From Acidobacteria bacterium RIFCSPLOWO2_12_FULL_66_21 (GTDB taxonomy: Bacteria > Acidobacteriota > Vicinamibacteria > Vicinamibacterales > 2-12-FULL-66-21): a stretch of 64,000 bases of DNA. The translations under genes were made by a program, and so were the position numbers. The DNA lies in contig MELC01000078.1 in NCBI GenBank assembly GCA_001767455.1, positions 1-64,000 on the forward strand, given 5' to 3'. The notes beneath the pieces are model-generated. The model was given only the letters and a program-made list of their open reading frames with translations. It searched no databases and had not been told where the DNA came from. Each line of letters starts with the position of its first letter. The first letter of the stretch is position 1. Positions 1-64,000 of this stretch are shown in pieces.

Positions 1-686
1 TCCACCCACGTGTACTTGTCGATTTCCCCTCGGAAGAAGCGGCTGCGTTCGGTGCCCTTCTCCCGGAGAACCTCGGCGCGAGCGATTCGCGCCGGGTTGT
101 TCAGGACCAGCGCTCCGCCCTCTCCGCACGTGATGTTCTTCGTCTCGTGAAAGCTCAAGGTCGCCATGTCGCCGAACGTCCCGAGCGGCCGGCCCTTGTA
201 CCGGCCAAACAGCCCGTGAGCATTGTCCTCGACGACCGGGATGCCGCGGCGCGTGGCGAGGCTGAGAATCGTGTCCATCTCGCACCCGACCCCGGCGTAG
301 TGCACGACGACAATGGCGCGCGTGCGCCCGGTGATCAGGCCCTCGAGCTGCGTCTCATCCAGATTCAGTGTGTCGGGCCGAACATCCGCGAACACCGGCT
401 TCGCTCCGCGCAGCACGAACGCGTTCACGGTTGACACGAACGTGAACGAGGGCACGATGACTTCATCGCCCGGCTGGATGTCGAGCAGCAGCGCCGTCAT
501 TTCGAGCGCGTGCGTGCAGGAGGTCGTCAACAGCACCTTCGGCGCGCCAAGCGACTGCTCGAGCAGGGCGTGACACCTGCCAGTAAACACGCCGTCGCCC
601 GCCAGATGCATGGTCCCAACGACTTGCTGGATGTACTCGAGCTCGCGTCCGGCGAGTGCGGGGCGATTGAAGGGAATGTACGGCAC
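1..686 (-). CDS. WecE-type sugar aminotransferase (DegT/DnrJ/EryC1/StrS), C-terminus outside window
   Basis: PLP-dependent sugar aminotransferase. It resembles WecE/RffA, which makes dTDP-4-amino-4,6-dideoxygalactose. The protein begins VPYIPFNRP at a GTG; an in-frame TAG lies three codons upstream, so this start is well bounded. The motif SFHETKN carries the predicted PLP lysine (about residue 183), and FRGEIDKYTW follows; both are typical of the WecE branch rather than of ArnB or PseC. About 228 residues are visible and the C-terminal part continues beyond base 1. It is the last visible member of the minus-strand glycan cluster and lies 62 bp after the upstream membrane protein. Family is clear; the exact substrate is inferred. 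Confidence 0.9.
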   Translation of the reverse strand, partial: MPYIPFNRPALAGRELEYIQQVVGTMHLAGDGVFTGRCHALLEQSLGAPKVLLTTSCTHALEMTALLLDIQPGDEVIVPSFTFVSTVNAFVLRGAKPVFADVRPDTLNLDETQLEGLITGRTRAIVVVHYAGVGCEMDTILSLATRRGIPVVEDNAHGLFGRYKGRPLGTFGDMATLSFHETKNITCGEGGALVLNNPARIARAEVLREKGTERSRFFRGEIDKYTWV

Positions 687-748
687 GCGTGCCTAGCGGG
701 GGGACGCAGAGGGGGCAACCAACGAGGTGGAGGAGGTCGTGATGAGGC

Positions 749-2233
749 TCATCGCCCTGCATGCAGCAGCGACGCCTCGAGACTGACTTTGGCTGAGCCT
801 GTCACAAACGTTCTCCATCGTCCGTTCGCGGCGTGAATGCGAATCAGAGCATCCGGCACACCGGCGACGTATTGACCCGCGTTGTATTTCTCGCTGAAGG
901 CATTCCGCCAGCTGGGATCGATCTGGTCCGAGAGGGATCCGCGCCACAGGGGCCTGTCCATGGCGAAGCGGGTCTCGTCTCCGTACGCGCGCTTCAGCCA
1001 ACCGTTGTATTCGTAGTGTCTGAACGTCCTGGTCCTGGCGTTGAGGAACGCGGCGTCGTCCTCGAACAGAATCGTCTTCGACTTCCGTACGTCCTCGGAC
1101 GATCCCAGTAACCGGATGATTTCCCGTTGCTTGGTCCAATCGACGTAATACTCTGATTCGACGCGCACATTGTACGCCACGCTCGCGACCACGACCAGAC
1201 AGACGATGAGCGGCACCCTTTTGAATCTGAGCGCCTTATCGACACTCGTCACCACGACCGCAAATCCGAGGGGCAACAGCAGCTGGTGCCTCGACCACCA
1301 ATCATAGAAGGACAGATCCCACCACACTCGTATCGGCACACCAAACCCGATCGCTCGATACGGTACAACAGCCAGCCAGAGGATCCACAACCCGATTGGA
1401 ATCGCAGAGAGGGCCTTCAATCTCTCTGACTTGACGTATCGCCACACGGCCACGAACACAAGCGTGTAGGCCAGGCCGGCCACGAGCCAAGGCAAGTCGT
1501 GTTGCAGGTTTCCGAGGTTGATCTCGTTGTAGCCTTCAAGCAATCCATACGGCCTGAAGAATTGCCTTTTGACGAACCAAAACAAAAGTGGCAGGCCGCC
1601 GAACGGGACTATCCACAGCATCGCTCGCGCAGCGTGCTCTTCTGAACGCTGACGGAACGTCTGACACAGCAGGTGCAGACACGGCAGCAGATAGAACACG
1701 AGTAGCGAAGGCGTGTTGACGCTGAGAGCAAATAACGCAAATGACAACACGCGTGACCCGGTACGGCGCTTGGTCACCAATAGATACCAAGCCCAAAAAA
1801 AGAGGAACAGCCTGAGTGTGTACGGGAACACAATCAGCGCCACACGAGCCGAATACAGGGGCGCCGTAACAATGAGAATGGCTATCAGGCTGCGATCGAT
1901 TGCATGGACCTCGGGGATGGCGCGCACGATGGCCCACACCAGCACACCTGAGGCAAACAGCAACACGAACGTGAGGATGTGGTACCCGGCTGGGCCTGTC
2001 GTCAACATCGCAATGTGCAGGTAGCCCGCGTGAGCGAAAACTGAACCATTCTGCCGATATACATCGAGAATCACCTCCGGCCTGACATCCACCAGTGTCC
2101 AATCATCCCAGAAGACGGCGCCGAGAAACAGGAATGAGAGGCCATGCGAGATGACGTACACGCTCAGAGCCAAGGTCCATGGGAACGCGTCACGCTCCAG
2201 GTATCGAACGAGTGCTTTCACGCGGTCACCCAC
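749..2233 (-). CDS. Polytopic membrane protein, GT-C glycosyltransferase-like
   Basis: Integral membrane protein of 494 residues with roughly ten hydrophobic segments. An Asp-Asp pair (FWDDWTL, about residues 43-44) follows the first segment, the position where GT-C glycosyltransferases carry their acidic catalytic motif in the first extracytoplasmic loop. The C-terminal third is soluble-looking (about 390-494). Known GT-C enzymes move sugars from polyprenyl-phosphate donors on the periplasmic face. That role is inferred from topology and the DD motif, not from a recognised subfamily. The start is GTG; another in-frame GTG lies four codons in. It is unrelated in sequence to the ligase and polymerase elsewhere in the window. 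Confidence 0.7.
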   Translation of the reverse strand: MGDRVKALVRYLERDAFPWTLALSVYVISHGLSFLFLGAVFWDDWTLVDVRPEVILDVYRQNGSVFAHAGYLHIAMLTTGPAGYHILTFVLLFASGVLVWAIVRAIPEVHAIDRSLIAILIVTAPLYSARVALIVFPYTLRLFLFFWAWYLLVTKRRTGSRVLSFALFALSVNTPSLLVFYLLPCLHLLCQTFRQRSEEHAARAMLWIVPFGGLPLLFWFVKRQFFRPYGLLEGYNEINLGNLQHDLPWLVAGLAYTLVFVAVWRYVKSERLKALSAIPIGLWILWLAVVPYRAIGFGVPIRVWWDLSFYDWWSRHQLLLPLGFAVVVTSVDKALRFKRVPLIVCLVVVASVAYNVRVESEYYVDWTKQREIIRLLGSSEDVRKSKTILFEDDAAFLNARTRTFRHYEYNGWLKRAYGDETRFAMDRPLWRGSLSDQIDPSWRNAFSEKYNAGQYVAGVPDALIRIHAANGRWRTFVTGSAKVSLEASLLHAGR

Positions 2234-2365
2234 GGGTCGCGCCTGAGAGACCGAGACTTCATGCCTGTCCTTTCACGGCTGCCGATTCTGTGTATTGCCG
2301 CACTGACGAGCGAGCGCGCCTCTCGGGCGCGCGAGGGATGCAGCCATGCGATCTGCCGGTCGGCC

Positions 2366-3079
2366 TTACAGCCGGAATCCTGCCCGCGCCGCGTCGTCAT
2401 GGAACATCTTGACCGTGTCGAGCGAATAGTCATCGAGGTCCTTTCCCACGAGCGCCAGCTTCTTCAGCAGGTCGTTGGTCACAGTGATGATGTGACAGCC
2501 GATCGCATCGGCCTGAAACACGTTCAGCAGCTCTCGAGGACTGGCCCAGATGAGCTCCGCCCGCGGCGCTATCCGGAGCAATTCGACGGCGGCGGACATC
2601 AACGGAACGGGATCCCGCCCGGTGTCGGCGATTCGCCCGGCGAATACGGAGACACAGGACGGCGCCCCGCCAGACACCGCATCCACCACGTGCCGGACTT
2701 GCGACAACGTCATGATGGCGGTGACGTTCACCTTGACCCCGGCCTGGCTCAGCGTCCGGATGAGATCGTAGGCCGGCTGGCGCGCGGTGTTGGTCACCGG
2801 AATCTTGACGTAGACGTTGTCGCCCCAGCTCGCGATCGCCGTCGCCTGCCGTTCCATCTCCGCGAATTCGTCCGAGAACACCTCGAAGGAGACCGGCTTG
2901 TCGGGAATCGCGGCCAGGACCTGCTTCGCGAAGGCGCGATAGTCGGCGACACCTGCCTTGCGCATCAGCGTCGGGTTCGTCGTGAAACCCTTGATGTACG
3001 GCTCGCGCGCCAGGTTGACCATGCCATCGAGCTCGGCGCCGTCGCCGAAGATCTTCACTGTGAGATTCGTCATGTTCAT
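2366..3079 (-). CDS. Transaldolase / fructose-6-phosphate aldolase family protein
   Basis: Short (237 residues) TIM-barrel transaldolase of the FSA/TalC size class. The GFTTNPTL motif (about 31-38) and YVKIPVTN (K92, expected Schiff-base lysine) are both intact. Such short transaldolases recur in O-antigen and capsule clusters, where they may rearrange sugar phosphates to supply precursors. The real start is the ATG of MNMTNLTV; the longer upstream reading frame is low-complexity and overlaps the divergent gene. The divergent small membrane gene starts about 100 bp away, so the intervening space probably holds both promoters. Confidence 0.88.
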   Translation of the reverse strand: MNMTNLTVKIFGDGAELDGMVNLAREPYIKGFTTNPTLMRKAGVADYRAFAKQVLAAIPDKPVSFEVFSDEFAEMERQATAIASWGDNVYVKIPVTNTARQPAYDLIRTLSQAGVKVNVTAIMTLSQVRHVVDAVSGGAPSCVSVFAGRIADTGRDPVPLMSAAVELLRIAPRAELIWASPRELLNVFQADAIGCHIITVTNDLLKKLALVGKDLDDYSLDTVKMFHDDAARAGFRL

Positions 3080-3178
3080 AGGTTGGGAGCCAGCAGCAGG
3101 CCGGCGTCCGGCTTCGGCCGGGTCAGCCGTCCTCCTGTCGAAATCGAACGCAGAACCGTTAGTATGGTGTTCAGGACC

Positions 3179-3487
3179 ATGAGCACTGGCTGGTACGTCA
3201 TTGGCGTCCACGGTCTCTGGGTAATCGCGCTTGCCATCATCGTCGCCGCGGTGGGCTGGCACGATTGGCGCCGAGACGAGCTGGGGCGGCCCAGATCGCG
3301 GTACCTCGGGCTGGCGTCTTTCCAGCTGCCGCTCAACCTGGGGCTGCTGCTGATCGCACTCAGTTTCGCCCTGATGACGACCTCTGCATGGTGGGAGCGT
3401 ACCATCTGGGCTGCTTTGGGAGTCTTCTTCGGACGAGGCGCCTTCGCCGCAGGCCAATCGTGGCGCCGCGACGATAGACGGACCTGA
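3179..3487 (+). CDS. Small membrane protein of unknown function
   Basis: Predicted 102-residue protein on the plus strand. It has an N-terminal hydrophobic helix (WVIALAIIVAAVGW), a short charged loop (WRRDELGRPRSR), then two more hydrophobic stretches (LNLGLLLIALSFALM and IWAALGVFFG), so about three membrane segments. I do not recognise a family. It diverges from the transaldolase and ends 13 bp before the convergent surface-carbohydrate gene. An in-frame ATG at 3164 is an alternative start. The amphipathic hydrophobic pattern supports a real gene, but there is no recognised homology. Confidence 0.55.
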   Translation: MSTGWYVIGVHGLWVIALAIIVAAVGWHDWRRDELGRPRSRYLGLASFQLPLNLGLLLIALSFALMTTSAWWERTIWAALGVFFGRGAFAAGQSWRRDDRRT

Positions 3488-3500
3488 GCCCTCGGCTCGT

Positions 3501-5513
3501 TCATGTCGTGACCGTTCCTGCGCAAGGGTGCGACGCCGGTGGATCGAAGACATCGAGGGCCCGATCCAACTGCGCGCCAAGTGGTTGATCGCTATCGCCA
3601 AATACCTGCTCAATCAACGCCGGCCAGGCTTCCCGCTTCCGCCGACATTCGTCCGAATTCTCCCGGACGTGTTGGATCGCGGCGCCAAGTTCGGAGGCGT
3701 TGTGGACGATGAACATGCCTTCTTCGTACTGTGCCAGTGATACGGCACCGTACGTCGACGGATTATCCATGACGATCGGCATGATGCCGAGCACAATCGC
3801 CTCGAACGCGATCATCGAGCCGACGCAGACCATGCAGCTGGCGGCCGCTACGTAGTCGTACATGTTCGCGGAGACGGGCATGAGCTCGGCACGCGCCTGG
3901 CCCAGCGCATCGATCGCGCCACGGAGCGCGTCGTCGCCGTGCGGCCGGTTGGGATGCGTGCGAATGATCACGCGCAGCGTCGCCAGGTCAGGGCAGCCTC
4001 CGATGAGCGAGCCGAACAGGGCCTCAGTGTCAGATTCCACAATGGCAAGCGCAACGATGATGAGAAACACGTCCGCAGCGAGCCCCAAGCGTCGGCGAAT
4101 CGCCTGGCGCGGCGCCATGACGCGGCGGTAGGTGAAGAGTGGCCCGTAACGCTGGGGGCCGCACACCACGACCCGATCTTTCGGAAAGCCGCCGCGAGCG
4201 ACGTTGGCGGCGAGTGCCGGTCCCAGAGCGACGATGCCATCAGGTAGCGGCCTGGCCACTCGCGAAGGCGGCTGCTGCAAAGACTCCTCAACCTCCTGCG
4301 GTGTGAACTGCATGGGCAGGTGCCGTTCCGCGTATGGAAAGTGGTGAAACCCGATTGCTTTGGCCTTGCCCGCGAGTCCCTGCAGCAATGCCGATTCGAG
4401 CGGTTGAGACTCACCCCGATACAGCAGGAGGCGCGGATGAACAGTGTCGGCAGCTTTCGCCAGGGCCCGAGCGACGAGCGCGTTCTGAAGCGGTTCGTGG
4501 GCTGACAGTGAACGGCTGATCTCGGCGCCAACGAGATGGCCCACGTCGCAACCTGCGAATGGCACGTGCAGGTGCGGGCGCATGGTCTTCTCGAAGCGCA
4601 ACACCCGGCGAAAGTAGCGCGGAGACAGTACGGTCAGCAAGTCCCAAAGGGACAGTGAACGCTGCAACGGCACCAGGTGCAGTGACGCGCACGCATCGCG
4701 AACCGCGCGTGTGTGCCGCCACAGGACGGCTGGTTGCGCGAGCCACACGAAGTATCCATCAAGGCGCGCGTCCGCCGCGTTCGTGAGGAACCGATCGCGG
4801 GGCTGTGAAGTGGAGGCGTCTGCCCACCACGTCGGAAACACGCTGAACACCCAGCGACCGCTCCCGGTCCGCGGCGGCTTCGCGCGGCCGCCCAGCCAAC
4901 GAGTGAAGACATGGATGGACAGAAACCGCCCCAGTGCCCGAGCCGCGATGAGCGAATGTCGGAGCAACGGGCGCTCCTCCATCCGTTGCGGCCCTGGCGC
5001 TGGTCTGGCATCCAGCATGCGCCAGCGCGGCCGCGTCTCGAGCGTGGCGCGAAGTGTGTCGGCCAACACACGTTCCCGGATGCTGCACCAGACTTCGTCG
5101 TAGCCGTCGGTCTCGGCTATCGCGTTCAACAGCGCCAGGCGATAGAGCTGGCCGATCAGGGGTCCGCGGTATGGCCCCTTCTCCGACGCCTCGAGGTGCC
5201 ACCACGCATTGCCGTGACGCTCCTGGAGGAGCTCGAACAAGGTCTCGCCGCCGAGCGCGAGTCGGGGCAGCGTTGCCCCGAGGCGCACCACGAATTCACC
5301 CACTGACGCATGTGCCTGAGCAGCCAACCGCGCGGCATCGACGACACGACAGCCTGGCAGCTTGCGCAACTGCTCCGGGTGGCGCCAGCGAAACCAGTCG
5401 GGACTTCCGCCGAGCAGAAACAGGTCCCATCGGTCTCCGCCGACAGCCGAGGCGGACGCCTGGTCGAACGCGGGACTGGAGTAATCGTCGACGATCAGCA
5501 GCCGGTGTCTCAC
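3501..5513 (-). CDS. Large surface carbohydrate biosynthesis protein (TIGR04326-like)
   Basis: A 670-residue soluble protein resembling the 'surface carbohydrate biosynthesis protein' families described from Leptospira-type O-antigen loci. The C-terminal half looks like a GT-B/capsule-synthesis fold: GFHHFPYAERHLP, then RVVVCGPQRY, IRTHPNRPHGDD, and a late SMIAFEAIVLGIMPIVMD segment like the donor-binding loop of KpsC/KpsS and polysialyltransferase-type proteins. The start is the GTG at 5513, whose GTGA overlaps the stop of the upstream methyltransferase by 4 bp; the longer frame upstream lies inside that gene. Probable glycosyltransferase; acceptor and donor unknown. Confidence 0.72.
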   Translation of the reverse strand: MRHRLLIVDDYSSPAFDQASASAVGGDRWDLFLLGGSPDWFRWRHPEQLRKLPGCRVVDAARLAAQAHASVGEFVVRLGATLPRLALGGETLFELLQERHGNAWWHLEASEKGPYRGPLIGQLYRLALLNAIAETDGYDEVWCSIRERVLADTLRATLETRPRWRMLDARPAPGPQRMEERPLLRHSLIAARALGRFLSIHVFTRWLGGRAKPPRTGSGRWVFSVFPTWWADASTSQPRDRFLTNAADARLDGYFVWLAQPAVLWRHTRAVRDACASLHLVPLQRSLSLWDLLTVLSPRYFRRVLRFEKTMRPHLHVPFAGCDVGHLVGAEISRSLSAHEPLQNALVARALAKAADTVHPRLLLYRGESQPLESALLQGLAGKAKAIGFHHFPYAERHLPMQFTPQEVEESLQQPPSRVARPLPDGIVALGPALAANVARGGFPKDRVVVCGPQRYGPLFTYRRVMAPRQAIRRRLGLAADVFLIIVALAIVESDTEALFGSLIGGCPDLATLRVIIRTHPNRPHGDDALRGAIDALGQARAELMPVSANMYDYVAAASCMVCVGSMIAFEAIVLGIMPIVMDNPSTYGAVSLAQYEEGMFIVHNASELGAAIQHVRENSDECRRKREAWPALIEQVFGDSDQPLGAQLDRALDVFDPPASHPCAGTVTT

Positions 5514-6526
5514 CGCTCGACGTTGGGTTCGGAAACCGGACGCTGGAAGACGCACCGGAGGTGCGAGCTGAGGCGGTGCTCGCGCAGGAACCTCTGAAAT
5601 GCCTCCCGGGTTGTCGAATCCGCCGCGGCCAACGTGCGCGCGAACCGGTCCGTGACTGGGGTCGGTTGCTCCAGGCACCTGTTGCGCACGATATCGATGT
5701 CGAGTTCACCCGGTGTTGACACGTCGACGACGTTGAGGCCCGCGCGCGCCGCGAACGCCGACACCGCTCCGACAGAGGGGAAATTCAGGTGCTGCGGCGG
5801 CGTAATCGAGCGTGATTCCGCGCCCAGCACCTGCAGGTCGAAGCCGGAGATCGTCAGCGTCGTCACGAGCGCAAGGCCGCCCGGCCTCAGCAGGCGCTTG
5901 CAGGCGCTCAAGAACGCGCCGGGGTCGAAGACGTGCTCGACGACCTCGAACGCCGTCACGAGATCGAATTCGAACTCGCCGTCGCCGACGGATTCGACCC
6001 ATCGTTCCACGGTCCCGAATCCGTGGCCGCGACAGACTGTCGCAAGCAGCGCGTCTGGCTCAATCGCGGTCAGCACCCACGAAGGGTGGATCGCCGCGAG
6101 CTCCAGAAGGAACAGACCATATCCGGCACCGACATCGGCGACACGTACTCGACCCGCGAAGCCGTGACGCTCGGCCACGTCAGCGGTGACGCGCGCACGA
6201 GGCCGGAACATTCGCTCACGACGAGCCGCGGCGGTTTCTTTATAGAAATGGGTGCTCCAGAATGCCACCGCGTCCGAGTTGGCGGCGAATTCGACAAGGT
6301 CGGCGGGGGACGGTCTGGGGCCGGCGAAGAGCGATCCACAGGCGCGGCACCACCGGTATGGAAACCCGTGTTTCTCGAAGGCGGCTTCGCCGTCGTTGCT
6401 GCCGCAGAATCCGCAGGAGACATCGACAAACGATGCCCGTTTGGCCGCGACGCGGTCCGCATCACGTCTCAGACGCACGAAGAATTCATCGAGCAGCGGC
6501 TTCGGTCGGATATCGGCTTCACGCAT
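5510..6526 (-). CDS. Zinc-motif SAM-dependent C-methyltransferase-like protein
   Basis: A 338-residue class I methyltransferase. It has an N-terminal CGFCG...CRACG zinc-type site (about residues 28-54), as in sugar C-methyltransferases, then a normal SAM motif I (VADVGAGYG), an acidic post-motif (IEPD) and EVVEHVFDPG (motif II region). The C-terminus shares FDLQVL and REHRLSSH with the paralog at 7405-8409. It probably methylates a nucleotide-linked sugar. The start is the ATG of MREADIRPKP; the ATG-proximal DIRPKPLLDEFFVRL segment matches the paralog's N-terminus, which supports it. It is translationally coupled (GTGA) to the next gene. Confidence 0.85.
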   Translation of the reverse strand: MREADIRPKPLLDEFFVRLRRDADRVAAKRASFVDVSCGFCGSNDGEAAFEKHGFPYRWCRACGSLFAGPRPSPADLVEFAANSDAVAFWSTHFYKETAAARRERMFRPRARVTADVAERHGFAGRVRVADVGAGYGLFLLELAAIHPSWVLTAIEPDALLATVCRGHGFGTVERWVESVGDGEFEFDLVTAFEVVEHVFDPGAFLSACKRLLRPGGLALVTTLTISGFDLQVLGAESRSITPPQHLNFPSVGAVSAFAARAGLNVVDVSTPGELDIDIVRNRCLEQPTPVTDRFARTLAAADSTTREAFQRFLREHRLSSHLRCVFQRPVSEPNVER

Positions 6527-6606
6527 GGGATGTCTGGATGGGGTCTCAGCGCGCGTCTCGACGGCCGAGCGCAGTGGGGTGTGGCGTAACGGCTGCGTGT
6601 GCGGGC

Positions 6607-7392
6607 TCAACGGCCCCTGGCGGCGATCGCCGCGGCGCGCTGCAGCGCGCGGCACGAATCGCCGAGGAACAAGATGTCGGTGCCCAGGGCGATGAACTGG
6701 TAGCCGGCCGCGATCGTTGCCGTGATGTCCGACGCGGCTCGATCTGGATGGACCAGGTGGATTCCGGCCGCCAACCCTCGCGCTCGCGTTGCGTCGAGCA
6801 CGCGCTTCTTCGCGCCCGCAATGTCGGGATGATCGAGCTGCCCTGGCAAGCCCATCGACATCGAGAGATCGTACGGACCGATGAAGGTGCCGTCGATCCC
6901 GTCCACCTCGAGTATCTTCTCGATGTTGCGGACGGCGTCGACATGTTCGATCTGCACGATCAGGAGCGTGGAATCGTTCGCGTGCTCGACATACTCGGCG
7001 AACCGCTCGCCATATCCCTGGGCACGCGCCAGGCCGACGCCTCGGCCGCCGAGCGGAGGGTACTTCACGGCTCGTACGGCGAGTTCTGCATCGGCGCGAG
7101 AATTGACCATGGGGATCAGCACGCCGGCTGCGCCGGAATCGAGGGCGGCCTTGGCACGCACGGGATCATTCCACGCGAGACGCACGAGCGGTGCGGCCCC
7201 GGCGTTCTCGATGGCCGGCAATAATCGCAACACCTCATGGTTGTCGATCGCGGTGTGCTCAGTTTCGATGACGATCCATTCGTAACCTGCGGACGCGAGG
7301 ATCTCCGCGATCGACACGTGCGCCATCGACATCCATGATCCGATGGTGACCTGACCGGCCTTGAGCTTTGCTTTAATCGCGGACGCGAGCAC
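6607..7392 (-). CDS. HpcH/HpaI-family class II pyruvate aldolase
   Basis: A 261-residue metal-dependent aldolase of the HpcH/HpaI (2-keto-3-deoxyglucarate or 4-hydroxy-2-oxo acid aldolase) family. Diagnostic segments are VIETEHTAID (about 41-50), GVLIPMVNSRADAE, the YPPLGGRG loop, and IVQIEHVDAV with GTFIGPYDLSMSMG near the end. Family members reversibly join pyruvate to an aldehyde, giving 2-keto-3-deoxy acids. The neighbours include a KdsB-like cytidylyltransferase, so I infer a synthetic role that makes a 2-keto-3-deoxy sugar acid for the glycan. It sits 12 bp after the degenerate methyltransferase gene. Confidence 0.9.
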   Translation of the reverse strand: MLASAIKAKLKAGQVTIGSWMSMAHVSIAEILASAGYEWIVIETEHTAIDNHEVLRLLPAIENAGAAPLVRLAWNDPVRAKAALDSGAAGVLIPMVNSRADAELAVRAVKYPPLGGRGVGLARAQGYGERFAEYVEHANDSTLLIVQIEHVDAVRNIEKILEVDGIDGTFIGPYDLSMSMGLPGQLDHPDIAGAKKRVLDATRARGLAAGIHLVHPDRAASDITATIAAGYQFIALGTDILFLGDSCRALQRAAAIAARGR

Positions 7393-7404
7393 GATGACTC
7401 CTTG

Positions 7405-8409
7405 CTAGCACCGCCGCACCACCAACCGGGCAAACGACGCCAGCCGATGCCGCTGTAGAAATTCCTGAAAGTCCTCCGCGGCGCTGGGGCCACGTGCGAG
7501 CAATCGGCGCACCATCCCGGGCCAATTCGCCGTCGGGTCCGCCGCAACAGCGCGCCTGACTTGTTCGACGTCGAACAGGCCCGGTGTGCTGCATTCGAGC
7601 ACCTCCCACGCCGGCCCGCCGAAGAGCGAGAGCATGCCATCGATCGATAGGACATTCAGCTTGTCTGGCGGAGAGAAGGTCGGCGCTTGCTCCCACAGCA
7701 CCTGCAGGTCGAATCCATCCGCATTCGACGCGGTCAGGAACATCAGTCCTCCGGGCGGCAACACTCCCGCAACCGCGCGGAATAGCGCCGGCGCATCGGC
7801 CGCACGGTCGACCATGTCGAAGGCGGTCACGAAATCCACTGGGCTCACCACGCCGATCGACGAGGTCCGCAGGGGCCGCACGTCGATCTTGGACGATGAT
7901 GACCCCATCTCGATATCGGCCAGCCATCCACCGGCGGTCATACGCTTGCCTTCGGCCGACAGCTCCTCGATGACGGGGCCCCCGTAGGGACTCAGGTCGA
8001 GCCCCGCGACGGCGGTCGATGCGTACTCCGCCAACCCTTCGATCACCCACTCGGCACGCGGACGCGCAAGCTTCTCCCGTCGCGTCGCTTCGGTGCTGGG
8101 CCACACCTGGTCGCGCCAGTAGCGGGCTGCCGGCGACGTCCTGTAGAACGAGACCAGCGCTTCTTCGTCGGGGCGAGGCGACACGAAGACCGAGCCACAC
8201 GTCGCGCACTGTCGATATGTCGCGCCAAACCGTTCAAATGCGACAGCCGTCTCCGCGCGGCTGCAGCCGGGACAGGTGACGTCGTGCAGCTGCGCTCGCG
8301 CCCAGAATGCGCGTACGTCCCGCTCGAGACGGACGTAGTATTCGGCCAGCAGGTTCTGCGGCCGAATGTCGGCGTCGACGAGATCCTGAAGGGAAACGAC
8401 TGTCTTCAT
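7405..8409 (-). CDS. Methyltransferase paralog with degenerate SAM site
   Basis: A 334-residue paralog of the protein at 5510-6526. The zinc-type motif is kept (CPGCS...CATCG), as are the N-terminal ADIRPQNLLAEYYVRL block, FDLQVL and the C-terminal QRHRLASF block. Where the paralog has the glycine-rich SAM loop VADVGAGYG, this protein reads AVAGLDLSPYGG, and the acidic residue that follows is not in a recognisable motif. The reading frame is open and the gene is coupled by ATGA overlap to the oxidoreductase upstream, so it looks translated. It may be a non-catalytic partner or an altered-specificity enzyme. Confidence 0.78.
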   Translation of the reverse strand: MKTVVSLQDLVDADIRPQNLLAEYYVRLERDVRAFWARAQLHDVTCPGCSRAETAVAFERFGATYRQCATCGSVFVSPRPDEEALVSFYRTSPAARYWRDQVWPSTEATRREKLARPRAEWVIEGLAEYASTAVAGLDLSPYGGPVIEELSAEGKRMTAGGWLADIEMGSSSSKIDVRPLRTSSIGVVSPVDFVTAFDMVDRAADAPALFRAVAGVLPPGGLMFLTASNADGFDLQVLWEQAPTFSPPDKLNVLSIDGMLSLFGGPAWEVLECSTPGLFDVEQVRRAVAADPTANWPGMVRRLLARGPSAAEDFQEFLQRHRLASFARLVVRRC

Positions 8410-9440
8410 AAGCACGCTCCTCGCGCGGCATGCAGCGTGCGGGAGTCTCGATAGACCGCGTCGACGATCTCCATCACGCGTAACGCGTCGTTGGCCGTGC
8501 TCTCCGTCACGGGGATGTCGTTCAGAATGCAACCGACGAACTGATCGACCTGGGTGCTCCAGGACGGATCGGTGTCGTAGTACGTCAGTTCCTCGCGCGG
8601 ATTCCCCAGGGCCGACGCCTCCCCGCTCTGTGGCCGGCGGCCGACGAGCAGCGTCTCACGCCCGTAGCTCCCGGTCTTCGACAGGAGCCCGGAGACCACA
8701 AGGTACCCGCGCTCCAGTCCGAGCTCGAGTCGAAAGGTGTGCTTCCACGAGGTGGCCGATGAATGCAGGTGCGCAATCTGCCCCGCCTTGTTGCGCAACA
8801 ACACCATCGCGTTGTCCTCAACCGGGATGGGCCAATGCGTCGTGCCGACGAATCCGACCACCTCGTCGAAGTCGCCGCAGAAGAACCGGAACAGGTCCAG
8901 CATGTGGATGCCCTGATCGAGCAGGATGCCACCGCCACCCTGCTCAGGCTGGTTCCGCCAGGACCGCTCGAATCCCACGCCCCCTGACTTCCCGTACACA
9001 CCACGTACGGTCAGAATCCGGCCCAGGGCGCCGCTCTCGATGAGCGATTTCGCATCCGTGATTCCCGGATGATATCGATGGTTGAACCCGAAAATGAGCT
9101 TCGCGAGAGGATTGCGCCGGTCGGCCTCGACGATGCGCTGGATGTCGCCGAGGTTGCGACCCGGCGGCTTCTCGCTGAACACATGACAGCCTCGGTCGAG
9201 CGCATCGACGACCGCGTCCGGAGTCACGTGGTTTGGCGTGCAGACGAACAGCAGGTCGACGCCGGCGTCGAGCAGCGCCCCGTAGGTGGAAAACAGCGGA
9301 ACATCGGACGGCAGCTTCGCGACGGGGGACGGGTCGGCCACCCCAACGAGCTGCAGGGCCTCGTGCTCGTTGATATTCTGTCGGCGAATCTCGCCCATGT
9401 AGCCATATCCCACAATCCCCGCTCGAAGGTGCCGTGCCAT
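8406..9440 (-). CDS. Gfo/Idh/MocA-family oxidoreductase
   Basis: NAD(P)-dependent sugar oxidoreductase, 344 residues. The N-terminal Rossmann motif is IVGYGYMG, the family EKP motif is present (HVFSEKPPGRN), and the C-terminal domain has a GGGILLDQGIHMLDLF segment with the usual catalytic His. An AGGA-like ribosome site lies about 6 bp before the ATG (taggacctgaa). It ends inside the next gene's start (ATGA overlap) and starts 8 bp after the cytidylyltransferase. It may oxidise or reduce a keto-sugar for the CMP-activated product of this block. The substrate is not deducible. Confidence 0.88.
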   Translation of the reverse strand: MARHLRAGIVGYGYMGEIRRQNINEHEALQLVGVADPSPVAKLPSDVPLFSTYGALLDAGVDLLFVCTPNHVTPDAVVDALDRGCHVFSEKPPGRNLGDIQRIVEADRRNPLAKLIFGFNHRYHPGITDAKSLIESGALGRILTVRGVYGKSGGVGFERSWRNQPEQGGGGILLDQGIHMLDLFRFFCGDFDEVVGFVGTTHWPIPVEDNAMVLLRNKAGQIAHLHSSATSWKHTFRLELGLERGYLVVSGLLSKTGSYGRETLLVGRRPQSGEASALGNPREELTYYDTDPSWSTQVDQFVGCILNDIPVTESTANDALRVMEIVDAVYRDSRTLHAARGACL

Positions 9441-9448
9441 TTCAGGTC

Positions 9449-10234
9449 CTACAAGATTGGTTGGTGAATGCGCGCGTGCAGTCCGCGTTGTGTCTCGTCG
9501 TCTCGCAGAAGTTGCTCGATCACCTCGACGTCGGCTGGTCGATCCACCCCGTAGGTCGGACAGTCGACCACCACACCCGTGATCCTGTACCCGTGCTCGA
9601 GCAGGCGGAGCATGTCGATCGATTCGGCCCGCTCGAACGGCGTGGCGGGAAGCGACTCGTACGTCCGCAGCAGACTGGCTCGGAACCCCATGATGCCCGT
9701 CTGCCGATACACCGGGCAGTCCACGTCCATCCGGTAGTGCGGAATCGGTGAGCGGCTCAGGAACATCACCTCTCCCGCCTGACTGCACGCTGCCTTCACG
9801 ATGTCAGGGTTGTCCCGATCCGCCCGGCTCTCGAGCGGCGACAGCAGGTTCGTGCACGTGATCGACGGATCGGCCAGCAGGGGCGCGGCAATGCGCTCAA
9901 CGGCTTCGGGCAGCAGCAACGGCTCGTCGCCCTGCACCATAACCACGATCTCGCCGGTGAGATGGCGCATGGCCTCCGAGAGGCGACCCGTGCAGCGCTC
10001 GTGCGTGTCGGCGGTCATGACGGCGCGTCCGCCGAAACCGACGATGGCGTCCCGAATGCTCTCGTCACACGTCGCGACGACGACGTCGCTGGCGCCCTTC
10101 GCAAGCAACGCGCGTCGACGGACGTGCTCGACGAGCGGCAGGCCGGCGATGGACACGAGGGGTTTTCCCGGGAAACGCGACGAGGCCATGCGAGCCGGAA
10201 TGACGACAACGAAAGTGTCCATGCGATTGATCAT
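9449..10234 (-). CDS. KdsB-like cytidylyltransferase (CMP-sugar synthetase)
   Basis: A 261-residue CTP:sugar-acid cytidylyltransferase of the KdsB (CMP-Kdo synthetase) family. The N-terminal VVIPARMASSRFPGKPL matches the IPAR..S.R.PGKPL signature; MVQGDEPLL is the metal-binding acidic motif and QTGIMGFR is the usual Q-x-G-I segment. It would activate a 2-keto-3-deoxy acid as the CMP-sugar. The pathway clue is the HpcH aldolase three genes downstream. The chosen start (MINRMDTF) gives a 4-bp ATGA overlap with the SDR; MDTF four codons in is the alternative. Confidence 0.9.
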   Translation of the reverse strand: MINRMDTFVVVIPARMASSRFPGKPLVSIAGLPLVEHVRRRALLAKGASDVVVATCDESIRDAIVGFGGRAVMTADTHERCTGRLSEAMRHLTGEIVVMVQGDEPLLLPEAVERIAAPLLADPSITCTNLLSPLESRADRDNPDIVKAACSQAGEVMFLSRSPIPHYRMDVDCPVYRQTGIMGFRASLLRTYESLPATPFERAESIDMLRLLEHGYRITGVVVDCPTYGVDRPADVEVIEQLLRDDETQRGLHARIHQPIL

Positions 10235-10998
10235 TGCGGCAGGACGCCGCAATCCACGTTGATGCACTGCCCCGTCACGGCCGACGCGGACGGCGACGAG
10301 AGCTGCACGCATATCGCCGCCACTTCGACGGCGGAGGGCAGGCGGCCGAGCGCGCTTTGGGTCCGCGCAAAGTCCCGCAGATATTCGTGGGCCTCTTGAC
10401 CGCGCGGCGGAGCCAAGGGGTCGGCCAGCGCTTGCAGCAGACCCTCCGTCTCGACGTAGACCGGGCAGACGGCATTGACGCGAATCCCTCGCGGTCCCAG
10501 TTCCTTGGCGAGAGCCTGCGTGAGACCGTTCACGCCGAACTTCGCGGCGCAGTAGGCGGAGTTGTTCGCGCTGCCACGCTTGCCCGCGAGGCTGGACACG
10601 TTGACGATCGCGCTGCCGGAACGAAGGTGCGGCAGCGCAGCCTGGCAGGCGAACAGCACGCCGGTAAGGTTAGTGTCCACCATCTCACGCCAGAATGTCT
10701 CGTCGATCGCCTCGATCGGGCGCCATCCCGAAACGCCCGCGTTGTTCACCAGTACGTCGAGACCACCGGCCCAGCCCGCCACGCGCGCCATCGCGTCTTC
10801 GAGTTGCGACCGTCGCGTCACATCACACGTCATGTGGATCGCTCGCGACCCCAGTTCCGCAGCGAGCCCCGAGTCACGGCGTGACAGAATCACGACGCGG
10901 TAGCCCGCCTCGTGGAATGCGCGCGTGATACTTGCGCCGATGCCACGGCCGCCACCGGTGACGACGGCGGCACGAGGATCGGAGGTCGCTCGGGTCAT
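10231..10998 (-). CDS. Short-chain dehydrogenase/reductase
   Basis: Classical SDR of 255 residues: cofactor loop TGGGRGIG (about 15-22), NNAGVSG, catalytic Ser in IVNVSSLAG, YCAAK (Tyr and Lys), and the C-terminal TGQCINVDCG. It probably reduces or oxidises a keto-sugar intermediate in the CMP-sugar block and is coupled by 4 bp to the cytidylyltransferase. The acidic residue after beta-2 is replaced by SRR (VILSRRDS), which suggests NADP(H) preference. Substrate unknown. Confidence 0.9.
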   Translation of the reverse strand: MTRATSDPRAAVVTGGGRGIGASITRAFHEAGYRVVILSRRDSGLAAELGSRAIHMTCDVTRRSQLEDAMARVAGWAGGLDVLVNNAGVSGWRPIEAIDETFWREMVDTNLTGVLFACQAALPHLRSGSAIVNVSSLAGKRGSANNSAYCAAKFGVNGLTQALAKELGPRGIRVNAVCPVYVETEGLLQALADPLAPPRGQEAHEYLRDFARTQSALGRLPSAVEVAAICVQLSSPSASAVTGQCINVDCGVLPQ

Positions 10999-11010
10999 AG
11001 AGATCGAGTC

Positions 11011-11586
11011 CTACCGGCGCTTGATGAGCCTGGCCGGAACGCCGCCGGCAACCGTCCGTGGCTCCACGTCGCGGGTGACAACAGCGCCGGCCGCTATCAC
11101 TGCGCCTTCTCCAATCCGCACACCACCAAGGACGCACACGTTGGCACCGATCCATACATTGTTCTCAAGTACGATTTCGGCCGGACGGTGTCCCTGCTCA
11201 CGCACCGGGATGTCCACATTTTCGATTTCATGATCGCTCGTGCGCATCATGGTGTTCGGACCGATCATCACATCGCTGCCAATGGCGATCCGGCCGCCGT
11301 TGCACGCGTTGACGTACACGTTCGCATTCAATGAAACGCGGTCGCCAATTTCGATCGCGCCATCCTCACACGCCGCCAGTGTACAAAGCCGCCAGCATGA
11401 GAATTCCGCACCGGCCGTGATGTTGTGCGGCCCATAGGCAATCAAGCCCATTCCGATCACCGCGTTCGGGCCAAGACGCCTGAAGCGCCGACCGAAGAAC
11501 CACCGGCGCAGCCGATAGCCGACACTGCCGGGTGCCCAGTTTACGATGTGCTCGGCGTACGAGACGAGTTCATGGGAGAGCCGCAT
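11011..11586 (-). CDS. Hexapeptide-repeat (left-handed beta-helix) acyltransferase
   Basis: A 191-residue acyltransferase of the maltose/galactoside O-acetyltransferase (WcaF/WbbJ-like) type. Hexapeptide repeats run through [30 protein letters not shown], and [27 protein letters not shown]. The catalytic His is in TSDHEIEN. It likely acetylates a sugar hydroxyl. The ATG at 11586 has an AAAGGA site about 9 bp upstream, which is why I prefer it to the longer frame. It is the first gene of the minus-strand run ending at base 1 and diverges from the plus-strand ligase about 107 bp away. Confidence 0.86.
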
Positions 11587-11693
11587 CGATCGTGTCCTTT
11601 CGGCACGCCCACACACCGCGACCGGGGATCGGCCCGTGTCGGCGTCCGCCGATCTCAGGCTGCGCGATCGCACCATTGGCTGGAGCGGCGACC

Positions 11694-12989
11694 ATGCGAT
11701 ACCCTATCCTCGGTCTCCAGATGAAACGGGTGCCACAACTGATCGCCGCAGCGGAACTGCCCATTATTCTCGCGATCTCACCCGCACTCTTGTTTCCGAC
11801 ACCCCGCCGCCTTCTGGTCTTGCTCGTTGTGCCCGTCGTGTGGGCATGCGCTCGTCGCGCCAACGGCACTCTGGTCCCGCGCACCGCGATGAACCTGGCC
11901 GTGTGGCTCCTGCTGGCGACGGTTGGCGTGAGCCTGTTCACGACGGTCGACGTGCTGTTCAGCCTGAACAAGGTGGCAAGCGTCGTGCTGGGCGCGCTGT
12001 TATTCTGGGCAATCACGCGCTGGATGACCACATCCGACCAATTGAGATACGGAACCACTGCGTTTCTCCTCGCAGGCGCTGGGCTGGCGCTCGTGGCGCT
12101 CCTCGGCACTGACTGGAAGAGCAGATCCGCGACAGTCGATGCTGTCATCGCTGTTCTTCCCGAGGCGATTCGGGGACTGCCGGGGGCGGAGAAAGGATTC
12201 AACCCGAACCCGGTCGCAGGCTGTCTTCTCCTGTTTATCCCACTCCAGGTCGCGCTGCTCGTCGTTGGCTCACGACGAGCGCTCGTGACCACATCAAACG
12301 GCCGCAATCCGGGTGCATGGCTCATCGCCATTCAGGTCATGAGCCTGATTCTGACGGCTTCGGCCTTCGTGCTGATGCAATCCCGCGGCGCCTGGGCCGG
12401 ACTGTCGGTGACGGCCGCGGCGTTCTTGTGTTGGCATGGTCGGAGAACACGCATGCTGGCACTGGTCGGCGCGATGGCGGTCGTGGTGGTTGCGTCGACG
12501 CTTGGCCCGGAGAAAGTACTCAGCCTCGCCGTCAACCCGTCGGCCCGAGGGATGGCTGGCGGCGTCGCGGAACGGATTGAACTCTGGTCCAACGCCCTCA
12601 CCGCCATCCAGGACGTACCACTGACAGGGATGGGCATGAACGCCTTCCGCCGGGTGATGCCGGTGATATACCCCACCGTGCTCGGCACCAGTCTCGACAC
12701 GGCCCACGCCCACAACCAGTTGTTACAGACTGCATTGGACGTGGGTCTTGCGGGGCTCGTGGCCTACCTGTCGGTCTGGCTGTCGGCGGCCGCGCTGCTG
12801 GTTCGCGTGTATCGGAGGACCGGAAACGCCGTGTACCGAGCGACGGCCGGCGGCCTCGGCGCTGGCCTCATCGCGCACTTCGCCTTCGGGGCCACGGATG
12901 CCGTCGCACTTGGAACAAAAGCCGGCGTCCTTTTCTGGTTGACGCTGGCGCTTGCGGTCGGGCTCGATCGCGTCTCCCTGCGAGATTAA
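11694..12989 (+). CDS. O-antigen ligase / WaaL-like membrane protein
   Basis: A 431-residue polytopic membrane protein (about eleven hydrophobic helices) with a Wzy_C/WaaL layout. A large periplasmic loop follows the middle helices and contains [18 protein letters not shown] and the conserved HAHNQLLQ near the end, typical of O-antigen ligases. It would attach the finished glycan to lipid A-core or another acceptor. The start at 11694 has TGGAG eight bases upstream; ATG 11721 is an alternative. It is one of few plus-strand genes in the glycan island and converges, 4 bp apart, with the TPR protein. Confidence 0.85.
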
Positions 12990-12993
12990 TCGG

Positions 12994-14082
12994 CTAGTCT
13001 CTCGGAGGATGGGCATCAAGGAAGGCCTGGGCGGCATACGTCAGACGGGGCGCACGCTGTATGGTCAAAGTCCAGGCGCGCCGCGCTTCGGCGCGCGCGC
13101 CAGACTCTTCCAGGGCCTGGGCCGCCATCATCAACGCATGTCCATCGGTGCCCGCATCTCGCACGACAGCCAGCGCCTGTTCGCGTGCCAGACTGCGGCG
13201 GTCACTGCGCACGAGGAAGTACGCGCGAACCGAGCGCACGTAGACAGTCCTCTCCGAGGCTTCCGCACGATCAAGCGATGCTTCAGCGTCAGCGACACGC
13301 CCGACCTCATGCAGCGCCAGCGCACGCCGCGCGAGCACATTCGCAACCCCGGCGTTCACCACACGATCGTGCGCACCCGGCTTGATTGCACCGAGAATGT
13401 GGTCGCAAAGGCGGCCCACCGTCTCCCCTGGCTGCGACGATGGCCAGACAATCCAGTACCGCAGCATCTCGACTACTTCGGTTCGACACGAATCATCGCA
13501 GTCTGAGAGGTACATGACGGACACCGCTGCGTCGGCGGCGACGAGCACGTCATCTGGTGTACGAGAGGCAATCTCCAGGCCCTCGGCCAGCCGGAGGCGA
13601 TGACGAGCCGCGTCTCCGTACGCCGCCTGCCAGTATCCTCGGGCCTCGCTCTTCGATCCACGCGCCCACGCGGCCCGACCACGCCACAGCGCGAAAAGGC
13701 GCCAATTGCCTGGCGCTTCGCGCGCCAGTATCCGCGCGGCGACAGATGGATCGACCGGCCTCGTAAGCATGGCGTAACTCGCCGCCAGAATGGCAAGGGA
13801 TCTGTTCCGCCCCGAATGCGCTTCGAGCGCGGTCATCAGCGTCCGATCCTGCCGCACGGATTCTGGCTGGCCCGCAAACCCAAGTGCCCAAGTGACCTCC
13901 GCTCGATAATACGGCGCATCGAACGTGGGGGCCGCAGGCACAACCTGGCGCATGACACGCAACGCGAGCACGTTTCGTCCGACCACGTCGTTTGCCCACA
14001 CGTGCCACAGCACCAGGCCACTCGCCGCGACGACAGCCAGAGACAAACGCCGATCCGGAGACAGAGCCGCGATCGTCAACAC
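12994..14082 (-). CDS. TPR-like membrane-anchored protein of unknown function
   Basis: A 362-residue protein with one N-terminal hydrophobic segment (LSLAVVAASGLVLWHVW) and an alanine/arginine-rich alpha-helical body resembling degenerate tetratricopeptide repeats (for example ARRALALHEVGRVADAEASLDRAE and ALMMAAQALEESGARAEARRAW). It is probably anchored in the inner membrane with a periplasmic or cytosolic scaffold domain. Such proteins often sit beside WaaL/Wzy genes, but no catalytic role is visible. The start is GTG at 14082, overlapping the upstream glycosyltransferase by 7 bp, so it is probably cotranslated with it. Confidence 0.72.
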   Translation of the reverse strand: MLTIAALSPDRRLSLAVVAASGLVLWHVWANDVVGRNVLALRVMRQVVPAAPTFDAPYYRAEVTWALGFAGQPESVRQDRTLMTALEAHSGRNRSLAILAASYAMLTRPVDPSVAARILAREAPGNWRLFALWRGRAAWARGSKSEARGYWQAAYGDAARHRLRLAEGLEIASRTPDDVLVAADAAVSVMYLSDCDDSCRTEVVEMLRYWIVWPSSQPGETVGRLCDHILGAIKPGAHDRVVNAGVANVLARRALALHEVGRVADAEASLDRAEASERTVYVRSVRAYFLVRSDRRSLAREQALAVVRDAGTDGHALMMAAQALEESGARAEARRAWTLTIQRAPRLTYAAQAFLDAHPPRD

Positions 14083-15242
14083 ATCACCGGATGGGAAGAT
14101 GCGCCTGCAGCCATGACGTCAGACCAGACGCTGCGATACGCCGTCACCATGTGACCCAGCCCGAAGTTGGCCGTGATGCGTTCCCGCGCTGCCGTCTGCC
14201 GAGCACGCCAGTTCAGCGGGCTGGTCAGTCGGACCGCGATGGCCTCACGGATGGCTCCGGCCAGGCGCGACGGATCGGAGGGGGGCACGACCCAGCCCGT
14301 CTCCCCGACGATAAACGGCCCTGCCCCAACGGCAGTTACGACCGCCGGGACTCCGCAGGCCATCGCTTCGACAGTGACGTTGCCAAAGGCCTCGCCGGAA
14401 CTCGACAGCACATGCACATCAAGGGCGTTCATGATGGCCGGTATATCGCGTCGGGTTCCGAGCAGGCACATTCGGTCCTCGACACCGGCAGCGCGCAGCA
14501 ACGCGCGAAGGTCCGCGTTCTCTGGTGTCATACCCGCACCGACCAGCACGCAGCGCCACTGCCCCGGTCCGTCCTGCGCCAGGACCTTCAGCCCGCCGAT
14601 CAGGTTGGCGTGGTCCTTCTGCACATCCCACCGGCTCACCATGCCGAGCAACACTTCATCGGGGTGGATGTGCAGCTCACGCCGTGTGCGCTCGCGCAAC
14701 GATGCGTCAGGCGTGAACTCCGACAAATCGATACCGTTCGGAATGACAACCATCTTCGTGCGGACATAACCGAGATCCGCGTGCACTCGTCTCGCCATTT
14801 CCGAGCAACAGATGATGCGCGCCGGGATGAACCGCGAGAGTGCCCCTGACAGCCGCGCGATGGTTCGAGTCGACCGACTGATCATCCCCCGCTCGAGATT
14901 CGAACAGTGCACACCCCACACGACGCTCCGGAGCCCTGCAAGCCGAGCGGCAAGACCGCCAACCAGATCGGCGTGGTACATCCAGGTCTGGACGATGTCA
15001 GGGTTGGCCTCCCGCAACCGTCGATGCAGCAGACGCAGCCCCCGGGTCGAGACGTGCCCCCGCGGGAGGTTGAGCGCGTCGCACCTGACACCGGCAGCCG
15101 TGAGACGACCGCCATAGAACCCGAGGTCATCGAGCAGCGAGATGACGTGATGCGTATTCTGATCGTCGGCCTTGACGAGTCTGTACAGCACCGCCTCGGC
15201 GCCTCCCGCACCGAGTCCGGTAATCACATGACAGACTCTCAC
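14076..15242 (-). CDS. Glycosyltransferase family 4
   Basis: GT-B retaining glycosyltransferase, 388 residues. The N-terminal VRVCHVITGLGAGGAE is the typical GT4 acceptor-side opening. The C-terminal donor site reads EAFGNVTVEAMACGVPAVVT with the E-x7-E spacing, after PNGID and a VSRWDVQKDH segment. It transfers a sugar from a nucleotide donor onto the growing lipid-linked glycan at the cytoplasmic face. The GTG start overlaps the SIS gene's stop (GTGA); the longer in-frame extension lies inside that gene. Confidence 0.9.
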   Translation of the reverse strand: MRVCHVITGLGAGGAEAVLYRLVKADDQNTHHVISLLDDLGFYGGRLTAAGVRCDALNLPRGHVSTRGLRLLHRRLREANPDIVQTWMYHADLVGGLAARLAGLRSVVWGVHCSNLERGMISRSTRTIARLSGALSRFIPARIICCSEMARRVHADLGYVRTKMVVIPNGIDLSEFTPDASLRERTRRELHIHPDEVLLGMVSRWDVQKDHANLIGGLKVLAQDGPGQWRCVLVGAGMTPENADLRALLRAAGVEDRMCLLGTRRDIPAIMNALDVHVLSSSGEAFGNVTVEAMACGVPAVVTAVGAGPFIVGETGWVVPPSDPSRLAGAIREAIAVRLTSPLNWRARQTAARERITANFGLGHMVTAYRSVWSDVMAAGASSHPVMC

Positions 15243-15865
15243 GGGGTCGGATCGGGGCTGGCGCTCGATGAGGCAGTCCGTTCCCACTTGTTGCTGACCT
15301 GCTGCAGCCGCGGATGCGCCACCAGCAGATGCCACACCAGCGCCTGAAAGGACTCGGTATGGGGCGTCACGTGCGCGGGATTGACCGTTGGCACGACGAT
15401 GCAGGCATCGGCCACGCTGGCGGTGTACCCACCATCCCGGCCAACGATGCCGAACACCGCCGATCCACACTCATGCGCGTGCTGGACGGCCCGAACAATG
15501 TTGACGCTGATGTTGCGCTCGATGCTCCCCCCGCCGACCGAGAACACGAAGACGGCATCGGCCGGGCCCAGCCGGCTCACGGCCAGCCACGCGGCAAACG
15601 TGGTGTCCCAGCCCTCGTCATTCGTCCGGGCAGTCAGCTCCGAGACATTGTCGACAGGCGAGTACGCCTCGATGCCGGCAAGCTTGCGGAAGTCGTTGAC
15701 GGCATGCGACGCATGGCCGGCGCCGCCGCCGACGCCCAGGAGGAACAACCGCCCTCCGCGCTGGCGAAGAGACACCAGTGAATCGACCATGCGCTCGATG
15801 CCTGCGACGTCAATCGCCTGCAGAATCTGAATGGCCTCTCGGACGTATTGCTCTGAAAACGTCAT
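15239..15865 (-). CDS. SIS-domain phosphosugar isomerase (GmhA-like)
   Basis: A 208-residue single SIS domain protein similar to sedoheptulose-7-phosphate isomerase GmhA. The phosphosugar-binding parts are LFLLGVGGGAGHASHAVNDF and VFSVGGGSIERN. GmhA opens the ADP/GDP-heptose route, but no HddA/HldE partner is visible here, so heptose synthesis cannot be claimed from the window; another aldose/ketose phosphate is possible. It begins 30 bp after the dehydrogenase stop and is coupled downstream to a GT4. Confidence 0.82.
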   Translation of the reverse strand: MTFSEQYVREAIQILQAIDVAGIERMVDSLVSLRQRGGRLFLLGVGGGAGHASHAVNDFRKLAGIEAYSPVDNVSELTARTNDEGWDTTFAAWLAVSRLGPADAVFVFSVGGGSIERNISVNIVRAVQHAHECGSAVFGIVGRDGGYTASVADACIVVPTVNPAHVTPHTESFQALVWHLLVAHPRLQQVSNKWERTASSSASPDPTP

Positions 15866-15895
15866 GACGTGTGAGCTCCAATCAGCAGAAGGCGG

Positions 15896-16852
15896 TCATA
15901 TCACTCTCGCGTCGGGGGCCAGTGTCCCGTCAAGGAACTGCAGCGCCTTGGCGACACACTCGCGCTCCATTGCCGCGCGCGTTTCGACGGTCAACGTGCC
16001 GGCATGCGGTGTCAGCACCACTTTGTCGAGATCGCACAACGGACCGGCATACGGCTCCTGCTCGAACACGTCGAGACCCGCGCCAGCGAGATGGCCTGAG
16101 ACCAGCGCGTCGTAGAGCGCGACCTCATCAATCATGCCGCCGCGCGCAACGTTGATCACAATCGTCCCGCGCTTCATGGCTGCAAGCTCCTCGCGGCCGA
16201 AGTGCACCGGTTCGTCCGACGAACGGGCGGCATGAATGGAGATCACATCGCAGTCGGCGATCAATTTGTCGAGAGGTACGAGATTGACTCCAAGCGCCCC
16301 GGCCGACGCCGCTTCCACGGCAGGGTCCGCCGCCGAGATTCGACAGCCGAATGGTTTGAGCAGTTCGGCTACGCGCCGCCCTATCCGGCCGAAGCCCACA
16401 ATACCGACGTGACGCCCGCCCAACAAATGGGCCTCGATACGGGCCCACTCGTTGTTCCGCGCGCGGGCGGCTTGGCGCGGCAGGTTCCGGCACAGCGACA
16501 ACATCATGGCCAGTGCCAGCTCGGCGACCGCGGCCGCAGGCGGCAGTGGCGTATTGAGCACGACGATGCTACGAGCGCGCGCCGCGGCGAGATCGATGCT
16601 GTCGACGCCTACGCCACAACGGCTGATGCAGCGCAGAAACGGAAGACACTCCAATGTCGCCGCATCGTACGGTTCGACGCCGGCGATGACGACCGTGGCC
16701 GCACGGCCCTGGTCCAGTAGTTGCGCCGTCGTGATGCGCTTACCCGTGGTGTTGATGCGATGCGGACGGCCGCTCGCTTCCAGTAATCGAAGCGGCTCAC
16801 GGTCGCCCTCGGCAAACGTCGAGAGCGTGATAAAGATGAGATCAGGGGTCAA
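15896..16852 (-). CDS. D-isomer-specific 2-hydroxyacid dehydrogenase
   Basis: A 318-residue NAD-dependent dehydrogenase of the SerA/PdxB type. The Rossmann motif is VGIVGFGRIGR (about residues 148-158). The catalytic residues are Arg in INVARGG, Glu in FEQEPYAGP and His in LTPHAGT. It may oxidise or reduce a 2-hydroxy/2-keto acid, for example a glyceric or lactyl substituent or a sugar acid. It starts directly at the stop of the frameshifted TylF gene. The local SIS, dehydrogenase and TylF grouping suggests a decorated sugar, but the substrate is inferred only. Confidence 0.87.
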   Translation of the reverse strand: MTPDLIFITLSTFAEGDREPLRLLEASGRPHRINTTGKRITTAQLLDQGRAATVVIAGVEPYDAATLECLPFLRCISRCGVGVDSIDLAAARARSIVVLNTPLPPAAAVAELALAMMLSLCRNLPRQAARARNNEWARIEAHLLGGRHVGIVGFGRIGRRVAELLKPFGCRISAADPAVEAASAGALGVNLVPLDKLIADCDVISIHAARSSDEPVHFGREELAAMKRGTIVINVARGGMIDEVALYDALVSGHLAGAGLDVFEQEPYAGPLCDLDKVVLTPHAGTLTVETRAAMERECVAKALQFLDGTLAPDARVI

Positions 16853-17492
16853 TCAATGACCATATAGGAAGGCTCGGGGTTGAACGGTGTGCGGCGGAGG
16901 GCGGCGGAGAGAGTACCGGCTCAACCCGAGCACCTCTTTGACCGCCAGCGTTTCACCGGGCCACGTGTGATAGTTCAATTCGTCGAACGCGATCACGCTG
17001 CCCTTTGTCACGCGATCGCGAATCAGTTCGAGGCAGCGTTTGGTCCGCTCGTACAAATCGAATTCGACGTACGCGAGCGCGACAATCGTTTCTGGGTTGC
17101 GTTCGAGATAGCGTTCTAACTCCACGGTCGCATCGCCTTTCACGAGCTCGTCCTTCTTGATGTGTGGAATAGGGGATTCCTTTTCGTGACACGTGAGCAC
17201 TCGATCGAGAAACGTCTCGGAGCCCGGCGTCACGCCGTAGGCGCCCGGCGTCGCGACGGCCGCCGATCCATCCTTCTTGTGGACTGACGGGAACCCTTCG
17301 AACGTATCGAAGCCGATGATCTTCCGATTGTGATTGAACGGCTCGTTACATCCCGCGGACATTCGTGAAGAGCGAGAGGTTCGTTCCCCAGCGCACGCCG
17401 AATTCAATCACGACTCCGTGAATTGGCAGGATCCTCTTGTAGAGCTCGTTCATATACTTTATGCCTGTCGGAGGACGGGTGACCGTTGACAC
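16853..17492 (-). pseudogene. TylF/macrocin O-methyltransferase-type gene with a frameshift
   Basis: Two frames together encode a TylF-like SAM O-methyltransferase. The 5' part, from about 17492, reads GIKYMNELYKRILPIHG then VVIEFGVRWGTNLSLF, ending in NVRGM and TAA. The 3' part resumes in another frame as NEPFNHNRKIIGFDTFEGF and continues to the C-terminus with a metal-site-like FDELNYHTWPGE. Removing one base from the TT at 17346-17347 (plus strand) turns GGM-stop into RGMYEPFNHN and restores one frame of about 212 residues. It is either a recent pseudogene or an assembly/read error. The N-terminus also looks short for the family (about 240). Confidence 0.8.
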
Positions 17493-17505
17493 ATCTATAG
17501 TGGCA

Positions 17506-18378
17506 TCACCGGACCTTGCGAGCCACCAGTCTGATCACATTCAACACTAGGAATAGATCGAGCCTGATCGTGCTTCCGCCAATCTGCCGAACGAAGACCT
17601 TCATTCGCTTCCAGTACTCGACGTACTCTCTCGCGTAGCGGATCATGTCGGGCGACAACGACGAGGCAAAGTCCACCCTGCACGTCGCTGCGCCGCACCT
17701 CGCCAGCGCGACGCCGCTCCCCGTCAGCAACGTGGAGTGGAAGAGATCCTCGGCGAATGCCTTGCCGCCAAACGTGTAGAAGTCAGACAGTACGAGCCGT
17801 GCACGCTCGTGCAGCACGCAGCCGCCAGGCAGCCATGCGAGGTCTCGCCAGTCCCCTGATTGCGGCACACCCATGTTCGCTCCGGCGAGGCCGATATTCC
17901 CTGGTTGGAAGCCAGCTCGACCGTTAGCCACCCAGTAGAACAGCCGATCGAACAACGTCAATTTCCCGTTCGGCACGAGATAGGATCGATACTCTCCTGA
18001 AGTCCGGTCATACAGCGCCGGCGCCACCGCCGTCCCGGGAGCTGCGAGGATGAACTCGACGAGTCGCTCCAGACAATGACGCTCGAGCAGGATGTCGTCG
18101 TCAAGCTGGAGAACCAGTGGCGACCGCGCTGCTCGAAACCCGCGCGCTCGCTGGGCCACCTGTCCGCGGCAATCTGTCCGCAGGATCCTCACGTTCGGCG
18201 CGCTCAGCCCCTCGACCCTATGTGCCTCGTCGGCGGGAATACAGACGAGGATCTCCGCCGGAATCACCGTTCCGTTGTTGATCTCGTGGATCGTCTCCCG
18301 AATCGACTCGCCGCCCAAAGTCGGTATCACCACCGACACGTCGGGGGTGCAACGCTCGGCAGCATGTGAATTCGACAT
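17506..18378 (-). CDS. Glycosyltransferase family 2
   Basis: Inverting GT-A glycosyltransferase, 290 residues. The nucleotide-binding start is VSVVIPTLGG, the metal-binding motif is LVLQLDDDILL (DDD near residue 93), and WLPGGCVLHER with FAEDLFHS follows in the acceptor region. A hydrophobic C-terminal stretch (LFLVLNVIRLVA) may associate with the membrane. It precedes the broken TylF gene by 13 bp and follows the sugar-phosphate transferase by 37 bp, so it may add the second sugar. Confidence 0.88.
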   Translation of the reverse strand: MSNSHAAERCTPDVSVVIPTLGGESIRETIHEINNGTVIPAEILVCIPADEAHRVEGLSAPNVRILRTDCRGQVAQRARGFRAARSPLVLQLDDDILLERHCLERLVEFILAAPGTAVAPALYDRTSGEYRSYLVPNGKLTLFDRLFYWVANGRAGFQPGNIGLAGANMGVPQSGDWRDLAWLPGGCVLHERARLVLSDFYTFGGKAFAEDLFHSTLLTGSGVALARCGAATCRVDFASSLSPDMIRYAREYVEYWKRMKVFVRQIGGSTIRLDLFLVLNVIRLVARKVR

Positions 18379-18415
18379 GACGATTACGAGGCTGACGCGG
18401 CAGCCTCCGCGACGT

Positions 18416-19123
18416 TTACTTCACGACCCGATCGTGGTAATGGCGCGCAGCGGCCCGGATCGTATCGATCGACGGCGGAGGCGCCGCGGCTGGAACGAGA
18501 ACCGCGCCGAGCGTCCGCAAGAGAACCGCCACGTCTGCAGTAATCGATCGACGTTTCTGATAATCGAGATAGCCCGCCAATTTGTAAGGCTGCAGCACCT
18601 GCCGATAAAACGCTTCGGGATTGCCCGGAGCGTGGCGCATGAGTTGCTCTTCGTTACGAAGCTGCAATGTCACCGGATCCGTGATCCCCGGTCGGTCCCG
18701 GAGGACGTCGCGCCAGGCAGGATTCGACAAGTCGACGTAGCCGGGAACCTCCGGGCGCGACCCCACGAGCGACATGTCACCGCGGATGACGTTCCAGAGC
18801 TCCGGCAGCTCGTCGAGTTTCAGCAGACGCAACCAGCGTCCAAGCCGCGTAATCCTGGTGTCGCCATACGCGGTTGCTCCAGGTGGGTCCTGATTGACCC
18901 GCATCGTTCGGAACTTCAGCAGAGTGAATTGCGCCCCGTTGCGCCCGACTCTTCGCTGCCTGAATAGCACCGGCCCTGCAGAGGCGAGACGCACCGCCAA
19001 GGCAATCACGCCGACCAGTGGGGAGCACATCACCAACGCGAGCGCCGCAAGGCCAGCCTCGATGGCTCGCGGAATACCGCGTCGCGGCCACTCTGAATCA
19101 GCGGCGATGTTTGGCGATGACAT
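18416..19123 (-). CDS. Initiating polyprenyl-phosphate sugar-1-phosphate transferase
   Basis: Bacterial sugar transferase (PF02397 type), 235 residues, a short PglC/WbaP-C-terminal form with a single reentrant/TM helix (LAALALVMCSPLVGVIALAV). Conserved parts are GPVLFRQRRVGRNG, FTLLKFRTM, LLKLDELPELWNVIRGDMS, LVGSRPEVPGY and the RPGITDP motif. It loads the first sugar phosphate onto undecaprenyl phosphate and so starts repeat-unit synthesis. It overlaps the aminotransferase by 26 bp, the arrangement expected when the aminotransferase makes the first sugar, as in bacillosamine-type pathways. Confidence 0.93.
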   Translation of the reverse strand: MSSPNIAADSEWPRRGIPRAIEAGLAALALVMCSPLVGVIALAVRLASAGPVLFRQRRVGRNGAQFTLLKFRTMRVNQDPPGATAYGDTRITRLGRWLRLLKLDELPELWNVIRGDMSLVGSRPEVPGYVDLSNPAWRDVLRDRPGITDPVTLQLRNEEQLMRHAPGNPEAFYRQVLQPYKLAGYLDYQKRRSITADVAVLLRTLGAVLVPAAAPPPSIDTIRAAARHYHDRVVK

Positions 19124-20255
19124 CGATCACCGCGCTGATGACATCATCGACGTCCTCATCGGTCAGACGAGGATGAAGCGGCAAGCTGATCAGGCGCAGA
19201 TAATTGGCGTATGCCACAGGAAAATCGTTCGCAGCGAAGCCGTACTTGGTGCGGTAGTAGGCATGCAGGTGGTTTGGAATGAAGTGCACTGACGTCCCGA
19301 TATTGCGCGCCTTGAGCTCGTTGATGAATGCGTCGCGGCCGATGGTGAGCGTATCGAGATTCAGCCGCAGCGCGTAGATGTGCCACGCGGATTCGACGCT
19401 GGGGCGCTCGATCGGGATCTGGATCTCAGGCCGTCCCGCGAATCCCGCATGATACCGATTGACGACCTCTCGGCGGCGCTCCTGAAACCGAGGGAGTTTC
19501 TTCAACTGCGCCAGCCCGATCGATGCCTGCAGGTCTGTCATGTTGCACTTGAAGCCAGGGACCACGATTTCGTAGAACCACGACCCTTCTTCGCTGTACC
19601 GGTTGTAGGCGTCCCGGCTCATCCCGTGGAGGCTCCAGATTCGCGTCCGCTCAATCAGCTCGGGATCGCCGGTGAGCATGCCGCCTTCGGCGGTGGTCAT
19701 GTTCTTGGTCGCGTAAAAGCTGAACGCGGTTGCCGTGCCGATCGTGCCGACCATTCGCCCTTTGTAGCGCGCCGGCAACGCGTGCGCAGCGTCCTCGAGG
19801 ACGAACAGCCCGCGCTTCTCCGCCATCGCCAGCAGCGGGTCCATGTCGCATGGATGGCCGTACAGATGAACCGGGAGCAGGCCTTTGGTCTTGCCGGTCA
19901 GGGCCCGCTCGACGGCGCGGGGATCGATGCAGAGCGTGTCCGGCTCGACATCGACCAGCACGGGTCGCGCACCGAGATGCTCGATGACGTGAACCGTTGA
20001 GCAGAACGTCATCGACGTGGTGATGACCTCATCCCCCGGCTGAACACCAAGCGCCGCGAGCGCCACCAACATGGCGTCGGTGGCGGAAAACACCGCCAAC
20101 GCCCGATCCGCTCCCACGAATTGCGCGAATTCGACCTGGAACCGCTTGGTCTTGGGCCCGGTGGTAATCCAATCCGTGCCAAGCGTGTCGACGACTTCAG
20201 CGATCTCTTCCGCGCCGATGGATGGAGGGGAAAAAGTCAGGAAGGAGTCTCGCAA
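19098..20255 (-). CDS. DegT/DnrJ/EryC1/StrS sugar aminotransferase (PglE/ArnB-like)
   Basis: PLP aminotransferase of 385 residues acting on nucleotide-4-keto-sugars. Features are DWITTGPKTKRFQ near the start, the VHLYGHPCDMD substrate loop, EDAAHALPARYKG, and FYATKNMTTAEGG with the predicted PLP lysine. It probably works with a 4,6-dehydratase (PseB-like at 31996 or CapD-like at 51820) and a GNAT or PglD-type acetyltransferase to make a 4-acetamido sugar. It overlaps both the downstream transferase and the upstream GNAT gene, which supports a single translational unit. Confidence 0.92.
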   Translation of the reverse strand: MRDSFLTFSPPSIGAEEIAEVVDTLGTDWITTGPKTKRFQVEFAQFVGADRALAVFSATDAMLVALAALGVQPGDEVITTSMTFCSTVHVIEHLGARPVLVDVEPDTLCIDPRAVERALTGKTKGLLPVHLYGHPCDMDPLLAMAEKRGLFVLEDAAHALPARYKGRMVGTIGTATAFSFYATKNMTTAEGGMLTGDPELIERTRIWSLHGMSRDAYNRYSEEGSWFYEIVVPGFKCNMTDLQASIGLAQLKKLPRFQERRREVVNRYHAGFAGRPEIQIPIERPSVESAWHIYALRLNLDTLTIGRDAFINELKARNIGTSVHFIPNHLHAYYRTKYGFAANDFPVAYANYLRLISLPLHPRLTDEDVDDVISAVIDVIAKHRR

Positions 20256-20854
20256 CGTTCAAACCTCGACGTGACGATCGCGTACTCGTTCAACATGCGG
20301 CCCGGCCGAGCCTCGAAGGTCCGGACGCACGTGAACCCCAGTCGCTGGTAGAAGTGGTTGACGGCGGCGTTGTCGGCCGCATCGGTGGTGAGCACCACCC
20401 GCTCCGCGCCCTGCGCTCGCGCCGCCGCGATGAACCGATGAACGAGCCGGGATCCAACACCGCTGCCCGCCACGCTGGGCCGCACGGCGATCGACGATAA
20501 TTCGGCGGTGCGTGGCTCACCCGCCTGAACGGCGGAGCCGGCAACACGCCCGTAGTTGGCGCGCAGGATGAGCAGCCGCGACGGACGCACGATGACGCCG
20601 CCGAGCGCCGCGAGAGCAAGTCGCACCCGCCGGTTGCGGAGATCGCGATAGAACGCGGCCGGGTCCAGGAAGCCGGAGACAAAGCCGTCGCAGCCCTGCC
20701 CGCTGTCTTCTGTGAGCAGGATGCCGCGGGGGTACTGAATGACGCAGCGATAGTACTCGCGCAGGAACCGGGGACCGAGCTGGGTCATGAAGAACCGCGG
20801 AAATGCCGCCGCGTGCACCTCCACGACATCGTCGAGACGACCGCGATCCTCCAC
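20237..20854 (-). CDS. GNAT-family N-acetyltransferase
   Basis: A 205-residue GNAT protein. The acetyl-CoA loop is VRPSVAGSGVGSRL (R/Q-x-x-G-x-G/A) and NHFYQRLGF is the C-terminal GNAT signature. By position next to the 4-amino-sugar aminotransferase it could acetylate UDP-4-amino-sugars, as WecD does. No ATG is available near the expected N-terminus; the GTG at 20854 is used here, although the frame stays open upstream through SSYRQIS and a CTG start is conceivable. It overlaps the aminotransferase by 19 bp. Confidence 0.83.
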   Translation of the reverse strand: MEDRGRLDDVVEVHAAAFPRFFMTQLGPRFLREYYRCVIQYPRGILLTEDSGQGCDGFVSGFLDPAAFYRDLRNRRVRLALAALGGVIVRPSRLLILRANYGRVAGSAVQAGEPRTAELSSIAVRPSVAGSGVGSRLVHRFIAAARAQGAERVVLTTDAADNAAVNHFYQRLGFTCVRTFEARPGRMLNEYAIVTSRFERCETPS

Positions 20855-20889
20855 GGAAATCTGCCGATACGAACTCAGTCCGGCCCCAG

Positions 20890-22344
20890 TCAGATTAGCT
20901 TCTGCAATCGTGTGGTGGACTGACGAGTGCCGTGGAAGAGATCTACGGCTGCCCGCGTCTTGCGCTTCAGGTCATGGAACGAGCGCACGGCCACAACCGA
21001 CCTGGCCATGTACTTCGGGCGGAAGTAGAACTTGCGCGTGTGGTGGTCAGCCAGGGCGAACAGCTCCTCCTCCGAAAAATTCTCCGTCCACATTTTCGGC
21101 CGGAAGCCTCTTTCAATCGACCCGAGCGGATCGCGTGAGAACTCTCGCCAGTAGTCTGGGAACAGCCCTGAGCGCAGCCCCATCTCGTAGAGTTCCGTGG
21201 CCGGCATCGGGGTCATCCGCGAGAACTGTACGGTCGTGGGCTCGAGCTCGCAGGCCAGGCGGAACGTCGCCTGCACGTCCTCGAGAGTTTCTCCGGGATT
21301 TCCGATGATGAAGTAGGCCATCGTATTGATGCCGTTGTCCCTGCACAGCTTGAAGGCTCGACGAGCCTGGTCGGTCGTGATGTTCTTCTGCAGAATCTTC
21401 AGCACACGGTCTGTTCCGGCCTCCACGCCAATGTGCAAGCGCTGACAACCGCTTTCCCTGAACTTCTCCAGCATCCCCTGGTCGAGATTGTTGACGCGCG
21501 CACGGGCGCCCCAGGGCATCCCCACGTGCAGGTCGATGAGCGCCTGGGAGATCTCCATCGACGCCTGCTTCTTCACGTAGAACGTATCGTCGACGAAGAA
21601 CATCTCCTTGATGCCGATCGACTTCGCTTCGAGCATCTCCGCAGCAACGCTTCGGCCCGATCGCCACGTGGGCTTGGATCCGCGTTCGCTGCAGAACACA
21701 CACATGTAGGGACAACCCTTGGCGGTGACCATGGTCCCCACAGGGCGGTTGGCCGTCATGATCGAGTAGTACTTCTGGAACGGGAGCAGTGTCCTATCGG
21801 GAAACGGCAGGTCGTCCAGCGTCAACGTCGTCGGGGTCTGCGGATTCGAGTGGACGTCCTGATTCTCGTCTTTGTACGAAAGGCCCGGCACCTGATCGAA
21901 ACGTCGGCTGCCCTCGAGCTGCTTGACGAGGATCGAGAACGAGCTCTCGCCCGGTTTAGTGATGACGAAATCAACGTGTTTGAGGCGAATGGTCTCCTGG
22001 GTGTAGATGTCCACGTGGGGACCTCCGAGGCACACGGGACAGTCCGGGTCGATCTTCTTGACCAACGCGGCCGTCATCATGACGTCGACCATCGTGAACG
22101 TCAAGGCCGTCAAGCCGACGATGTCGGGCCGCCAGTCGGCAATCGCAGCCTTGAGCTGCTCGTAGGACAGCCGGTCCACCTGCGAGTCGATCACGCGGAT
22201 CTCATGATCCCCCTGGGTACGCAAGTACGAGGCGATATAGAGCAGTCCCAGCGGTGGCTGGAAGCTCGAGTTTTCTGTGATTTCCTTCCCGACTTGCGTC
22301 GTCAGCTCATTGAAAGCCGGGGGATTCACAAATAGGACTCTCAT
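20890..22344 (-). CDS. B12-binding radical SAM enzyme
   Basis: A 484-residue protein with an N-terminal cobalamin-binding Rossmann domain (about 1-140; LFVNPPAF start, VGLTALTFTM, CLGGPH) and a radical-SAM domain with the CPYMCVFC (CxxxCxxC) cluster motif at about residues 210-217. VEAGTDRVLKILQKNI and FIIGNPGETLEDV are typical strands. Family members methylate or rearrange unactivated carbons; in glycan islands a sugar or lipid C-methylation is plausible, but the substrate is unknown. It stands alone with 141 bp upstream, which may hold a promoter, and precedes the GNAT gene. Confidence 0.9.
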   Translation of the reverse strand: MRVLFVNPPAFNELTTQVGKEITENSSFQPPLGLLYIASYLRTQGDHEIRVIDSQVDRLSYEQLKAAIADWRPDIVGLTALTFTMVDVMMTAALVKKIDPDCPVCLGGPHVDIYTQETIRLKHVDFVITKPGESSFSILVKQLEGSRRFDQVPGLSYKDENQDVHSNPQTPTTLTLDDLPFPDRTLLPFQKYYSIMTANRPVGTMVTAKGCPYMCVFCSERGSKPTWRSGRSVAAEMLEAKSIGIKEMFFVDDTFYVKKQASMEISQALIDLHVGMPWGARARVNNLDQGMLEKFRESGCQRLHIGVEAGTDRVLKILQKNITTDQARRAFKLCRDNGINTMAYFIIGNPGETLEDVQATFRLACELEPTTVQFSRMTPMPATELYEMGLRSGLFPDYWREFSRDPLGSIERGFRPKMWTENFSEEELFALADHHTRKFYFRPKYMARSVVAVRSFHDLKRKTRAAVDLFHGTRQSTTRLQKLI

Positions 22345-22485
22345 CTCAACTCGCCTCTCTGGATTTCGATGTGTGTCTTGCCGAATAGACAGGCAGCAGC
22401 GACGCGAACGTCATACGGTCCCATTTGGGCGTTCGCCGACCGGTTTGGTCCGAGATTGTTAGGTTAGGGCAGAACCGGCGCTCCG

Positions 22486-23652
22486 TCAAGCCCGAACTCC
22501 GCTCGGCTGCACCGCACATCCAGCCGGCGTCGGTGCCGCGGAGGGCAGATCCAGCACGCGGAGCAGGTCCACATTGACCTTTCGCACGTCAAACCGATCT
22601 TCAGCGAGGCGCCGGCTGGCCTCTCCCATCCGAGGCCACTGGTCGCGGTGATCGAGGAGCCAGATCATCCGCTCAGCTAGCGATTCTGGATTGGCCTTGG
22701 GAACGAGATAGCCGTTCTCACCCGGCACAACCGTCTGACGGCAGCCGGCCACATCGGTCGTCAGGATAGGCCGTCCGATCGCCATCGCCTCCAGGACCGA
22801 GCGCGGCATGCCTTCGTGATACGACGGCAAGACGTACACGTGGCAGGCCGCGAGAAACGGTCGCACATCCGCCGCCTCGCCGAGGTACTGAATCAGGCCT
22901 TCTTCCTGCCACGCCAGGACCTCCGGCATCGGCACCGCGTCCGGCGAGATGTCTTCCCACCCGAGCAACTGAAACACCGCCTCCGGGTATCTCGCCTTGA
23001 CGACACGCGCCGCGCTCGCGTACTCGCGCAGCCCTTTTTCACGGAGCAGACGGGCCATCATGAGAAATCGTGGCGGACCGCCCGCTGGCGGGGCTTGGGT
23101 GAAGTAGCCGAGATCGACACCGGACCCGTTGACGACGTGGCATTTGCCGCGAGGGACGATCGCCAGAGAAACGAATGTCTCGAGGTTATCGGGGTTCTGA
23201 TAAATGACCGCGCTTGCGCGACGCAGGGCCGCGCGGTAAAGCACGGTGGCCAGCCGCGTCAGCGCCTTTCGCAACAGCCCCTGCCCCTGAAACGCGAATC
23301 CCAGTCCATTGATCAGCGCGACAAAGCGAGCCGGTTCAATCCCGCGCAGCGCAAGTCCGCTCCAGATCACTGACTTGGCCGTGTACGCGAGCACGAGGTC
23401 TGGCTCGAGCCGTTTGAAGGTCTTCCGCAGCACGACCAGCGTTCGTACGTCCTCTGCAGGAGTCAGCTTATTTCGCTGAATTGGAAAAGCCACAAAGTCC
23501 GCACCGAGGGCACGAAGGCGGTCGACCTGGCCCTGATCGGCCGGGGCCGACATGGCCGTCACCCTGTGCCTCGCCGACACGAGCGCACGGATCAACTCGC
23601 CTCGGAAATGCTCGAGAGACCAGACCGGGCCCACGATCACAACGTGGGGCAT
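22486..23652 (-). CDS. Glycosyltransferase family 4, PglA/CapM-like
   Basis: A 388-residue GT-B enzyme. The donor-site signature SYHEGMPRSVLEAMAIGRPI followed by TTDVAGCRQTV is close to PglA-type transferases, which add GalNAc to undecaprenyl-PP-bacillosamine. Other family marks are LINGLGFAF and VNGSGVDLGYF. It likely adds an early sugar after the PglC-like transferase. It begins 1 bp after the AsnB-like gene. The 22345-22485 spacer downstream holds no gene. Confidence 0.9.
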   Translation of the reverse strand: MPHVVIVGPVWSLEHFRGELIRALVSARHRVTAMSAPADQGQVDRLRALGADFVAFPIQRNKLTPAEDVRTLVVLRKTFKRLEPDLVLAYTAKSVIWSGLALRGIEPARFVALINGLGFAFQGQGLLRKALTRLATVLYRAALRRASAVIYQNPDNLETFVSLAIVPRGKCHVVNGSGVDLGYFTQAPPAGGPPRFLMMARLLREKGLREYASAARVVKARYPEAVFQLLGWEDISPDAVPMPEVLAWQEEGLIQYLGEAADVRPFLAACHVYVLPSYHEGMPRSVLEAMAIGRPILTTDVAGCRQTVVPGENGYLVPKANPESLAERMIWLLDHRDQWPRMGEASRRLAEDRFDVRKVNVDLLRVLDLPSAAPTPAGCAVQPSGVRA

Positions 23653-23653
23653 G

Positions 23654-25579
23654 TCAGGCCTTCTGCTCAGCCATCCAGGACTGGAACATCAGGACGTTCC
23701 ACAGCTGATGCTGCCAGTTGTGTCGTCCCGACAGGTGCTCCTCCCAGGTCCGCCGGACCGGAATCGGGTCGAGATAGCCAGCCTGGGTGAGGGTGCTCGT
23801 TCGGAGCAGCTCTTCAGCCCAGTCTCGCAGTGGACCTCGAAGCCACGTTTCAATAGGGACGCCAAAGCCCATCTTCGGTCGTTCAATCAGCTCACGCGGT
23901 ACGTACTTGTCGAGTACTTGTCTGAGGAGCCACTTGCCCCGTCCGTTGCGCACTTTCATGCGAAGTGGCAGCTGCCACGCAAACTCGACGACTCGATGAT
24001 CGAGAAATGGCACGCGCGTCTCCAACGAGACCGCCATCGCGGCGCGATCGACTTTGCAGAGGATGTCGTCCGGGAGATACGTCATCGCATCGAGCACCAT
24101 CATGCGCTCCGCGCGGACGAAGCCGTCGCCGATCGCGTCCCATGTTGTGAGGAGGTTGGATGCCCTCCTCCCGCCAACGACCGGTGGTGCCGGCCAGATT
24201 GAGACGAGGCGTTGGTAGATCTCCGCGTCAGTCGTCATTTCCAGCACAGCGGCCAGCTTCAAAACATGTTCGCCGGGAAGAGACGTGCGCAACGATTTAC
24301 CGAACAGCGGCGACATCCATGCGTAGAGGCGATCCCACTGTGCCGGGCTCAAACGACGGAGCACCTTCGCCAGCCCCCTCGACAGTCGTGGAGAGCGGCG
24401 GAACCCGTATGCGCGAAAATATCTGTTGTACCCCCCGAAGAGTTCGTCCCCTGCATCACCAGACAGACTGACGGTGACGCGCCTTCGCGCCAACTGGCTC
24501 ACGAGGAAGGTCGGGATCTGTGAAGAGTCGGCGAAAGGCTCATCGTAGAGCCCTGGGAGCTTCGGCACGACGGCCTGTGCGTCCTCAGGCGTCACGTAAA
24601 GCTCGGTGTGATCGGTGCCGATGTGCTTCGCGACGGCGCGGGCGTGCCTCGCTTCGTCATAGAGTCCGGCGTGATTGCCGATGGTGAACGTATGCACCGG
24701 CCGCGACGATTGCGCCTGCATCAACGCGACTATGGTCGAAGAGTCCACGCCGCCAGAGAGGAACGCTCCGATCGGCACGTCGGACATCTGCTGACTCGAC
24801 ACGGCTTCGGCGAGCTTCGCGTCGAGGATTTCTCGCGCCTCCTCGTCGCTGCCCGTAAACGGCGATTGGATGCTCCGCCGCGCCACCTCCAACAGCGACC
24901 AGTAGGGAACAGGCGCGCCAACGGTCCTCCCCTCGTCGCGCACGGTCGCCAATGTACCGGCGGGCAGCTTGTGGATGTCTCGATAGATCGATGCCGGCGT
25001 GGGGACGTATCCAAAGCGCATGTACGAGGCGAGGGCCTCGCGATCGACATCGGCGCGAAACGCAGGATGCGAACGCAGCGCCTTGAGCTCGGAACCAAAC
25101 AGGAACGTGCCGTCCTGTCGACCGTAGTACAGCGGCTTCTCTCCCAGGCGGTCCCGGCCGAGCGTCAACGTCCGAGTCCGGGTGTCCCACACGGCCAATG
25201 CGAACATGCCAATGGACTTCCTGATCGTGACGTCAATGCCCCACGTCTCGAAACAGGCCAGCAGCGTCTCCGTGTCAGAATGGCCGCGCCACTGCGGCGC
25301 GTGGCCGCCGCGAGCGAGTTCGGCCCGCAGGCACGCATGGTTGTAGATTTCTCCATTCAAGACGATGACGTACTGCGCGTGAGCCGAGACCATGGGCTGA
25401 TCGCCCGCCGCGGACAGATCCACGATTGCGAGCCGCGCGTGGGCCAGGCCAATTCCGGCGTCCGCATCGCGCCAGACGCCGCGATGATCCGGACCGCGGT
25501 GACCGAGAACGGCAGCCATGACCTGCAAATGGTCCACGCAGGGAGCCGACGCGGCGAACTGGCCAGCGATTCCACACAT
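23654..25579 (-). CDS. AsnB-type glutamine-dependent amidotransferase
   Basis: A 641-residue two-domain enzyme. The N-terminal class-II glutaminase starts MCGIAG (catalytic Cys2 after Met removal), with GEIYNHACLR and RDRLGEKPLYY. The synthetase domain has the PP-loop SGGVDSS and the SLSGDAGDELFGGYNRY region. It is either asparagine synthase or, as often in O-antigen loci (WbpS-like), an amidotransferase that converts a hexuronic acid to a hexuronamide or installs an amidino group. Its position between a GT4 and a methyltransferase favours glycan modification; this is inference. Confidence 0.9.
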   Translation of the reverse strand: MCGIAGQFAASAPCVDHLQVMAAVLGHRGPDHRGVWRDADAGIGLAHARLAIVDLSAAGDQPMVSAHAQYVIVLNGEIYNHACLRAELARGGHAPQWRGHSDTETLLACFETWGIDVTIRKSIGMFALAVWDTRTRTLTLGRDRLGEKPLYYGRQDGTFLFGSELKALRSHPAFRADVDREALASYMRFGYVPTPASIYRDIHKLPAGTLATVRDEGRTVGAPVPYWSLLEVARRSIQSPFTGSDEEAREILDAKLAEAVSSQQMSDVPIGAFLSGGVDSSTIVALMQAQSSRPVHTFTIGNHAGLYDEARHARAVAKHIGTDHTELYVTPEDAQAVVPKLPGLYDEPFADSSQIPTFLVSQLARRRVTVSLSGDAGDELFGGYNRYFRAYGFRRSPRLSRGLAKVLRRLSPAQWDRLYAWMSPLFGKSLRTSLPGEHVLKLAAVLEMTTDAEIYQRLVSIWPAPPVVGGRRASNLLTTWDAIGDGFVRAERMMVLDAMTYLPDDILCKVDRAAMAVSLETRVPFLDHRVVEFAWQLPLRMKVRNGRGKWLLRQVLDKYVPRELIERPKMGFGVPIETWLRGPLRDWAEELLRTSTLTQAGYLDPIPVRRTWEEHLSGRHNWQHQLWNVLMFQSWMAEQKA

Positions 25580-25618
25580 GATGTGATCCTGAACGGTGCC
25601 AGGGATTAGCGCAGCGCG

Positions 25619-26446
25619 CTACCGCCGCCTGTACCCGATCGCGCACCAGAACGGCTCTCCAACAGAACATTGCACGCGCTCGAGTCCGGCGCTCTCCATC
25701 ATCGTCTGAATCTGCCGTCTCGAAAACCGTCGTTCGAGCCGCGTTCCAAACCTGTCCAATGCGTCTGTCCGCATGGCATAGAAGCTACGGTCCCGGTATG
25801 CCGTCAATGGCGCATTTCTGACGTCAACACCAGCTGATTCGAGGACGCGGGCCAGTCGCGCGAGTGGAAAATACACGAACAGGGCGATCAGTTGGCTGCT
25901 CGTGTAGCGTACGGGGCGGGGGCTCCGGCAAATCGCGCGACGAACGTAATCGCTGAGGCGCCAGACGAACCGGAACCACCCGGGACGGTTATCGAAGTTG
26001 TAATAGAGATACACGAGAAATGGCGCGCCGACCTTGAGCTTCCTCACGCACGCATTGATCCCCGCCTGTGTGTCCGGCACGTGGTGCAGCACGCCGAGCG
26101 AGTAGCCAAAATCCATGCTGTCATCATCGACCGGAATCGCATCGACTCCCGCGCGATGAAACTCACAATTATCGAACGCCGCGAGGTTGCGCCGGGCGAT
26201 ATCCAGGGCGGCGCTCGGATCGACGCAGTGCAGGCGTCCAACGCGCGGTGCGACGAGCTTTGCCCACCGTCCGCTACCGCATCCGAGATCGAAGCCTTCG
26301 GCATTCCTGGGCAGCGCGTCCCACGGAAACAACGCGAAGTAACTGTTGAAAATTCGTTCGAGCTCGTCTGGCGGCATTCCCGTTTGGTCGAACCACGACC
26401 ATTCGTCGCCAAACCCCCTTACGACTCGCTCGTCGGTATTGGGCAT
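25619..26446 (-). CDS. Class I SAM-dependent methyltransferase
   Basis: A 275-residue methyltransferase. Motif I is FDLGCGSGRWAK (about residues 54-65), HCVDPSAA carries the acidic ribose-binding residue, and MDFGYSLGVLHHVPD is the motif II/III region, as in UbiE-like enzymes. It is likely a sugar O- or N-methyltransferase given the context. The ATG at 26446 (MPNTDERVVRG) is chosen; the longer upstream frame lies in another gene's antisense. It is flanked by the AsnB-like gene and the Wzy-like polymerase. Confidence 0.86.
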   Translation of the reverse strand: MPNTDERVVRGFGDEWSWFDQTGMPPDELERIFNSYFALFPWDALPRNAEGFDLGCGSGRWAKLVAPRVGRLHCVDPSAALDIARRNLAAFDNCEFHRAGVDAIPVDDDSMDFGYSLGVLHHVPDTQAGINACVRKLKVGAPFLVYLYYNFDNRPGWFRFVWRLSDYVRRAICRSPRPVRYTSSQLIALFVYFPLARLARVLESAGVDVRNAPLTAYRDRSFYAMRTDALDRFGTRLERRFSRRQIQTMMESAGLERVQCSVGEPFWCAIGYRRR

Positions 26447-26487
26447 ACTTAAGATTAGTGGACGGACATCTTCCTCGCGCAGGCGAA

Positions 26488-27834
26488 TCAGGGGGCTGTG
26501 CGGTACGGATGAGCCGGGCGCATCAGTTGGTTTCTCGACCACGCAGCGATCAGGCCGAACCACACCCAGACGAAATGGAACTCCGCTGGCGCGCCGATCA
26601 GGTACAAGGCATATCCGATCAGCGCTGCTGCCCAGATATGGGCCGACTGCCAAACGTCCGACCCGGGAATTGATCGACGGATGATCTTTCGGAGGGCGAC
26701 ACCGAGGCCGATGATGAAGGATACGTAGAACACCAGCGCCGGCAAGCCAAACGCCGCTCCAATACTCAGGTAGTTGTTGTGGTCTTTCCCACTGAGGTCT
26801 GAGAGGTCTCCGGCTTGCTCCTCCGTGAAATTGGTCCATCCGTATCCAAGAAGCGGTTTCCCGAGCATCATCTGGATCGTGTGGGCGTTCGTCAGGAAAT
26901 GCTCCTCCTTAAGATAAGGCGCATCCATGAACGGTGCGAGGAGCTTTGAATCCCCTGCCCAGGCGGCGACCTTGTCCTGGAACGGAAACGCCGAACCAAT
27001 GGTCATCACAATCCGTGCGTACATGAGCGGTTGCGTCATCAAAAGCAGGACCAGCGCCGCACCTGCCGCAAACCGTCCAAAGCGTGGATACCACTTCACG
27101 TACCCCAGATAGAACACTCCCACGATGAGCGGAATCATCGCTCCCCTCGACAACGCTTCCGCGATCGTCAGAGTGAATACGGCAGCGGCAACGAGATAGG
27201 CGACTCTTGTGAACCCCCTCGCCTGCCTGGCCAGGAGCATTCCCAGAAACGCCAGCGGCAGCAGCATCGGTGCAAAATGCGACGTATTGAGGCCGGGTAC
27301 CGTCCATCGAATTGTCGACGCATCACGAAATCCTGCTTCATAGGTTGTGAAGTAGTATCGCTCCCCGTAATTTGTCTCTAACATCGGCGGAACGGCGCTG
27401 CCATCGAACATTGTGAAGCTGAACATGGCATACAGCGCAAAGCCGAAGCCCGCAACCGTCAACACCTTGACGCAACCGCGAATCCGCTTGTCGGTCTCAA
27501 ATCCAGGCAAGCAGAGAACACTTGCGAAGATCAGGACCGGGCCACAGACATAACCAATCCGTGTGGTGAATCCGCTCAGGGTCGGCTCGTGAACGATGAG
27601 CGATAGCGTGGCCATCGTGACGTACAAGATCAGGGTGGTCCACACGAACGCGAGCGTCCGAAAGCGAGGATGGCTGCGACGTCCCAGAAGCTGGAGGAGC
27701 GTCAGCGCGAAAAGGAGCAGCGCAATGGGGACGAACGCGCTAATGACGTAGCCACCCAGCAGACTGATCAGCCAGTAGTGCTCGGATATTCGAAAGGCGA
27801 TGAAGGCGAGCGCAACGGTGGTCAGAAGTTTCAC
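26488..27834 (-). CDS. Wzy/O-antigen polymerase-like membrane protein
   Basis: A 448-residue polytopic protein with about eleven helices and a Wzy_C-type middle (ALSRGAMIPLIVGVFYL; then a periplasmic loop with LGKPLLGYGWTNFTEEQAG and DHNNYLSIGAAFGLPALV). It differs in sequence from the plus-strand ligase-like protein at 11694. The pair would fit polymerase plus ligase, though which is which cannot be settled from sequence alone. The Trp-rich C-terminal loop (FHFVWVWFGLIAAW) is unusual. It lies between the methyltransferase and an SDR. Confidence 0.83.
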   Translation of the reverse strand: MKLLTTVALAFIAFRISEHYWLISLLGGYVISAFVPIALLLFALTLLQLLGRRSHPRFRTLAFVWTTLILYVTMATLSLIVHEPTLSGFTTRIGYVCGPVLIFASVLCLPGFETDKRIRGCVKVLTVAGFGFALYAMFSFTMFDGSAVPPMLETNYGERYYFTTYEAGFRDASTIRWTVPGLNTSHFAPMLLPLAFLGMLLARQARGFTRVAYLVAAAVFTLTIAEALSRGAMIPLIVGVFYLGYVKWYPRFGRFAAGAALVLLLMTQPLMYARIVMTIGSAFPFQDKVAAWAGDSKLLAPFMDAPYLKEEHFLTNAHTIQMMLGKPLLGYGWTNFTEEQAGDLSDLSGKDHNNYLSIGAAFGLPALVFYVSFIIGLGVALRKIIRRSIPGSDVWQSAHIWAAALIGYALYLIGAPAEFHFVWVWFGLIAAWSRNQLMRPAHPYRTAP

Positions 27835-27874
27835 GAGGTCAACGCTACAAGATCAAAAGAACGTGGCATTTCGC

Positions 27875-28636
27875 TCAGACCGTCATAGCCGTGAAGCCAC
27901 CATCGATAGCGACAATCGAGCCGGTCACGAAACTGGCCGCATCGGATGCGAGCCAGAGCACGGCGCCGACCAGTTCTTCCGGTCTGCCGAAGCGCCCCAT
28001 CGGCGTATGCCCGAGGATCTTCCCCTTGCGCTCCGCATCGATGAAATGCGTCATGCTCCACTCCGTCGGAAAAAAGCCCGGCCGCAGCGCATTCACGCGC
28101 ACGTTGAAGGGCGCCCACTCGCGCGCGAGGTTCTGGGTGATGCTCACGACGCCAGCCTTGGCGACCGAATAGACGAACGCCTTGGACAGCGGCGGTCCGG
28201 ACGAAGCGGATGCGAAGTTGATGATGCTGCCGGCGCGCTGGGCGAGCATCGGCTCGCCGAACACCTGGCAGCTGAAGAACAGCGCCTTGACGTTGGCCGC
28301 GAGAATCCGTTCCATCTCCTCGGCGGAGATCTCGAGAAACGTCGTGGGCGCGTTGCTCGTGGCGCCATTCAGAAGGATGTCCACACGGCCGTGCCGTTCC
28401 AGAATCTGGTCTCGACACCGGACGAGCGACTCCCTCGAAGTCGTGTCGCACTGGAAATACTCGAGGGGCGGCCGATCCGCCGCGACTCCTCCAGGAAGCG
28501 TTTCATGAACGTCCAGGATGACGACCGTCACCCCGGATTCGGAGAGGGCCTGTGCCAGGGTGGAACAGAGATGACCGGCGCCGCCGATCACCGCAGCGAC
28601 TTTGCCGGCCAGATTGAAGCGTTCGTCAATGGTCAT
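27875..28636 (-). CDS. Short-chain dehydrogenase/reductase
   Basis: A 253-residue SDR with a slightly atypical cofactor loop (VIGGAGHLCSTLA rather than TGxxxGIG), LLNGATSNAP in place of NNAG, catalytic Ser in INFASASSG, YSVAK (Tyr/Lys) and the C-terminal SFVTGSIVAIDGG. The GGAGHLC loop is shared with PtmA-type SDRs of legionaminic acid loci, such as the one at 48589 (GGAGHVG). The ATG at 28636 overlaps the HAD stop by 4 bp. It probably acts on an aminosugar or keto-sugar phosphate. Confidence 0.87.
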   Translation of the reverse strand: MTIDERFNLAGKVAAVIGGAGHLCSTLAQALSESGVTVVILDVHETLPGGVAADRPPLEYFQCDTTSRESLVRCRDQILERHGRVDILLNGATSNAPTTFLEISAEEMERILAANVKALFFSCQVFGEPMLAQRAGSIINFASASSGPPLSKAFVYSVAKAGVVSITQNLAREWAPFNVRVNALRPGFFPTEWSMTHFIDAERKGKILGHTPMGRFGRPEELVGAVLWLASDAASFVTGSIVAIDGGFTAMTV

Positions 28637-29286
28637 GCGTGCGTCAGATCGATGTTTCGGAAATCCTCGATTGCGTACTGCGCCGCGGCAAACACATCGG
28701 GTTCGCCTACGCCCACAAAGGTGCACCCGGCGACCTGCGCCGAACGCATGTCGTCAGCGGTGTCGCCGAAAAAGATGGTCTGCTCGGCCGACAGCGCACG
28801 CTCCCGCCGAAAGGTCCCGAGCCAGCTGGCCTTGTTCACCGGCGCGCCCTGAATGACGCCGAAGTACTCGCGGATCCCGCGGCGGCCGAGGATGTCGAGC
28901 AGCACCTCGTGCGGCGTGCTGGAGAGCAGGCCCGTCTCGTACCTCTCAGGAATGCGCCGAAGGAACGCGGACGATCCGCGCACCTCCTCCGCGTTGATGA
29001 TGGCCTGGGTGGTCGCCGCCGCAAACCGCACATGCAGCTGATGCTCGACCTCGGCGGTGTACGGCAGGCGCAGAATGTGTTCGTACACGTAGCGGAACTT
29101 ATCGGTCCGCATCGTGTGGTGCTGGCCGCGGCAGTACGCCATGATCTCCGGCAGCCGCTCCGGGAAGTCGGCAAATGCCACCTCGAATCCTCGCCACTTG
29201 ATATTGTTCGATTGCACGAGGGTGCCGTCGAAATCGAAGATCAGGGCACGGGCGTTGCGTAGCGCGGTCAAGCAATCGTTCGTCAA
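28633..29286 (-). CDS. HAD-superfamily phosphatase
   Basis: HAD hydrolase, 217 residues. Motif I is DFDGTL (nucleophile Asp near residue 18), motif II is LLSSTP, the conserved lysine is in VNKASWL, and motif IV is FFGDTADDM. The helical cap between about 25 and 95 indicates subfamily I. It probably dephosphorylates a sugar phosphate or phospho-ulosonate. It is coupled by 4-bp overlaps to the SDR downstream and the ABC transporter upstream, so all three are likely translated together. Confidence 0.87.
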   Translation of the reverse strand: MTNDCLTALRNARALIFDFDGTLVQSNNIKWRGFEVAFADFPERLPEIMAYCRGQHHTMRTDKFRYVYEHILRLPYTAEVEHQLHVRFAAATTQAIINAEEVRGSSAFLRRIPERYETGLLSSTPHEVLLDILGRRGIREYFGVIQGAPVNKASWLGTFRRERALSAEQTIFFGDTADDMRSAQVAGCTFVGVGEPDVFAAAQYAIEDFRNIDLTHA

Positions 29287-31055
29287 ATCGCTGATGATCC
29301 GAAGAGAGTCGCATATTGGCCGACGTCCTTCATAAGCTCTTCGGGCGTGCCCTGCTGAACAACATGGCCACCCTCAAGAACGAAGATCTTGTCGGCAGAT
29401 GCAACGGTCGACTGGCGATGGGCGATCACAAGGAGCGTGTGGTCGTGCGAGAGTCTCGCCAGAGTATTCTGAATGAGCGCCTCGGAGACGCTGTCGAGCG
29501 AGCTGGTGGCTTCGTCGAAAATCAAAATGTCCGGCTTCTCCAGCAGCGCGCGCGCGATGCACAAGCGCTGCTGTTGACCGCCCGATAGCTTCATCCCGCG
29601 CTCGCCCACCACGGTGTCGTAGCCATCCGGCAGCGAGGAAATGAAATCGTGAGCGTTTGCCGTTGTCGCCGCTTCTATCACCTCATCGAGCGAGTAGCCA
29701 TCACGCCCGAACCTGATGTTGTCGCCAACGGTTGCGTGGAACACGAACGGATCCTGGCTCACGTACCCGATGCGGCTCAACCACGATGCGCGGGTGTATT
29801 GGTTGATCGCAAGGCCGCTGGAGAGAATCCTGCCGGCGCTCGGCTCATACAGACGGAGAATCAGGTTCACGAGTGTTGATTTACCCGCGCCGGACGTGCC
29901 GACGAGCGCCGTCGACTGGCCTTTCTCGATGCGGATGCTGATGCCCTTCAAGACGGGCTCCCGTTCAGCGTGCGAAAACCACACATCGTCAAACACGATG
30001 GCATCGTCGAACGAGTCGAATGTCTTCGTTCCTGGCTCTGGCTCGGCGATCGATTCGGTCAACGAGCGATGGAGTGCTTCGGCATCCGGGAGCAGCCCGA
30101 CAATCTCCATCCGCATCCTGCCGATGCCCGTGACGGCCGGCAGGAGTTGCACAAGACCGACGCCGAAGACGCCAAACTGCGGCAGTATGTCGGTTAGAGA
30201 CACCTGACCGCGAAATCTGAGGATCATCAGGAAACTGAGCATCAGAGTCACAGCTGCCAGTTCCATCACATGTTTCGGAACGGAGTTCCACACAAGATCG
30301 CGCGCGTGAAGGTTCGCGAACATCCGGATCTTCGCGCGCAGCCGCTCGAGCCAGCTTTCCGCCGCGCGGAACGTCATGATCTGGTGCATACCGTTGAGAA
30401 ACTCGTTCGCAATCGCGTGCTCGTCCTCGCTTGCTTGAACCCGTTCGCGGCCAATGTTGTAAGACACCTTTCGCGAGAGATAACGAATGATCTCGTAGTA
30501 GGCGAATCCGAGAAGCGCGAGTACCACTGTGCCCAGGGGGAAGATAATCAGCAACACGATCGCGATTGCGATCATCTTCACGAGTTCGGTCACCATCTGC
30601 GGGAGCTTCAGCAGCAAGCCGGTAGCTCTCGCGGGCGATGTGATGCTTTTGTAGATCAGATGTCCTTGCTTGTTGTCGAGGAAGAACTGATAGCGCTGCC
30701 GCGAATACCGCTCGAGGATCTGGTTCTTCAAGTCAAACAGATGCCGTCGGCTGGCTCGCGCGACGAGCAGTTCCCGCAGGATCCCGACTGCCGCCTTGAG
30801 GGCGAAGACCACGATCAGCAGCGCCGCCGCCGCGATAATCGGGTCGGAGATCGAAAAGAACCTCCCGACCCTGACGATCAGCGCAACGGCGCCGGCCGTC
30901 TGGTCGCCGGTCCCGGAAGCCAGCGTCGAGAGGAGGGGGAAAAACGCGGCAAGACTCAATCCATCAAGCACGCCTCCCACGACCATGACCACGACAATGG
31001 CGGCATACAGCTTCTTGCATGGCTTCAGAAAGAACCAGAAGAGTCGAAGCTTCAC
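29283..31055 (-). CDS. ABC transporter, MsbA/PglK-type lipid-linked glycan flippase
   Basis: Half-transporter of 590 residues. Six membrane helices (about 1-310) are fused to an ATPase with Walker A GTSGAGKSTLVN, signature LSGGQQQR, Walker B ILIFDEATSSLD and the H-loop IAHRQST. No Wzx flippase is visible in the window, so this is the best candidate for moving the lipid-linked repeat unit, as PglK does in Campylobacter; MsbA-type lipid export is the alternative. The start is GTG, directly next to the stop of the RmlD-like gene upstream. Confidence 0.9.
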   Translation of the reverse strand: MKLRLFWFFLKPCKKLYAAIVVVMVVGGVLDGLSLAAFFPLLSTLASGTGDQTAGAVALIVRVGRFFSISDPIIAAAALLIVVFALKAAVGILRELLVARASRRHLFDLKNQILERYSRQRYQFFLDNKQGHLIYKSITSPARATGLLLKLPQMVTELVKMIAIAIVLLIIFPLGTVVLALLGFAYYEIIRYLSRKVSYNIGRERVQASEDEHAIANEFLNGMHQIMTFRAAESWLERLRAKIRMFANLHARDLVWNSVPKHVMELAAVTLMLSFLMILRFRGQVSLTDILPQFGVFGVGLVQLLPAVTGIGRMRMEIVGLLPDAEALHRSLTESIAEPEPGTKTFDSFDDAIVFDDVWFSHAEREPVLKGISIRIEKGQSTALVGTSGAGKSTLVNLILRLYEPSAGRILSSGLAINQYTRASWLSRIGYVSQDPFVFHATVGDNIRFGRDGYSLDEVIEAATTANAHDFISSLPDGYDTVVGERGMKLSGGQQQRLCIARALLEKPDILIFDEATSSLDSVSEALIQNTLARLSHDHTLLVIAHRQSTVASADKIFVLEGGHVVQQGTPEELMKDVGQYATLFGSSAI

Positions 31056-32006
31056 CTAATTCCTCGAATTTTCGAGCGGCGGCGACGAGCCACAGCGCGC
31101 GCTGAGGGTTGACTGACGGTCCGCTAGGAATCGGCTGATTCCGCCGGCACATCCCGGCGTGTCGACTCCCATGACATCGCGAAAGTGGTCACTGCTGAGA
31201 GACATGTCTTTCGGGCGTGGCGCGCGCAGCGGCGACATGTCGATGGAGCCCGCCGTTACCCGGTCCATGGACAAGTGCGACGCCTGCGCGAGCAGCTGGC
31301 CGAACTGGTATTTCGAGACGCGATCTTTTCCGGCAATGTGGAAGTAGCCGCGATGGGGACCGCCGATCAGAAGGCTGATGCGATCCACGAGATCCATCAC
31401 GTAGATCGGTGTAAAGAACACATCGGTGAAGAGCGTCACCGGCTGGCGCGTCCGCAAGGATTCATGCAGCCACTCACCGTACGTCTTCTTTCGCCCGGAC
31501 GACCAGCCGTAAAAACTCGTCCGCACAATCAGGTGGCGCGCGGCGACGGCCTCCACGGCCTGCTCCCCCTTGCGCTTGGACTGCGCGTAAACGGATCGCG
31601 GCGCGGGCATGGTGCTTTCCGTCGCGAAGCCCCTGTCTCCTGAAAACAGGCTGTCGGTCGAGATGTAGACGACAAGGCAATCGCTGCGCACCGATCGCGC
31701 GAGAAGACGCGGCACTTCTGCGTTCATCGTGAATGCCGCTTGAGGATCCTGCTCACACCCGTCCACGTCCAGCATCGCCGCACAATGAATCAGGACGTCT
31801 GGATCGGCATCACGCAGGGCCGCCACGACGAATGCGGTGTCGCGAAGGTCACCGCGTACGACCGAGAACTCCCGATCGCCCCACCAGGGTTGTCGATCGA
31901 TGCCCGTGACTCTGTGTATTCGTGAGAGGCTGCAGAGAAGATGCGCTCCCAGTAGCCCACTGGCACCGGTAACGAGGATTTTCAGGACATCGCCTCTAAC
32001 CGCCAA
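31056..32006 (-). CDS. RmlD-like NAD(P)-dependent sugar reductase
   Basis: Extended SDR of 316 residues similar to dTDP-4-dehydrorhamnose reductase: ILVTGASGLLGAHLL cofactor loop, HCAAMLDVDGCE, STDSLFSGDRG, and YAQSK (catalytic Tyr/Lys). VFFTPIYVMDLVDRI and YFHIAGKDRVSK complete the family pattern. It probably reduces the 4-keto group of a deoxysugar. The chosen TTG start overlaps the PseB-like gene by 11 bp; no ATG is available near the N-terminus. It ends one base before the ABC transporter's start. Confidence 0.86.
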   Translation of the reverse strand: MAVRGDVLKILVTGASGLLGAHLLCSLSRIHRVTGIDRQPWWGDREFSVVRGDLRDTAFVVAALRDADPDVLIHCAAMLDVDGCEQDPQAAFTMNAEVPRLLARSVRSDCLVVYISTDSLFSGDRGFATESTMPAPRSVYAQSKRKGEQAVEAVAARHLIVRTSFYGWSSGRKKTYGEWLHESLRTRQPVTLFTDVFFTPIYVMDLVDRISLLIGGPHRGYFHIAGKDRVSKYQFGQLLAQASHLSMDRVTAGSIDMSPLRAPRPKDMSLSSDHFRDVMGVDTPGCAGGISRFLADRQSTLSARCGSSPPLENSRN

Positions 32007-33042
32007 CGACGAACCTTGGCTCGGTTATGGCGGGGTGCTCGCTCAGCGGATCGGTCTCCACGGTCGCGACGAGCGCCGCGATTTCGCGATCGTTGAGCCA
32101 CTGGGTGTTGGTATCGCTCGCATACCGGTAGCCGTCGGGACACCGGGTTCCCCGCCCGGACCAGTCCTCGTCGCTGTGCCGCCAAAACGAGTGCGTCGGC
32201 TGGATGATGAAGCGATCGTCGAGCTCCAGTGCCAGCCGTGCGTCATCCTCGGAGATGAGCACCTCGTGTAGTTTCTCTCCGGGCCTGATGCCGATGATCT
32301 CCTGCTCGCAATCGGGCCCCATCACCCGGGCCAGATCCTGAATGCGCACGCTCGGGATCTTCGGCACCCAAATCTCGCCCCCACGCATGGCATGGATCGA
32401 GTCGAGCACGAACTGCACGGCCTGCGGCAGCGTGATCAGGAATCGCGTCATCCTCGGATCGGTGATCGTCAGTTTCTTGGTGGGCCGCTGCGCCAGGAAG
32501 TACGGGATCACGCTGCCTCGGCTGCCGACCACGTTTCCGTACCGCACGACACTGAACTGCGTGTCGTAGAACCCCGCGCCATTCGCCGCGACGAACAGCT
32601 TGTCCGAACAGAGTTTCGTGGCTCCGTACAGGTTGACGGGATTGGCGGCTTTGTCGGTGCTCAAGGCAAGCACCTTGCGCACTTTGCGGTCAATCGCCGC
32701 ATCGACGATGTTCGCGGCGCCGAGAATGTTGGTCTTGATGGCTTCGAGCGGGTTGTATTCCGCTGCTGGCACCTGCTTCATCGCCGCCGCATGCACGACG
32801 ATGTCTATGCCGTCGAGCACGCGGTACAGACGGTCGCGATCGCGGACATCCCCGAGGACCATTCGCAGGTTGGGATAGAGCTCGACCGGATACTGCTGCC
32901 TGAGAAAGAATTGCTTCAATTCGTCGCGGCTGTAGACGATGAGCCGTTCCGGTTTGTAAGACTCCAGGACGGCCCTGACAAAGTGCTTGCCAAACGAGCC
33001 CGTACCGCCAGTGACGAGAACGTTCACTCCATTGAGACTCAC
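31996..33042 (-). CDS. pseB: PseB-like UDP-GlcNAc 4,6-dehydratase
   Basis: Extended SDR of 348 residues in the PseB/FlaA1/CapD soluble group. The loop is VLVTGGTGSFGKHFV; the catalytic region is LSTDKAANPVNLYGATKLCS (Ser/Thr-Asp-Lys with YxxxK); IRPGEKLHEVLISEDDA is the C-terminal family mark. PseB both dehydrates and C5-epimerises UDP-GlcNAc, the first step to pseudaminic acid; FlaA1-type relatives feed other 4-keto sugars. The remaining Pse genes are not evident, so the product is uncertain. An AAGGAG site lies 13 bp upstream of the GTG. Confidence 0.9.
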   Translation of the reverse strand: MSLNGVNVLVTGGTGSFGKHFVRAVLESYKPERLIVYSRDELKQFFLRQQYPVELYPNLRMVLGDVRDRDRLYRVLDGIDIVVHAAAMKQVPAAEYNPLEAIKTNILGAANIVDAAIDRKVRKVLALSTDKAANPVNLYGATKLCSDKLFVAANGAGFYDTQFSVVRYGNVVGSRGSVIPYFLAQRPTKKLTITDPRMTRFLITLPQAVQFVLDSIHAMRGGEIWVPKIPSVRIQDLARVMGPDCEQEIIGIRPGEKLHEVLISEDDARLALELDDRFIIQPTHSFWRHSDEDWSGRGTRCPDGYRYASDTNTQWLNDREIAALVATVETDPLSEHPAITEPRFVVGG

Positions 33043-33063
33043 GGTTGGTTCACTACTCCTTAC

Positions 33064-33101
33064 AGACAGCGCACGTCATCGCAGACAGCGCACGTCATTG
33101 A
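33064..33101. repeat. 19-bp tandem duplication between two glycan genes
   Basis: Two adjacent copies of a 19-bp unit (agacagcgcacgtcatcgc) with two mismatches in the second copy. It lies in the 76-bp gap between the PFTS-motif gene's 3' end and the PseB-like start, just before that gene's AAGGAG site. It could be a slippage product; no regulatory role is evident. Confidence 0.75.
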
Positions 33102-33118
33102 CCGGCGTGGCCGCGCCA

Positions 33119-34777
33119 TTATTCGCCGAACGCCAAGGTGGTTGTGTGGGCGAGCGGTCGACTGCCAGCGACGGCGGACAGGTCGGGTAACGCGTCGAGC
33201 CAACGATCGAGCGCGCGCGTTCCGGAGACCACGCGCACCCCCAAAGCAGCCGGATCGATGTCAGGAACTGCGCCGGTCGGATCATAGAAGACAGATGGCA
33301 CGCCGGCGAGATCGCCCAACACACTCGTCGATGTAAATGGCATGCTGATCACCGCCACACAGTTTCTGATGACCCGGGCAGCCGCGACATCGGGAGGAAC
33401 TTCAATGACACCGGGACGCTGTGAGAATGCCTGGGCGAATCTGACGTATCCCGTCTGATAGATTGCATGAGCGGGACGTTTTCTCTTCCACATCATCGTG
33501 TATCCGTGCGAAAGCACCGATGCGTAGATGTCCTCCAGGAACCTGATGCCGACACTGACGACGCGGTAATCATCATCAGGCGCCAGAGGCGCGCGATAAG
33601 ACATCCGTGCTGGCGAGACATCGAAGACGGCGATACATCGTCGTTCGGTTGCAGGCAGATCGATGTCCACATCTGAAAAGTTGATGGGGGGCACCAGCGT
33701 CACGGGTACGCGAGCGTCGGTTGCGGCCGCCAGATACTCCTGCTGGTGAGTCGAAAACACGAGGATCCGTGCCCACGTCATCGATTGCAGGCCTGTTTCA
33801 TAATGAGGGCGCGTTCCATTGAAACAGGAACGAAGGCCGGCTGAGTAGAAGTACAGCGTCACCGTTGATCCCATGCGTTCGGCTGCGTACGTCCAGAAAG
33901 GCCGTCGAATGATGCCCGAACAATTGAAAAGGTACTCCGCTGCGAGCGATCCGGGTTGGAGGCAATGCACCTGCTGCGCAAGAGCGGCATCCTCGAGCAG
34001 CACGGCGCACAGCCACTGACCTCGAAGCGCCTGCCACGAACACCAGGCAATCGCGCGAGCACCCCACATCGCGTACCGGACTCTCGTACGAACTCCGGCA
34101 AGACTGGGGAGGTTTCGCCGCGAATACATGACGGCCACTCCGTCCAGATCGCGATTCCGCTGTCCACGAACGGTGTGACGTACTTCGCACAGATGCTCGA
34201 CGCGCCCGTCCCATCCGAGATACCAGCTCACGATGTCGTAACGCGGTCTCGCGGTCCGCGCGGGAAGGTTCTTTGCAGCGAGGTCGCAGAACTGCGCATA
34301 CCTGCAGCCGGTTTGTAGGTGCGTCGTCTCTTCGGCCTGCGCTGTGAGGATCATCAGGAAGCGCGCGATTCCCCGAGCGAGCATCGTCAGGACAAACAGG
34401 GCGAACAGACCCTGACACTTTCGTACCTCGACCCGCAACCCGAATTGTTCGAGTTTCGTGATCCACGTCCCGGGAACGGGAGCAGCGACCTTATGCTCAC
34501 GGTCTGCAATTGATCTGAGAATCTCGGAATTGAGGCGAGAACCCGCCAGCCGCGACAGAAACAGCTGACGTGCAGCGATTTCCGCACGGCGCACCTCCGG
34601 GCCTAACAGGAAGGCAGGTAGTTTGTGCTCCTGGACCTCGAGATCGAGCAGCGTAAGCTCGCAATTCAGCCGGCTCACGAGATGCGGGTCCGGACCCTTC
34701 CTGAGGAGCCGGTACCCCCGGATGATCTGTCGCGTCTTTCTGCGCAGGGCTCGAGCCCGCAATACGGGGCGCATCAT
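33119..34777 (-). CDS. Polysaccharide biosynthesis PFTS-motif protein
   Basis: A 552-residue protein. The segment CVAVISMPFTSTSVLGDLAG near residue 500 contains the Pro-Phe-Thr-Ser motif that names this glycan-locus family, followed by VPSVFYDPTGA, the kind of loop seen in GT-B-like capsule transferases (compare SMIAFEAIVLG in the 3501 gene). There is a hydrophobic patch at about 120-145 (LFALFVLTMLARGIARFLMI). Biochemical activity is unestablished to my knowledge; a role as a glycosyltransferase is inference. It stands between the LegC-like gene (84 bp upstream) and PseB. Confidence 0.78.
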   Translation of the reverse strand: MMRPVLRARALRRKTRQIIRGYRLLRKGPDPHLVSRLNCELTLLDLEVQEHKLPAFLLGPEVRRAEIAARQLFLSRLAGSRLNSEILRSIADREHKVAAPVPGTWITKLEQFGLRVEVRKCQGLFALFVLTMLARGIARFLMILTAQAEETTHLQTGCRYAQFCDLAAKNLPARTARPRYDIVSWYLGWDGRVEHLCEVRHTVRGQRNRDLDGVAVMYSRRNLPSLAGVRTRVRYAMWGARAIAWCSWQALRGQWLCAVLLEDAALAQQVHCLQPGSLAAEYLFNCSGIIRRPFWTYAAERMGSTVTLYFYSAGLRSCFNGTRPHYETGLQSMTWARILVFSTHQQEYLAAATDARVPVTLVPPINFSDVDIDLPATERRCIAVFDVSPARMSYRAPLAPDDDYRVVSVGIRFLEDIYASVLSHGYTMMWKRKRPAHAIYQTGYVRFAQAFSQRPGVIEVPPDVAAARVIRNCVAVISMPFTSTSVLGDLAGVPSVFYDPTGAVPDIDPAALGVRVVSGTRALDRWLDALPDLSAVAGSRPLAHTTTLAFGE

Positions 34778-34861
34778 TTGACTTTGTTGGATTCCGCGAC
34801 CGCCGTCAGTGACGAGTGTCGCCGGTCTGCGTGTTCCGAGGTTCGACGGGTCGCACGGTCG

Positions 34862-36058
34862 TCAGGAGCCGACAGCTCGCCTCACCTCGTCGATGCAGCG
34901 TTGAAGCTGTTCGTCCGTGAGCCCGACACCCGACGGCAGGCTGATCGCGCGGCCGTACAGCCGCATCGCGTGGTCGATCCGATAGGCCTGGTACTCGCGG
35001 TATGGCGGCAATTCGTGAATCGGATGCCACAGGGGACGCGCACCGATGCCGGCGGCATTCAGCCGCGCAATCACGGCCTTCCGCTCCGCCAGCGTCGTCG
35101 CGGCCGGCAGCAAGAACGTCCACAGCCAGACGGCGGGCTCACACTCCGGCACGACCCGCATGAACGCGAGGCCGTCGATATCCTCGAGCCCTCGAGAGTA
35201 GGCGGCGGCGATCGCCCGCTTTCGGGCCAGAAAGCGGTCGGCCTGCTCCAGTTGTGCGAGGCCAATGGCCGCCTGTACGTTGGTCAAGCGGTAGTTGTAC
35301 CCGACCTCGTTGTGGAAGTACTCGAGGGGATCGTCCTTGGCTTGCGTGGTCAGATACCGTGCGTACCGCGCGCGCGCGGCGTCGTTCGTCACGACCATTC
35401 CGCCGCCGCCGCACGTGACCACCTTGTTGCCGTTGAAGCTGAACCCGCTGACGCCGCCCGACGTGCCGACGTGACGCCCCTTGTAGCGGACGCCGAACGC
35501 TTCGGCGGTGTCTTCCACCACCTCCAGCTGGAAGGCTCGTGCGCACGCGACCAGACGATCGATGTCACACGCTCCGCCGAGCAGGTGGACGGCGACCAAG
35601 GCCCGCACACGACAGCCGGAGCGTTTGTTGAAGCAGCCCGTCTCGCGGAGCTCGCATTCTTCGCTCAGAAAGGACTCGACTTTCGATGGATCGATCTGCC
35701 ATGTCTCGGGATCGGCGTCGATGAAGACCGGCGCCGCCTGGCAGTAGCGCACCGCGTTGATCGGCGCCACGAACGTGATGGCCGGGACCAGAACCTCGTC
35801 ACCCGGCTGGATGCCGGCCGCAAGCATCGCCACATGAAGCGCCGCCGTGCCGCTGGCTGTCGCGACCGCGTGATCGGCGCCGACATAGTGCGCAACGGCT
35901 TCTTCAAACCGCTCGACGAACGGGCCGACCGATGAGACCCAGCCGGTGTCGAGGCACTGCTTCACGTACTTCCACTCGTTACCGCCGAGCACCGGCTCGG
36001 AAAGCGCGATCATGCTCTCGGCTGATGGACGCGATGACGTGCTCGGATTTGTAGACAT
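34862..36058 (-). CDS. legC: LegC-type UDP-4-keto-sugar aminotransferase
   Basis: PLP aminotransferase, 398 residues. The opening LSEPVLGGNEWKYVKQCLDT then GWVSSVGPFVERFE matches LegC, the legionaminic acid pathway enzyme that makes UDP-4-amino-4,6-dideoxy-GlcNAc. The PLP lysine is in FSFNGNKVVTCGGGGM, and LVAVHLLGGACDID is the substrate loop. It is the last gene of the LegH-PtmE-LegB-LegC run and starts 9 bp after LegB's stop. The next sequence downstream is the PFTS-motif gene. Confidence 0.93.
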   Translation of the reverse strand: MSTNPSTSSRPSAESMIALSEPVLGGNEWKYVKQCLDTGWVSSVGPFVERFEEAVAHYVGADHAVATASGTAALHVAMLAAGIQPGDEVLVPAITFVAPINAVRYCQAAPVFIDADPETWQIDPSKVESFLSEECELRETGCFNKRSGCRVRALVAVHLLGGACDIDRLVACARAFQLEVVEDTAEAFGVRYKGRHVGTSGGVSGFSFNGNKVVTCGGGGMVVTNDAARARYARYLTTQAKDDPLEYFHNEVGYNYRLTNVQAAIGLAQLEQADRFLARKRAIAAAYSRGLEDIDGLAFMRVVPECEPAVWLWTFLLPAATTLAERKAVIARLNAAGIGARPLWHPIHELPPYREYQAYRIDHAMRLYGRAISLPSGVGLTDEQLQRCIDEVRRAVGS

Positions 36059-36067
36059 GTGTCGGGC

Positions 36068-37051
36068 CTAAATGGCGTAGACGCGCGGCCGGTACAGCGC
36101 CTCGTTCTGCCGCATCCAGTCGACGGTCAAGCGCAGGCCGTCGTCAAAGGAGACGGCCGGCCGCCAGCCGAGAACCTGTTCCGCCAGTGCCCGCGACGCC
36201 ACGAGTCGTTCTACCTCGCTTGATGGCGGCCGCAGCCGTGTCTCATCTCGCTCGATTCGCACGGGCCGCTTCACGATCTGTTGAATAGCCCCGGCGAGCT
36301 GTTCGATCGTCACCTCCTCGCCCGTCCCGATATTGCAGGTCACGCCTACCGCGGCAGCGGACGTGCCTGCGAGGAGGAACCCATCGACCGTATTGGAGAC
36401 GTAGTTGAAGTCGCGGCTGACGTGGGTGTTGCCCAAGAGGATCGTGTCGCTTCTGAGCGCCTGCGCGATCATGGTCGGAATGACCGCACGCGCAGACTGG
36501 CGAGGCCCAAACGTATTGAAGGGGCGAATCGTCACCACGGGCAGGCCGAACGAGAGATGAAACGCTTCGGCGAGCTTGTCCGCGCCGATCTTCGAGGCCG
36601 AGTACGGTGACTGGCCTTTCAAGGGATGCGCTTCATCAATCGGCACGTACTGCGCGGTGCCGTACACCTCGCTGGTCGACGTATGGACGACGCGGCTGAC
36701 ACCCCAATCGCGGCACGCCTGCAGGACGTTCATCGTGCCTTCGATGTTCACACGGACGTACGACAGGGGCGCGCGGTACGAATACGGGATCCCGATGAGC
36801 GCGGCGAGATGGAAGACCACGTCCACCCCTCGCACGGCCTGCCTCACGCACTCGGCATCGCCGACGTCGCCGCTCACGATCTCGACGTCGTCGCGGACGG
36901 CCGAGCGATCGAGCCACCCGGCGCCGCCGTCGCCGCGATAGTGGACGAACGCCTTGGTCGTCGCGCCGGATGCGACGAGCCGTTCCACGAGGTGACTGCC
37001 GATGAAGCCGCCCGCACCTGTCACGAGCACCCGCCGACGGGCCCAGCTCAC
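36068..37051 (-). CDS. legB: LegB-type NDP-GlcNAc 4,6-dehydratase
   Basis: Extended SDR, 327 residues: VLVTGAGGFIGSHLVERLV loop, HLAALIGIPYSYRAPLSYV (the LegB-typical GIPYSY stretch), STSEVYGTAQYVPIDE, and YSASKIGAD (Tyr/Lys). LegB converts GDP- or UDP-GlcNAc to the 4-keto-6-deoxy intermediate. The GTG start at 37051 overlaps the PtmE-like stop by 4 bp (GTGA); the longer upstream frame is antisense-type low-complexity sequence. Confidence 0.94.
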   Translation of the reverse strand: MSWARRRVLVTGAGGFIGSHLVERLVASGATTKAFVHYRGDGGAGWLDRSAVRDDVEIVSGDVGDAECVRQAVRGVDVVFHLAALIGIPYSYRAPLSYVRVNIEGTMNVLQACRDWGVSRVVHTSTSEVYGTAQYVPIDEAHPLKGQSPYSASKIGADKLAEAFHLSFGLPVVTIRPFNTFGPRQSARAVIPTMIAQALRSDTILLGNTHVSRDFNYVSNTVDGFLLAGTSAAAVGVTCNIGTGEEVTIEQLAGAIQQIVKRPVRIERDETRLRPPSSEVERLVASRALAEQVLGWRPAVSFDDGLRLTVDWMRQNEALYRPRVYAI

Positions 37052-38127
37052 TTCGACACGCTCCCGTCCGCCGCATACTGCTGCGCGAGGTCGTAATCCT
37101 GCCGCTGGCCGATGTCCAGCCAGTACTCGCGGATCGGGAACCCGCAGACATTGCAGCCAGCGTCCATCACCTTCTGGACGAGATCGGTCATGTCGAACCG
37201 CGTGCCGTTCGGGATGTACTGATACACGATCGGTTCGAGCAGATAAATCCCCGCGTTCACAAAGAGGTTGAAGACCGGTTTCTCGCGGAGCGCCTCGATT
37301 CGGGCGCCCGAGCATTCGACCACGCCGTACCGCACCTCGACATCGTACTGCCGCAGGGCCATCGTCAGATCCGCCCGGTGCTCGCGGTGAAAGCTGACCA
37401 TCGCGCCGAAATCCACGTGCGTGAGAATGTCTCCGTTGATGACCAGCACCGTATCCTTGGGCGTCTCGACCAGGCCGAGCGCGCCGGCCGTGCCGAGCGG
37501 GCGGTCCTCCGTGACGTAGGACAGATCCACGCCGAACCGTGCGCCGTCGCCGAAGTGGTTCGAGATCTGATCGGCCTTGTAGTTCAGGCTGACGTTGACG
37601 CGCCGGATCCCGGCCTCCCTCAAGCGCGAAATCAGAATCTCCATCAGCGGCCGGTCGCCGATGGGCAGCATGGGCTTCGGCATGTCCTGCGTCAGCGGCA
37701 TCAGGCGGGCGCCCGCGCCGCCGGCCATGACGAAGGCCTGCAAGCCGGCCGCGGCGTGCGGCAGGAAGTCCTCCTGCGTCACCAGACCGACCGGCCGGCC
37801 CTGATCGTCGATCAGCGGCAGGTGCGTCACGCGATGGCTCTGAATGAGCTGAAAGCAGACTTGCGGGTCGGTGCCTTCCGGCGCGGTGATCGGGCGCTCG
37901 AATTCGGTTCCCGCCTTCCGCAGCAGGAGGTCGCGGACGGGCGTGTCCATCTTGGTCTTGGCCAGGATGGCCCGGCGGACGTCGCCGTCCGTAATCGTCC
38001 CGACGAGCCGGCGTCCGGCGTCGATCACGAGGACGATGCCACGCCGTCCCTCGTCCATGCGCGCGATGGCGCGCTCGAGGGAGTACGTGTCGTCGACGCA
38101 CATCTGGTCGATCTGCACTTGCGTCAT
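37048..38127 (-). CDS. ptmE: PtmE-like nucleotidyltransferase with CBS pair
   Basis: A 359-residue fusion of two CBS domains (about 1-120; VGTITDGDVRRAIL and VGLVTQEDFLPH) and a sugar-1-phosphate nucleotidyltransferase (AFVMAGGAGARLMPLTQDMP, KPMLPIGDRPLM, NGDILTHVDF). This architecture is that of Campylobacter PtmE, which makes a GDP-glucosamine-type donor for legionaminic acid. The CBS pair suggests nucleotide-dependent control. The ATG at 38127 follows LegH by 28 bp; an ATG 12 codons upstream overlaps LegH. Confidence 0.92.
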   Translation of the reverse strand: MTQVQIDQMCVDDTYSLERAIARMDEGRRGIVLVIDAGRRLVGTITDGDVRRAILAKTKMDTPVRDLLLRKAGTEFERPITAPEGTDPQVCFQLIQSHRVTHLPLIDDQGRPVGLVTQEDFLPHAAAGLQAFVMAGGAGARLMPLTQDMPKPMLPIGDRPLMEILISRLREAGIRRVNVSLNYKADQISNHFGDGARFGVDLSYVTEDRPLGTAGALGLVETPKDTVLVINGDILTHVDFGAMVSFHREHRADLTMALRQYDVEVRYGVVECSGARIEALREKPVFNLFVNAGIYLLEPIVYQYIPNGTRFDMTDLVQKVMDAGCNVCGFPIREYWLDIGQRQDYDLAQQYAADGSVSK

Positions 38128-38155
38128 TCGAGCACCCTGATGGTCCTGTGTTCGC

Positions 38156-38827
38156 TTATCCATTCCGGCGCACGCCCAACGTCCGCGCTGGAACGCCGAC
38201 AACGACCGCGTGCGGCTCGACGTTCGAGACAACCGCCGCCCCCGCGCCGACAATCGCCGCCTCGCCAATGGTGATGCACTGCCTGATCGTCGATCCGGCC
38301 CCAACGTGCGCGGCCGCACCCACACGCACGGTGCTGGCGAGCCTCGCGCCGGTCGCGATGTGCGCGTGATCGCCGACCACGCAGTCGTGCTCGACGATCG
38401 CGCCGGTGTTGATAATCACGTTGCGTCCGATCACGGCGCCGGCGTTCACGATGGCGCCGGGAAATACCACTGATCCGGCGCCGATCTCGCAATAGGCCGA
38501 ACACGTGGCGCTCGGATGCCGCGCCGTCAACGGCACCAAGCGAAAGGAGAGGGCGAGCTCGAACAGGCGCCTGCGGGGGGTGTTGTCGCCGGTTCCACCC
38601 ACGCCGATCACGAAGGCGGACGCCCCCTCGTCGGCGATCGCCTGAAGGAGGTCGTCACCACCCCGCACGCGGACGCCAAGCACGTCACTGCCCCAGAGCA
38701 GCGAATCCGAATCGAGGATCGCCCACGGTTCCGCCGTGCCGCTGACGCGCAGCACGTCAATCAGCACGCGCGCGTGGCCCCCGCCGCCCAGAATCACGCA
38801 CCGCCGCGGACGCTGTTCAGCCACCAA
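38156..38827 (-). CDS. legH: LegH/NeuD-type sugar O/N-acetyltransferase
   Basis: A 223-residue acetyltransferase. The N-terminal sugar-nucleotide-binding Rossmann part has CVILGGGGHARVLIDVL, and the C-terminal left-handed beta-helix has SVVFPGAIVNAGAVIG, NTGAIVEHDCVVGDHAHI (catalytic His) and VGVPARTLG. This is the NeuD/PglD/LegH family; its place before PtmE-LegB-LegC points to N-acetylation of UDP-4-amino-sugar in the legionaminate route. A decayed NeuD-like N-terminus is present at 46205-46345. Confidence 0.91.
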   Translation of the reverse strand: MVAEQRPRRCVILGGGGHARVLIDVLRVSGTAEPWAILDSDSLLWGSDVLGVRVRGGDDLLQAIADEGASAFVIGVGGTGDNTPRRRLFELALSFRLVPLTARHPSATCSAYCEIGAGSVVFPGAIVNAGAVIGRNVIINTGAIVEHDCVVGDHAHIATGARLASTVRVGAAAHVGAGSTIRQCITIGEAAIVGAGAAVVSNVEPHAVVVGVPARTLGVRRNG

Positions 38828-38830
38828 CGA

Positions 38831-39121
38831 TCACGCATCCAGCGCGTGCACCGCGCCCTCCGCCAATCCCTTCATGTCCGGCTGTCGCAGCGCGATCAAA
38901 TCCTCCGGCCCGACGGAAATGTCGTGGGCCGCGACCAGGCTCTTCCGTTCGACCGCCGCGATCTCGAGCTCGACGGCCGCCGGCTGTTTCTCGCCGCTGC
39001 CCCGGGCCGCCTTCACCGCGCGAATGCCTTCGACCAGCGCCTTCAGCTCGGCCGCGCCGGATGTCACCAGCTGGGCGGTGGAGAGGGCGTAGCACTTCAC
39101 GGCGTCGGCGCCGGCCTGCCT
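38831..39121 (-). pseudogene. LegI/NeuB synthase remnant (internally deleted)
   Basis: The frame reads RQAGADAVK, matching the N-terminal AEAGADAVKFQTF of nonulosonate synthases, and then after only a few residues joins a C-terminal-type stretch: LKALVEGIRAVKAARGSGEK then AVERKSLVAAHDI. The barrel core of some 200 residues is missing, and the following SAF-like tail is truncated (LIALRQPDMKGLA). It is in frame, and a GTG at 39100 overlaps the upstream gene's stop, so a peptide of 89 residues could be made, but it cannot be a synthase. The intact homolog is at 47543. Confidence 0.82.
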
Positions 39122-40260
39122 GTTTGGGCTGACGAAACACCCGGGCCGAGGGCGGGCGACTCAAACGAACGCGGGTATGGATCGGTCGAGTCGCCGTTCA
39201 AGTACTGCGCCTCGTATTCGGCGGACAGGGCATCGAGCATCGCCATCCCGGCATCGCTCGCATGCTGTGCCGCAAACTCCCGGCGGATGGCGAACTCGTC
39301 CGCCTCGGTCTTGCCTTTGGGCGGCTGCCAGCCAGATTCCCGGTAGATCTTCAGGCCGATCCCTTCCGCGTACATCTTTCGAGGGACGTTCTGCTTCCGC
39401 AGCTCCCGGCTCGTCCGCTTCGTGACGGTCGTACCGAGCAAGGTCTCGACCTGGTGGAGGTACGGCCACGGATCCAGCACGAAGCGCTCGAACGGGATCG
39501 TGACGATCTGCGATCGGCACGACTCGGGGAGCGCGTTCAGGTTCTCCACGACCCGGCGATGGTGCTTGCGAATCATGAGGATCACTCGGTCCATGAGCCC
39601 GGCCCGAACGTATTCCTCTTCCATACCGTACGCCCACCAGGGCAGCATCTGTCCGTCGCCCTGGAAACAGACGGCGAAATCGCGCCGATCGGCGCCCCAG
39701 CGAGGCATGTACATGAACTGCTGCTTGATCATGTACAGGGGATGCCGGACGATTTCGATGAAGCGCGCCCGCGGACCCAGCGCCTCGAACACCACGCGTC
39801 CGCCTTTACCCAGCAGGAAGTGGGTGAACAGGTTCAGGATCGGTCGGTCCCGATCGATGCGGTCCATCACCCTCGCGTCCCCGCCGCGCACGAGCCGGCT
39901 CAGGTGCTCGAGCACGTTGGCGTTCGACCAGACGCCGGAGAGATCGTCGAAGCGCAGGTTGGCTTCGCGCCCCATGACGCCGTTGTACAGCTGCAGATCC
40001 GTCACCATGCGGATTAGCACGTGCGCCGCGTCGTCGGGAATGCGATCGAGCGTGTGCAGCTCGCACACGAATTCGACGATGTACGACGGTTGCATGAGCT
40101 CGAGGCGGTCGAACGTGCCGACGATCGGCGAGAACAGCGTCTTGCCGCAGCCCGGCAGGCCGTCTACGAAGGCGATCGTCTCCGCGATGTGCGGCTTGCG
40201 CACACCGGGCGGGCCGCCCGCCTGAAAGCTGTCGTTCCTACCAAGCACTCCACCCTCCAT
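39097..40260 (-). CDS. P-loop NTPase, sulfotransferase-like, glycan-associated
   Basis: A 387-residue protein with a genuine Walker A near the N-terminus (FVDGLPGCGKT, about residues 31-41) rather than the usual PAPS loop of sulfotransferases. RFIEIVRHPLYMIKQQF and IVTIPFERFVLDPWPYLHQV resemble the PAPS-binding strand and C-terminal helix of sulfotransferase-fold proteins. Function is unknown; a sugar kinase or sulfotransferase-like role is inference. The ATG at 40260 lies inside the stump of an SDR gene. Its 3' end overlaps the LegI remnant. A frameshifted paralog sits at 50524. Confidence 0.72.
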   Translation of the reverse strand: MEGGVLGRNDSFQAGGPPGVRKPHIAETIAFVDGLPGCGKTLFSPIVGTFDRLELMQPSYIVEFVCELHTLDRIPDDAAHVLIRMVTDLQLYNGVMGREANLRFDDLSGVWSNANVLEHLSRLVRGGDARVMDRIDRDRPILNLFTHFLLGKGGRVVFEALGPRARFIEIVRHPLYMIKQQFMYMPRWGADRRDFAVCFQGDGQMLPWWAYGMEEEYVRAGLMDRVILMIRKHHRRVVENLNALPESCRSQIVTIPFERFVLDPWPYLHQVETLLGTTVTKRTSRELRKQNVPRKMYAEGIGLKIYRESGWQPPKGKTEADEFAIRREFAAQHASDAGMAMLDALSAEYEAQYLNGDSTDPYPRSFESPALGPGVSSAQTGRPAPTP

Positions 40261-40417
40261 CAACGAGGAGATTCTGGCCGCTCATGTATGCCGACAGATC
40301 GCCCGACAAATACGCGACGGCGCCCTTCAAATTCTCTCCGGTGCCGATCCGCCCGAGCGGCGTCTGCATCTCGTACTGCTTCACGAACGAGCGCGGTTGA
40401 CGCCGCGCAATCCCGCC
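40238..40417 (-). pseudogene. PtmA-like SDR 3' remnant
   Basis: The C-terminal 58 residues of an SDR are left: GGIARRQPRSFVKQYEMQTP then KGAVAYLSGDLSAYMSGQNL and VDGGWSAW. They align with the end of the intact SDR at 48589 (GGIWRNQPDAFHQRYV...YVTGQNLVVDGGWTAW). The 5' two-thirds, including cofactor loop and YxxxK, are gone; the sequence upstream belongs to a different gene stump. Confidence 0.88.
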
Positions 40418-40565
40418 CACCAGGTGAAACGGCGCGTCTGCTTCTCGCGGCCCCGTTCGCACGCCAGGGCGATCGTCTTCGTGCGTCCGGCCAGCGCGCG
40501 CGTGCGCGCCTGCAGCCGGTCGCCTTCCCGCCGCGGGCGGGGATCACACAGGGGACGTCGCACAT
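40418..40565 (-). pseudogene. LegF-like CMP-sugar synthetase 5' remnant
   Basis: An ATG at 40565, overlapping the Gfo/Idh stop, opens MCDVPCVIPARGGKA, the start of a CMP-nonulosonate synthetase (compare LAVVPARGGSKG at 49392). The match then continues in another frame as TRALAGRTKTIALACERGR, like RPLAGIPLVAHSLLLAR. The gene is therefore frameshifted and then truncated at the junction with the SDR stump. The overlap with the Gfo/Idh gene mirrors the Gfo/Idh-LegF junction at 50135. Confidence 0.78.
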
Positions 40566-41572
40566 GGGGAGACGTGTCGAATGAGCTGGTCGCGCCCGGT
40601 GGCAGAGGATTCGCGAGCGGCATCGCAGACGGCCAGCGCGCGCAGGCCGTCAGTGCCGGTGGCCAGGCGGTCGTCAGCGTGACCGCCGCACGCCGCGATG
40701 AACGCGATGGCTTGTGCTGCGACCATCGCGTCGCGACACTGCGAGGCTTGTGTCGTCTCGAGCGTTCCGTCGGCAGAGGTCATCGCCACGGAACCCGCGA
40801 CGGCATCCCACTCCAGCGTCCCGTTGGCACCAGACGCGCGCAGGCGACGCCTCGTGGGCACGGTAAGGTAATCGAGCCTGATCGAAACCGTCGGTCCGAA
40901 GGGCGCGTCCCAGAACAGATCGGCGGCCTCTTCAGAGGCGATGCCGAGGTGGCCGTGATTGCGGAGTTTCGCCGAGACGGACAGGGGCCAGCCGAACAGC
41001 CAGCCCGCGTAGTCCACCTCGTGAATCAGATCCCTCAGCACCCCGCCTTCGTCGGCTCTGGCGGAGTAGGACACACGGAAATTCCGGTCAGGGCGCCATG
41101 CCGGAAGGTACGATTGCGCTTCGATGCGCACATCGTGAACGGAACCGAGTTCGGGCAGCCGCGCCCGAAAGAGGTTCAGCGCCTCAGCGAAACGCAGCGT
41201 GCATCCGACGTAGCACCCGCGGCCGGCATCCGCCGCGGCGCGGACCAGCACGGCGGCTTCGGCTGCGTGCCGGGCGAGCGGCTTCTCGACGAGCACGTGC
41301 AGGCCCTGCCGCACGGCTTCGAGTCCGTCTTGGACGTGCCGGCTGGTGTCCGACGCGACAATGCAGAAGGCGGCCCCGCGCCGAGCCGCCTCCGCGATGG
41401 ACGGCGCGGTGGCATGTCCCGCCGCGGAGAGCACCGTCAGACGCTCCAGACGGCTCGGGATCGCGATCACGTTGACCGCGCCGGCCGCCCCAAGCGCCCG
41501 CAGGTGGCGCAGACCCATACTGCCAGTCCCCACGACCGCGACGATCGGCCCGTTCGAGTGCGGATGCGCCAC
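40544..41572 (-). CDS. Gfo/Idh/MocA-family oxidoreductase of the nonulosonate set
   Basis: A 342-residue oxidoreductase: VAVVGTGSMGLRHLRAL loop, HVLVEKPLARHAAEA (EKP motif), and EGGVLRDLIHEVDYAGWLFG with the family His. The C-terminal DDRLATGTDGLRALAVCDAA matches the stump at 50135. PtmF-type oxidoreductases sit in Campylobacter legionaminate loci and are thought to help supply the aminosugar precursor; that assignment is by context. It lies 6 bp after the methyltransferase upstream. Confidence 0.88.
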   Translation of the reverse strand: MAHPHSNGPIVAVVGTGSMGLRHLRALGAAGAVNVIAIPSRLERLTVLSAAGHATAPSIAEAARRGAAFCIVASDTSRHVQDGLEAVRQGLHVLVEKPLARHAAEAAVLVRAAADAGRGCYVGCTLRFAEALNLFRARLPELGSVHDVRIEAQSYLPAWRPDRNFRVSYSARADEGGVLRDLIHEVDYAGWLFGWPLSVSAKLRNHGHLGIASEEAADLFWDAPFGPTVSIRLDYLTVPTRRRLRASGANGTLEWDAVAGSVAMTSADGTLETTQASQCRDAMVAAQAIAFIAACGGHADDRLATGTDGLRALAVCDAARESSATGRDQLIRHVSPCATSPV

Positions 41573-41578
41573 CAGGAT

Positions 41579-42781
41579 CTACGATCGTTTGTAACAGACG
41601 TAGTCCATGTGCCGGTTGCCGACGGCGCCACGGAACAGGTGCGTCGTGCCGGCAATGTACGTGCGCACCTCGTCGAGATTGCCGGACTCCACACGATCGA
41701 GGAGCGCCTTGGCCTCGGCCATCAGCGCCGTCATGCGCGTGACGAGATGCTCGGTGAGATCCAGATGCTTCCAGGCGTCGACGTAGTCGTCGATCTTCTG
41801 CTTCAGGGCGCCGGTCTGGATGTCCGACTCGACGTTGCAGTTCGAGACGTATTGCGCGAGCCTGAACTGCGTCTCGGCAAACGCGGTCAGCGGCCGGAGG
41901 ATCTTCGGCACTTCTTCGCTGTCGCTCGCATTCTGCATCATCCAGACCGCTTCGCTCAGGACGCCGATGTCCTTGAACGACTGCGGCTCGAATTTCGGCA
42001 TGTGGTGCATCGAATCGCCCATCACCGGCAGCAGGAAGCCCGGGGTCGAGGAGTAGAGGACCAGCTCGTTGTTGTCGAACCAGCGCAGCACTTCGGCGAC
42101 CGACGGATCGTTCTGGCTTTGCACGACCCACCGGTCGAAGATGATCGCACGACGCGTCCGGTTGACGAACTTCTGGCTGCGATCGATGTCGTCCTTGAAG
42201 AGCAGCTCCGAGACGTCCACCATCTTGTCCCACGTCTTCGCGAATTTGTAGATGACGTAGCGCTGCAGCATGTTCTGGAAGCCGCCCGCCTTGTTCGGGT
42301 CGCCGAAGATCAGGTAACCGCCCGGCTTCAGGAACGACGCGATCTTCGAGAAGGCGCCCTCCTTGTCGGCAGTGTGACTCAGGACGCCCCGGCAGTGCAC
42401 GATGTCGTATCGGTCCGCGCTCTGATAGTCGAAGATCGACGAGAGGAAGAACCGGTGCTCGTCGAAGTTGGCGGTGTACTTCCGAAACACGTCCTTCGAA
42501 ATCGCCTGCGCCGAGTCGTTCATCTCGACGAGGGTGCATGTCGCGCCCCAGCTCGCCAGGTAGACCGTGTTCTCCCCCGTTCCGGCGCCGAAGTCGATCA
42601 GCGCGCGGCCGTTGAACATCTGCGGCGGGAACTTCAGCAGGTCCCGATATAGATAGGCCGCGTTCGCCTTGTAGACTTCGTACTCCTTTTCCGTCTTGTC
42701 CGAGAAGTACCTCGACGGAATCTCCGCCTTGAACGTTTCGAGCACGGACTGCTCGACTTGCTTGACCTTGCCGCTGCTCAT
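41579..42781 (-). CDS. SAM-dependent methyltransferase with long C-terminal region
   Basis: A 400-residue class I methyltransferase: ALIDFGAGTGENTVYL (motif I, about residues 59-74), LVEMNDSAQ (acidic post-I), YDIVHCRGVLSHTADKEGAF (motif II/III), then LKPGGYLIFGDPN. The extra 200 C-terminal residues are alpha-helical and unassigned. The ATG at 42781 has GGAG six bases upstream, which fixes the start. It heads the copy A nonulosonate run and may methylate the nonulosonate or a partner sugar. Confidence 0.87.
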   Translation of the reverse strand: MSSGKVKQVEQSVLETFKAEIPSRYFSDKTEKEYEVYKANAAYLYRDLLKFPPQMFNGRALIDFGAGTGENTVYLASWGATCTLVEMNDSAQAISKDVFRKYTANFDEHRFFLSSIFDYQSADRYDIVHCRGVLSHTADKEGAFSKIASFLKPGGYLIFGDPNKAGGFQNMLQRYVIYKFAKTWDKMVDVSELLFKDDIDRSQKFVNRTRRAIIFDRWVVQSQNDPSVAEVLRWFDNNELVLYSSTPGFLLPVMGDSMHHMPKFEPQSFKDIGVLSEAVWMMQNASDSEEVPKILRPLTAFAETQFRLAQYVSNCNVESDIQTGALKQKIDDYVDAWKHLDLTEHLVTRMTALMAEAKALLDRVESGNLDEVRTYIAGTTHLFRGAVGNRHMDYVCYKRS

Positions 42782-42845
42782 CTTTCGCTCCAATGCCTCA
42801 CGTGTGTATGCCTTCGAACCCTGCTCTCGAGTTGCCGAAGCGTCG

Positions 42846-42965
42846 TTATGCGGAGTCGTGGAGCCGAGCGCCAATCCCGCCATTCACGCAGATACCGCTG
42901 CCCGTCATGAAGCTCGCGGGCTCGCTGGCGAGAATGGCGATGCCGTCCGCGATCTCACCTCGAAC
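42846..42965 (-). pseudogene. SDR 3' remnant
   Basis: Thirty-nine C-terminal residues of an SDR with stop: VRGEIADGIAILASEPASFM then TGSGICVNGGIGARLHDSA. It is closely related to the stump at 45552 ([20 protein letters not shown]...[11 protein letters not shown]), so both derive from paralogous SDRs. The rest of the gene is absent; the upstream sequence abruptly becomes a glycosyltransferase start. Confidence 0.85.
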
Positions 42966-42967
42966 AA

Positions 42968-43063
42968 CTACTCGGTCTGTCGGTAAATACCGTCCAGCAA
43001 CCGCCACAGCGCGGCGGCGTCGTTCAAGCGTCTGATGACGATCGCCGCGCGAGGGTGGCTCAT
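42968..43063 (-). pseudogene. Glycosyltransferase family 2 5' remnant
   Basis: An ATG frame of 31 residues, MSHPRAAIVIRRLNDAAALW then RLLDGIYRQTE and TAG. It looks like the nucleotide-binding start of a GT2 enzyme (ASVVIRTLNE...LL..I..Q). It ends exactly where the SDR stump begins, so the two pieces mark a deletion joint. The rest of this 42782-43085 gap holds no gene. Confidence 0.62.
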
Positions 43064-43085
43064 GCCGGGCATAGCCGCACGTCCG

Positions 43086-44081
43086 TCACATCACCCTCGA
43101 TGAAGCCGCTTCCTGAGCGGCCAGCAGGGCCAGTAGGTTCGTCGCATCTTCACGCGCCAGTTCCAGCGGTCCCGGGTTCACCGTCTGGTGTGCCGGTGGC
43201 GTGACGTTGGACCGGAACCCGCACCTGACGCCGAGTTCGCGCAGAACGGCCAGCGCGTCGGCGTTGTAGGAATTGATTGGGTGAGACATGCACGCAGGCG
43301 TCGTGCCGGTGACGGACTGGATGTGCCGGAGATTACGCTGGTACTCCTCGCGTTGCCGGGCCCGCGACAGGCGCGCCATCTCGTAGGGGTGACTGTAGGA
43401 GTGGAGCCCGACGTAATGGCCCGCGCCCGATAAGGCCGCGAGATCGGCACTCGCCAGCCACAGCCGCTGCGCGAGGTCGTCGATTGTGAAGCCGCGCTCC
43501 GAGACGATGGCGTCCATGAGGCTTTCGAACGCCGCGGCATTCTCCGGCTGATTTCTCAAGAAGCGGTATTCCGCGTCCTTCGCCGTGTAGAACGGGTGCG
43601 CCGCGCGAACGCGGGCCTCATAGGCTGCGAACGCCGGCGAACGCAGCTGCTCCTGAAAACCAGGCGGACAGCGTTGCAGGAATTCTTCGATCAGGCCCGG
43701 CATGCCGCCGCAGGCCCCGGCGACGAAACTGTACACCTCGCTCTTGACAGGAATGCCGTCCGAGACGCAGGAGTAGACGAACCAGAAGGCCTGCAGCCCG
43801 AACCGCTCGAGGACCGGCAATGCATGATCCGCCTGCGATCGCAGGCCATCGTCGAACGTCACACACCGATGCTGCGGTTCGAGCGTGCCCTCTTGCAGCC
43901 GCGACATCCAGTCGCGCGGCGACAGGATGTTCTCGATGCCTACGAACAGGAGGATCGCCTCGAACTGGGCCGGCGACAGCGCGCCCTGCCACGCGCTGGC
44001 CGTGTCCGATGCGTGGAATCGATGGAACATCACGCCGTGCGGGAAGTCACGGCGATATCCACCGGCCCGTGCCTGCCGCAT
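43086..44081 (-). CDS. Polysaccharide deacetylase (NodB-type, CE4)
   Basis: A 331-residue carbohydrate esterase 4 protein. The metal and catalytic motif is CVTFDDGLRSQ (TFDDG) and the second motif is VGLHSYSHPYEMA (HSxxH). There is no signal peptide, so it acts in the cytoplasm, perhaps removing an N-acetyl or formyl group from a nucleotide or lipid-linked sugar. That would expose the amine the adjacent amidinotransferase could modify (inference). The ATG at 44081 lies 2 bp after the amidinotransferase stop. Confidence 0.87.
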   Translation of the reverse strand: MRQARAGGYRRDFPHGVMFHRFHASDTASAWQGALSPAQFEAILLFVGIENILSPRDWMSRLQEGTLEPQHRCVTFDDGLRSQADHALPVLERFGLQAFWFVYSCVSDGIPVKSEVYSFVAGACGGMPGLIEEFLQRCPPGFQEQLRSPAFAAYEARVRAAHPFYTAKDAEYRFLRNQPENAAAFESLMDAIVSERGFTIDDLAQRLWLASADLAALSGAGHYVGLHSYSHPYEMARLSRARQREEYQRNLRHIQSVTGTTPACMSHPINSYNADALAVLRELGVRCGFRSNVTPPAHQTVNPGPLELAREDATNLLALLAAQEAASSRVM

Positions 44082-44083
44082 CG

Positions 44084-45262
44084 TCAATCGAAGTAGCTCT
44101 CGAGCTTGCTGTCGCGCACTGTGTCGAGCGTTGCGCAGTGAATCCCGCCGCCCTGTGTGTAGATGTGACGCATCCTCACCGGAACGACCGTGAAGCCGCG
44201 CTGCTCCAGCAAGCGCATCAGGTTCTCCTGCCGCTCGTCGCACACGACGGTGCTCGGGTCGAGCGACAGGAAGTTCATCCCCACCCATGGGGAGGACATG
44301 TCGTTAAGGTTCGTCCAGAAGCCGAGCGCCTCGAGCTGTTTGGCGAGCGGGTCCCGGACGTCCCGCTGAAGCTCAAGCTCAGGCTGCGACGTCGGCGCGA
44401 CGTCGTCGAAATAGATCTTGTCCCACTTGTCGAACAGCTTCGGGCAGTTCTTCTCGGTGACGCGCTTGCTGTTCAGCAGCACGAGGCCGGGCCTGAGGCA
44501 CAACACCGTCGAATCGATGTGACTGGACCGGTAGATGTCTTCCGTCGTGTGGACTCGATACTCGTCGCCCAGGACGCTCTCGAGCCATTTGGCGCTCTTG
44601 TGATTGCCCGAGCTCGACACCAGATACAGCAGGTCCCGTCCCATCCGGGCCGTGTTCGCGGCCTCGAACACGATCTCGTCCTCGGTGAGCTTGTGCAGCT
44701 TCTCGACTCGCCCGCCTGTCAGCTCCATGAACCGGAGGTCTTCCGGCGTAAGCTTGCGTTCCTCTTCATTGCGATAGTACGCCACGGAAACCTCGCGGTC
44801 GAGGCGGGGCTTCGGCCCGCAAATCCATCGGAAGCCAGCGTCGAAGTACTCGTACCAGATGTCGTAGAGCGCCATCGGTTCGAAATAGCGGCTCCTCAGG
44901 TAGGACGGGCTCTCGATGACGGTATTGCCGACGACGAGATGGAGGTCGCGGACGTTGTAGCTGTTGTTGCCGGTCGACTGCCAGAAGGGCGTGCTGTACG
45001 TGCGCGAGATGTCGTGCACCTTTGGACGATGGACCTTGACGCCGAATTTGGCAATCGTGGTCGCCAAGGTGTCGAGGTCCTCGTCGATTTCATCGAGGAA
45101 CCACTGTGGATGCGCCTGACTGGCGAGCGCGGCTGCCTGACGTGCGATGTCCTCGGGAACCGGATCGGGCCTGGGCCACGTCAGCACGGCTTTCGTGCCC
45201 TCCGCGGATCCGACGATCACCTCCAACAGTTTGTCCCATTCGTTATGACTGTTAATCCTCAT
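44084..45262 (-). CDS. Amidinotransferase (GATM/AmtA-like)
   Basis: A 392-residue amidinotransferase-family protein. The catalytic Cys is in HIYTQGGGIHCATLD near the C-terminus, with IYRSSHIDSTVLCLRPGLVL (His/Asp) and GVKVHRPKVHD early on. The family moves the amidino group of arginine to an amine (glycine, inosamine) or hydrolyses guanidino compounds. Beside a complete legionaminate pathway and a deacetylase, an amidino- or guanidino-bearing sugar is a reasonable prediction. The ATG of MRINSHNEW is used; an upstream extension to 45295 exists. Confidence 0.86.
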   Translation of the reverse strand: MRINSHNEWDKLLEVIVGSAEGTKAVLTWPRPDPVPEDIARQAAALASQAHPQWFLDEIDEDLDTLATTIAKFGVKVHRPKVHDISRTYSTPFWQSTGNNSYNVRDLHLVVGNTVIESPSYLRSRYFEPMALYDIWYEYFDAGFRWICGPKPRLDREVSVAYYRNEEERKLTPEDLRFMELTGGRVEKLHKLTEDEIVFEAANTARMGRDLLYLVSSSGNHKSAKWLESVLGDEYRVHTTEDIYRSSHIDSTVLCLRPGLVLLNSKRVTEKNCPKLFDKWDKIYFDDVAPTSQPELELQRDVRDPLAKQLEALGFWTNLNDMSSPWVGMNFLSLDPSTVVCDERQENLMRLLEQRGFTVVPVRMRHIYTQGGGIHCATLDTVRDSKLESYFD

Positions 45263-45347
45263 GCCCAAGATGGATCCTCTCTGAGTCGATGACACCAGAT
45301 CATATCGACCTCAATGGCGCGGCGTGTTCCGCGCCGCACCGCCGGCG

Positions 45348-45542
45348 GCGGATTGAGCACGAAGCACTCCCACCGACGCCACCTCCTCCCGCCTGGATGA
45401 CCAGGTACAGCGGCTTCCGGGAGCGTTACAACGAACCGACGCATGTCGGGGGCGTGATCGTAACGGGTCCTCCCCGCTCGATCTGCCGCTTGAAGATCGG
45501 GACTACGCTGCCCCGGCCGCCTCGCGGGCGACGCCAAACATT
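45348..45542 (-). pseudogene. CapD/PglF-like epimerase remnant with frameshift
   Basis: One frame reads RGSVVPIFKRQIERGGPVTI, equivalent to RGSVVPFFKRQIEQGGPITV of the intact enzyme at 51820. A neighbouring frame continues the match as DMRRFVVTLPEAA and WECFVLN (intact: EMRRFFMTIPEAV and AELFVLD). A small indel therefore separates two halves of the same segment, and both flanks of the gene are lost. Confidence 0.85.
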
Positions 45543-45551
45543 CACGTGCGG

Positions 45552-45761
45552 TCATGCGGGATCGTGAAGCCGCACGCCGATGCCGCCATCGACGCTGAGG
45601 GTGCTGCCTGTCATGAAGCTCGCCGATTCACTGCCAAGAAACGCGATCGCGTCAGCGATTTCCGCCGGTCGCGCGATCCGGCCGATCGGATGGTAGCGGC
45701 CCAACTCCGCAAGCCCTTCAGGATTCCCATCGAAGCCGGCGCGGAGCATTCCCGTATCGTA
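45552..45761 (-). pseudogene. SDR 3' remnant (second copy)
   Basis: Sixty-nine C-terminal residues of an [23 protein letters not shown], then [20 protein letters not shown] and [20 protein letters not shown]. The preceding sequence ([11 protein letters not shown]) does not fit the family, so the 5' part is missing. It is the paralog of the stump at 42846. Confidence 0.85.
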
Positions 45762-45813
45762 ACAGTTCAGGTCCCTCTTGTACTTTCTGACGTAATCAGG
45801 TACCCTCCGTTCG

Positions 45814-46200
45814 ATGAAACCTGGGCGGCAGCGACGATCGATCCGCTCGGCACGTGCGGAGAATGCGCAGGCACGGGAGCTTGAGCGTTTGCGACAGGAG
45901 AATGAGCGCCTCCGCCAAATAGTCGACGAGCAGGCGAAGCAGATTGCCGAGGCCGAGAAACAGATCGCCGAGGCGGAGCACCAGATCACCATCTGCAACG
46001 GCAACTCGCGCTGCGGCAGCAGAACTCGACGACGACGTCGAAGCCTCCGTCCTCGGATGGCCTCGCGGGCCGACAGCGGCTGCGCGGTTGCCGCACGAAG
46101 AGTCGGCGCAGGCCCGGCGGTCAGCCGGGGCATCCGGGGCACCTGCCCCGGTCGTTATCGATGGCCAGCGCCACGCGCCTGTTCGCAAGATGCAGCATTG
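45814..46200 (+). mobile_element. IS66-like transposase remnant
   Basis: A plus-strand frame begins [11 protein letters not shown] and forms a leucine-zipper-like coil ([20 protein letters not shown]). After a frame change the match continues as [20 protein letters not shown], then [13 protein letters not shown], the N-terminal signature of IS66-type TnpC transposases (NS..SSKPPSSD...GGQPGH). The catalytic DDE domain is absent and no inverted repeats were identified. It lies between two gene stumps in the nonulosonate region and could have driven the rearrangement. Confidence 0.82.
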
Positions 46201-46204
46201 GTCT

Positions 46205-46345
46205 AACAGCGGTGCCTACGAGGCTTGATGCCGGAATCGGCAGTGCCCGGTCGTGATCGAGCACTCCGCACGCAACCGCAAATCCGCGACGAGAACGCAT
46301 CCAGGCCAACGGCAGCGTGCCCCCGCCACCGAGCACCGAGAATAA
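46205..46345 (-). pseudogene. NeuD/LegH-like acetyltransferase 5' remnant
   Basis: A minus-strand frame reads SVLGGGGTLPLAW then FAVACGVLDHDRAL. Restoring one C in the glycine-rich loop gives VLGGGGHAAVGLDAF, the opening of a NeuD/PglD/LegH protein (compare CVILGGGGHARVLIDVL and WAILDSDSLL at 38156). It directly follows LegG's stop, the place where a LegH gene would be expected, and its beta-helix part is missing. Confidence 0.7.
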
Positions 46346-46376
46346 TGCAGGTGTCCTTGTGCCTGCCTGCAGCCAT

Positions 46377-47546
46377 CTACAAGTGTACCGGCACGGCGGC
46401 GTCGGCAAACCGCTTGACCAGGAGCTCGTGGTCCAGCGCCACGTCGGCAAGTCGCGCGACGACAATGTCGGCCGCCCGGCCGTCGCCGTAGGGATTACGA
46501 AGTCCCTCGAGCGTCGCCCGAAATTCGGGGGCGACTGCGCGGACGATACCCGCTGTGATCTCATCCTTGTAGTACCCCACGTCGATGACGTTCTTCGCGC
46601 GCACGCGGCCCGCCTGCCTCGTGCCGATGTTCACCACCGGCAGCGCGAACGTGGGCGCCTCTATCAACCCGCTGGAGGAGTTTCCGACCATCGCCGCGGC
46701 ACGCGACATGATGCTGAAATATCCGCGCGTGCCGAAATTGCCGACGAAGGACGCCAGGGGATGCGTCGCGAGGAACTCGTCAATCAGCCGGCGGACCAGC
46801 CTGCCACCGGTGTCAGCATTGGGTTGCGTGAAGACGACGGGAGCGCCGATGGAATCCAGTGCGGCCAGCAGCTCACCTACCTGCCACTCCGTGCGGTCGA
46901 ACTCGAGCGTCACGGGATGAAACGTGCACAACAGAAACGGACGATCGACGCGTACCCCAAACTGGGCCGCGATTTCGTCGGGCGTCATCAGCGGGATCGT
47001 CTTGACGTTGTCGAGCCCCGGCGCACCGCAGATGGTGATGCGCCAGGACTCCTCGCCGAGCTGCGCCACACGCCGTGCGGCGTCGTCCGTTGCGACGAAG
47101 TGAAGGTGGCTCAGTTTCGTCATCGAGTGCCGTAGCGCATCGTCAATCGCGCCCGCCGTCAGCTCGCCGCCATGAATGTGCGCGACGGGTATCCGGAACG
47201 GCAGCGCCGCAAGGGCTGCAGCGAACATCTCGAAACGATCGCCGAGCACCATGAGCAAATCCGGCTGCAGTCGCGCAAACGCCTGTGCATAGCCAATGAC
47301 GCCCAACCCGATCGACTTCGACACCGCCTCGGGATCGTCCGACGACAACAGCATCTGCACTCGCTCGGCAACCGTGAACCCATCGGCCTCGATCTCACGC
47401 ACGCTCCAGCCGAACTCGGGACACAAGTGCATGCCTCCGACGACGAGTTGAAGACGCAGCCGGGAGTCAGCCGACAGACGCGTCAGAATCGGCCGGTACA
47501 AGCCGTAGTCCGAGCGCCCGACCGTCACGACGGCGACGGTCCTCAC
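46377..47546 (-). CDS. legG: LegG/NeuC-type hydrolysing NDP-sugar 2-epimerase
   Basis: A 389-residue UDP-sugar 2-epimerase of the hydrolysing NeuC/LegG branch. The N-terminal VAVVTVGRSDYGLYRPIL (the GRSDYG mark), LMVLGDRFEMFAAALAAL, HIHGGELTAGAIDDALRHSM, and VVGNSSSGLIEAP motifs are intact. It releases the 2-epimerised aminosugar (the 6-deoxy-ManNAc-type precursor) for LegI. It overlaps LegI's stop by 4 bp. Confidence 0.94.
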   Translation of the reverse strand: MRTVAVVTVGRSDYGLYRPILTRLSADSRLRLQLVVGGMHLCPEFGWSVREIEADGFTVAERVQMLLSSDDPEAVSKSIGLGVIGYAQAFARLQPDLLMVLGDRFEMFAAALAALPFRIPVAHIHGGELTAGAIDDALRHSMTKLSHLHFVATDDAARRVAQLGEESWRITICGAPGLDNVKTIPLMTPDEIAAQFGVRVDRPFLLCTFHPVTLEFDRTEWQVGELLAALDSIGAPVVFTQPNADTGGRLVRRLIDEFLATHPLASFVGNFGTRGYFSIMSRAAAMVGNSSSGLIEAPTFALPVVNIGTRQAGRVRAKNVIDVGYYKDEITAGIVRAVAPEFRATLEGLRNPYGDGRAADIVVARLADVALDHELLVKRFADAAVPVHL

Positions 47547-48604
47547 GCCAGCATCTCCAGCGTGAACACCGTTCCGCGGGCGACATCTATCCGGACCGCG
47601 CGTCCGAGGACATGGTCACGCATGCGCGGCGGAAGCCCGTTGCCCGGACGCTGGATGGCGACGAGCGCCGGCGTCAGCTTCTCGCCGGCTGCGATATCGC
47701 GCGCGGCGACGAGGCTCTTGCGCGCGACCGTGGCGGTCTCCCGTTCGCGTTCCGACGGGACTTTGCGCCCGTCGCCGAGCGCAGCTTCAACGAGTCGAAC
47801 GTCGGCGACGAGGCGCGCGAAGGCACCCGGATCGAGCGACGCCGCGTGATCCGGGCCGGGGAGGCTGCGGCTCACCGTGAGGTGTTTCTCAATGACACAG
47901 GCCCCAAGCGCTACTGCGGCGATCGCGGTCTCGAGTCCCGTCGTGTGGTCGGAGTACCCGACCGGCAGCCCGAATTCCTGCCGCATCACGTCGATCACGC
48001 GCAGATTCGCGTCGCGTGGATCGGCCGGGTAGGCGCTCGTGCACTGCAGCAGCGCGATCGTCTCGAGTCCCTCCGATCGAATCGCGGCAATTGCCTCGCA
48101 GACTTCCTCGAGCGTGGCCATGCCGGTCGACACGAGCATCGGCTTGCCCGCGCGCGCGATGAAACGCAGCAGAGGCAGGTTCGTCAGATCGCCTGACGAA
48201 GTCTTGAAGGCGGGGACGCCGAGTTCGTCGAGCAGAGCCGCGCTCCCTTCATCGAAAGGCGTCGACAGGAACACGATGCCCTGCCGTTGGGCGTGGTCTC
48301 GCAGCTGGCGATAGGCCTCCCGCGGCAATTCGAGCCGTCGCAGCATCTCGAGCTGCGATTCGCCGGAATCGGCCGTGTCTCTCTGATACCAGGCTTTCGG
48401 CGCGTTGGGGCTCGCGAGTTGATCCGCACGGAAGGTCTGGAACTTGACCGCGTCGGCGCCGGCCTCGGCGGCCGCGTCGACGAGCTTCACGGCGAGATCC
48501 GGCGAACCGTTGTGGTTGACTCCGGCCTCTGCGATCACGAAACAGGGAGACCCCGCCCCAATCGACCGGGTGCCGATCGAGATCGAGCTCACCACGCGGT
48601 CCAC
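47543..48604 (-). CDS. legI: LegI/NeuB-type nonulosonate synthase
   Basis: A 353-residue PEP-dependent synthase with the NeuB barrel (FVIAEAGVNHNGSPDLA, AGADAVKFQTFRADQL, LGACVIEKHLTVSR) and a C-terminal antifreeze-like SAF domain (LVAARDIAAGEKLTPALVAI then QRPGNGLPPR). It condenses PEP with the LegG product to make a nonulosonic acid such as legionaminate. The ATG at 48604 overlaps the SDR by 16 bp; a GTG at 48592 would give the GTGA overlap typical of this island and is equally likely. Confidence 0.95.
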   Translation of the reverse strand: MDRVVSSISIGTRSIGAGSPCFVIAEAGVNHNGSPDLAVKLVDAAAEAGADAVKFQTFRADQLASPNAPKAWYQRDTADSGESQLEMLRRLELPREAYRQLRDHAQRQGIVFLSTPFDEGSAALLDELGVPAFKTSSGDLTNLPLLRFIARAGKPMLVSTGMATLEEVCEAIAAIRSEGLETIALLQCTSAYPADPRDANLRVIDVMRQEFGLPVGYSDHTTGLETAIAAVALGACVIEKHLTVSRSLPGPDHAASLDPGAFARLVADVRLVEAALGDGRKVPSERERETATVARKSLVAARDIAAGEKLTPALVAIQRPGNGLPPRMRDHVLGRAVRIDVARGTVFTLEMLA

Positions 48605-49392
48605 CCGCCGTCTACAACCAGATTCTGGCCGGTCACATACGCCGACAGATCACTCGCGAGATACGCCACGGCGCCTTTCACGTCTTCTTCGACGGCCATG
48701 CGACCGAGTGGCGTGCGCGATACGTAGCGCTGGTGAAAGGCATCGGGCTGGTTGCGCCAGATGCCGCCCGGCGAGATGGCATTCACCCGAACGCGGGGCG
48801 CGAGCAGCGTCGCCAGCTGCCGTCCGAGCTGGAGCAGACCGCCCTTCGAGGCGCCATAGCCCGCCGGATTGTTCATCGACGTGCCGTCGTAGAGACGCAT
48901 GTCCGGCCCGGCGAGACCGTAGATCGATGACACGAAGATCACCGAGCCGTGCCCGGACGCGATGAGAGCCTCTCGGGCTTCTTGAACGATGACGAAGGCC
49001 GACGTCAGGTTGACCCGTAGCGCGGCATCCCACGCCGGCACCGTCTGGTGCTCGAAGGAAACAGCCCAGCCTGGCATGGTCGTCGTGCCGACATACGCGG
49101 CGCAATGAACAATGACGTCGAGCCGTCCGAGTTCCGAAATCCCTTTTCGTACGGCCGCACGTGTCGCGTTCTCGTCGGCAAGATCGCAAGCCGTGGCGAT
49201 CACGTGGCCGCCGGTCGTCCCAGCCAATTCGTGTGCGCCCTGGCGACAGCGGTCGTCGTCACGATCCATGATGGCTGCCGACGCGCCCAGTTCCAGCAGG
49301 GTCTCGGCCGCGGCCATCCCCACGTGTCCCGCGCCACCCACCACCAGCGCCGCGCGATTCCGCAGATCCGAGAGTTCTCTGACGCTGCGCAC
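48589..49392 (-). CDS. PtmA-like short-chain dehydrogenase
   Basis: A 267-residue SDR: VVGGAGHVGMAAAETL loop, HCAAYVG, VSSIYGL (catalytic Ser), YGASKGG (Tyr/Lys), and YVTGQNLVVDGGW. The GGAGHVG loop and its place between LegF and LegI match PtmA of Campylobacter legionaminate loci. It is predicted to help make the aminosugar phosphate precursor (role by context). The GTG start at 49392 shares one base with LegF's TAG. Confidence 0.9.
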   Translation of the reverse strand: MRSVRELSDLRNRAALVVGGAGHVGMAAAETLLELGASAAIMDRDDDRCRQGAHELAGTTGGHVIATACDLADENATRAAVRKGISELGRLDVIVHCAAYVGTTTMPGWAVSFEHQTVPAWDAALRVNLTSAFVIVQEAREALIASGHGSVIFVSSIYGLAGPDMRLYDGTSMNNPAGYGASKGGLLQLGRQLATLLAPRVRVNAISPGGIWRNQPDAFHQRYVSRTPLGRMAVEEDVKGAVAYLASDLSAYVTGQNLVVDGGWTAW

Positions 49393-50138
49393 TACAGCAC
49401 GACTTTCCGTGCCAACCATGGGAGGTTCACGAGCCCGCTGTTCACGAGATACTCGGCGTGTTGAAGACCGGCAATGTCGTCAATGTGGATCGCGCGGATC
49501 TCCGGAATCTCGTGCATGAGATGGCGGCCGTGTGTCCGCCAATCTTCCCTCTCGCGGCGCACGAACTCGGCACGCCAGATGTAGAGTGACGCGTTGATTC
49601 GATAGACGGCCGGCACATCCTGTCGACGGTGGAACGACGCGCCTGTCTCGACGAGATTGGCCAGCCAACCGTCGCGATCGACGACGCAATGCCAGATCGG
49701 ATTGAAGTCAGGCTGCGAGACTCCCACGATCCCATCGGCCGCCGGCACCGCCTCGAGTCGTTGCAGTGCCGCCGCGACGTCTTCGGGCAGACGCCCCGGC
49801 GAGGTGGGATCGAGCAGCAGCAGGTAATCGTACGCGACTTGATCCATCGTCTCAATTGCATCCAGGGCATGGCGCAACACCGGCCACATCGGCGTCCCGT
49901 CCTCGGCCAACTCCGGCGGCCGCCGAAACGGGACGTCCGCTCCGAACTGTCTCGCGACATCAGCAATTGCCTCCGAATCGGTCGAGAGGATGACGCGATC
50001 GACCTCCGGACACATCCGGGCGAGCAGCAATGAATGTGCAACAAGCGGTATTCCGGCCAGTGGACGGATGTTCTTACCGGGAAGACCCTTCGACCCCCCG
50101 CGCGCAGGCACGACAGCCAGGACTCTTGGTCGCATCAT
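49392..50138 (-). CDS. legF: LegF/NeuA-type CMP-nonulosonate synthetase
   Basis: A 248-residue CMP-sialate synthetase-like protein: LAVVPARGGSKGLPGKNIRP (nucleotide loop), ILSTDSEAIADVAR, LLLDPTSPGR (metal-binding Asp region), and VYRINASLYIW. It activates the nonulosonate for transfer. Its ATG at 50138 overlaps the stop of a truncated Gfo/Idh gene (ATGA), which shows the ancestral order Gfo/Idh-LegF. Confidence 0.93.
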   Translation of the reverse strand: MMRPRVLAVVPARGGSKGLPGKNIRPLAGIPLVAHSLLLARMCPEVDRVILSTDSEAIADVARQFGADVPFRRPPELAEDGTPMWPVLRHALDAIETMDQVAYDYLLLLDPTSPGRLPEDVAAALQRLEAVPAADGIVGVSQPDFNPIWHCVVDRDGWLANLVETGASFHRRQDVPAVYRINASLYIWRAEFVRREREDWRTHGRHLMHEIPEIRAIHIDDIAGLQHAEYLVNSGLVNLPWLARKVVL

Positions 50139-50398
50139 GCGTACTCGACCGGCTCCTCGCGGAGACTCACAGGGGAACGCAGTGCGGCGTCACCGAGTGC
50201 CCGCGAGCGGACGCCATCTTCTCCGGTTGCGAGGCGCGGATCGGGTTGGCTATCACCGGCCTCGACGAATGTACGACCTTCCGCGAACAGCCTGTCATGA
50301 CGAGTTTGCGGCAGGCGGTAAACCGCCGGAGGCAGATCGCAGGGTACGAGCGAAACACTGTCGGCGATACCCGTCCCCCTCGATAGTGCCGCGTTCAC
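50135..50398 (-). pseudogene. Gfo/Idh oxidoreductase 3' remnant
   Basis: An 87-residue open frame whose C-terminal part, DPRLATGEDGVRSRALGDAA, matches DDRLATGTDGLRALAVCDAA of the intact enzyme at 40544, followed by REEPVEYA and stop. The preceding FAEGRTFVEAGDSQ resembles the family's C-terminal helix. The Rossmann and catalytic domains are missing. The 50399-50523 stretch upstream shows no gene. Confidence 0.83.
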
Positions 50399-50523
50399 CC
50401 GCAGCCGTTACACGCCGTCGCGCACCAAGGTTCTGATGCTATGCGATGTGGAGAAATGGGGGGCTCGCGACCCATGCGCTCGATGACGGCGTTGCCACCC
50501 GGTGCGAACAACCGTAGCAGGAA

Positions 50524-50869
50524 TCACCAGCCACGGGGATTGCTCAACACGCCAGACAGATCTTTCCACCGAAAGTTCGTTTCCCGGCCGATCATGACCT
50601 TGTAAATCGCGGAGTCAGCGCACATTCGCAGCATCACAACGGCGGCCGCATTTGAGAACTGACCAAGACGAGGCAGTCCGCAGATGTATTCGTAATTGTG
50701 TTCGAACCGTTGAACCTCTACGCGGCGCAGGGTGGATAGGCCCCATCATGGTCTTGCCGGTGCCGGTCAGACCATCGAGGAACAGCACCTTCTCGACCGG
50801 GTGGCCTTCACGCCCTACCGCGATCTGCGACCGAGCATTCGTCTTCTCTGCGAAAGGCAAAGCGCCCAT
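50524..50869 (-). pseudogene. P-loop (sulfotransferase-like) gene remnant with frameshift
   Basis: The 5' frame encodes VEKVLFLDGLTGTGKTMMGP, matching IAFVDGLPGCGKTLFSP of the intact protein at 39097. A second frame continues VEVQRFEHNYEYICGLPRLG and then IYKVMIGRETNFRWKDLSGV with TGA after SNPRGW; the intact protein has LYNGVMGREANLRFDDLSGV. So one indel plus truncation of more than 250 residues. The 50870-50984 stretch upstream shows no gene. Confidence 0.88.
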
Positions 50870-50984
50870 CGTTCAATCAATCGGCGATTTCGCGGCGCGT
50901 TCGGCAAAAAGGGCCGCTGCAGGCATCCGTAGCGCCTGGCGCGTGAAGCCCGGCCCCGTGCTCTTCAACCTGCGGACAACCCAT

Positions 50985-51665
50985 TCAACGCACGCGATCA
51001 AGTCCTCGTCCAGGGTCATTTGATCCGTCACAGTCCCCAATCGCCTCTCTAGACTCGAGGCACCACACCCGGCTCCGAGGAACGGCGCGCGCGTCGAGGC
51101 GCGCGCGAATGCTCTCGGCGTGCCGGATGCTGGTTACCACCACGTGCCCATAGGGCACTCCGCCGAGGGTCTCGGCCGAGAGCTGCTCGGGTCGGCAAAT
51201 CTCCACCTCGAAGAATCGTCCGGTGCGGCGGTCGTCCACCACCCCGACGAGCGTGAGATCAGTGCTCTGTAGGCTCACGTAGGCAATCTCCGCTACGTCA
51301 CCGGCCCCGTAAAATACCACTCGCTTCTGGCCAGCCGCGTCAGTCTCGCAGCGCTCGGACACGCCCGACAGACTGGTTCGAATCTGCTCGCGGGTCTGGG
51401 TATACAGGTGGACCGTATTCTCGAGCGATTGCCGGGTGGCGTGGCCCAAGGCCTCCCAGCCAGCAGCCGTCATGAGGTACCGGATGTGCCGTGTGCCCAT
51501 GCCAGCGATCTTCACGTAGCCCTTGGCGACCAGCCGACGAATCAGCAGGTTGGTCAGCCCGAGCGCCACGCCAATGTCGCTGGAGAGCGACCGTTGCGTG
51601 ACCCGCTGGCCAGACGCTATGGCCTGCAGAATCTGGCGGTTATACTCGTTTTCAGAGCGTGGCAA
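50985..51665 (-). CDS. Winged-helix regulator with Rossmann-like C-terminal domain (regulator 1)
   Basis: A 226-residue protein. The N-terminal winged helix (RQILQAIASGQRVTQRSLSS then GVALGLTNLLIRRLVAKGYV) resembles EPS-associated MarR-type regulators. A linker helix leads to a C-terminal alpha/beta domain with RVVFYGAGDVAEIAYVSLQS and LVGVVDDRR, like the nucleotide-sugar-binding half of PglD/NeuD. The TTG at 51665 is preferred: GGAG lies 6 bp upstream and the aligned paralog starts at the same place; a GTG at 51686 is the alternative. Predicted to sense a sugar nucleotide and control the glycan genes (inference). Confidence 0.8.
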   Translation of the reverse strand: MPRSENEYNRQILQAIASGQRVTQRSLSSDIGVALGLTNLLIRRLVAKGYVKIAGMGTRHIRYLMTAAGWEALGHATRQSLENTVHLYTQTREQIRTSLSGVSERCETDAAGQKRVVFYGAGDVAEIAYVSLQSTDLTLVGVVDDRRTGRFFEVEICRPEQLSAETLGGVPYGHVVVTSIRHAESIRARLDARAVPRSRVWCLESREAIGDCDGSNDPGRGLDRVR

Positions 51666-51667
51666 GG

Positions 51668-51690
51668 GACACTCCGTGCCTCTCACCTAC
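51668..51690 (-). promoter_or_regulatory. Conserved 23-bp leader with ribosome site, regulator 1
   Basis: The minus-strand sequence gtaggtgagaggcacggagt ending gtc is 20/23 identical to the leader of regulator 2 at 54404-54426. It contains the GGAG expected to position the ribosome. Conservation of DNA between paralogs where the reading frames differ argues for a leader rather than for coding sequence. Confidence 0.65.
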
Positions 51691-51743
51691 AGCCGGGGAG
51701 AATGGTGAGATTCGAAGGCGTCGAGAGTCGAAACGATAGCTAC

Positions 51744-51794
51744 GTTCACAAAATGAACAAACGGCACTGTAAGGGAGTGCGGACAGGTTGTCAA
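51744..51794 (-). promoter_or_regulatory. Sigma70-like promoter with GTTCA-N5-TGAAC operator, regulator 1
   Basis: On the minus strand: TTGACA at 51789-51794, exactly 17 bp spacer, TACAGT (-10) at 51766-51771, then 7 bp later a perfect 5-bp palindrome GTTCA-TTTTG-TGAAC at 51744-51758, covering the expected transcription start. A repressor bound there would block transcription. The same arrangement precedes regulator 2. Confidence 0.75.
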
Positions 51795-51819
51795 GCGGAC
51801 GTAGGCGCGCCCTCGCGAG

Positions 51820-53760
51820 TCAGCCTGGCACGGACATGTGCCGCATCGCCGAAGCTGGCACGTAGGTCGAAATCCAGCGCGCCAGCTCGGCCTCGATATG
51901 CAGTCGATCCCCGGTGGACGCCGCCTGGACGAGGCGGTCGATCATCACTTCGACGTCCCGGCCTGGACACAGCTCGGACTCGGTGACGCGAAGGACATTG
52001 GGACACACAGTGGGCTCGACCGTCGCGCCCTCTTCCCACAGCGCTTCCTCGAGCTTCTCGCCCGGACGAACGCCCGTGAACACAATCGGGATGTCGGCTG
52101 GCTTGAACCCGGACAGCGTGATCAGGTCCTGCGCCAGGTCAACGATGCGAACGGGGGCTCCCATGTCGAGCACGAACAGCTCCGCACCACGGCCGAGCCC
52201 TCCGGCCTGAAGGACGAGATGGACCGCCTCGGGAATGGTCATGAAGAAGCGCCGCATCTCGGGATGGGTCACGGTAATGGGACCGCCCTGCTCGATCTGC
52301 CGTTTGAAGAACGGAACAACGCTCCCGCGGCTCCCGAGCACGTTGCCGAAGCGCACGACCACGAAGGCCGCGCCCTGTCGCACCGCCGCGTTTCGAACGA
52401 TCGACTCGGCGATCCGCTTCGACGCGCCCATGAGGCTCGAAGGCGAGACGGCCTTGTCGGTGGAAATCATCACCAGCCGGCCGACGCCGACCGCCAGCGA
52501 CGCGTCCACGATATTGCGCGTGCCGAGGATGTTGTTCGAGATCGCTTCTTCGGGATTGTCTTCCATAAGCGGCACGTGCTTGTGCGCCGCCGCATGGAGC
52601 ACCACCCGCGGCCGAAATTGATCGAACAACATCATCACGCGGGCGCGATCGCGCACGTCCGCCACGGCGACGTCCAACGCGAGACCCGGAAAGGCGTGGC
52701 GCAGGCTGACCTGCGCATCGAAGAGGCTGTTCTCTCCGTGGCCGAGCAGGATCAGGCGCGACGGACGGGAGGCCGCGACCTGGCGGCACAGCTCGAAACC
52801 AATGGAGCCGCCGGCTCCCGTGACGAGCACGGGCTGGCCCGTCACGTAGGAGCTCGTGTCCACATCTCCGGAGATCGGCGCGCGGCGCAGGAGGTCCGAG
52901 ATGTCGATCTGTCTCAGACGGCTGACACTCACGTGACCGTCCAGGAGCTCGAAGACGCCGGGCATCGTGCGGCACCGGAGTCCCAGGGCCTGGCACCTCT
53001 CCGCCACCGAGCGCACGACGGCGCCGGAGGCCGTCGGCATAGCGATGACGACCTCGTCGACGGCACCGATTTTCGCAATACGCTCGACGTCGCCTGGCAG
53101 ACCCATGACCAGGGTCCCGTAGATGCGCTTGCCGTGCTTGCGACGATCGTCGTCGAGGAACCCCACAGGCAGCATTTCGAGCTGCGGGTTCCGCTGCATC
53201 TCCCGGACGACCATCGCACCTGCCTCGCCGGCTCCCACCACGAGTACGCGTTTCTCGCGTGGAGCACGTCCATTGAGGCCCACCAGTCCGTTCCCGCGCG
53301 CCCGGGAGGCCGATTCACCGAGAATCCGGATCGCCGCTCGCACGCTGGCGACGAGGACCAGCGACAGGAGCCAGTCGATCAGCAGGACCGCCCGCGAGAA
53401 CATGGCGATCAGCCCCAGTGCCGTCGCGATGCCCGTGGCTACGGCGAGCAGCAGAGAGGCCGCGGTTACCGCGAGGCCGACCACGAGCATGTCGTTCAGG
53501 CTCGCGTATCGCCAGAACCGCCGGTAGAGACCGAAACAGAAGAACACCGCCGGCTTGGCAATCACCGCTGCCAGGATGAACGGCAGGTACTCGGGACGAA
53601 AGGACGCGAAACCCAGGTCGAATCGCAGCGCGAAGGCGAGGAATGCGGACACTCCGACGAGCCCGACGTCCGCAAGCAGTACATAGCGGTTGCGCACGAG
53701 CAGCTCTCCCTTTGGGCTTGCAGCCTCGAGGCCTCGCCGGAGCAACTGAGGAAGGGTCAT
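51820..53760 (-). CDS. Membrane CapD/PglF/WbpM-type NDP-sugar dehydratase
   Basis: A 646-residue protein. Four membrane helices (about 25-150), a first Rossmann domain (VLVVGAGEAGAMVVREM), and a catalytic SDR domain (VLVTGAGGSIGFELCRQV, HAAAHKHVPLMEDNPEEAI, MISTDKAVSPSSLMGASKR) with Met in place of the usual Tyr, as in the PglF/WbpM group. FTGVRPGEKLEEAL closes the family pattern. It converts UDP-GlcNAc to a 4-keto-6-deoxy intermediate at the inner membrane. It follows regulator 2 by 24 bp, so the two likely share a transcript. A decayed paralog lies at 45348. Confidence 0.93.
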   Translation of the reverse strand: MTLPQLLRRGLEAASPKGELLVRNRYVLLADVGLVGVSAFLAFALRFDLGFASFRPEYLPFILAAVIAKPAVFFCFGLYRRFWRYASLNDMLVVGLAVTAASLLLAVATGIATALGLIAMFSRAVLLIDWLLSLVLVASVRAAIRILGESASRARGNGLVGLNGRAPREKRVLVVGAGEAGAMVVREMQRNPQLEMLPVGFLDDDRRKHGKRIYGTLVMGLPGDVERIAKIGAVDEVVIAMPTASGAVVRSVAERCQALGLRCRTMPGVFELLDGHVSVSRLRQIDISDLLRRAPISGDVDTSSYVTGQPVLVTGAGGSIGFELCRQVAASRPSRLILLGHGENSLFDAQVSLRHAFPGLALDVAVADVRDRARVMMLFDQFRPRVVLHAAAHKHVPLMEDNPEEAISNNILGTRNIVDASLAVGVGRLVMISTDKAVSPSSLMGASKRIAESIVRNAAVRQGAAFVVVRFGNVLGSRGSVVPFFKRQIEQGGPITVTHPEMRRFFMTIPEAVHLVLQAGGLGRGAELFVLDMGAPVRIVDLAQDLITLSGFKPADIPIVFTGVRPGEKLEEALWEEGATVEPTVCPNVLRVTESELCPGRDVEVMIDRLVQAASTGDRLHIEAELARWISTYVPASAMRHMSVPG

Positions 53761-53784
53761 ACGATCACCTCGAAAACGACGTGA

Positions 53785-54408
53785 TCAAATCCAGAAGGGC
53801 ACCCCGCGCGGTACTCCGCAGCGCCGCAACCGGGCCTTGATTGCGGTCGCCGGTTCGAACGACATCACCACCAGACGGTCGAATCGCTCGCCCGCCAGCT
53901 CCTGTCCTTGCAGTCGATCGCAGGGGTGGACGGGTATGTCGCAGATGGAACCCGCGGATTCTCCCACGATTCCGACCAGTTGCAGGCCGGTGCCGTGCAG
54001 ACAAATCCAGCCAAGTTCTGACATTCCGCTGCCGTCGTCATAAAACACGATGCCTTTGCCGATGCCCTCGCGTTCCAGGGAAGTTGCAAGGGCGGCCAGC
54101 CGCTGCTGAATCCGGTGACGCGCCTCGGCGTAAGCCTGCACCAAGCTGCTCATGCGGACGCGCGACACATGGGCCTGATGCCGTCGGCCCGCCGGCGTCA
54201 GGCGGTATTTCGCCGAAATGCGCGAGCTGTCCGGGACCTTCGAACAACTGATTAAACGCCGCTCGGCGAGTTCCCGAACAAGCTGATTCGTCAGGCCGAG
54301 CGCGATACCGAGCTTCTGTGCGAGGGCGCGCTGCGAGACGCCTCCGCCGGATTCGAGCTCGCTCAGAATCCGCCACTGGTTGACCTGGTGGGGCGTCAGT
54401 TGAGACAC
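53785..54408 (-). CDS. Winged-helix regulator with Rossmann-like C-terminal domain (regulator 2)
   Basis: Paralog of regulator 1, about 207 residues. Winged helix: WRILSELESGGGVSQRALAQ, then LGIALGLTNQLVRELAERRL. C-terminal domain: GIVFYDDGSGMSELGWICLH with LVGIVGES, the counterpart of regulator 1's GAGDVAEIAY, though the glycine loop is altered. A GTG at 54408 is used; a CTG 4 codons in would align best with regulator 1, and an in-frame TTG exists at 54447. It lies 24 bp upstream of the CapD-type gene. Confidence 0.78.
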   Translation of the reverse strand: MSQLTPHQVNQWRILSELESGGGVSQRALAQKLGIALGLTNQLVRELAERRLISCSKVPDSSRISAKYRLTPAGRRHQAHVSRVRMSSLVQAYAEARHRIQQRLAALATSLEREGIGKGIVFYDDGSGMSELGWICLHGTGLQLVGIVGESAGSICDIPVHPCDRLQGQELAGERFDRLVVMSFEPATAIKARLRRCGVPRGVPFWI

Positions 54409-54426
54409 TCCGTGCCCGTCACTTAC
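54404..54426 (-). promoter_or_regulatory. Conserved 23-bp leader with ribosome site, regulator 2
   Basis: The minus-strand sequence gtaagtgacgggcacggagt ending gtc is the partner of the leader at 51668-51690 (20 of 23 positions identical, including 13 in a row at the gene-proximal end). It lies 51 bp downstream of the palindrome, against 53 bp in the other locus. Confidence 0.65.
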
Positions 54427-54477
54427 ATGCGCGAAAAGCGCGCGCAAGCGAGGAAGCGCCCGCTCGGGGGCGCAGAT

Positions 54478-54526
54478 GTTCAGAGAGTGAACGCCGGATT
54501 GTGGTCGAATGGTGCCACGCTGTCAA
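54478..54526 (-). promoter_or_regulatory. Sigma70-like promoter with GTTCA-N5-TGAAC operator, regulator 2
   Basis: On the minus strand: TTGACA (54521-54526), 17-bp spacer, CACAAT as -10 (54498-54503), then 5 bp later GTTCA-CTCTC-TGAAC (54478-54492). It has the same spacing logic and the same palindrome arms as at 51744, with a different 5-bp centre, as expected for a conserved protein-binding site. Confidence 0.72.
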
Positions 54527-54626
54527 GGGACAAAGGCGCTAAAAACGCAGATCTCGTGACCCGCGGATTGCAAAACCCACGAATTGCCCGTATAGTGCAA
54601 ATTCGCGCAAATCCCAAGAGGTTTTC

Positions 54627-54809
54627 GTGCTTCCAACGATGTTCAGCGGAGCGCTGTCGGCCACCGTGTTCGCCTATATCGACCCCGGCACCGGCAGCTT
54701 CCTCCTTCAGGCGCTCGTGGGCGGCGTCGCCGCCGTCATCGTCCTCGTCCGTGCCTACTGGCGCCGCTCGATCGACTTCGTCCGGCGCGGGCGCGACTCC
54801 GACAAGTAG
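54627..54809 (+). CDS. Small YIDPGTGS-type membrane protein
   Basis: A 60-residue protein: AYIDPGTGSFLLQALVGGVA, then one strong membrane helix and a basic tail (YWRRSIDFVRRGRDSDK). The YIDPGTGS..LQ motif is a recurring small membrane protein of glycan and secretion islands; function unknown. The GTG start has an AAGAGG site 5 bp upstream; an ATG four codons in is possible. It is 2 bp from the methyltransferase. A copy of its tail survives at 60630. Confidence 0.78.
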   Translation: MLPTMFSGALSATVFAYIDPGTGSFLLQALVGGVAAVIVLVRAYWRRSIDFVRRGRDSDK

Positions 54810-54811
54810 AC

Positions 54812-56206
54812 GTGGGCGCCGTCCGGTCTCAGGCTTCCTTCCGCGACCCGGCCGGGCATGTCTTCCACCTCGGCGCGCGCGTGCTGCGGACCGTCGGGGC
54901 GGCCGCCGCGCCCGCGTACGAGGCCATCCGCGACCGCGGCCTGCTCCACCGCTGGGTCGAGCGTGGCTGGCTGGTCGCGACGGCCGAGCTGGCCAGGCAG
55001 GACACGCCTGACCTCGACGCGACGGCACGCTACGTCCTCGAACACGCACCCATCCCCTTCGTCTCGTATCCCTATGAGTGGTCGTTCGGCGCGCTCAAGG
55101 CGGCCGCGCTCCTGCACCTCGATCTCCAGCGCGACGCGCTCGACCACGACATCGAGTTGTCGGACGCGAGTGCCTACAACATCCAGTTCACCGGCCCGCG
55201 GCCGGTGTTCATCGACGTGCTCTCGTTCCGTCCGTACAAAGAAGGGAACTACTGGACGGGACACCGCCAGTTCTGCCATCAGTTCCTCAACCCGCTGCTG
55301 CTCCGCGCGCTGCTCGGCGTGCCGCACAACGCGTGGTACAGGGGCGCGTTCGAGGGAATCCCGACCACCGAACTGAACGCGCTGCTCCCGCTCGGCCGGA
55401 AGCTGTCGTGGAACGTGTTCAGCCATGTGACGCTCCCCGCCCGCATCGAGGCACGGCTCGTTGCACACGCCTCCGCCGCCCGCGTCGAGCGTCCGCGCCG
55501 GCCGCTGTCGCGCGCGGCATACAAAGGCATGCTCGAGCAGCTCCGCGGCTGGATCGCCCGCCTCGAGCCGCGCGGACACGTGCTGACGATCTGGAGTGAC
55601 TACGACACGACGCACACGTACGCGGAGGAAGAACAGAAGGCCAAGCACGCGTTCGTGGAACGGTTCGTCTCGGAGTCGAGGCCGCACATGCTGTGGGATC
55701 TGGGCTGCAACACGGGAGAGTACGCCGAGCATGCGCTGAACGCGGGCGCAGATCTCGTCATCGGCTTCGAAGCGGACCACGGTGCGCTCGACCGCGCGTT
55801 CGAGCACGCGACCGCGGAAGGGCTGAACTTCCTGCCGCTCTTCCTCGATGCCGCCAACCCGAGCCCCGACCAGGGCTGGAATCAGGCGGAGCGGACCGGC
55901 CTCGCAGGCCGGGGGCCTGCCGACGCGCTGCTCGCCCTCGCCTTCGAGCACCACCTCGCGATCGGCCGAAATGTGCCGCTCGACATGCTGCTCGGCTGGC
56001 TCACCTCCCTCGCGCCACGCGGCGTCGTCGAGTTCGTGCCAAAGAGCGACCCGACCATCCAGCGCATGCTCGCCGCGCGCGAAGACATCTTCACCGACTA
56101 CACCGAGCAGGCGTTCACCGCGATCCTGTCTGGGAAGGCGCGCATCGTCCGGACCGAGACGATCTCCGGAACCGGACGGCGCCTGTTCATCTACGAGCGG
56201 GAGTGA
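54812..56206 (+). CDS. NoeA-like SAM-dependent methyltransferase
   Basis: A 464-residue protein. A long N-terminal region (PFVSYPYEWSFGALKAAALL; LSDASAYNIQFTGPRPVFID) is followed by a SAM domain with MLWDLGCNTGEYAEHAL (motif I, about residues 296-312), IGFEADHGA, and FVPKSDPTIQRMLAAREDIF near the end. This layout is that of nodulation-type NoeA methyltransferases. The likely substrate is a glycan or a polyketide-like group; unproven. Pieces of further copies lie at 57655, 60338 and 60630. Confidence 0.86.
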   Translation: MGAVRSQASFRDPAGHVFHLGARVLRTVGAAAAPAYEAIRDRGLLHRWVERGWLVATAELARQDTPDLDATARYVLEHAPIPFVSYPYEWSFGALKAAALLHLDLQRDALDHDIELSDASAYNIQFTGPRPVFIDVLSFRPYKEGNYWTGHRQFCHQFLNPLLLRALLGVPHNAWYRGAFEGIPTTELNALLPLGRKLSWNVFSHVTLPARIEARLVAHASAARVERPRRPLSRAAYKGMLEQLRGWIARLEPRGHVLTIWSDYDTTHTYAEEEQKAKHAFVERFVSESRPHMLWDLGCNTGEYAEHALNAGADLVIGFEADHGALDRAFEHATAEGLNFLPLFLDAANPSPDQGWNQAERTGLAGRGPADALLALAFEHHLAIGRNVPLDMLLGWLTSLAPRGVVEFVPKSDPTIQRMLAAREDIFTDYTEQAFTAILSGKARIVRTETISGTGRRLFIYERE

Positions 56207-56259
56207 CTCAGCGACTTTTCAGGCCTTCCTGCGGCCGGGTCGCGACGGCCTCAGCTGCC

Positions 56260-56306
56260 GGGTCGGTTGAAGGCGGACGCTCGGCGCGCTTCGGGGATCA
56301 CGCAGT
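56260..56306. repeat. 47-bp direct repeat R1, first copy
   Basis: Matches 57075-57121 at 44 of 47 positions. It starts with the bases that end the truncated hicA-like reading at the second copy (gggtcggttga). It marks a shared joint downstream of the methyltransferase and beside the MazF gene. Confidence 0.85.
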
Positions 56307-56344
56307 CACGGGAATTGCAGCTCGGCGGCCTGCCGGTGCTGAGC

Positions 56345-56686
56345 TCAGGAGAGATCGAGCACGAGGCGGAGGCCGCCGGCGATGGCCGCCAGACGACCGG
56401 CCGGCAGGGTGCCGAGGCGCTCCACGAAGTCCAGCCGGAGGACCTTCTGCACATCGTAGACGTTGGCAACAGACGCCTTCGGCAGGCCAGTGTCTCGCCG
56501 GTCCAGACGGACATTGCCCGGCAGGCCCTCCAGATGGAGACGACTCGTCAGCGGAACGACCAGGAAGGACCGGACGCGAGGCTCCCGCACCTTGTCTGTC
56601 TGCACGACCACGGCGGGCCGCCGCGTGTCCACACGAACCCACCACACCTCGCCGCGCCGCGGCGCCTCCTCACCACCGGTCGTCAC
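56345..56686 (-). CDS. MazF/PemK-type toxin
   Basis: A 113-residue endoribonuclease toxin: RRGEVWWVRVDTRRPAVVVQ (family opening), VRSFLVVPLTSRLHLEGLPG, and KASVANVYDVQKVLRLDFVE. MazF cleaves mRNA at short sites and is neutralised by its antitoxin. The GTG at 56686 overlaps the antitoxin stop by 17 bp, the normal antitoxin-then-toxin order. Confidence 0.88.
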   Translation of the reverse strand: MTTGGEEAPRRGEVWWVRVDTRRPAVVVQTDKVREPRVRSFLVVPLTSRLHLEGLPGNVRLDRRDTGLPKASVANVYDVQKVLRLDFVERLGTLPAGRLAAIAGGLRLVLDLS

Positions 56687-56906
56687 GGTACTCCTCGGCC
56701 ATCCGCCGCCGTTGATGGCGGCGCCAGGCCGCTTCATCGTCCACCACGTCCCAGCCATGGCGATCCAGGTATTCCTGGGTCTGCTGGCGCACGCGCTCGG
56801 CCTCGAGAAGCCGCGCGAGCAGCTCGGACCGGGACGTCCCTCGCCGCCGAGCCGTTTCGTCCGCGAACGTCACGAGGCCCTCTGGAAGCGAGACGCCGAT
56901 CTTCAT
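56670..56906 (-). CDS. Ribbon-helix-helix antitoxin (MazE-like)
   Basis: A 78-residue protein. The N-terminal ribbon-helix-helix (KIGVSLPEGLVTFADETARR, then GTSRSELLARLLEAER) binds DNA, and an acidic/aromatic tail (EYLDRHGWDVVDDEAAW) would wrap the toxin. It probably represses its own operon. The ATG at 56906 is chosen. Confidence 0.87.
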   Translation of the reverse strand: MKIGVSLPEGLVTFADETARRRGTSRSELLARLLEAERVRQQTQEYLDRHGWDVVDDEAAWRRHQRRRMAEEYRDDRW

Positions 56907-56992
56907 GACGACAGGATAGCACGGTGCGGAATACCTGGGTATTCCATCCGTTCTTCCTGCATTGGTGGCGGCATCGGCCTTCATTGGGAGGC

Positions 56993-57082
56993 CATTCGCC
57001 TGCACATGGTTCGGGACGAGGTGCTGACCACGTGAGCCTGCCTCGCGTCACCATCCCTCGTCACTCGACGCTGCGGGTCGGT
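56993..57082 (+). pseudogene. hicB 3' end fused to hicA remnant (repeat R2, first copy)
   Basis: Encodes IRLHMVRDEVLTT and stop, the end of the HicB-like antitoxin, then SLPRVTIPRHSTLRVG of a HicA-like toxin, which stops at a TGA inside repeat R1. It matches 61114-61203 at 87 of 90 bases. The 5' part of hicB is missing. Confidence 0.85.
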
Positions 57083-57121
57083 TGAAGGCAGACGGTCGGC
57101 GCGTTTCGGGGATCACGCAGT
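57075..57121. repeat. 47-bp direct repeat R1, second copy
   Basis: Partner of 56260-56306. It is joined to the truncated hicA-like sequence and supplies its stop codon. The 57122-57285 stretch that follows shows no recognisable gene. Confidence 0.85.
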
Positions 57122-57285
57122 GGTCAGGCAGGGTCAACTCGCGAACCTGCTGACGACCTGCTCGGGGTCTCCAGCTCCGCCGTCAGCTCCAAGAGCGCGC
57201 GGAGTTTTCCTCCCACGATCGCGTGCTGAGCCGCTTCCAACGCGCCGAGATGTCGCGCCAAGCTCGAAGAATGAATGGGTAGATC

Positions 57286-57519
57286 TCACCTGGGCGCATT
57301 CACGGGCCGACCGTTGTCCAGCGTGTAAATGTCCTCGCGCGGGTCTTGCAACTGCGCTGACCATTCAGCGGCGATCCCGTGTGCCCACATGAGGCCGGCT
57401 TCGTCCTCTCCGGACAGCAGGACGATCAGGCGGACCTGCCCCGTGGGCAGCTCCTTCGGAACTTGCGCGTGGAGTTGGTGCTGATCATCGATGTCGCCGA
57501 TCAGTTCGATCGCGTTCAT
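57286..57519 (-). CDS. Small conserved-type protein, antitoxin-like
   Basis: A 77-residue protein, MNAIELIGDIDDQHQLHAQV then LPTGQVRLIVLLSGEDEAGL and a C-terminal DPREDIYTLDNGRPV. It resembles short proteins usually found one gene ahead of a PIN or RelE toxin, with a beta-strand N-terminus and an acidic tail. No intact toxin follows. Function is assigned only by resemblance. Confidence 0.6.
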   Translation of the reverse strand: MNAIELIGDIDDQHQLHAQVPKELPTGQVRLIVLLSGEDEAGLMWAHGIAAEWSAQLQDPREDIYTLDNGRPVNAPR

Positions 57520-57654
57520 GGCTGGATTGTCCATCACGGCTCGATCGAATAAATAGCAGATTCCCGGCGGGGGACACACGCAACGCGTCCCATCGGCGAG
57601 CTCGCACGGGCAACTTGCGGCCGTCGCGGCACGCGAAGGCTGGGACGCCTTGCT

Positions 57655-57785
57655 CGCGGCATCGTCGAATTCGCGCCGAAGCCCGACCCGACGATCCGCG
57701 CATGCTGGCGGCGCGCGAGGACATCTTCAACGAGTACACGGAGCAGGCGTTCACGGCGATCCTCTCCGGGACGCCAGGAATCGGT
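57655..57785 (+). pseudogene. NoeA-like methyltransferase 3' remnant
   Basis: Reads IVEFAPKPDPTI, then after a frame change RMLAAREDIFNEYTEQAFTA and ILSG. The intact gene at 54812 has VVEFVPKSDPTIQRMLAARE and DIFTDYTEQAFTAILSG. The rest of the gene is absent. Confidence 0.88.
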
Positions 57786-57944
57786 CGCTCTGGCCTGCCA
57801 TAGATCGCGCGCCTCGTCGTACTTCTTTGCGCGCAGCGAGGGCTGGCGCAGATTCACCGCCAACAGGGTGGCTTGTTTGTCGAACGCGCGTTGGACGTCC
57901 CGCGGCGCCCCTTCGTACGAGCGCAGGAAGCGCTCTGAATAAAG
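57774..57944 (-). pseudogene. RelE/ParE-type toxin remnant
   Basis: The minus frame reads YSERFLRSYEGAPRDVQRAF then NLRQPSLRAKKYDEARDLWQ and ARATDSW, a RelE-like toxin pattern (LRAKKYDEA.DLWQARV...WRFYF). The C-terminal catalytic part is replaced by the methyltransferase stump, and no start codon is in frame at the 5' end. Confidence 0.72.
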
Positions 57945-58022
57945 TGTAGTGCATTGGACTACACGCTGTCGAACGAACGTCGAAGGGTCTGACGCAGTCG
58001 GAAGATCTGGCGAGATGCGTCC

Positions 58023-58387
58023 CTAGAGCGTCGACAAGGTCGTCACCAGTTCCTCGAGCCCAATCGCCTCCACGCCCTCGGCGATGGCATAGCGGTCGTT
58101 CCCGGAGTTGGGTTAGTGTGGTGGAAGGGCCTGAGCCGCCGCACCAGCAGCAGGTCCACCAGGAGATCGACGTAGCGCGTCGTCGTCTGCGCACTCACCA
58201 TCAGCGCCGCCGCGAGGCGGGAGGCGTTCAGCAACGCGCCCTGGTTGTGCGCCAGCATCTTCCAGAGGCGCTCCAGCGTTTCGGCGGGTATCCGGGGGCC
58301 GAGGAGAGGAATCTCTCTCTCCAGATGGGAGCGAATGAAATCCTTGCGCCAGGCGAAACTCCCTCGGTCGTTATCGGCCAGGTACGC
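58023..58387 (-). pseudogene. AAA ATPase (DUF4143-type) 3' remnant
   Basis: Reads AYLADNDRGSFAWRKDFIRS then GPRIPAETLERLWKMLAHNQ and GALLNASRLAAALMVS, the C-terminal DUF4143 half of archaeal-type AAA ATPases. It continues RYVDLLVDLLLVRRLRPF, then after a deletion/frame change ends NDRYAIAEGVEAIGLEELV. The nucleotide-binding half is missing. Confidence 0.85.
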
Positions 58388-58458
58388 CGAACCCGAGATG
58401 CTGCGCCGTGGCCACGACCGCCAGACTCGGGGCCGGCCCTCTCACGCGCGGGGACCTT

Positions 58459-58494
58459 GATCGCGATGCGCTGCTGACCCTGCTCCTGTCGTGA
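58459..58494 (+). pseudogene. hicA-like 3' end fragment
   Basis: Encodes DRDALLTLLLS and stop. From 58461 it is identical over 37 bp to the end of the hicA-like gene at 61251-61287; the flanking bases (cttcgacgg, gctcaggg) are also similar. A third piece of the same repeated toxin-antitoxin unit. Confidence 0.8.
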
Positions 58495-58514
58495 GCGTCT
58501 CCCTTCGACGGCGC

Positions 58515-58748
58515 TCAGGGCAGGCGGTCGTTCGCACCGCGCTTGGCTGCAGAGGCGCGTGCTGGAAGGGTACGAAGCGCTTCCAGAAGCCGCCGCTCTA
58601 CCCAGGTCGTGGCCGGGAGCCGCTCCAGCCTCGCATGGGCCCGGAGGCGCACAAGAAGATCAACGGGTAGCCGCCAGGTGACCATTTCTCGCGGCGTTCG
58701 GCCCGTCGGCGGCCTGCCGGCCCCTGTTCTCTTGCCCCCTCTTGCCAA
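58515..58748 (-). CDS. Small basic protein, possible ribbon-helix-helix
   Basis: A possible 77-residue protein, ARGGKRTGAGRPPTGRTPRE then MVTWRLPVDLLVRLRAHARL. The TWRLPVDLLVRLRAHA stretch resembles a ribbon-helix-helix strand-helix, and the GKRTGAGRPP head is AT-hook-like. It needs a TTG start and overlaps the next gene by 89 bp, so it may instead be the frameshifted tail of that gene. Confidence 0.45.
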   Translation of the reverse strand: MARGGKRTGAGRPPTGRTPREMVTWRLPVDLLVRLRAHARLERLPATTWVERRLLEALRTLPARASAAKRGANDRLP

Positions 58749-59034
58749 TGGCGTGATCCTCCTGCGTGGTCTCCGCTTTGACCATGCCCTGTTGTACGCC
58801 GAGCTGCAGCCACATGTCTTCCAGCGCGAGGTAAAGCCGGTCCTCGATCACCTCCAGGCGGGATTTCCGCCCGGAGTAGAGTGGGGACATTGGCCCGAAG
58901 ACAAACTCTTCGAAGACCAGCCAATCCACGTTCTTGCGAAATTTCTCGAGGGCTTGCCGATAGAACTTCGTCTTCTCCTCAGTCAGTCCCGTCAGCTCGA
59001 TCTCAAGGCCCGTATCCGAGTTCACATATTTCAT
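58660..59034 (-). CDS. Hypothetical protein, unrecognised
   Basis: A 124-residue protein with a well-formed N-terminus (MKYVNSDTGLEIELTGLTEE; FRKNVDWLVFEEFVFGPMSP; LYLALEDMWLQLGVQQGMV). The last 35 residues turn Arg/Gly/Asn-rich (GKRGQENRGRQAADG) and coincide with the overlapping basic frame, which suggests a frameshift near 58755. The ATG follows an A-rich tract. Often such proteins belong to mobile or toxin-antitoxin regions; no function assigned. Confidence 0.6.
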   Translation of the reverse strand: MKYVNSDTGLEIELTGLTEEKTKFYRQALEKFRKNVDWLVFEEFVFGPMSPLYSGRKSRLEVIEDRLYLALEDMWLQLGVQQGMVKAETTQEDHAIGKRGQENRGRQAADGPNAARNGHLAATR

Positions 59035-59083
59035 TTTTTTCTCTACTGCCGTGCCACTCGAGGCTCAGCGCGACGGTTGGGTT

Positions 59084-59398
59084 TTACTTCACTAGCTCAA
59101 AGAACACCTGGTGATAGTCGAGGTACATCACCGTTTGCCCGAATCTCCTACACGCTTCTCTCAGAAACTCCCGAATCTCGGTCAGCTTCTCTTCTCGAAT
59201 CACGGTCATGATCCACCGGCAGCGGTCTTTCTGCCCCCGCCAAGCTCCGCCCGCCAGGCCCAGTTCCGAGAAATCGAGGTCGAGCTTCTTCATCTCTCGC
59301 TGCCACCATCTCCAGGTCTCTCGATCAAAGGGATTTCCATCGTTGTCAAAGAGCGGAAACAAGAGGGTCACCTTGATCGCGTTTGGCCTTTTCGCCAC
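59084..59398 (-). CDS. Hypothetical protein with own promoter
   Basis: A 104-residue protein, AIKVTLLFPLFDNDGNPFDR, then LDFSELGLAGGAWRGQKDRC and CRRFGQTVMYLDYHQVFFEL. No recognised family; the fold looks alpha/beta. The GTG at 59398 is chosen because a promoter lies at 59433-59461, which rules out the upstream TTG. It probably forms an operon with the hypothetical at 58660 (49 bp apart). Confidence 0.65.
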   Translation of the reverse strand: MAKRPNAIKVTLLFPLFDNDGNPFDRETWRWWQREMKKLDLDFSELGLAGGAWRGQKDRCRWIMTVIREEKLTEIREFLREACRRFGQTVMYLDYHQVFFELVK

Positions 59399-59432
59399 CG
59401 GTCTCGCTTCATGCCAACTACCGCCAACTGGA

Positions 59433-59472
59433 AGGATAGCAACGAGTTTTGAAAATGTCAATACGTTTTCAA
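59433..59472 (-). promoter_or_regulatory. Promoter with 7-bp inverted repeat over the -35
   Basis: On the minus strand TTGACA (59456-59461), 17-bp spacer, TATCCT (59433-59438). A perfect inverted repeat TTGAAAA-N10-TTTTCAA spans 59449-59472 and covers the -35 box, a likely operator. It serves the two small minus-strand genes below. Confidence 0.68.
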
Positions 59473-59579
59473 TGGTGGGCGGGCCCGGCTACGCCGCCAT
59501 GCGCATCCCGCTCGCACGACAGTGCGCCGACATCTCGAGCAGTGCCGGGCCAATCGAAAGTCGGATTTCGTGCGCTGGT

Positions 59580-59716
59580 GTCCGCGTCGCGGGTCACTCG
59601 TCGACTGCACGGTTGCGGGGACAGCGATCGGGGCAGGGGCCACGGTGGCGACGCTCAACCTGAAGGATTTCCGGCGGCCGGCGGCTTTCGCGCCGTGGCT
59701 CACACCAGCTCGCTGA
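59580..59716 (+). pseudogene. PIN-domain toxin 3' remnant
   Basis: Reads SLVDCTVAGTAIGAGATVAT then LNLKDFRRPAAFAPW and stop, the C-terminal part of a VapC-like PIN nuclease (D..IAA.A...GA.LATLN..DF). The N-terminal catalytic acids are absent. Its last bases overlap the convergent Uma2-type gene. Confidence 0.75.
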
Positions 59717-60257
59717 CCGCCACCTTCAGCGCAGGGAACTGCCGCGACGTCACCAGCTCTCCGGACCCGAACCGCCGGTGCGCGCGATAGCCGTCCGGCG
59801 ACGGGTCAGTGTAGAGGTCGACCGCATCTCGGCTCAGCACGATCAGCCACGCTTCCGGAATTCCTGCCTGGGCGTATCGAGGCAGCTTCGCGCGGCGGTC
59901 GAAGTCCTCCGAGGTGTCGGCGACTTCGATCACGAGCCGCACATCGGCCGGCGTCGGGTGGCCGCCGCGGTAGAAGTCCGCCCGCGGCCGCAGGATCAGC
60001 ACGTCAGGCTGTGGCTCCGAGGAGTCATCGAGGGTGAGCGGATTCTGCACGCTGACGATGACCGAGGAACCCAACTGGGCGGCCAGCGTGTGGGTGAGAT
60101 AATTCACACAGCCGGCATGCCGGCTGCCAATCGGCGTCATCTCGAGAATCTCCCCGCCGAGTAACTCCACGCGGTCGTCTTCGCCGAAGACGCCACCCTG
60201 GGCCATCTGGTGAAACTCGCGAACGGTGAAGAGATGCCTCTGGACTTCGACGGGCAT
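59700..60257 (-). CDS. Uma2-family (DUF820) putative endonuclease
   Basis: A 185-residue protein: FTVREFHQMAQGGVFGEDDR, VELLGGEILEMTPIG, PQPDVLILRPRADFYRG, and VRLVIEVADTSEDFDRRAKL, the PD-(D/E)XK-type core of Uma2/DUF820 proteins (acidic PDV, E.AD). These are common in cyanobacteria, acidobacteria and planctomycetes; a restriction-like fold is known but function is not. The ATG of MPVEVQRHL is used. Confidence 0.85.
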   Translation of the reverse strand: MPVEVQRHLFTVREFHQMAQGGVFGEDDRVELLGGEILEMTPIGSRHAGCVNYLTHTLAAQLGSSVIVSVQNPLTLDDSSEPQPDVLILRPRADFYRGGHPTPADVRLVIEVADTSEDFDRRAKLPRYAQAGIPEAWLIVLSRDAVDLYTDPSPDGYRAHRRFGSGELVTSRQFPALKVAVSELV

Positions 60258-60337
60258 GACGTGTTGACCTGCCGGCAACCGGGCGGCAGCCAGTGTACCA
60301 CGCCGGCGCGCGACAACAGAAGCCAGCCAGGCAATCA

Positions 60338-60383
60338 CATCGATCTCGGCAACCGGCCGGCGCCTCTTCATTTACGAGCGGCA
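60338..60383 (+). pseudogene. Methyltransferase 3' terminal remnant
   Basis: Encodes ISATGRRLFIYERQ and stop, equal to the last residues of the gene at 54812 (ISGTGRRLFIYERE). Only this terminal piece remains, directly upstream of unassigned sequence. Confidence 0.82.
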
Positions 60384-60629
60384 ATGACCCACTTGGGCGG
60401 CTACGAGCCCTGGACCATGCGTGGCAGGGCCCCGCCGAGGGTGGCCCGGTGAGCGGTATAGCCGGCCTGGTCGAACCAGCCAATCTTGCGGTCGGCGTTG
60501 ACGAAAGCCAATCCCACCTCCACACCCGCGACCGCGGCTCGGTCGATCTCGCGTTCGGCCGCATGGGAATGCTGAAGCCACGCCGTCTTCAACGTCGTGG
60601 GATCGATGACGGCGCCCATTTCCCGCAAC
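60384..60629. other. Unassigned stretch
   Basis: No gene is recognised. A minus-strand open frame (LREMGAVIDPTTLKTAWLQH; VGLAFVNADRKIGWFDQAGY) passes through, but it has no matching family, no clear start and no ribosome site that I can see. Confidence 0.5.
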
Positions 60630-60835
60630 CGCGCGAGATCGACGCGGGAATTCCTCCGCAGCGCCCTCCGCCGCGCGCGCGACGCCGACAAGTAGCCGTG
60701 GGCGCGGTCCGCTCCCCTGCCTCCTTCCGCGACCCCGCGGGCCACGTCTATCACGCAGGGCATCACATCGTCCGCACCGTAAACGGCGCCACGGCGGGCG
60801 CGTACGAGGCGGTCCGCGACGCGGACGTGCAAAGA
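60630..60835 (+). pseudogene. Small protein tail plus methyltransferase 5' remnant
   Basis: Contains REFLRSALRRARDADK and stop, the tail of the YIDPGTGS-type protein, then VGAVRSPASFRDPAGHVYHA and GAYEAVRDADV, equal to the start of the methyltransferase at 54812 (MGAVRSQASFRDPAGHVFHL). The same two-gene junction is preserved, so a whole module was once duplicated here. Confidence 0.88.
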
Positions 60836-60949
60836 CCGGTGCCGCCCCCTTCGACGGCGCTCACGCCCGGCACGCCAGGGAACACCTGGCGTCCCCATGA
60901 CTTTCCGGGATCGAGAGGGTATTCTCTGAGTACAGATGGGAGACTTGCC

Positions 60950-61156
60950 GTGACCGAACTCGTGTTTCTTGTCGAGGAGGCTCAGGAGGGGGGATACACG
61001 GCTCGAGGGCTCGGGGAAGCCGTGTTCACCGAGGCAGACACGATGGAAGAATTGCGTCAGGCCGTGCGCGACGCGGTCCGGTGCCACTTCGAGCCAGGCG
61101 CCGAGCCCAAGGTCATTCGCCTCCACATGGTTCGGGACGAGGTGCTGACTACGTGA
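60950..61156 (+). CDS. HicB-like antitoxin
   Basis: A 68-residue HicB-type protein: TELVFLVEEAQEGGYTARGL, GEAVFTEADTMEELRQAVRD, and KVIRLHMVRDEVLTT. It would bind the HicA RNase and its operator. The GTG start has GGGAG eight bases upstream. It overlaps the defective hicA by 4 bp (GTGA). Its end is repeated at 56993. Confidence 0.82.
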   Translation: MTELVFLVEEAQEGGYTARGLGEAVFTEADTMEELRQAVRDAVRCHFEPGAEPKVIRLHMVRDEVLTT

Positions 61157-61284
61157 GGCTGCCTCGCGTCACCATCCCTCGTCACTCGACGCTGCGGGTC
61201 GGTACGCTATCCGGCGTCATCTCCGATCTCGCGCAACATCATCATCTCGATCGCGATGCGCTGCTGACCCTGCTCCTGTCGTGA
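61153..61284 (+). pseudogene. HicA-like toxin with internal deletion
   Basis: A 43-residue frame, VRLPRVTIPRHSTLRVGTLS then GVISDLAQHHHLDRDALLTL. Usual HicA proteins (about 75 residues) open RLPRxLSG..., with a central catalytic His in GSH; here RLPR is joined directly to the C-terminal RVTIPRH...LRVGTL part, so the catalytic region is gone. The same joint occurs at 57037. Confidence 0.8.
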
Positions 61285-61387
61285 GCGCCTCTCTTCGACG
61301 GGCGGTCAGGGATCAGGGTCGCTGCAGAGTAGCGCGGCCGCGCTCGAGGCGCTCCGCCGCCCAGGCGCCGCCTTCATTGACCTGCCG

Positions 61388-63103
61388 ATGACACGCGGCG
61401 ATAATCGTCCGGTGCCCCGCCAGTTGAAGATCGCTTCTCTCGGGCTGCTGCTGTTGCTTGCCTCGGCCGTTTTCGAAGCGCCCGTCGAAGGACAGGCGCC
61501 AAAGGCCGTCTCGAAGATGATGTACGTCCTTCCGAACTACCTGGGACATTCCGGACGCAGCGACGCGCAGTTCGCGGCGGACGTCTCCGACCTCCGGCAG
61601 CGCCTTGGGGAAGGCCGGTTCGTGCGGGTGGGCTTCTCGATGTTCATCATCGTCTCGATGGACGACTGGAACGTCAACCTGACCGACCACGCGGCGATCC
61701 GCGCCGCGCTGGCTTCCACGATCGCGCAGATGGACTTCATCATCAAGCGCGCGCGGGCCAGCGGCATCCCGGTAAATTTCTCGATACAGACGGCGGTCCG
61801 GGATCGATACGACCCGGTACAGACGGATGCCGAGCGCGCCGACCGCCGCAACACCTCGTGGTACGCGGACGGGCAGATGGCGAACGGCTGGATGACCTAC
61901 TCGCGGTACGCCAGGAAGTTCCGGAACGTCTTTGAAGCCTACGCGCGGGAGCTCGGATCCGTATTGGCGAATCGCATGGCCCGCTACCCTTCGACGGTGA
62001 TCTCCTCGAGCGGTGACGGCGAGAGCGAAATGTCGTACACGCGGTCCCTGATCGTGGACCCCACGTATACGGAGGCCACGTCACAACTGTGTGACTATTC
62101 GCCCTTCGCGATTGCCGAGTTCCGAGACTGGCTGCGCAACGGCGGCCTGTACGCGCAGGGGCAGCCGTTTGCCGGCCAGGGCTACGACCAGGCCGCGCGC
62201 TACCAGGGAGACGCGGCGCCCGGCACCGACACGAACGGCGACGGCCACACGCTCAACGGAGACTTCGGCACGTCGTTCACGAGCTGGAATCTCAAGCACT
62301 TCGACTGGAGCCTGAACGATCCGCTCGAGGGAGACCCCAACTCGATCCCGTCATTCGTCTACGAAGGAGCGAGCTTCAACCCGCTTCCGTCGCAGAACCC
62401 GGCCGGGTTCGACGCGCCGCGCACGCGTACGCCCGGAAACCGCTGGTGGGACACGTGGGACTTCTTCCGCGCCATCATGGTGTGGCACTACAACGTCGAC
62501 TTCGCGCGGTGGATGACGACGACGGCGGACACCGACACGAAGCGGACGGTGCCCTCGTCGAAGTGGTTCTCGCACCAGCTGCCGGGGGATTACCTGTTCG
62601 GCAGCTCGCCATCGAACCCGAATTTCCGTCTCATCACGTCGGCAAGCCCATACTGGGTCGGCGACATCTCCCCGTACGGCGGTCTCGGCATCACGTCGTT
62701 CAACATCAACGCCGGCGGGGGACACTACTTCCACACCACCCGCAACGTGGTACCCCAGATTTCCGCCCGCGGCGTGCGATGGGCGATCCTCGAGTGGAAC
62801 CCTTCGGTCCCGGTGTCGAACTCGCTGGACGTGTACGAGCAGGAGATGGCGGTGATCGAGCAGTACAAACCCACCGTCGTGGTGCCGTGGGCCTGGGGAA
62901 GCACGCAGCCAGCCTCCCGGGTGGAGAACACCCCGTTCGAGATTGCGCTGCGGGACATGATCGCCCGCGTCAAGGACGGGCCGACGAGCGGGAGTTTCGG
63001 GCCATCGTTCGCGCCGATGTTCCTCCCGCCGGGCGAGACGGCTGACCTGCGGCCGCTCGGCTCGCTCTGGCCCATTCGCGTTCCGCGCCGACAGGAGAAA
63101 TGA
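61388..63103 (+). CDS. Secreted protein, glycoside hydrolase-like
   Basis: A 571-residue protein with a signal peptide (LKIASLGLLLLLASAVFEAP, cleavage near GQA). The mature part has a TIM-barrel feel: FVRVGFSMFIIVSMDDWNVN, ISSSGDGESEMSYTRSL, DYSPFAIAEFRDWLRNGGLY (an active-site-like acidic segment), and GVRWAILEWNPSVPV. It resembles GH42-like proteins, but no catalytic pair can be assigned with confidence. Its 3' end overlaps the lipoprotein gene by 4 bp, and a paralog starts at 63717. Confidence 0.65.
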   Translation: MTRGDNRPVPRQLKIASLGLLLLLASAVFEAPVEGQAPKAVSKMMYVLPNYLGHSGRSDAQFAADVSDLRQRLGEGRFVRVGFSMFIIVSMDDWNVNLTDHAAIRAALASTIAQMDFIIKRARASGIPVNFSIQTAVRDRYDPVQTDAERADRRNTSWYADGQMANGWMTYSRYARKFRNVFEAYARELGSVLANRMARYPSTVISSSGDGESEMSYTRSLIVDPTYTEATSQLCDYSPFAIAEFRDWLRNGGLYAQGQPFAGQGYDQAARYQGDAAPGTDTNGDGHTLNGDFGTSFTSWNLKHFDWSLNDPLEGDPNSIPSFVYEGASFNPLPSQNPAGFDAPRTRTPGNRWWDTWDFFRAIMVWHYNVDFARWMTTTADTDTKRTVPSSKWFSHQLPGDYLFGSSPSNPNFRLITSASPYWVGDISPYGGLGITSFNINAGGGHYFHTTRNVVPQISARGVRWAILEWNPSVPVSNSLDVYEQEMAVIEQYKPTVVVPWAWGSTQPASRVENTPFEIALRDMIARVKDGPTSGSFGPSFAPMFLPPGETADLRPLGSLWPIRVPRRQEK

Positions 63104-63504
63104 GGGTTCTCGCAGCAGCGTGCGCGCTCGCCTTCGTGCTGGCAGCGGCGGCGTGCGGCGGCTCGCCGACGTCGCCGGGCGGCGGCGACAGCACGCAGAC
63201 CATCAGCGGCAGCGTGAGTGCGTACGGGACCACGTCGCACTCGATCGAGGCGGCGCGCGCCGGGACGCTGAGCGTCACCTTGACGTGGACCGGCCCCGCC
63301 GACCTCGATCTCTACCTGACGCCGATTGACTGTGACGGATACCCGCCGGACAACTGTGTGATTCTCGCCAGCTCGACCGCGTCGAGCGGCAATAGCGAGC
63401 GGATCGACTGGTCGCCCGCCGCCAGCGAACGGTTCAAGGTCTGGGTCGACAATTTCAGCCCGACCCTGTCGACAAGCTACACCATCGTCGCGGCCCTGCG
63501 CTGA
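63100..63504 (+). CDS. Lipoprotein with PPC-like beta-sandwich domain
   Basis: A 134-residue lipoprotein. The N-terminal signal LAAACALAFVLAAAACGG carries a lipobox with Cys19. The body (ISGSVSAYGTTSHSIEAARA, LSVTLTWTGPADLDLYLTP, RFKVWVDNFSPT) matches the bacterial pre-peptidase C-terminal (PPC) beta-sandwich pattern (D.D.Y...). The ATG at 63100 has GGAG upstream in acaggagaa and overlaps the previous gene's stop. Probably anchored to the outer or inner membrane; may bind carbohydrate. Confidence 0.8.
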   Translation: MRVLAAACALAFVLAAAACGGSPTSPGGGDSTQTISGSVSAYGTTSHSIEAARAGTLSVTLTWTGPADLDLYLTPIDCDGYPPDNCVILASSTASSGNSERIDWSPAASERFKVWVDNFSPTLSTSYTIVAALR

Positions 63505-63505
63505 G

Positions 63506-63628
63506 CTATCGAAGGGGCTGGCCGAACGGCCGGGGCTGGCGCTCCTGCTGTTCGTCCCAGGCCTTGACGCGGTGATACAGCGCCGCGATGACGAACGCGG
63601 CAACCGTGAGTAGCGTCCAGTTGAACAT
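63506..63628 (-). CDS. Forty-residue membrane protein
   Basis: A small frame, MFNWTLLTVAAFVIAALYHR, then VKAWDEQQERQPRPFGQPLR and TAG. One membrane helix is followed by a charged, proline-rich tail. An AGGAA site lies 5 bp before the ATG. It converges with the lipoprotein gene (1 bp gap) and is too short for most annotation cut-offs. Function unknown. Confidence 0.55.
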   Translation of the reverse strand: MFNWTLLTVAAFVIAALYHRVKAWDEQQERQPRPFGQPLR

Positions 63629-63716
63629 ATCGTTCCTGATTCAAAAGACGAGCCACAGGCCCTTTCGGTCTTTCCGGGCGTTTTGGGCCTCTGAGTACTG
63701 TTTCGGTTCCGCGTCG

Positions 63717-64000
63717 ATGACACGACAGAGCTTGGCTTACATTTTTGTCCTCCTGCTGTGTGCCGCGACCGGGGCGCCCGCAGGCCAGGTCGCCGGCAGC
63801 GCCGCAACCGGGCCCCCCTTCTACGTGCTCCCGCTCTGGCTGGAGTACCAGTCGGCCGGCGAGGAGACCGTCACCCGCGAGGTGCAGGAGCTCCGCCGGC
63901 GGCTCGGACCAGAGAGCCCGCGCGTCCGCCTTGGCTTCACCACGTACGTATTTCTGTCGATGGACGACTGGAATGTGGACGTCTCCGACCGCGACGCGCT
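63717..64000 (+). CDS. Secreted paralog of the 61388 protein, cut by window end
   Basis: The first 94 residues: a signal peptide (LAYIFVLLLCAATGAPAGQ) then YVLPLWLEYQSAGEE and RVRLGFTTYVFLSMDDWNVD. The last block equals FVRVGFSMFIIVSMDDWNVN of the protein at 61388, so the two are tandem paralogs separated by the lipoprotein and the small membrane gene. The C-terminal part lies beyond base 64000. Confidence 0.82.
   Translation, partial: MTRQSLAYIFVLLLCAATGAPAGQVAGSAATGPPFYVLPLWLEYQSAGEETVTREVQELRRRLGPESPRVRLGFTTYVFLSMDDWNVDVSDRDA

Follow-up and report, generated by a model that had tools for sequence, protein, structure and literature searches.

A conserved, probably non-methylating methyltransferase paralog encoded beside a Gfo/Idh dehydrogenase in a putative acidobacterial sugar-acid gene module

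The window analyzed here, a stretch of 64,000 nucleotides from Acidobacteria bacterium RIFCSPLOWO2_12_FULL_66_21, encodes a paralog of zinc-ribbon methyltransferases (MTd) that is very likely beyond using SAM in the usual manner and has been kept for another role. It is highly probable that the protein neither depends on SAM nor methylates and that it is functional. Its best explanation, on which our judgement is evenly poised, is that of a conserved pseudo-methyltransferase serving the Gfo/Idh dehydrogenase step of a CMP-sugar-acid pathway, a partner that we infer from the shared locus; that MTd is specifically a helper of this step is a plausible but tentative refinement. The ranking of the readings discussed below (helper of the Gfo/Idh dehydrogenase, then prozyme of the canonical paralog MTc, then protein with a new ligand) rests on gene order and six loci, i.e., on six known members, five of which come from a single class.

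Gene structure and motif changes

The MTd frame runs uninterrupted through 334 codons from an ATG at 8409 to a stop at 7405-7407, and its start shares the four bases ATGA with the stop of the adjacent gene, both of which had been read correctly in an initial annotation of this DNA (Table 1). The start codon is immediately preceded by GAGGAG, and the position-specific G+C content of the gene is coding-like and near the values of the adjacent genes. The proposal that both ends of the protein are common to its paralog encoded at 5510 (MTc) also holds, with 36% identity across 331 residues, almost the full length. In Pfam, MTd reached 27.4 bits for Methyltransf_23, barely above the cut-off of 27, and this family matched all five MTd members scanned at an E value of 0.01. 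A Pfam methyltransferase match at this gene does not mean a methyltransferase, which should be taken as a warning by annotators.

The canonical proteins used for comparison were 22 homologues, two of them from viral contigs; distant methyltransferase matches in three genomes with MTd (G012, G434, and G537; 25-31%), a broken match in G591, a partial match in G538, and weaker profile matches lie outside this set. The initial annotation had described SAM motif I as replaced, and in the alignment its middle glycine is present in all 22 canonical rows and in none of the six MTd rows, the loop DVGAGYG of MTc having LDLSPYGG as its counterpart in the window. The same distribution was found for E194 and H198 of MTc in the motif FExxEH (22/22 versus 0/6). 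The acid after beta-2 is missing from five of the six members, and the Verrucomicrobia row has an E in this column beside a gap. The zinc-type N terminus, by comparison, is kept as had been claimed, with four cysteines in the five rows covering the region and in the separately inspected piece from G537 (L047). Together with the full-length architecture and the TPG and Q...L motifs, these cysteines are common to MTd and the canonical family. The N-terminal extension of MTd follows the pattern MKxVVSxxDL, in which G537 has E instead of D. In one MTd subgroup (L019, 11413-12369; L024, 9635-10600), the segment from beta-1 to beta-4 falls short of that of MTc by about 20 residues, a deletion deeper than that in the MTd of the window.

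Table 1. Positions of MTd, its sequence features, and neighboring genes in the window
Feature	Position	Strand	Basis
MTd, pseudo-methyltransferase, 334 aa	7405..8409	-	ORF; 36% identity to 5510 protein; member of six-row clade
ATGA, Gfo/Idh stop overlapping MTd start by 4 bases	8406..8409	-	identical overlap in 6/6 loci
N-terminal extension MKTVVSLQDLVD	8374..8409	-	conserved in MTd, none in canonical paralogs; model pLDDT <50
Zinc-ribbon cysteines C46, C49, C68, C71, kept	8197..8274	-	5/5 MTd rows covering region; G537 separately (L047)
AVAGLDLSPYGG, residues 133-144, replacing SAM motif I	7978..8013	-	alignment with 22 canonical homologues
Residues 198-202, FD...R for FE..EH	7804..7818	-	D198 and R202 in 6/6 MTd, E and H in 22/22 canonical
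MTc, canonical paralog, SAM motif intact	5510..6526	-	Methyltransf_23, 59.8 bits; model pLDDT 91.1
HpcH/HpaI-type aldolase	6607..7392	-	family profiles; 5/5 loci long enough have a homologue at most about 2.5 kb downstream of MTd
Gfo/Idh/MocA dehydrogenase, overlapping MTd start	8406..9440	-	Pfam and NCBIfam; synteny; co-occurrence
KdsB-like CMP-ulosonate cytidylyltransferase	9449..10222	-	family profiles; second genome copy

Distribution and candidate partners

MTd is represented by six members, five among 193 genomes of the class (G000, the genome of the window; G082; G012; G434; G537) and one in a Verrucomicrobia metagenome-assembled genome (MAG; contig L015). The orthologue of G082, which belongs to the same order as the window genome, is 59% identical and that of the MAG 42%, whereas those of G434 and G012 are more distant and that of G537 is split across two contigs, its N-terminal piece lying beside the Gfo/Idh gene and its C-terminal piece elsewhere. 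Among 288 genomes of the phylum of the MAG, no MTd-grade match was found beyond the MAG itself. No MTd-type protein was found in viral contigs, where none of 29 pattern-matching stretches encoded a relative. Across 84,980 species genomes, a DNA-pattern scan, which detects close relatives only, returned 26 stretches, three of which encode relatives (the MTd of L015, on a contig that carries a canonical copy as well, and two canonical homologues). Part of the difference in bit score that separates MTd from canonical rows in the profile search is a product of its design, since four of the class's five MTd genomes contributed to the profile and only G537 did not.

All six loci have the same Gfo/Idh dehydrogenase gene directly upstream of MTd, and in each of them the two genes overlap by ATGA. 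Moreover, the genomes with a Gfo/Idh match of at least 50% identity and those with MTd are the identical five of the 193. In the phylum of the MAG, five of 240 genomes have Gfo/Idh matches at an E value of 1e-70, and the sole match above 50% is that of the MAG carrying MTd. No MTd was found beside the Gfo/Idh relatives of 41-43% identity (L048 and L049, in G097 and on G000:C46). The latter locus (G000:C46:45000-60000) is a second polysaccharide region of the window genome, in which the Gfo/Idh paralog (43%) is accompanied by pieces 67-78% identical to the O-antigen-polymerase-like gene of the window.

Since this dehydrogenase is the fixed companion of MTd, a helper or substrate-holding subunit is the favored explanation. 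MTd would carry out no methyl transfer and would act as a non-methylating subunit of the Gfo/Idh dehydrogenase encoded upstream; with its retained zinc and C-terminal regions it would keep hold of the sugar-acid substrate or of the keto intermediate, and the conserved flexible N-terminal tail may dock it to the partner. Adjacency and overlap of genes can also stem from a common pathway or from stoichiometry instead of contact. Furthermore, an aldolase gene lies near MTd in all five loci that are long enough, so that the HpcH aldolase could be the partner instead.

The initial annotation had considered the 5510 protein as the partner, whereas the gene to which MTd is tied in all loci is that of the Gfo/Idh dehydrogenase. 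MTd as a prozyme in a heteromer with active MTc, activating it or adding substrate contacts, appears rather unlikely. It would fit the location of both paralogs in one operon, the occurrence of MTc in four of the six MTd genomes, and the retention of the fold with loss of a Rossmann helix, as described for the Trypanosoma brucei PRMT1 prozyme (PMC10211241). However, no full-length MTc match was found in G434 (97% complete) or G537 (74% complete), for which reason a strict MTc partner was dropped as the first choice. The reverse dissociation is frequent, as most genomes with canonical homologues have no MTd-type match, e.g., G032, G088, G045, and G006 among others with MTc-type genes, and the MTc of G012 groups with one from Desulfobaccales whose genome also lacks an MTd-type match. 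Two further loci (L014 and L016) contain homologues of MTc, KdsB, and the 2-hydroxyacid dehydrogenase, with no Gfo/Idh or MTd gene in the stretches read.

The altered cofactor site and its history

A third explanation, which we regard as unlikely, is that MTd recognizes a new ligand, as either an enzyme or a binding protein, in which D198 and R202 (plus K250 in some members) would form an anion-binding site at the former methyl-transfer site and act on a sugar acid without SAM. It is consistent with a set of residues (W121, D198, R202, F224, E316, and Q319) that are fixed in the MTd clade but seldom or never found in canonical rows, as well as with the loop form LDx[ST]P[YF], which is common to three of the six members from two phyla: the loop GLDLSPYGGP of the window recurs in the G082 orthologue, and the Verrucomicrobia orthologue has ALDHTPFSAP. 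In the other three members, however, the loop is not conserved (AQFGAETPP, AQFGVESPR, and LHLGPPVPE), and a comparison across phyla shows the lowest conservation of MTd in its SAM half, with 23% versus 41-53% elsewhere. The corresponding drop in MTc is milder (42% versus 48-62%).

AlphaFold models built from seven-row alignments reached a mean pLDDT of 83.1 for MTd and 91.1 for MTc. The closest structures to both are MtmC, TcaB9, and KijD1 (PDB 4rv9, 3ndi, and 5t64), which Foldseek also returned for MTd. The comparison with zinc-motif sugar C-methyltransferases made in the initial annotation was therefore apt with respect to the fold. The sequence identity of MTd to these proteins is 8-13%. 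MtmC was matched by MTd with a Z score of 20.0 (rmsd 2.6, 233 aligned residues) and by MTc with a Z score of 22.0 (rmsd 2.5, 238 aligned residues). The MTd alignment covers residues 6-266 of the 419-residue MtmC chain, whose C-terminal third domain has no counterpart, and MTc too aligns only with the first two thirds of these enzymes. Only methyltransferase-fold proteins were among the matches listed for MTd.

The models differ in the helix after beta-2, which comprises residues 159-167 in MTc and is absent from MTd, where residues 162-179 have a pLDDT below 50, as have residues 1-15. A complete SAM pocket formed by shifted residues, which the initial annotation had set as refuting its reading, did not appear in the model, judged by secondary structure, pLDDT, and alignment. 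It is very improbable that MTd still binds SAM via displaced residues and methylates: the retained fold and the Pfam matches of the members scanned are compatible with such an activity, but the model lacks the helix, motif I and FExxEH are gone in every member, and the acid after beta-2 is gone in all but one.

In a 28-row tree, which includes one partial row (G537) and has long inner branches between the two MTd subgroups, the six MTd rows form one side of a single branch with support of 95/93, and this support remained at 90/85 once the columns of residues 118-205 had been removed. MTd thus arose once, from a zinc-ribbon methyltransferase that was ancestral to the canonical paralogs too. For the G012/G434 pair, dN/dS was 0.153 for MTd, compared with 0.134 for HpcH and 0.087 for Gfo/Idh; the KdsB copies, which are far apart in this pair, gave 0.437. 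These values place MTd under purifying selection, and the gene is not a decaying copy. Loss of conserved catalytic motifs in a sequence under purifying selection is the mark of a pseudoenzyme, and the suspicion voiced in the initial annotation that MTd is one agrees with the lost SAM site, the intact and conserved frame, and the single clade. That MTd is a recently inactivated copy about to disappear, as the missing catalytic motifs might suggest, is scarcely credible and contradicted by a single clade across two phyla with intact frames, a dN/dS of 0.15, invariant residues of its own, and a conserved place in the operon. Random decay or a frameshift was ruled out by the single clade, the intact frames, the dN/dS value, and the operon place.

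The putative sugar-acid module and known systems

The HpcH/HpaI aldolase gene follows directly after MTd in the window, in G082, and on the Verrucomicrobia contig, and one gene later in G012 and G434; the G537 locus is too short to show it. Homologues of the KdsB-like protein and of the 2-hydroxyacid dehydrogenase are present in most MTd loci, but no KdsB match was found on the 9.5-kb Verrucomicrobia contig. The other KdsB copy of the window genome (G000:C91) is 40% identical. A conserved module (window 2366-10998 and 15239-16852; L015, 1-6750; L017, 8644-15596) comprises genes for a SIS protein, a transaldolase-like protein, the aldolase, a HAD or inositol-phosphatase-like phosphatase, the KdsB-like protein, the Gfo/Idh dehydrogenase, and an SDR. 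It resembles the Kdo pathway, with the HpcH/HpaI aldolase in the place of KdsA. ORF translations of the window also revealed NeuC-, NeuB-, and NeuA-like genes accompanied by an SDR gene (46377-50138), which suggests that the cluster has a second sugar route resembling that of sialic acid, and a cobalamin-type radical SAM protein within the polysaccharide cluster (20890-22344).

The product of the module may be a CMP-activated sugar acid that is as yet undescribed. Judging from gene families, ORF translations read by eye, and general knowledge of the Kdo pathway, the route would include an aldolase, a phosphatase, and a KdsB-like CMP transfer as well as oxidation, C-methylation, and reduction. 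The setting of the proposed Gfo/Idh helper would accordingly be a CMP-activated ulosonic-acid pathway that uses the HpcH aldolase for KdsA, the phosphatase, and the KdsB-like cytidylyltransferase. A bolder and doubtful version would combine these elements: a Gfo/Idh dehydrogenase with an obligate pseudo-methyltransferase subunit, whose cofactor half has eroded and whose methyl-transfer site has become an acid-binding Asp/Arg site, might retain a keto-ulosonic acid after its oxidation and until its C-methylation, the CMP-sugar-acid pathway starting with HpcH and not with KdsA. The analysis also flags a conserved gene module resembling an uncharacterised CMP-ulosonic acid pathway. No literature on the protein or its gene module was found, as judged from titles and the openings of abstracts.

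With MtmC, TcaB9, and KijD1, MTd shares the arrangement of a zinc ribbon ahead of a class I methyltransferase domain, but it lacks their last third, the SAM site, and probably the catalytic-type histidine. TcaB9 entries mutated at H181 and H225, which we take to be the catalytic histidines, were among the structural matches. All six MTd members have R for the histidine of the EH motif, a position tentatively matched to TcaB9 from the ends of the alignment ranges. TcaB9 has been called a C-3'-methyltransferase (PMC9539859). The canonical MTc family, which is unnamed and falls into Methyltransf_23, differs from MTd in the presence of motif I and EH and in the missing N-terminal extension.

Methyltransferase pseudoenzymes are known best in eukaryotes. 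METTL14 of the METTL3-METTL14 RNA methyltransferase is a structural, non-catalytic paralog, but as part of a eukaryotic RNA enzyme it is not known to have the zinc-ribbon sugar enzyme ancestry of MTd. In bacteria, a surface-sugar example whose dehydrogenase neighbor is fixed would offer a small, genetically clear system for the reuse of a dead cofactor enzyme. In T. brucei, the PRMT1 prozyme is a dead paralog without a Rossmann helix that activates the live enzyme, according to a review (PMC10211241). It resembles MTd in being a dead methyltransferase paralog next to an active one and in the loss of a helix from an altered Rossmann fold, and differs in its methyltransferase class and its protein arginine substrate, whereas the steadiest neighbor of MTd is a dehydrogenase. 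This prozyme is the nearest described working principle that we found.
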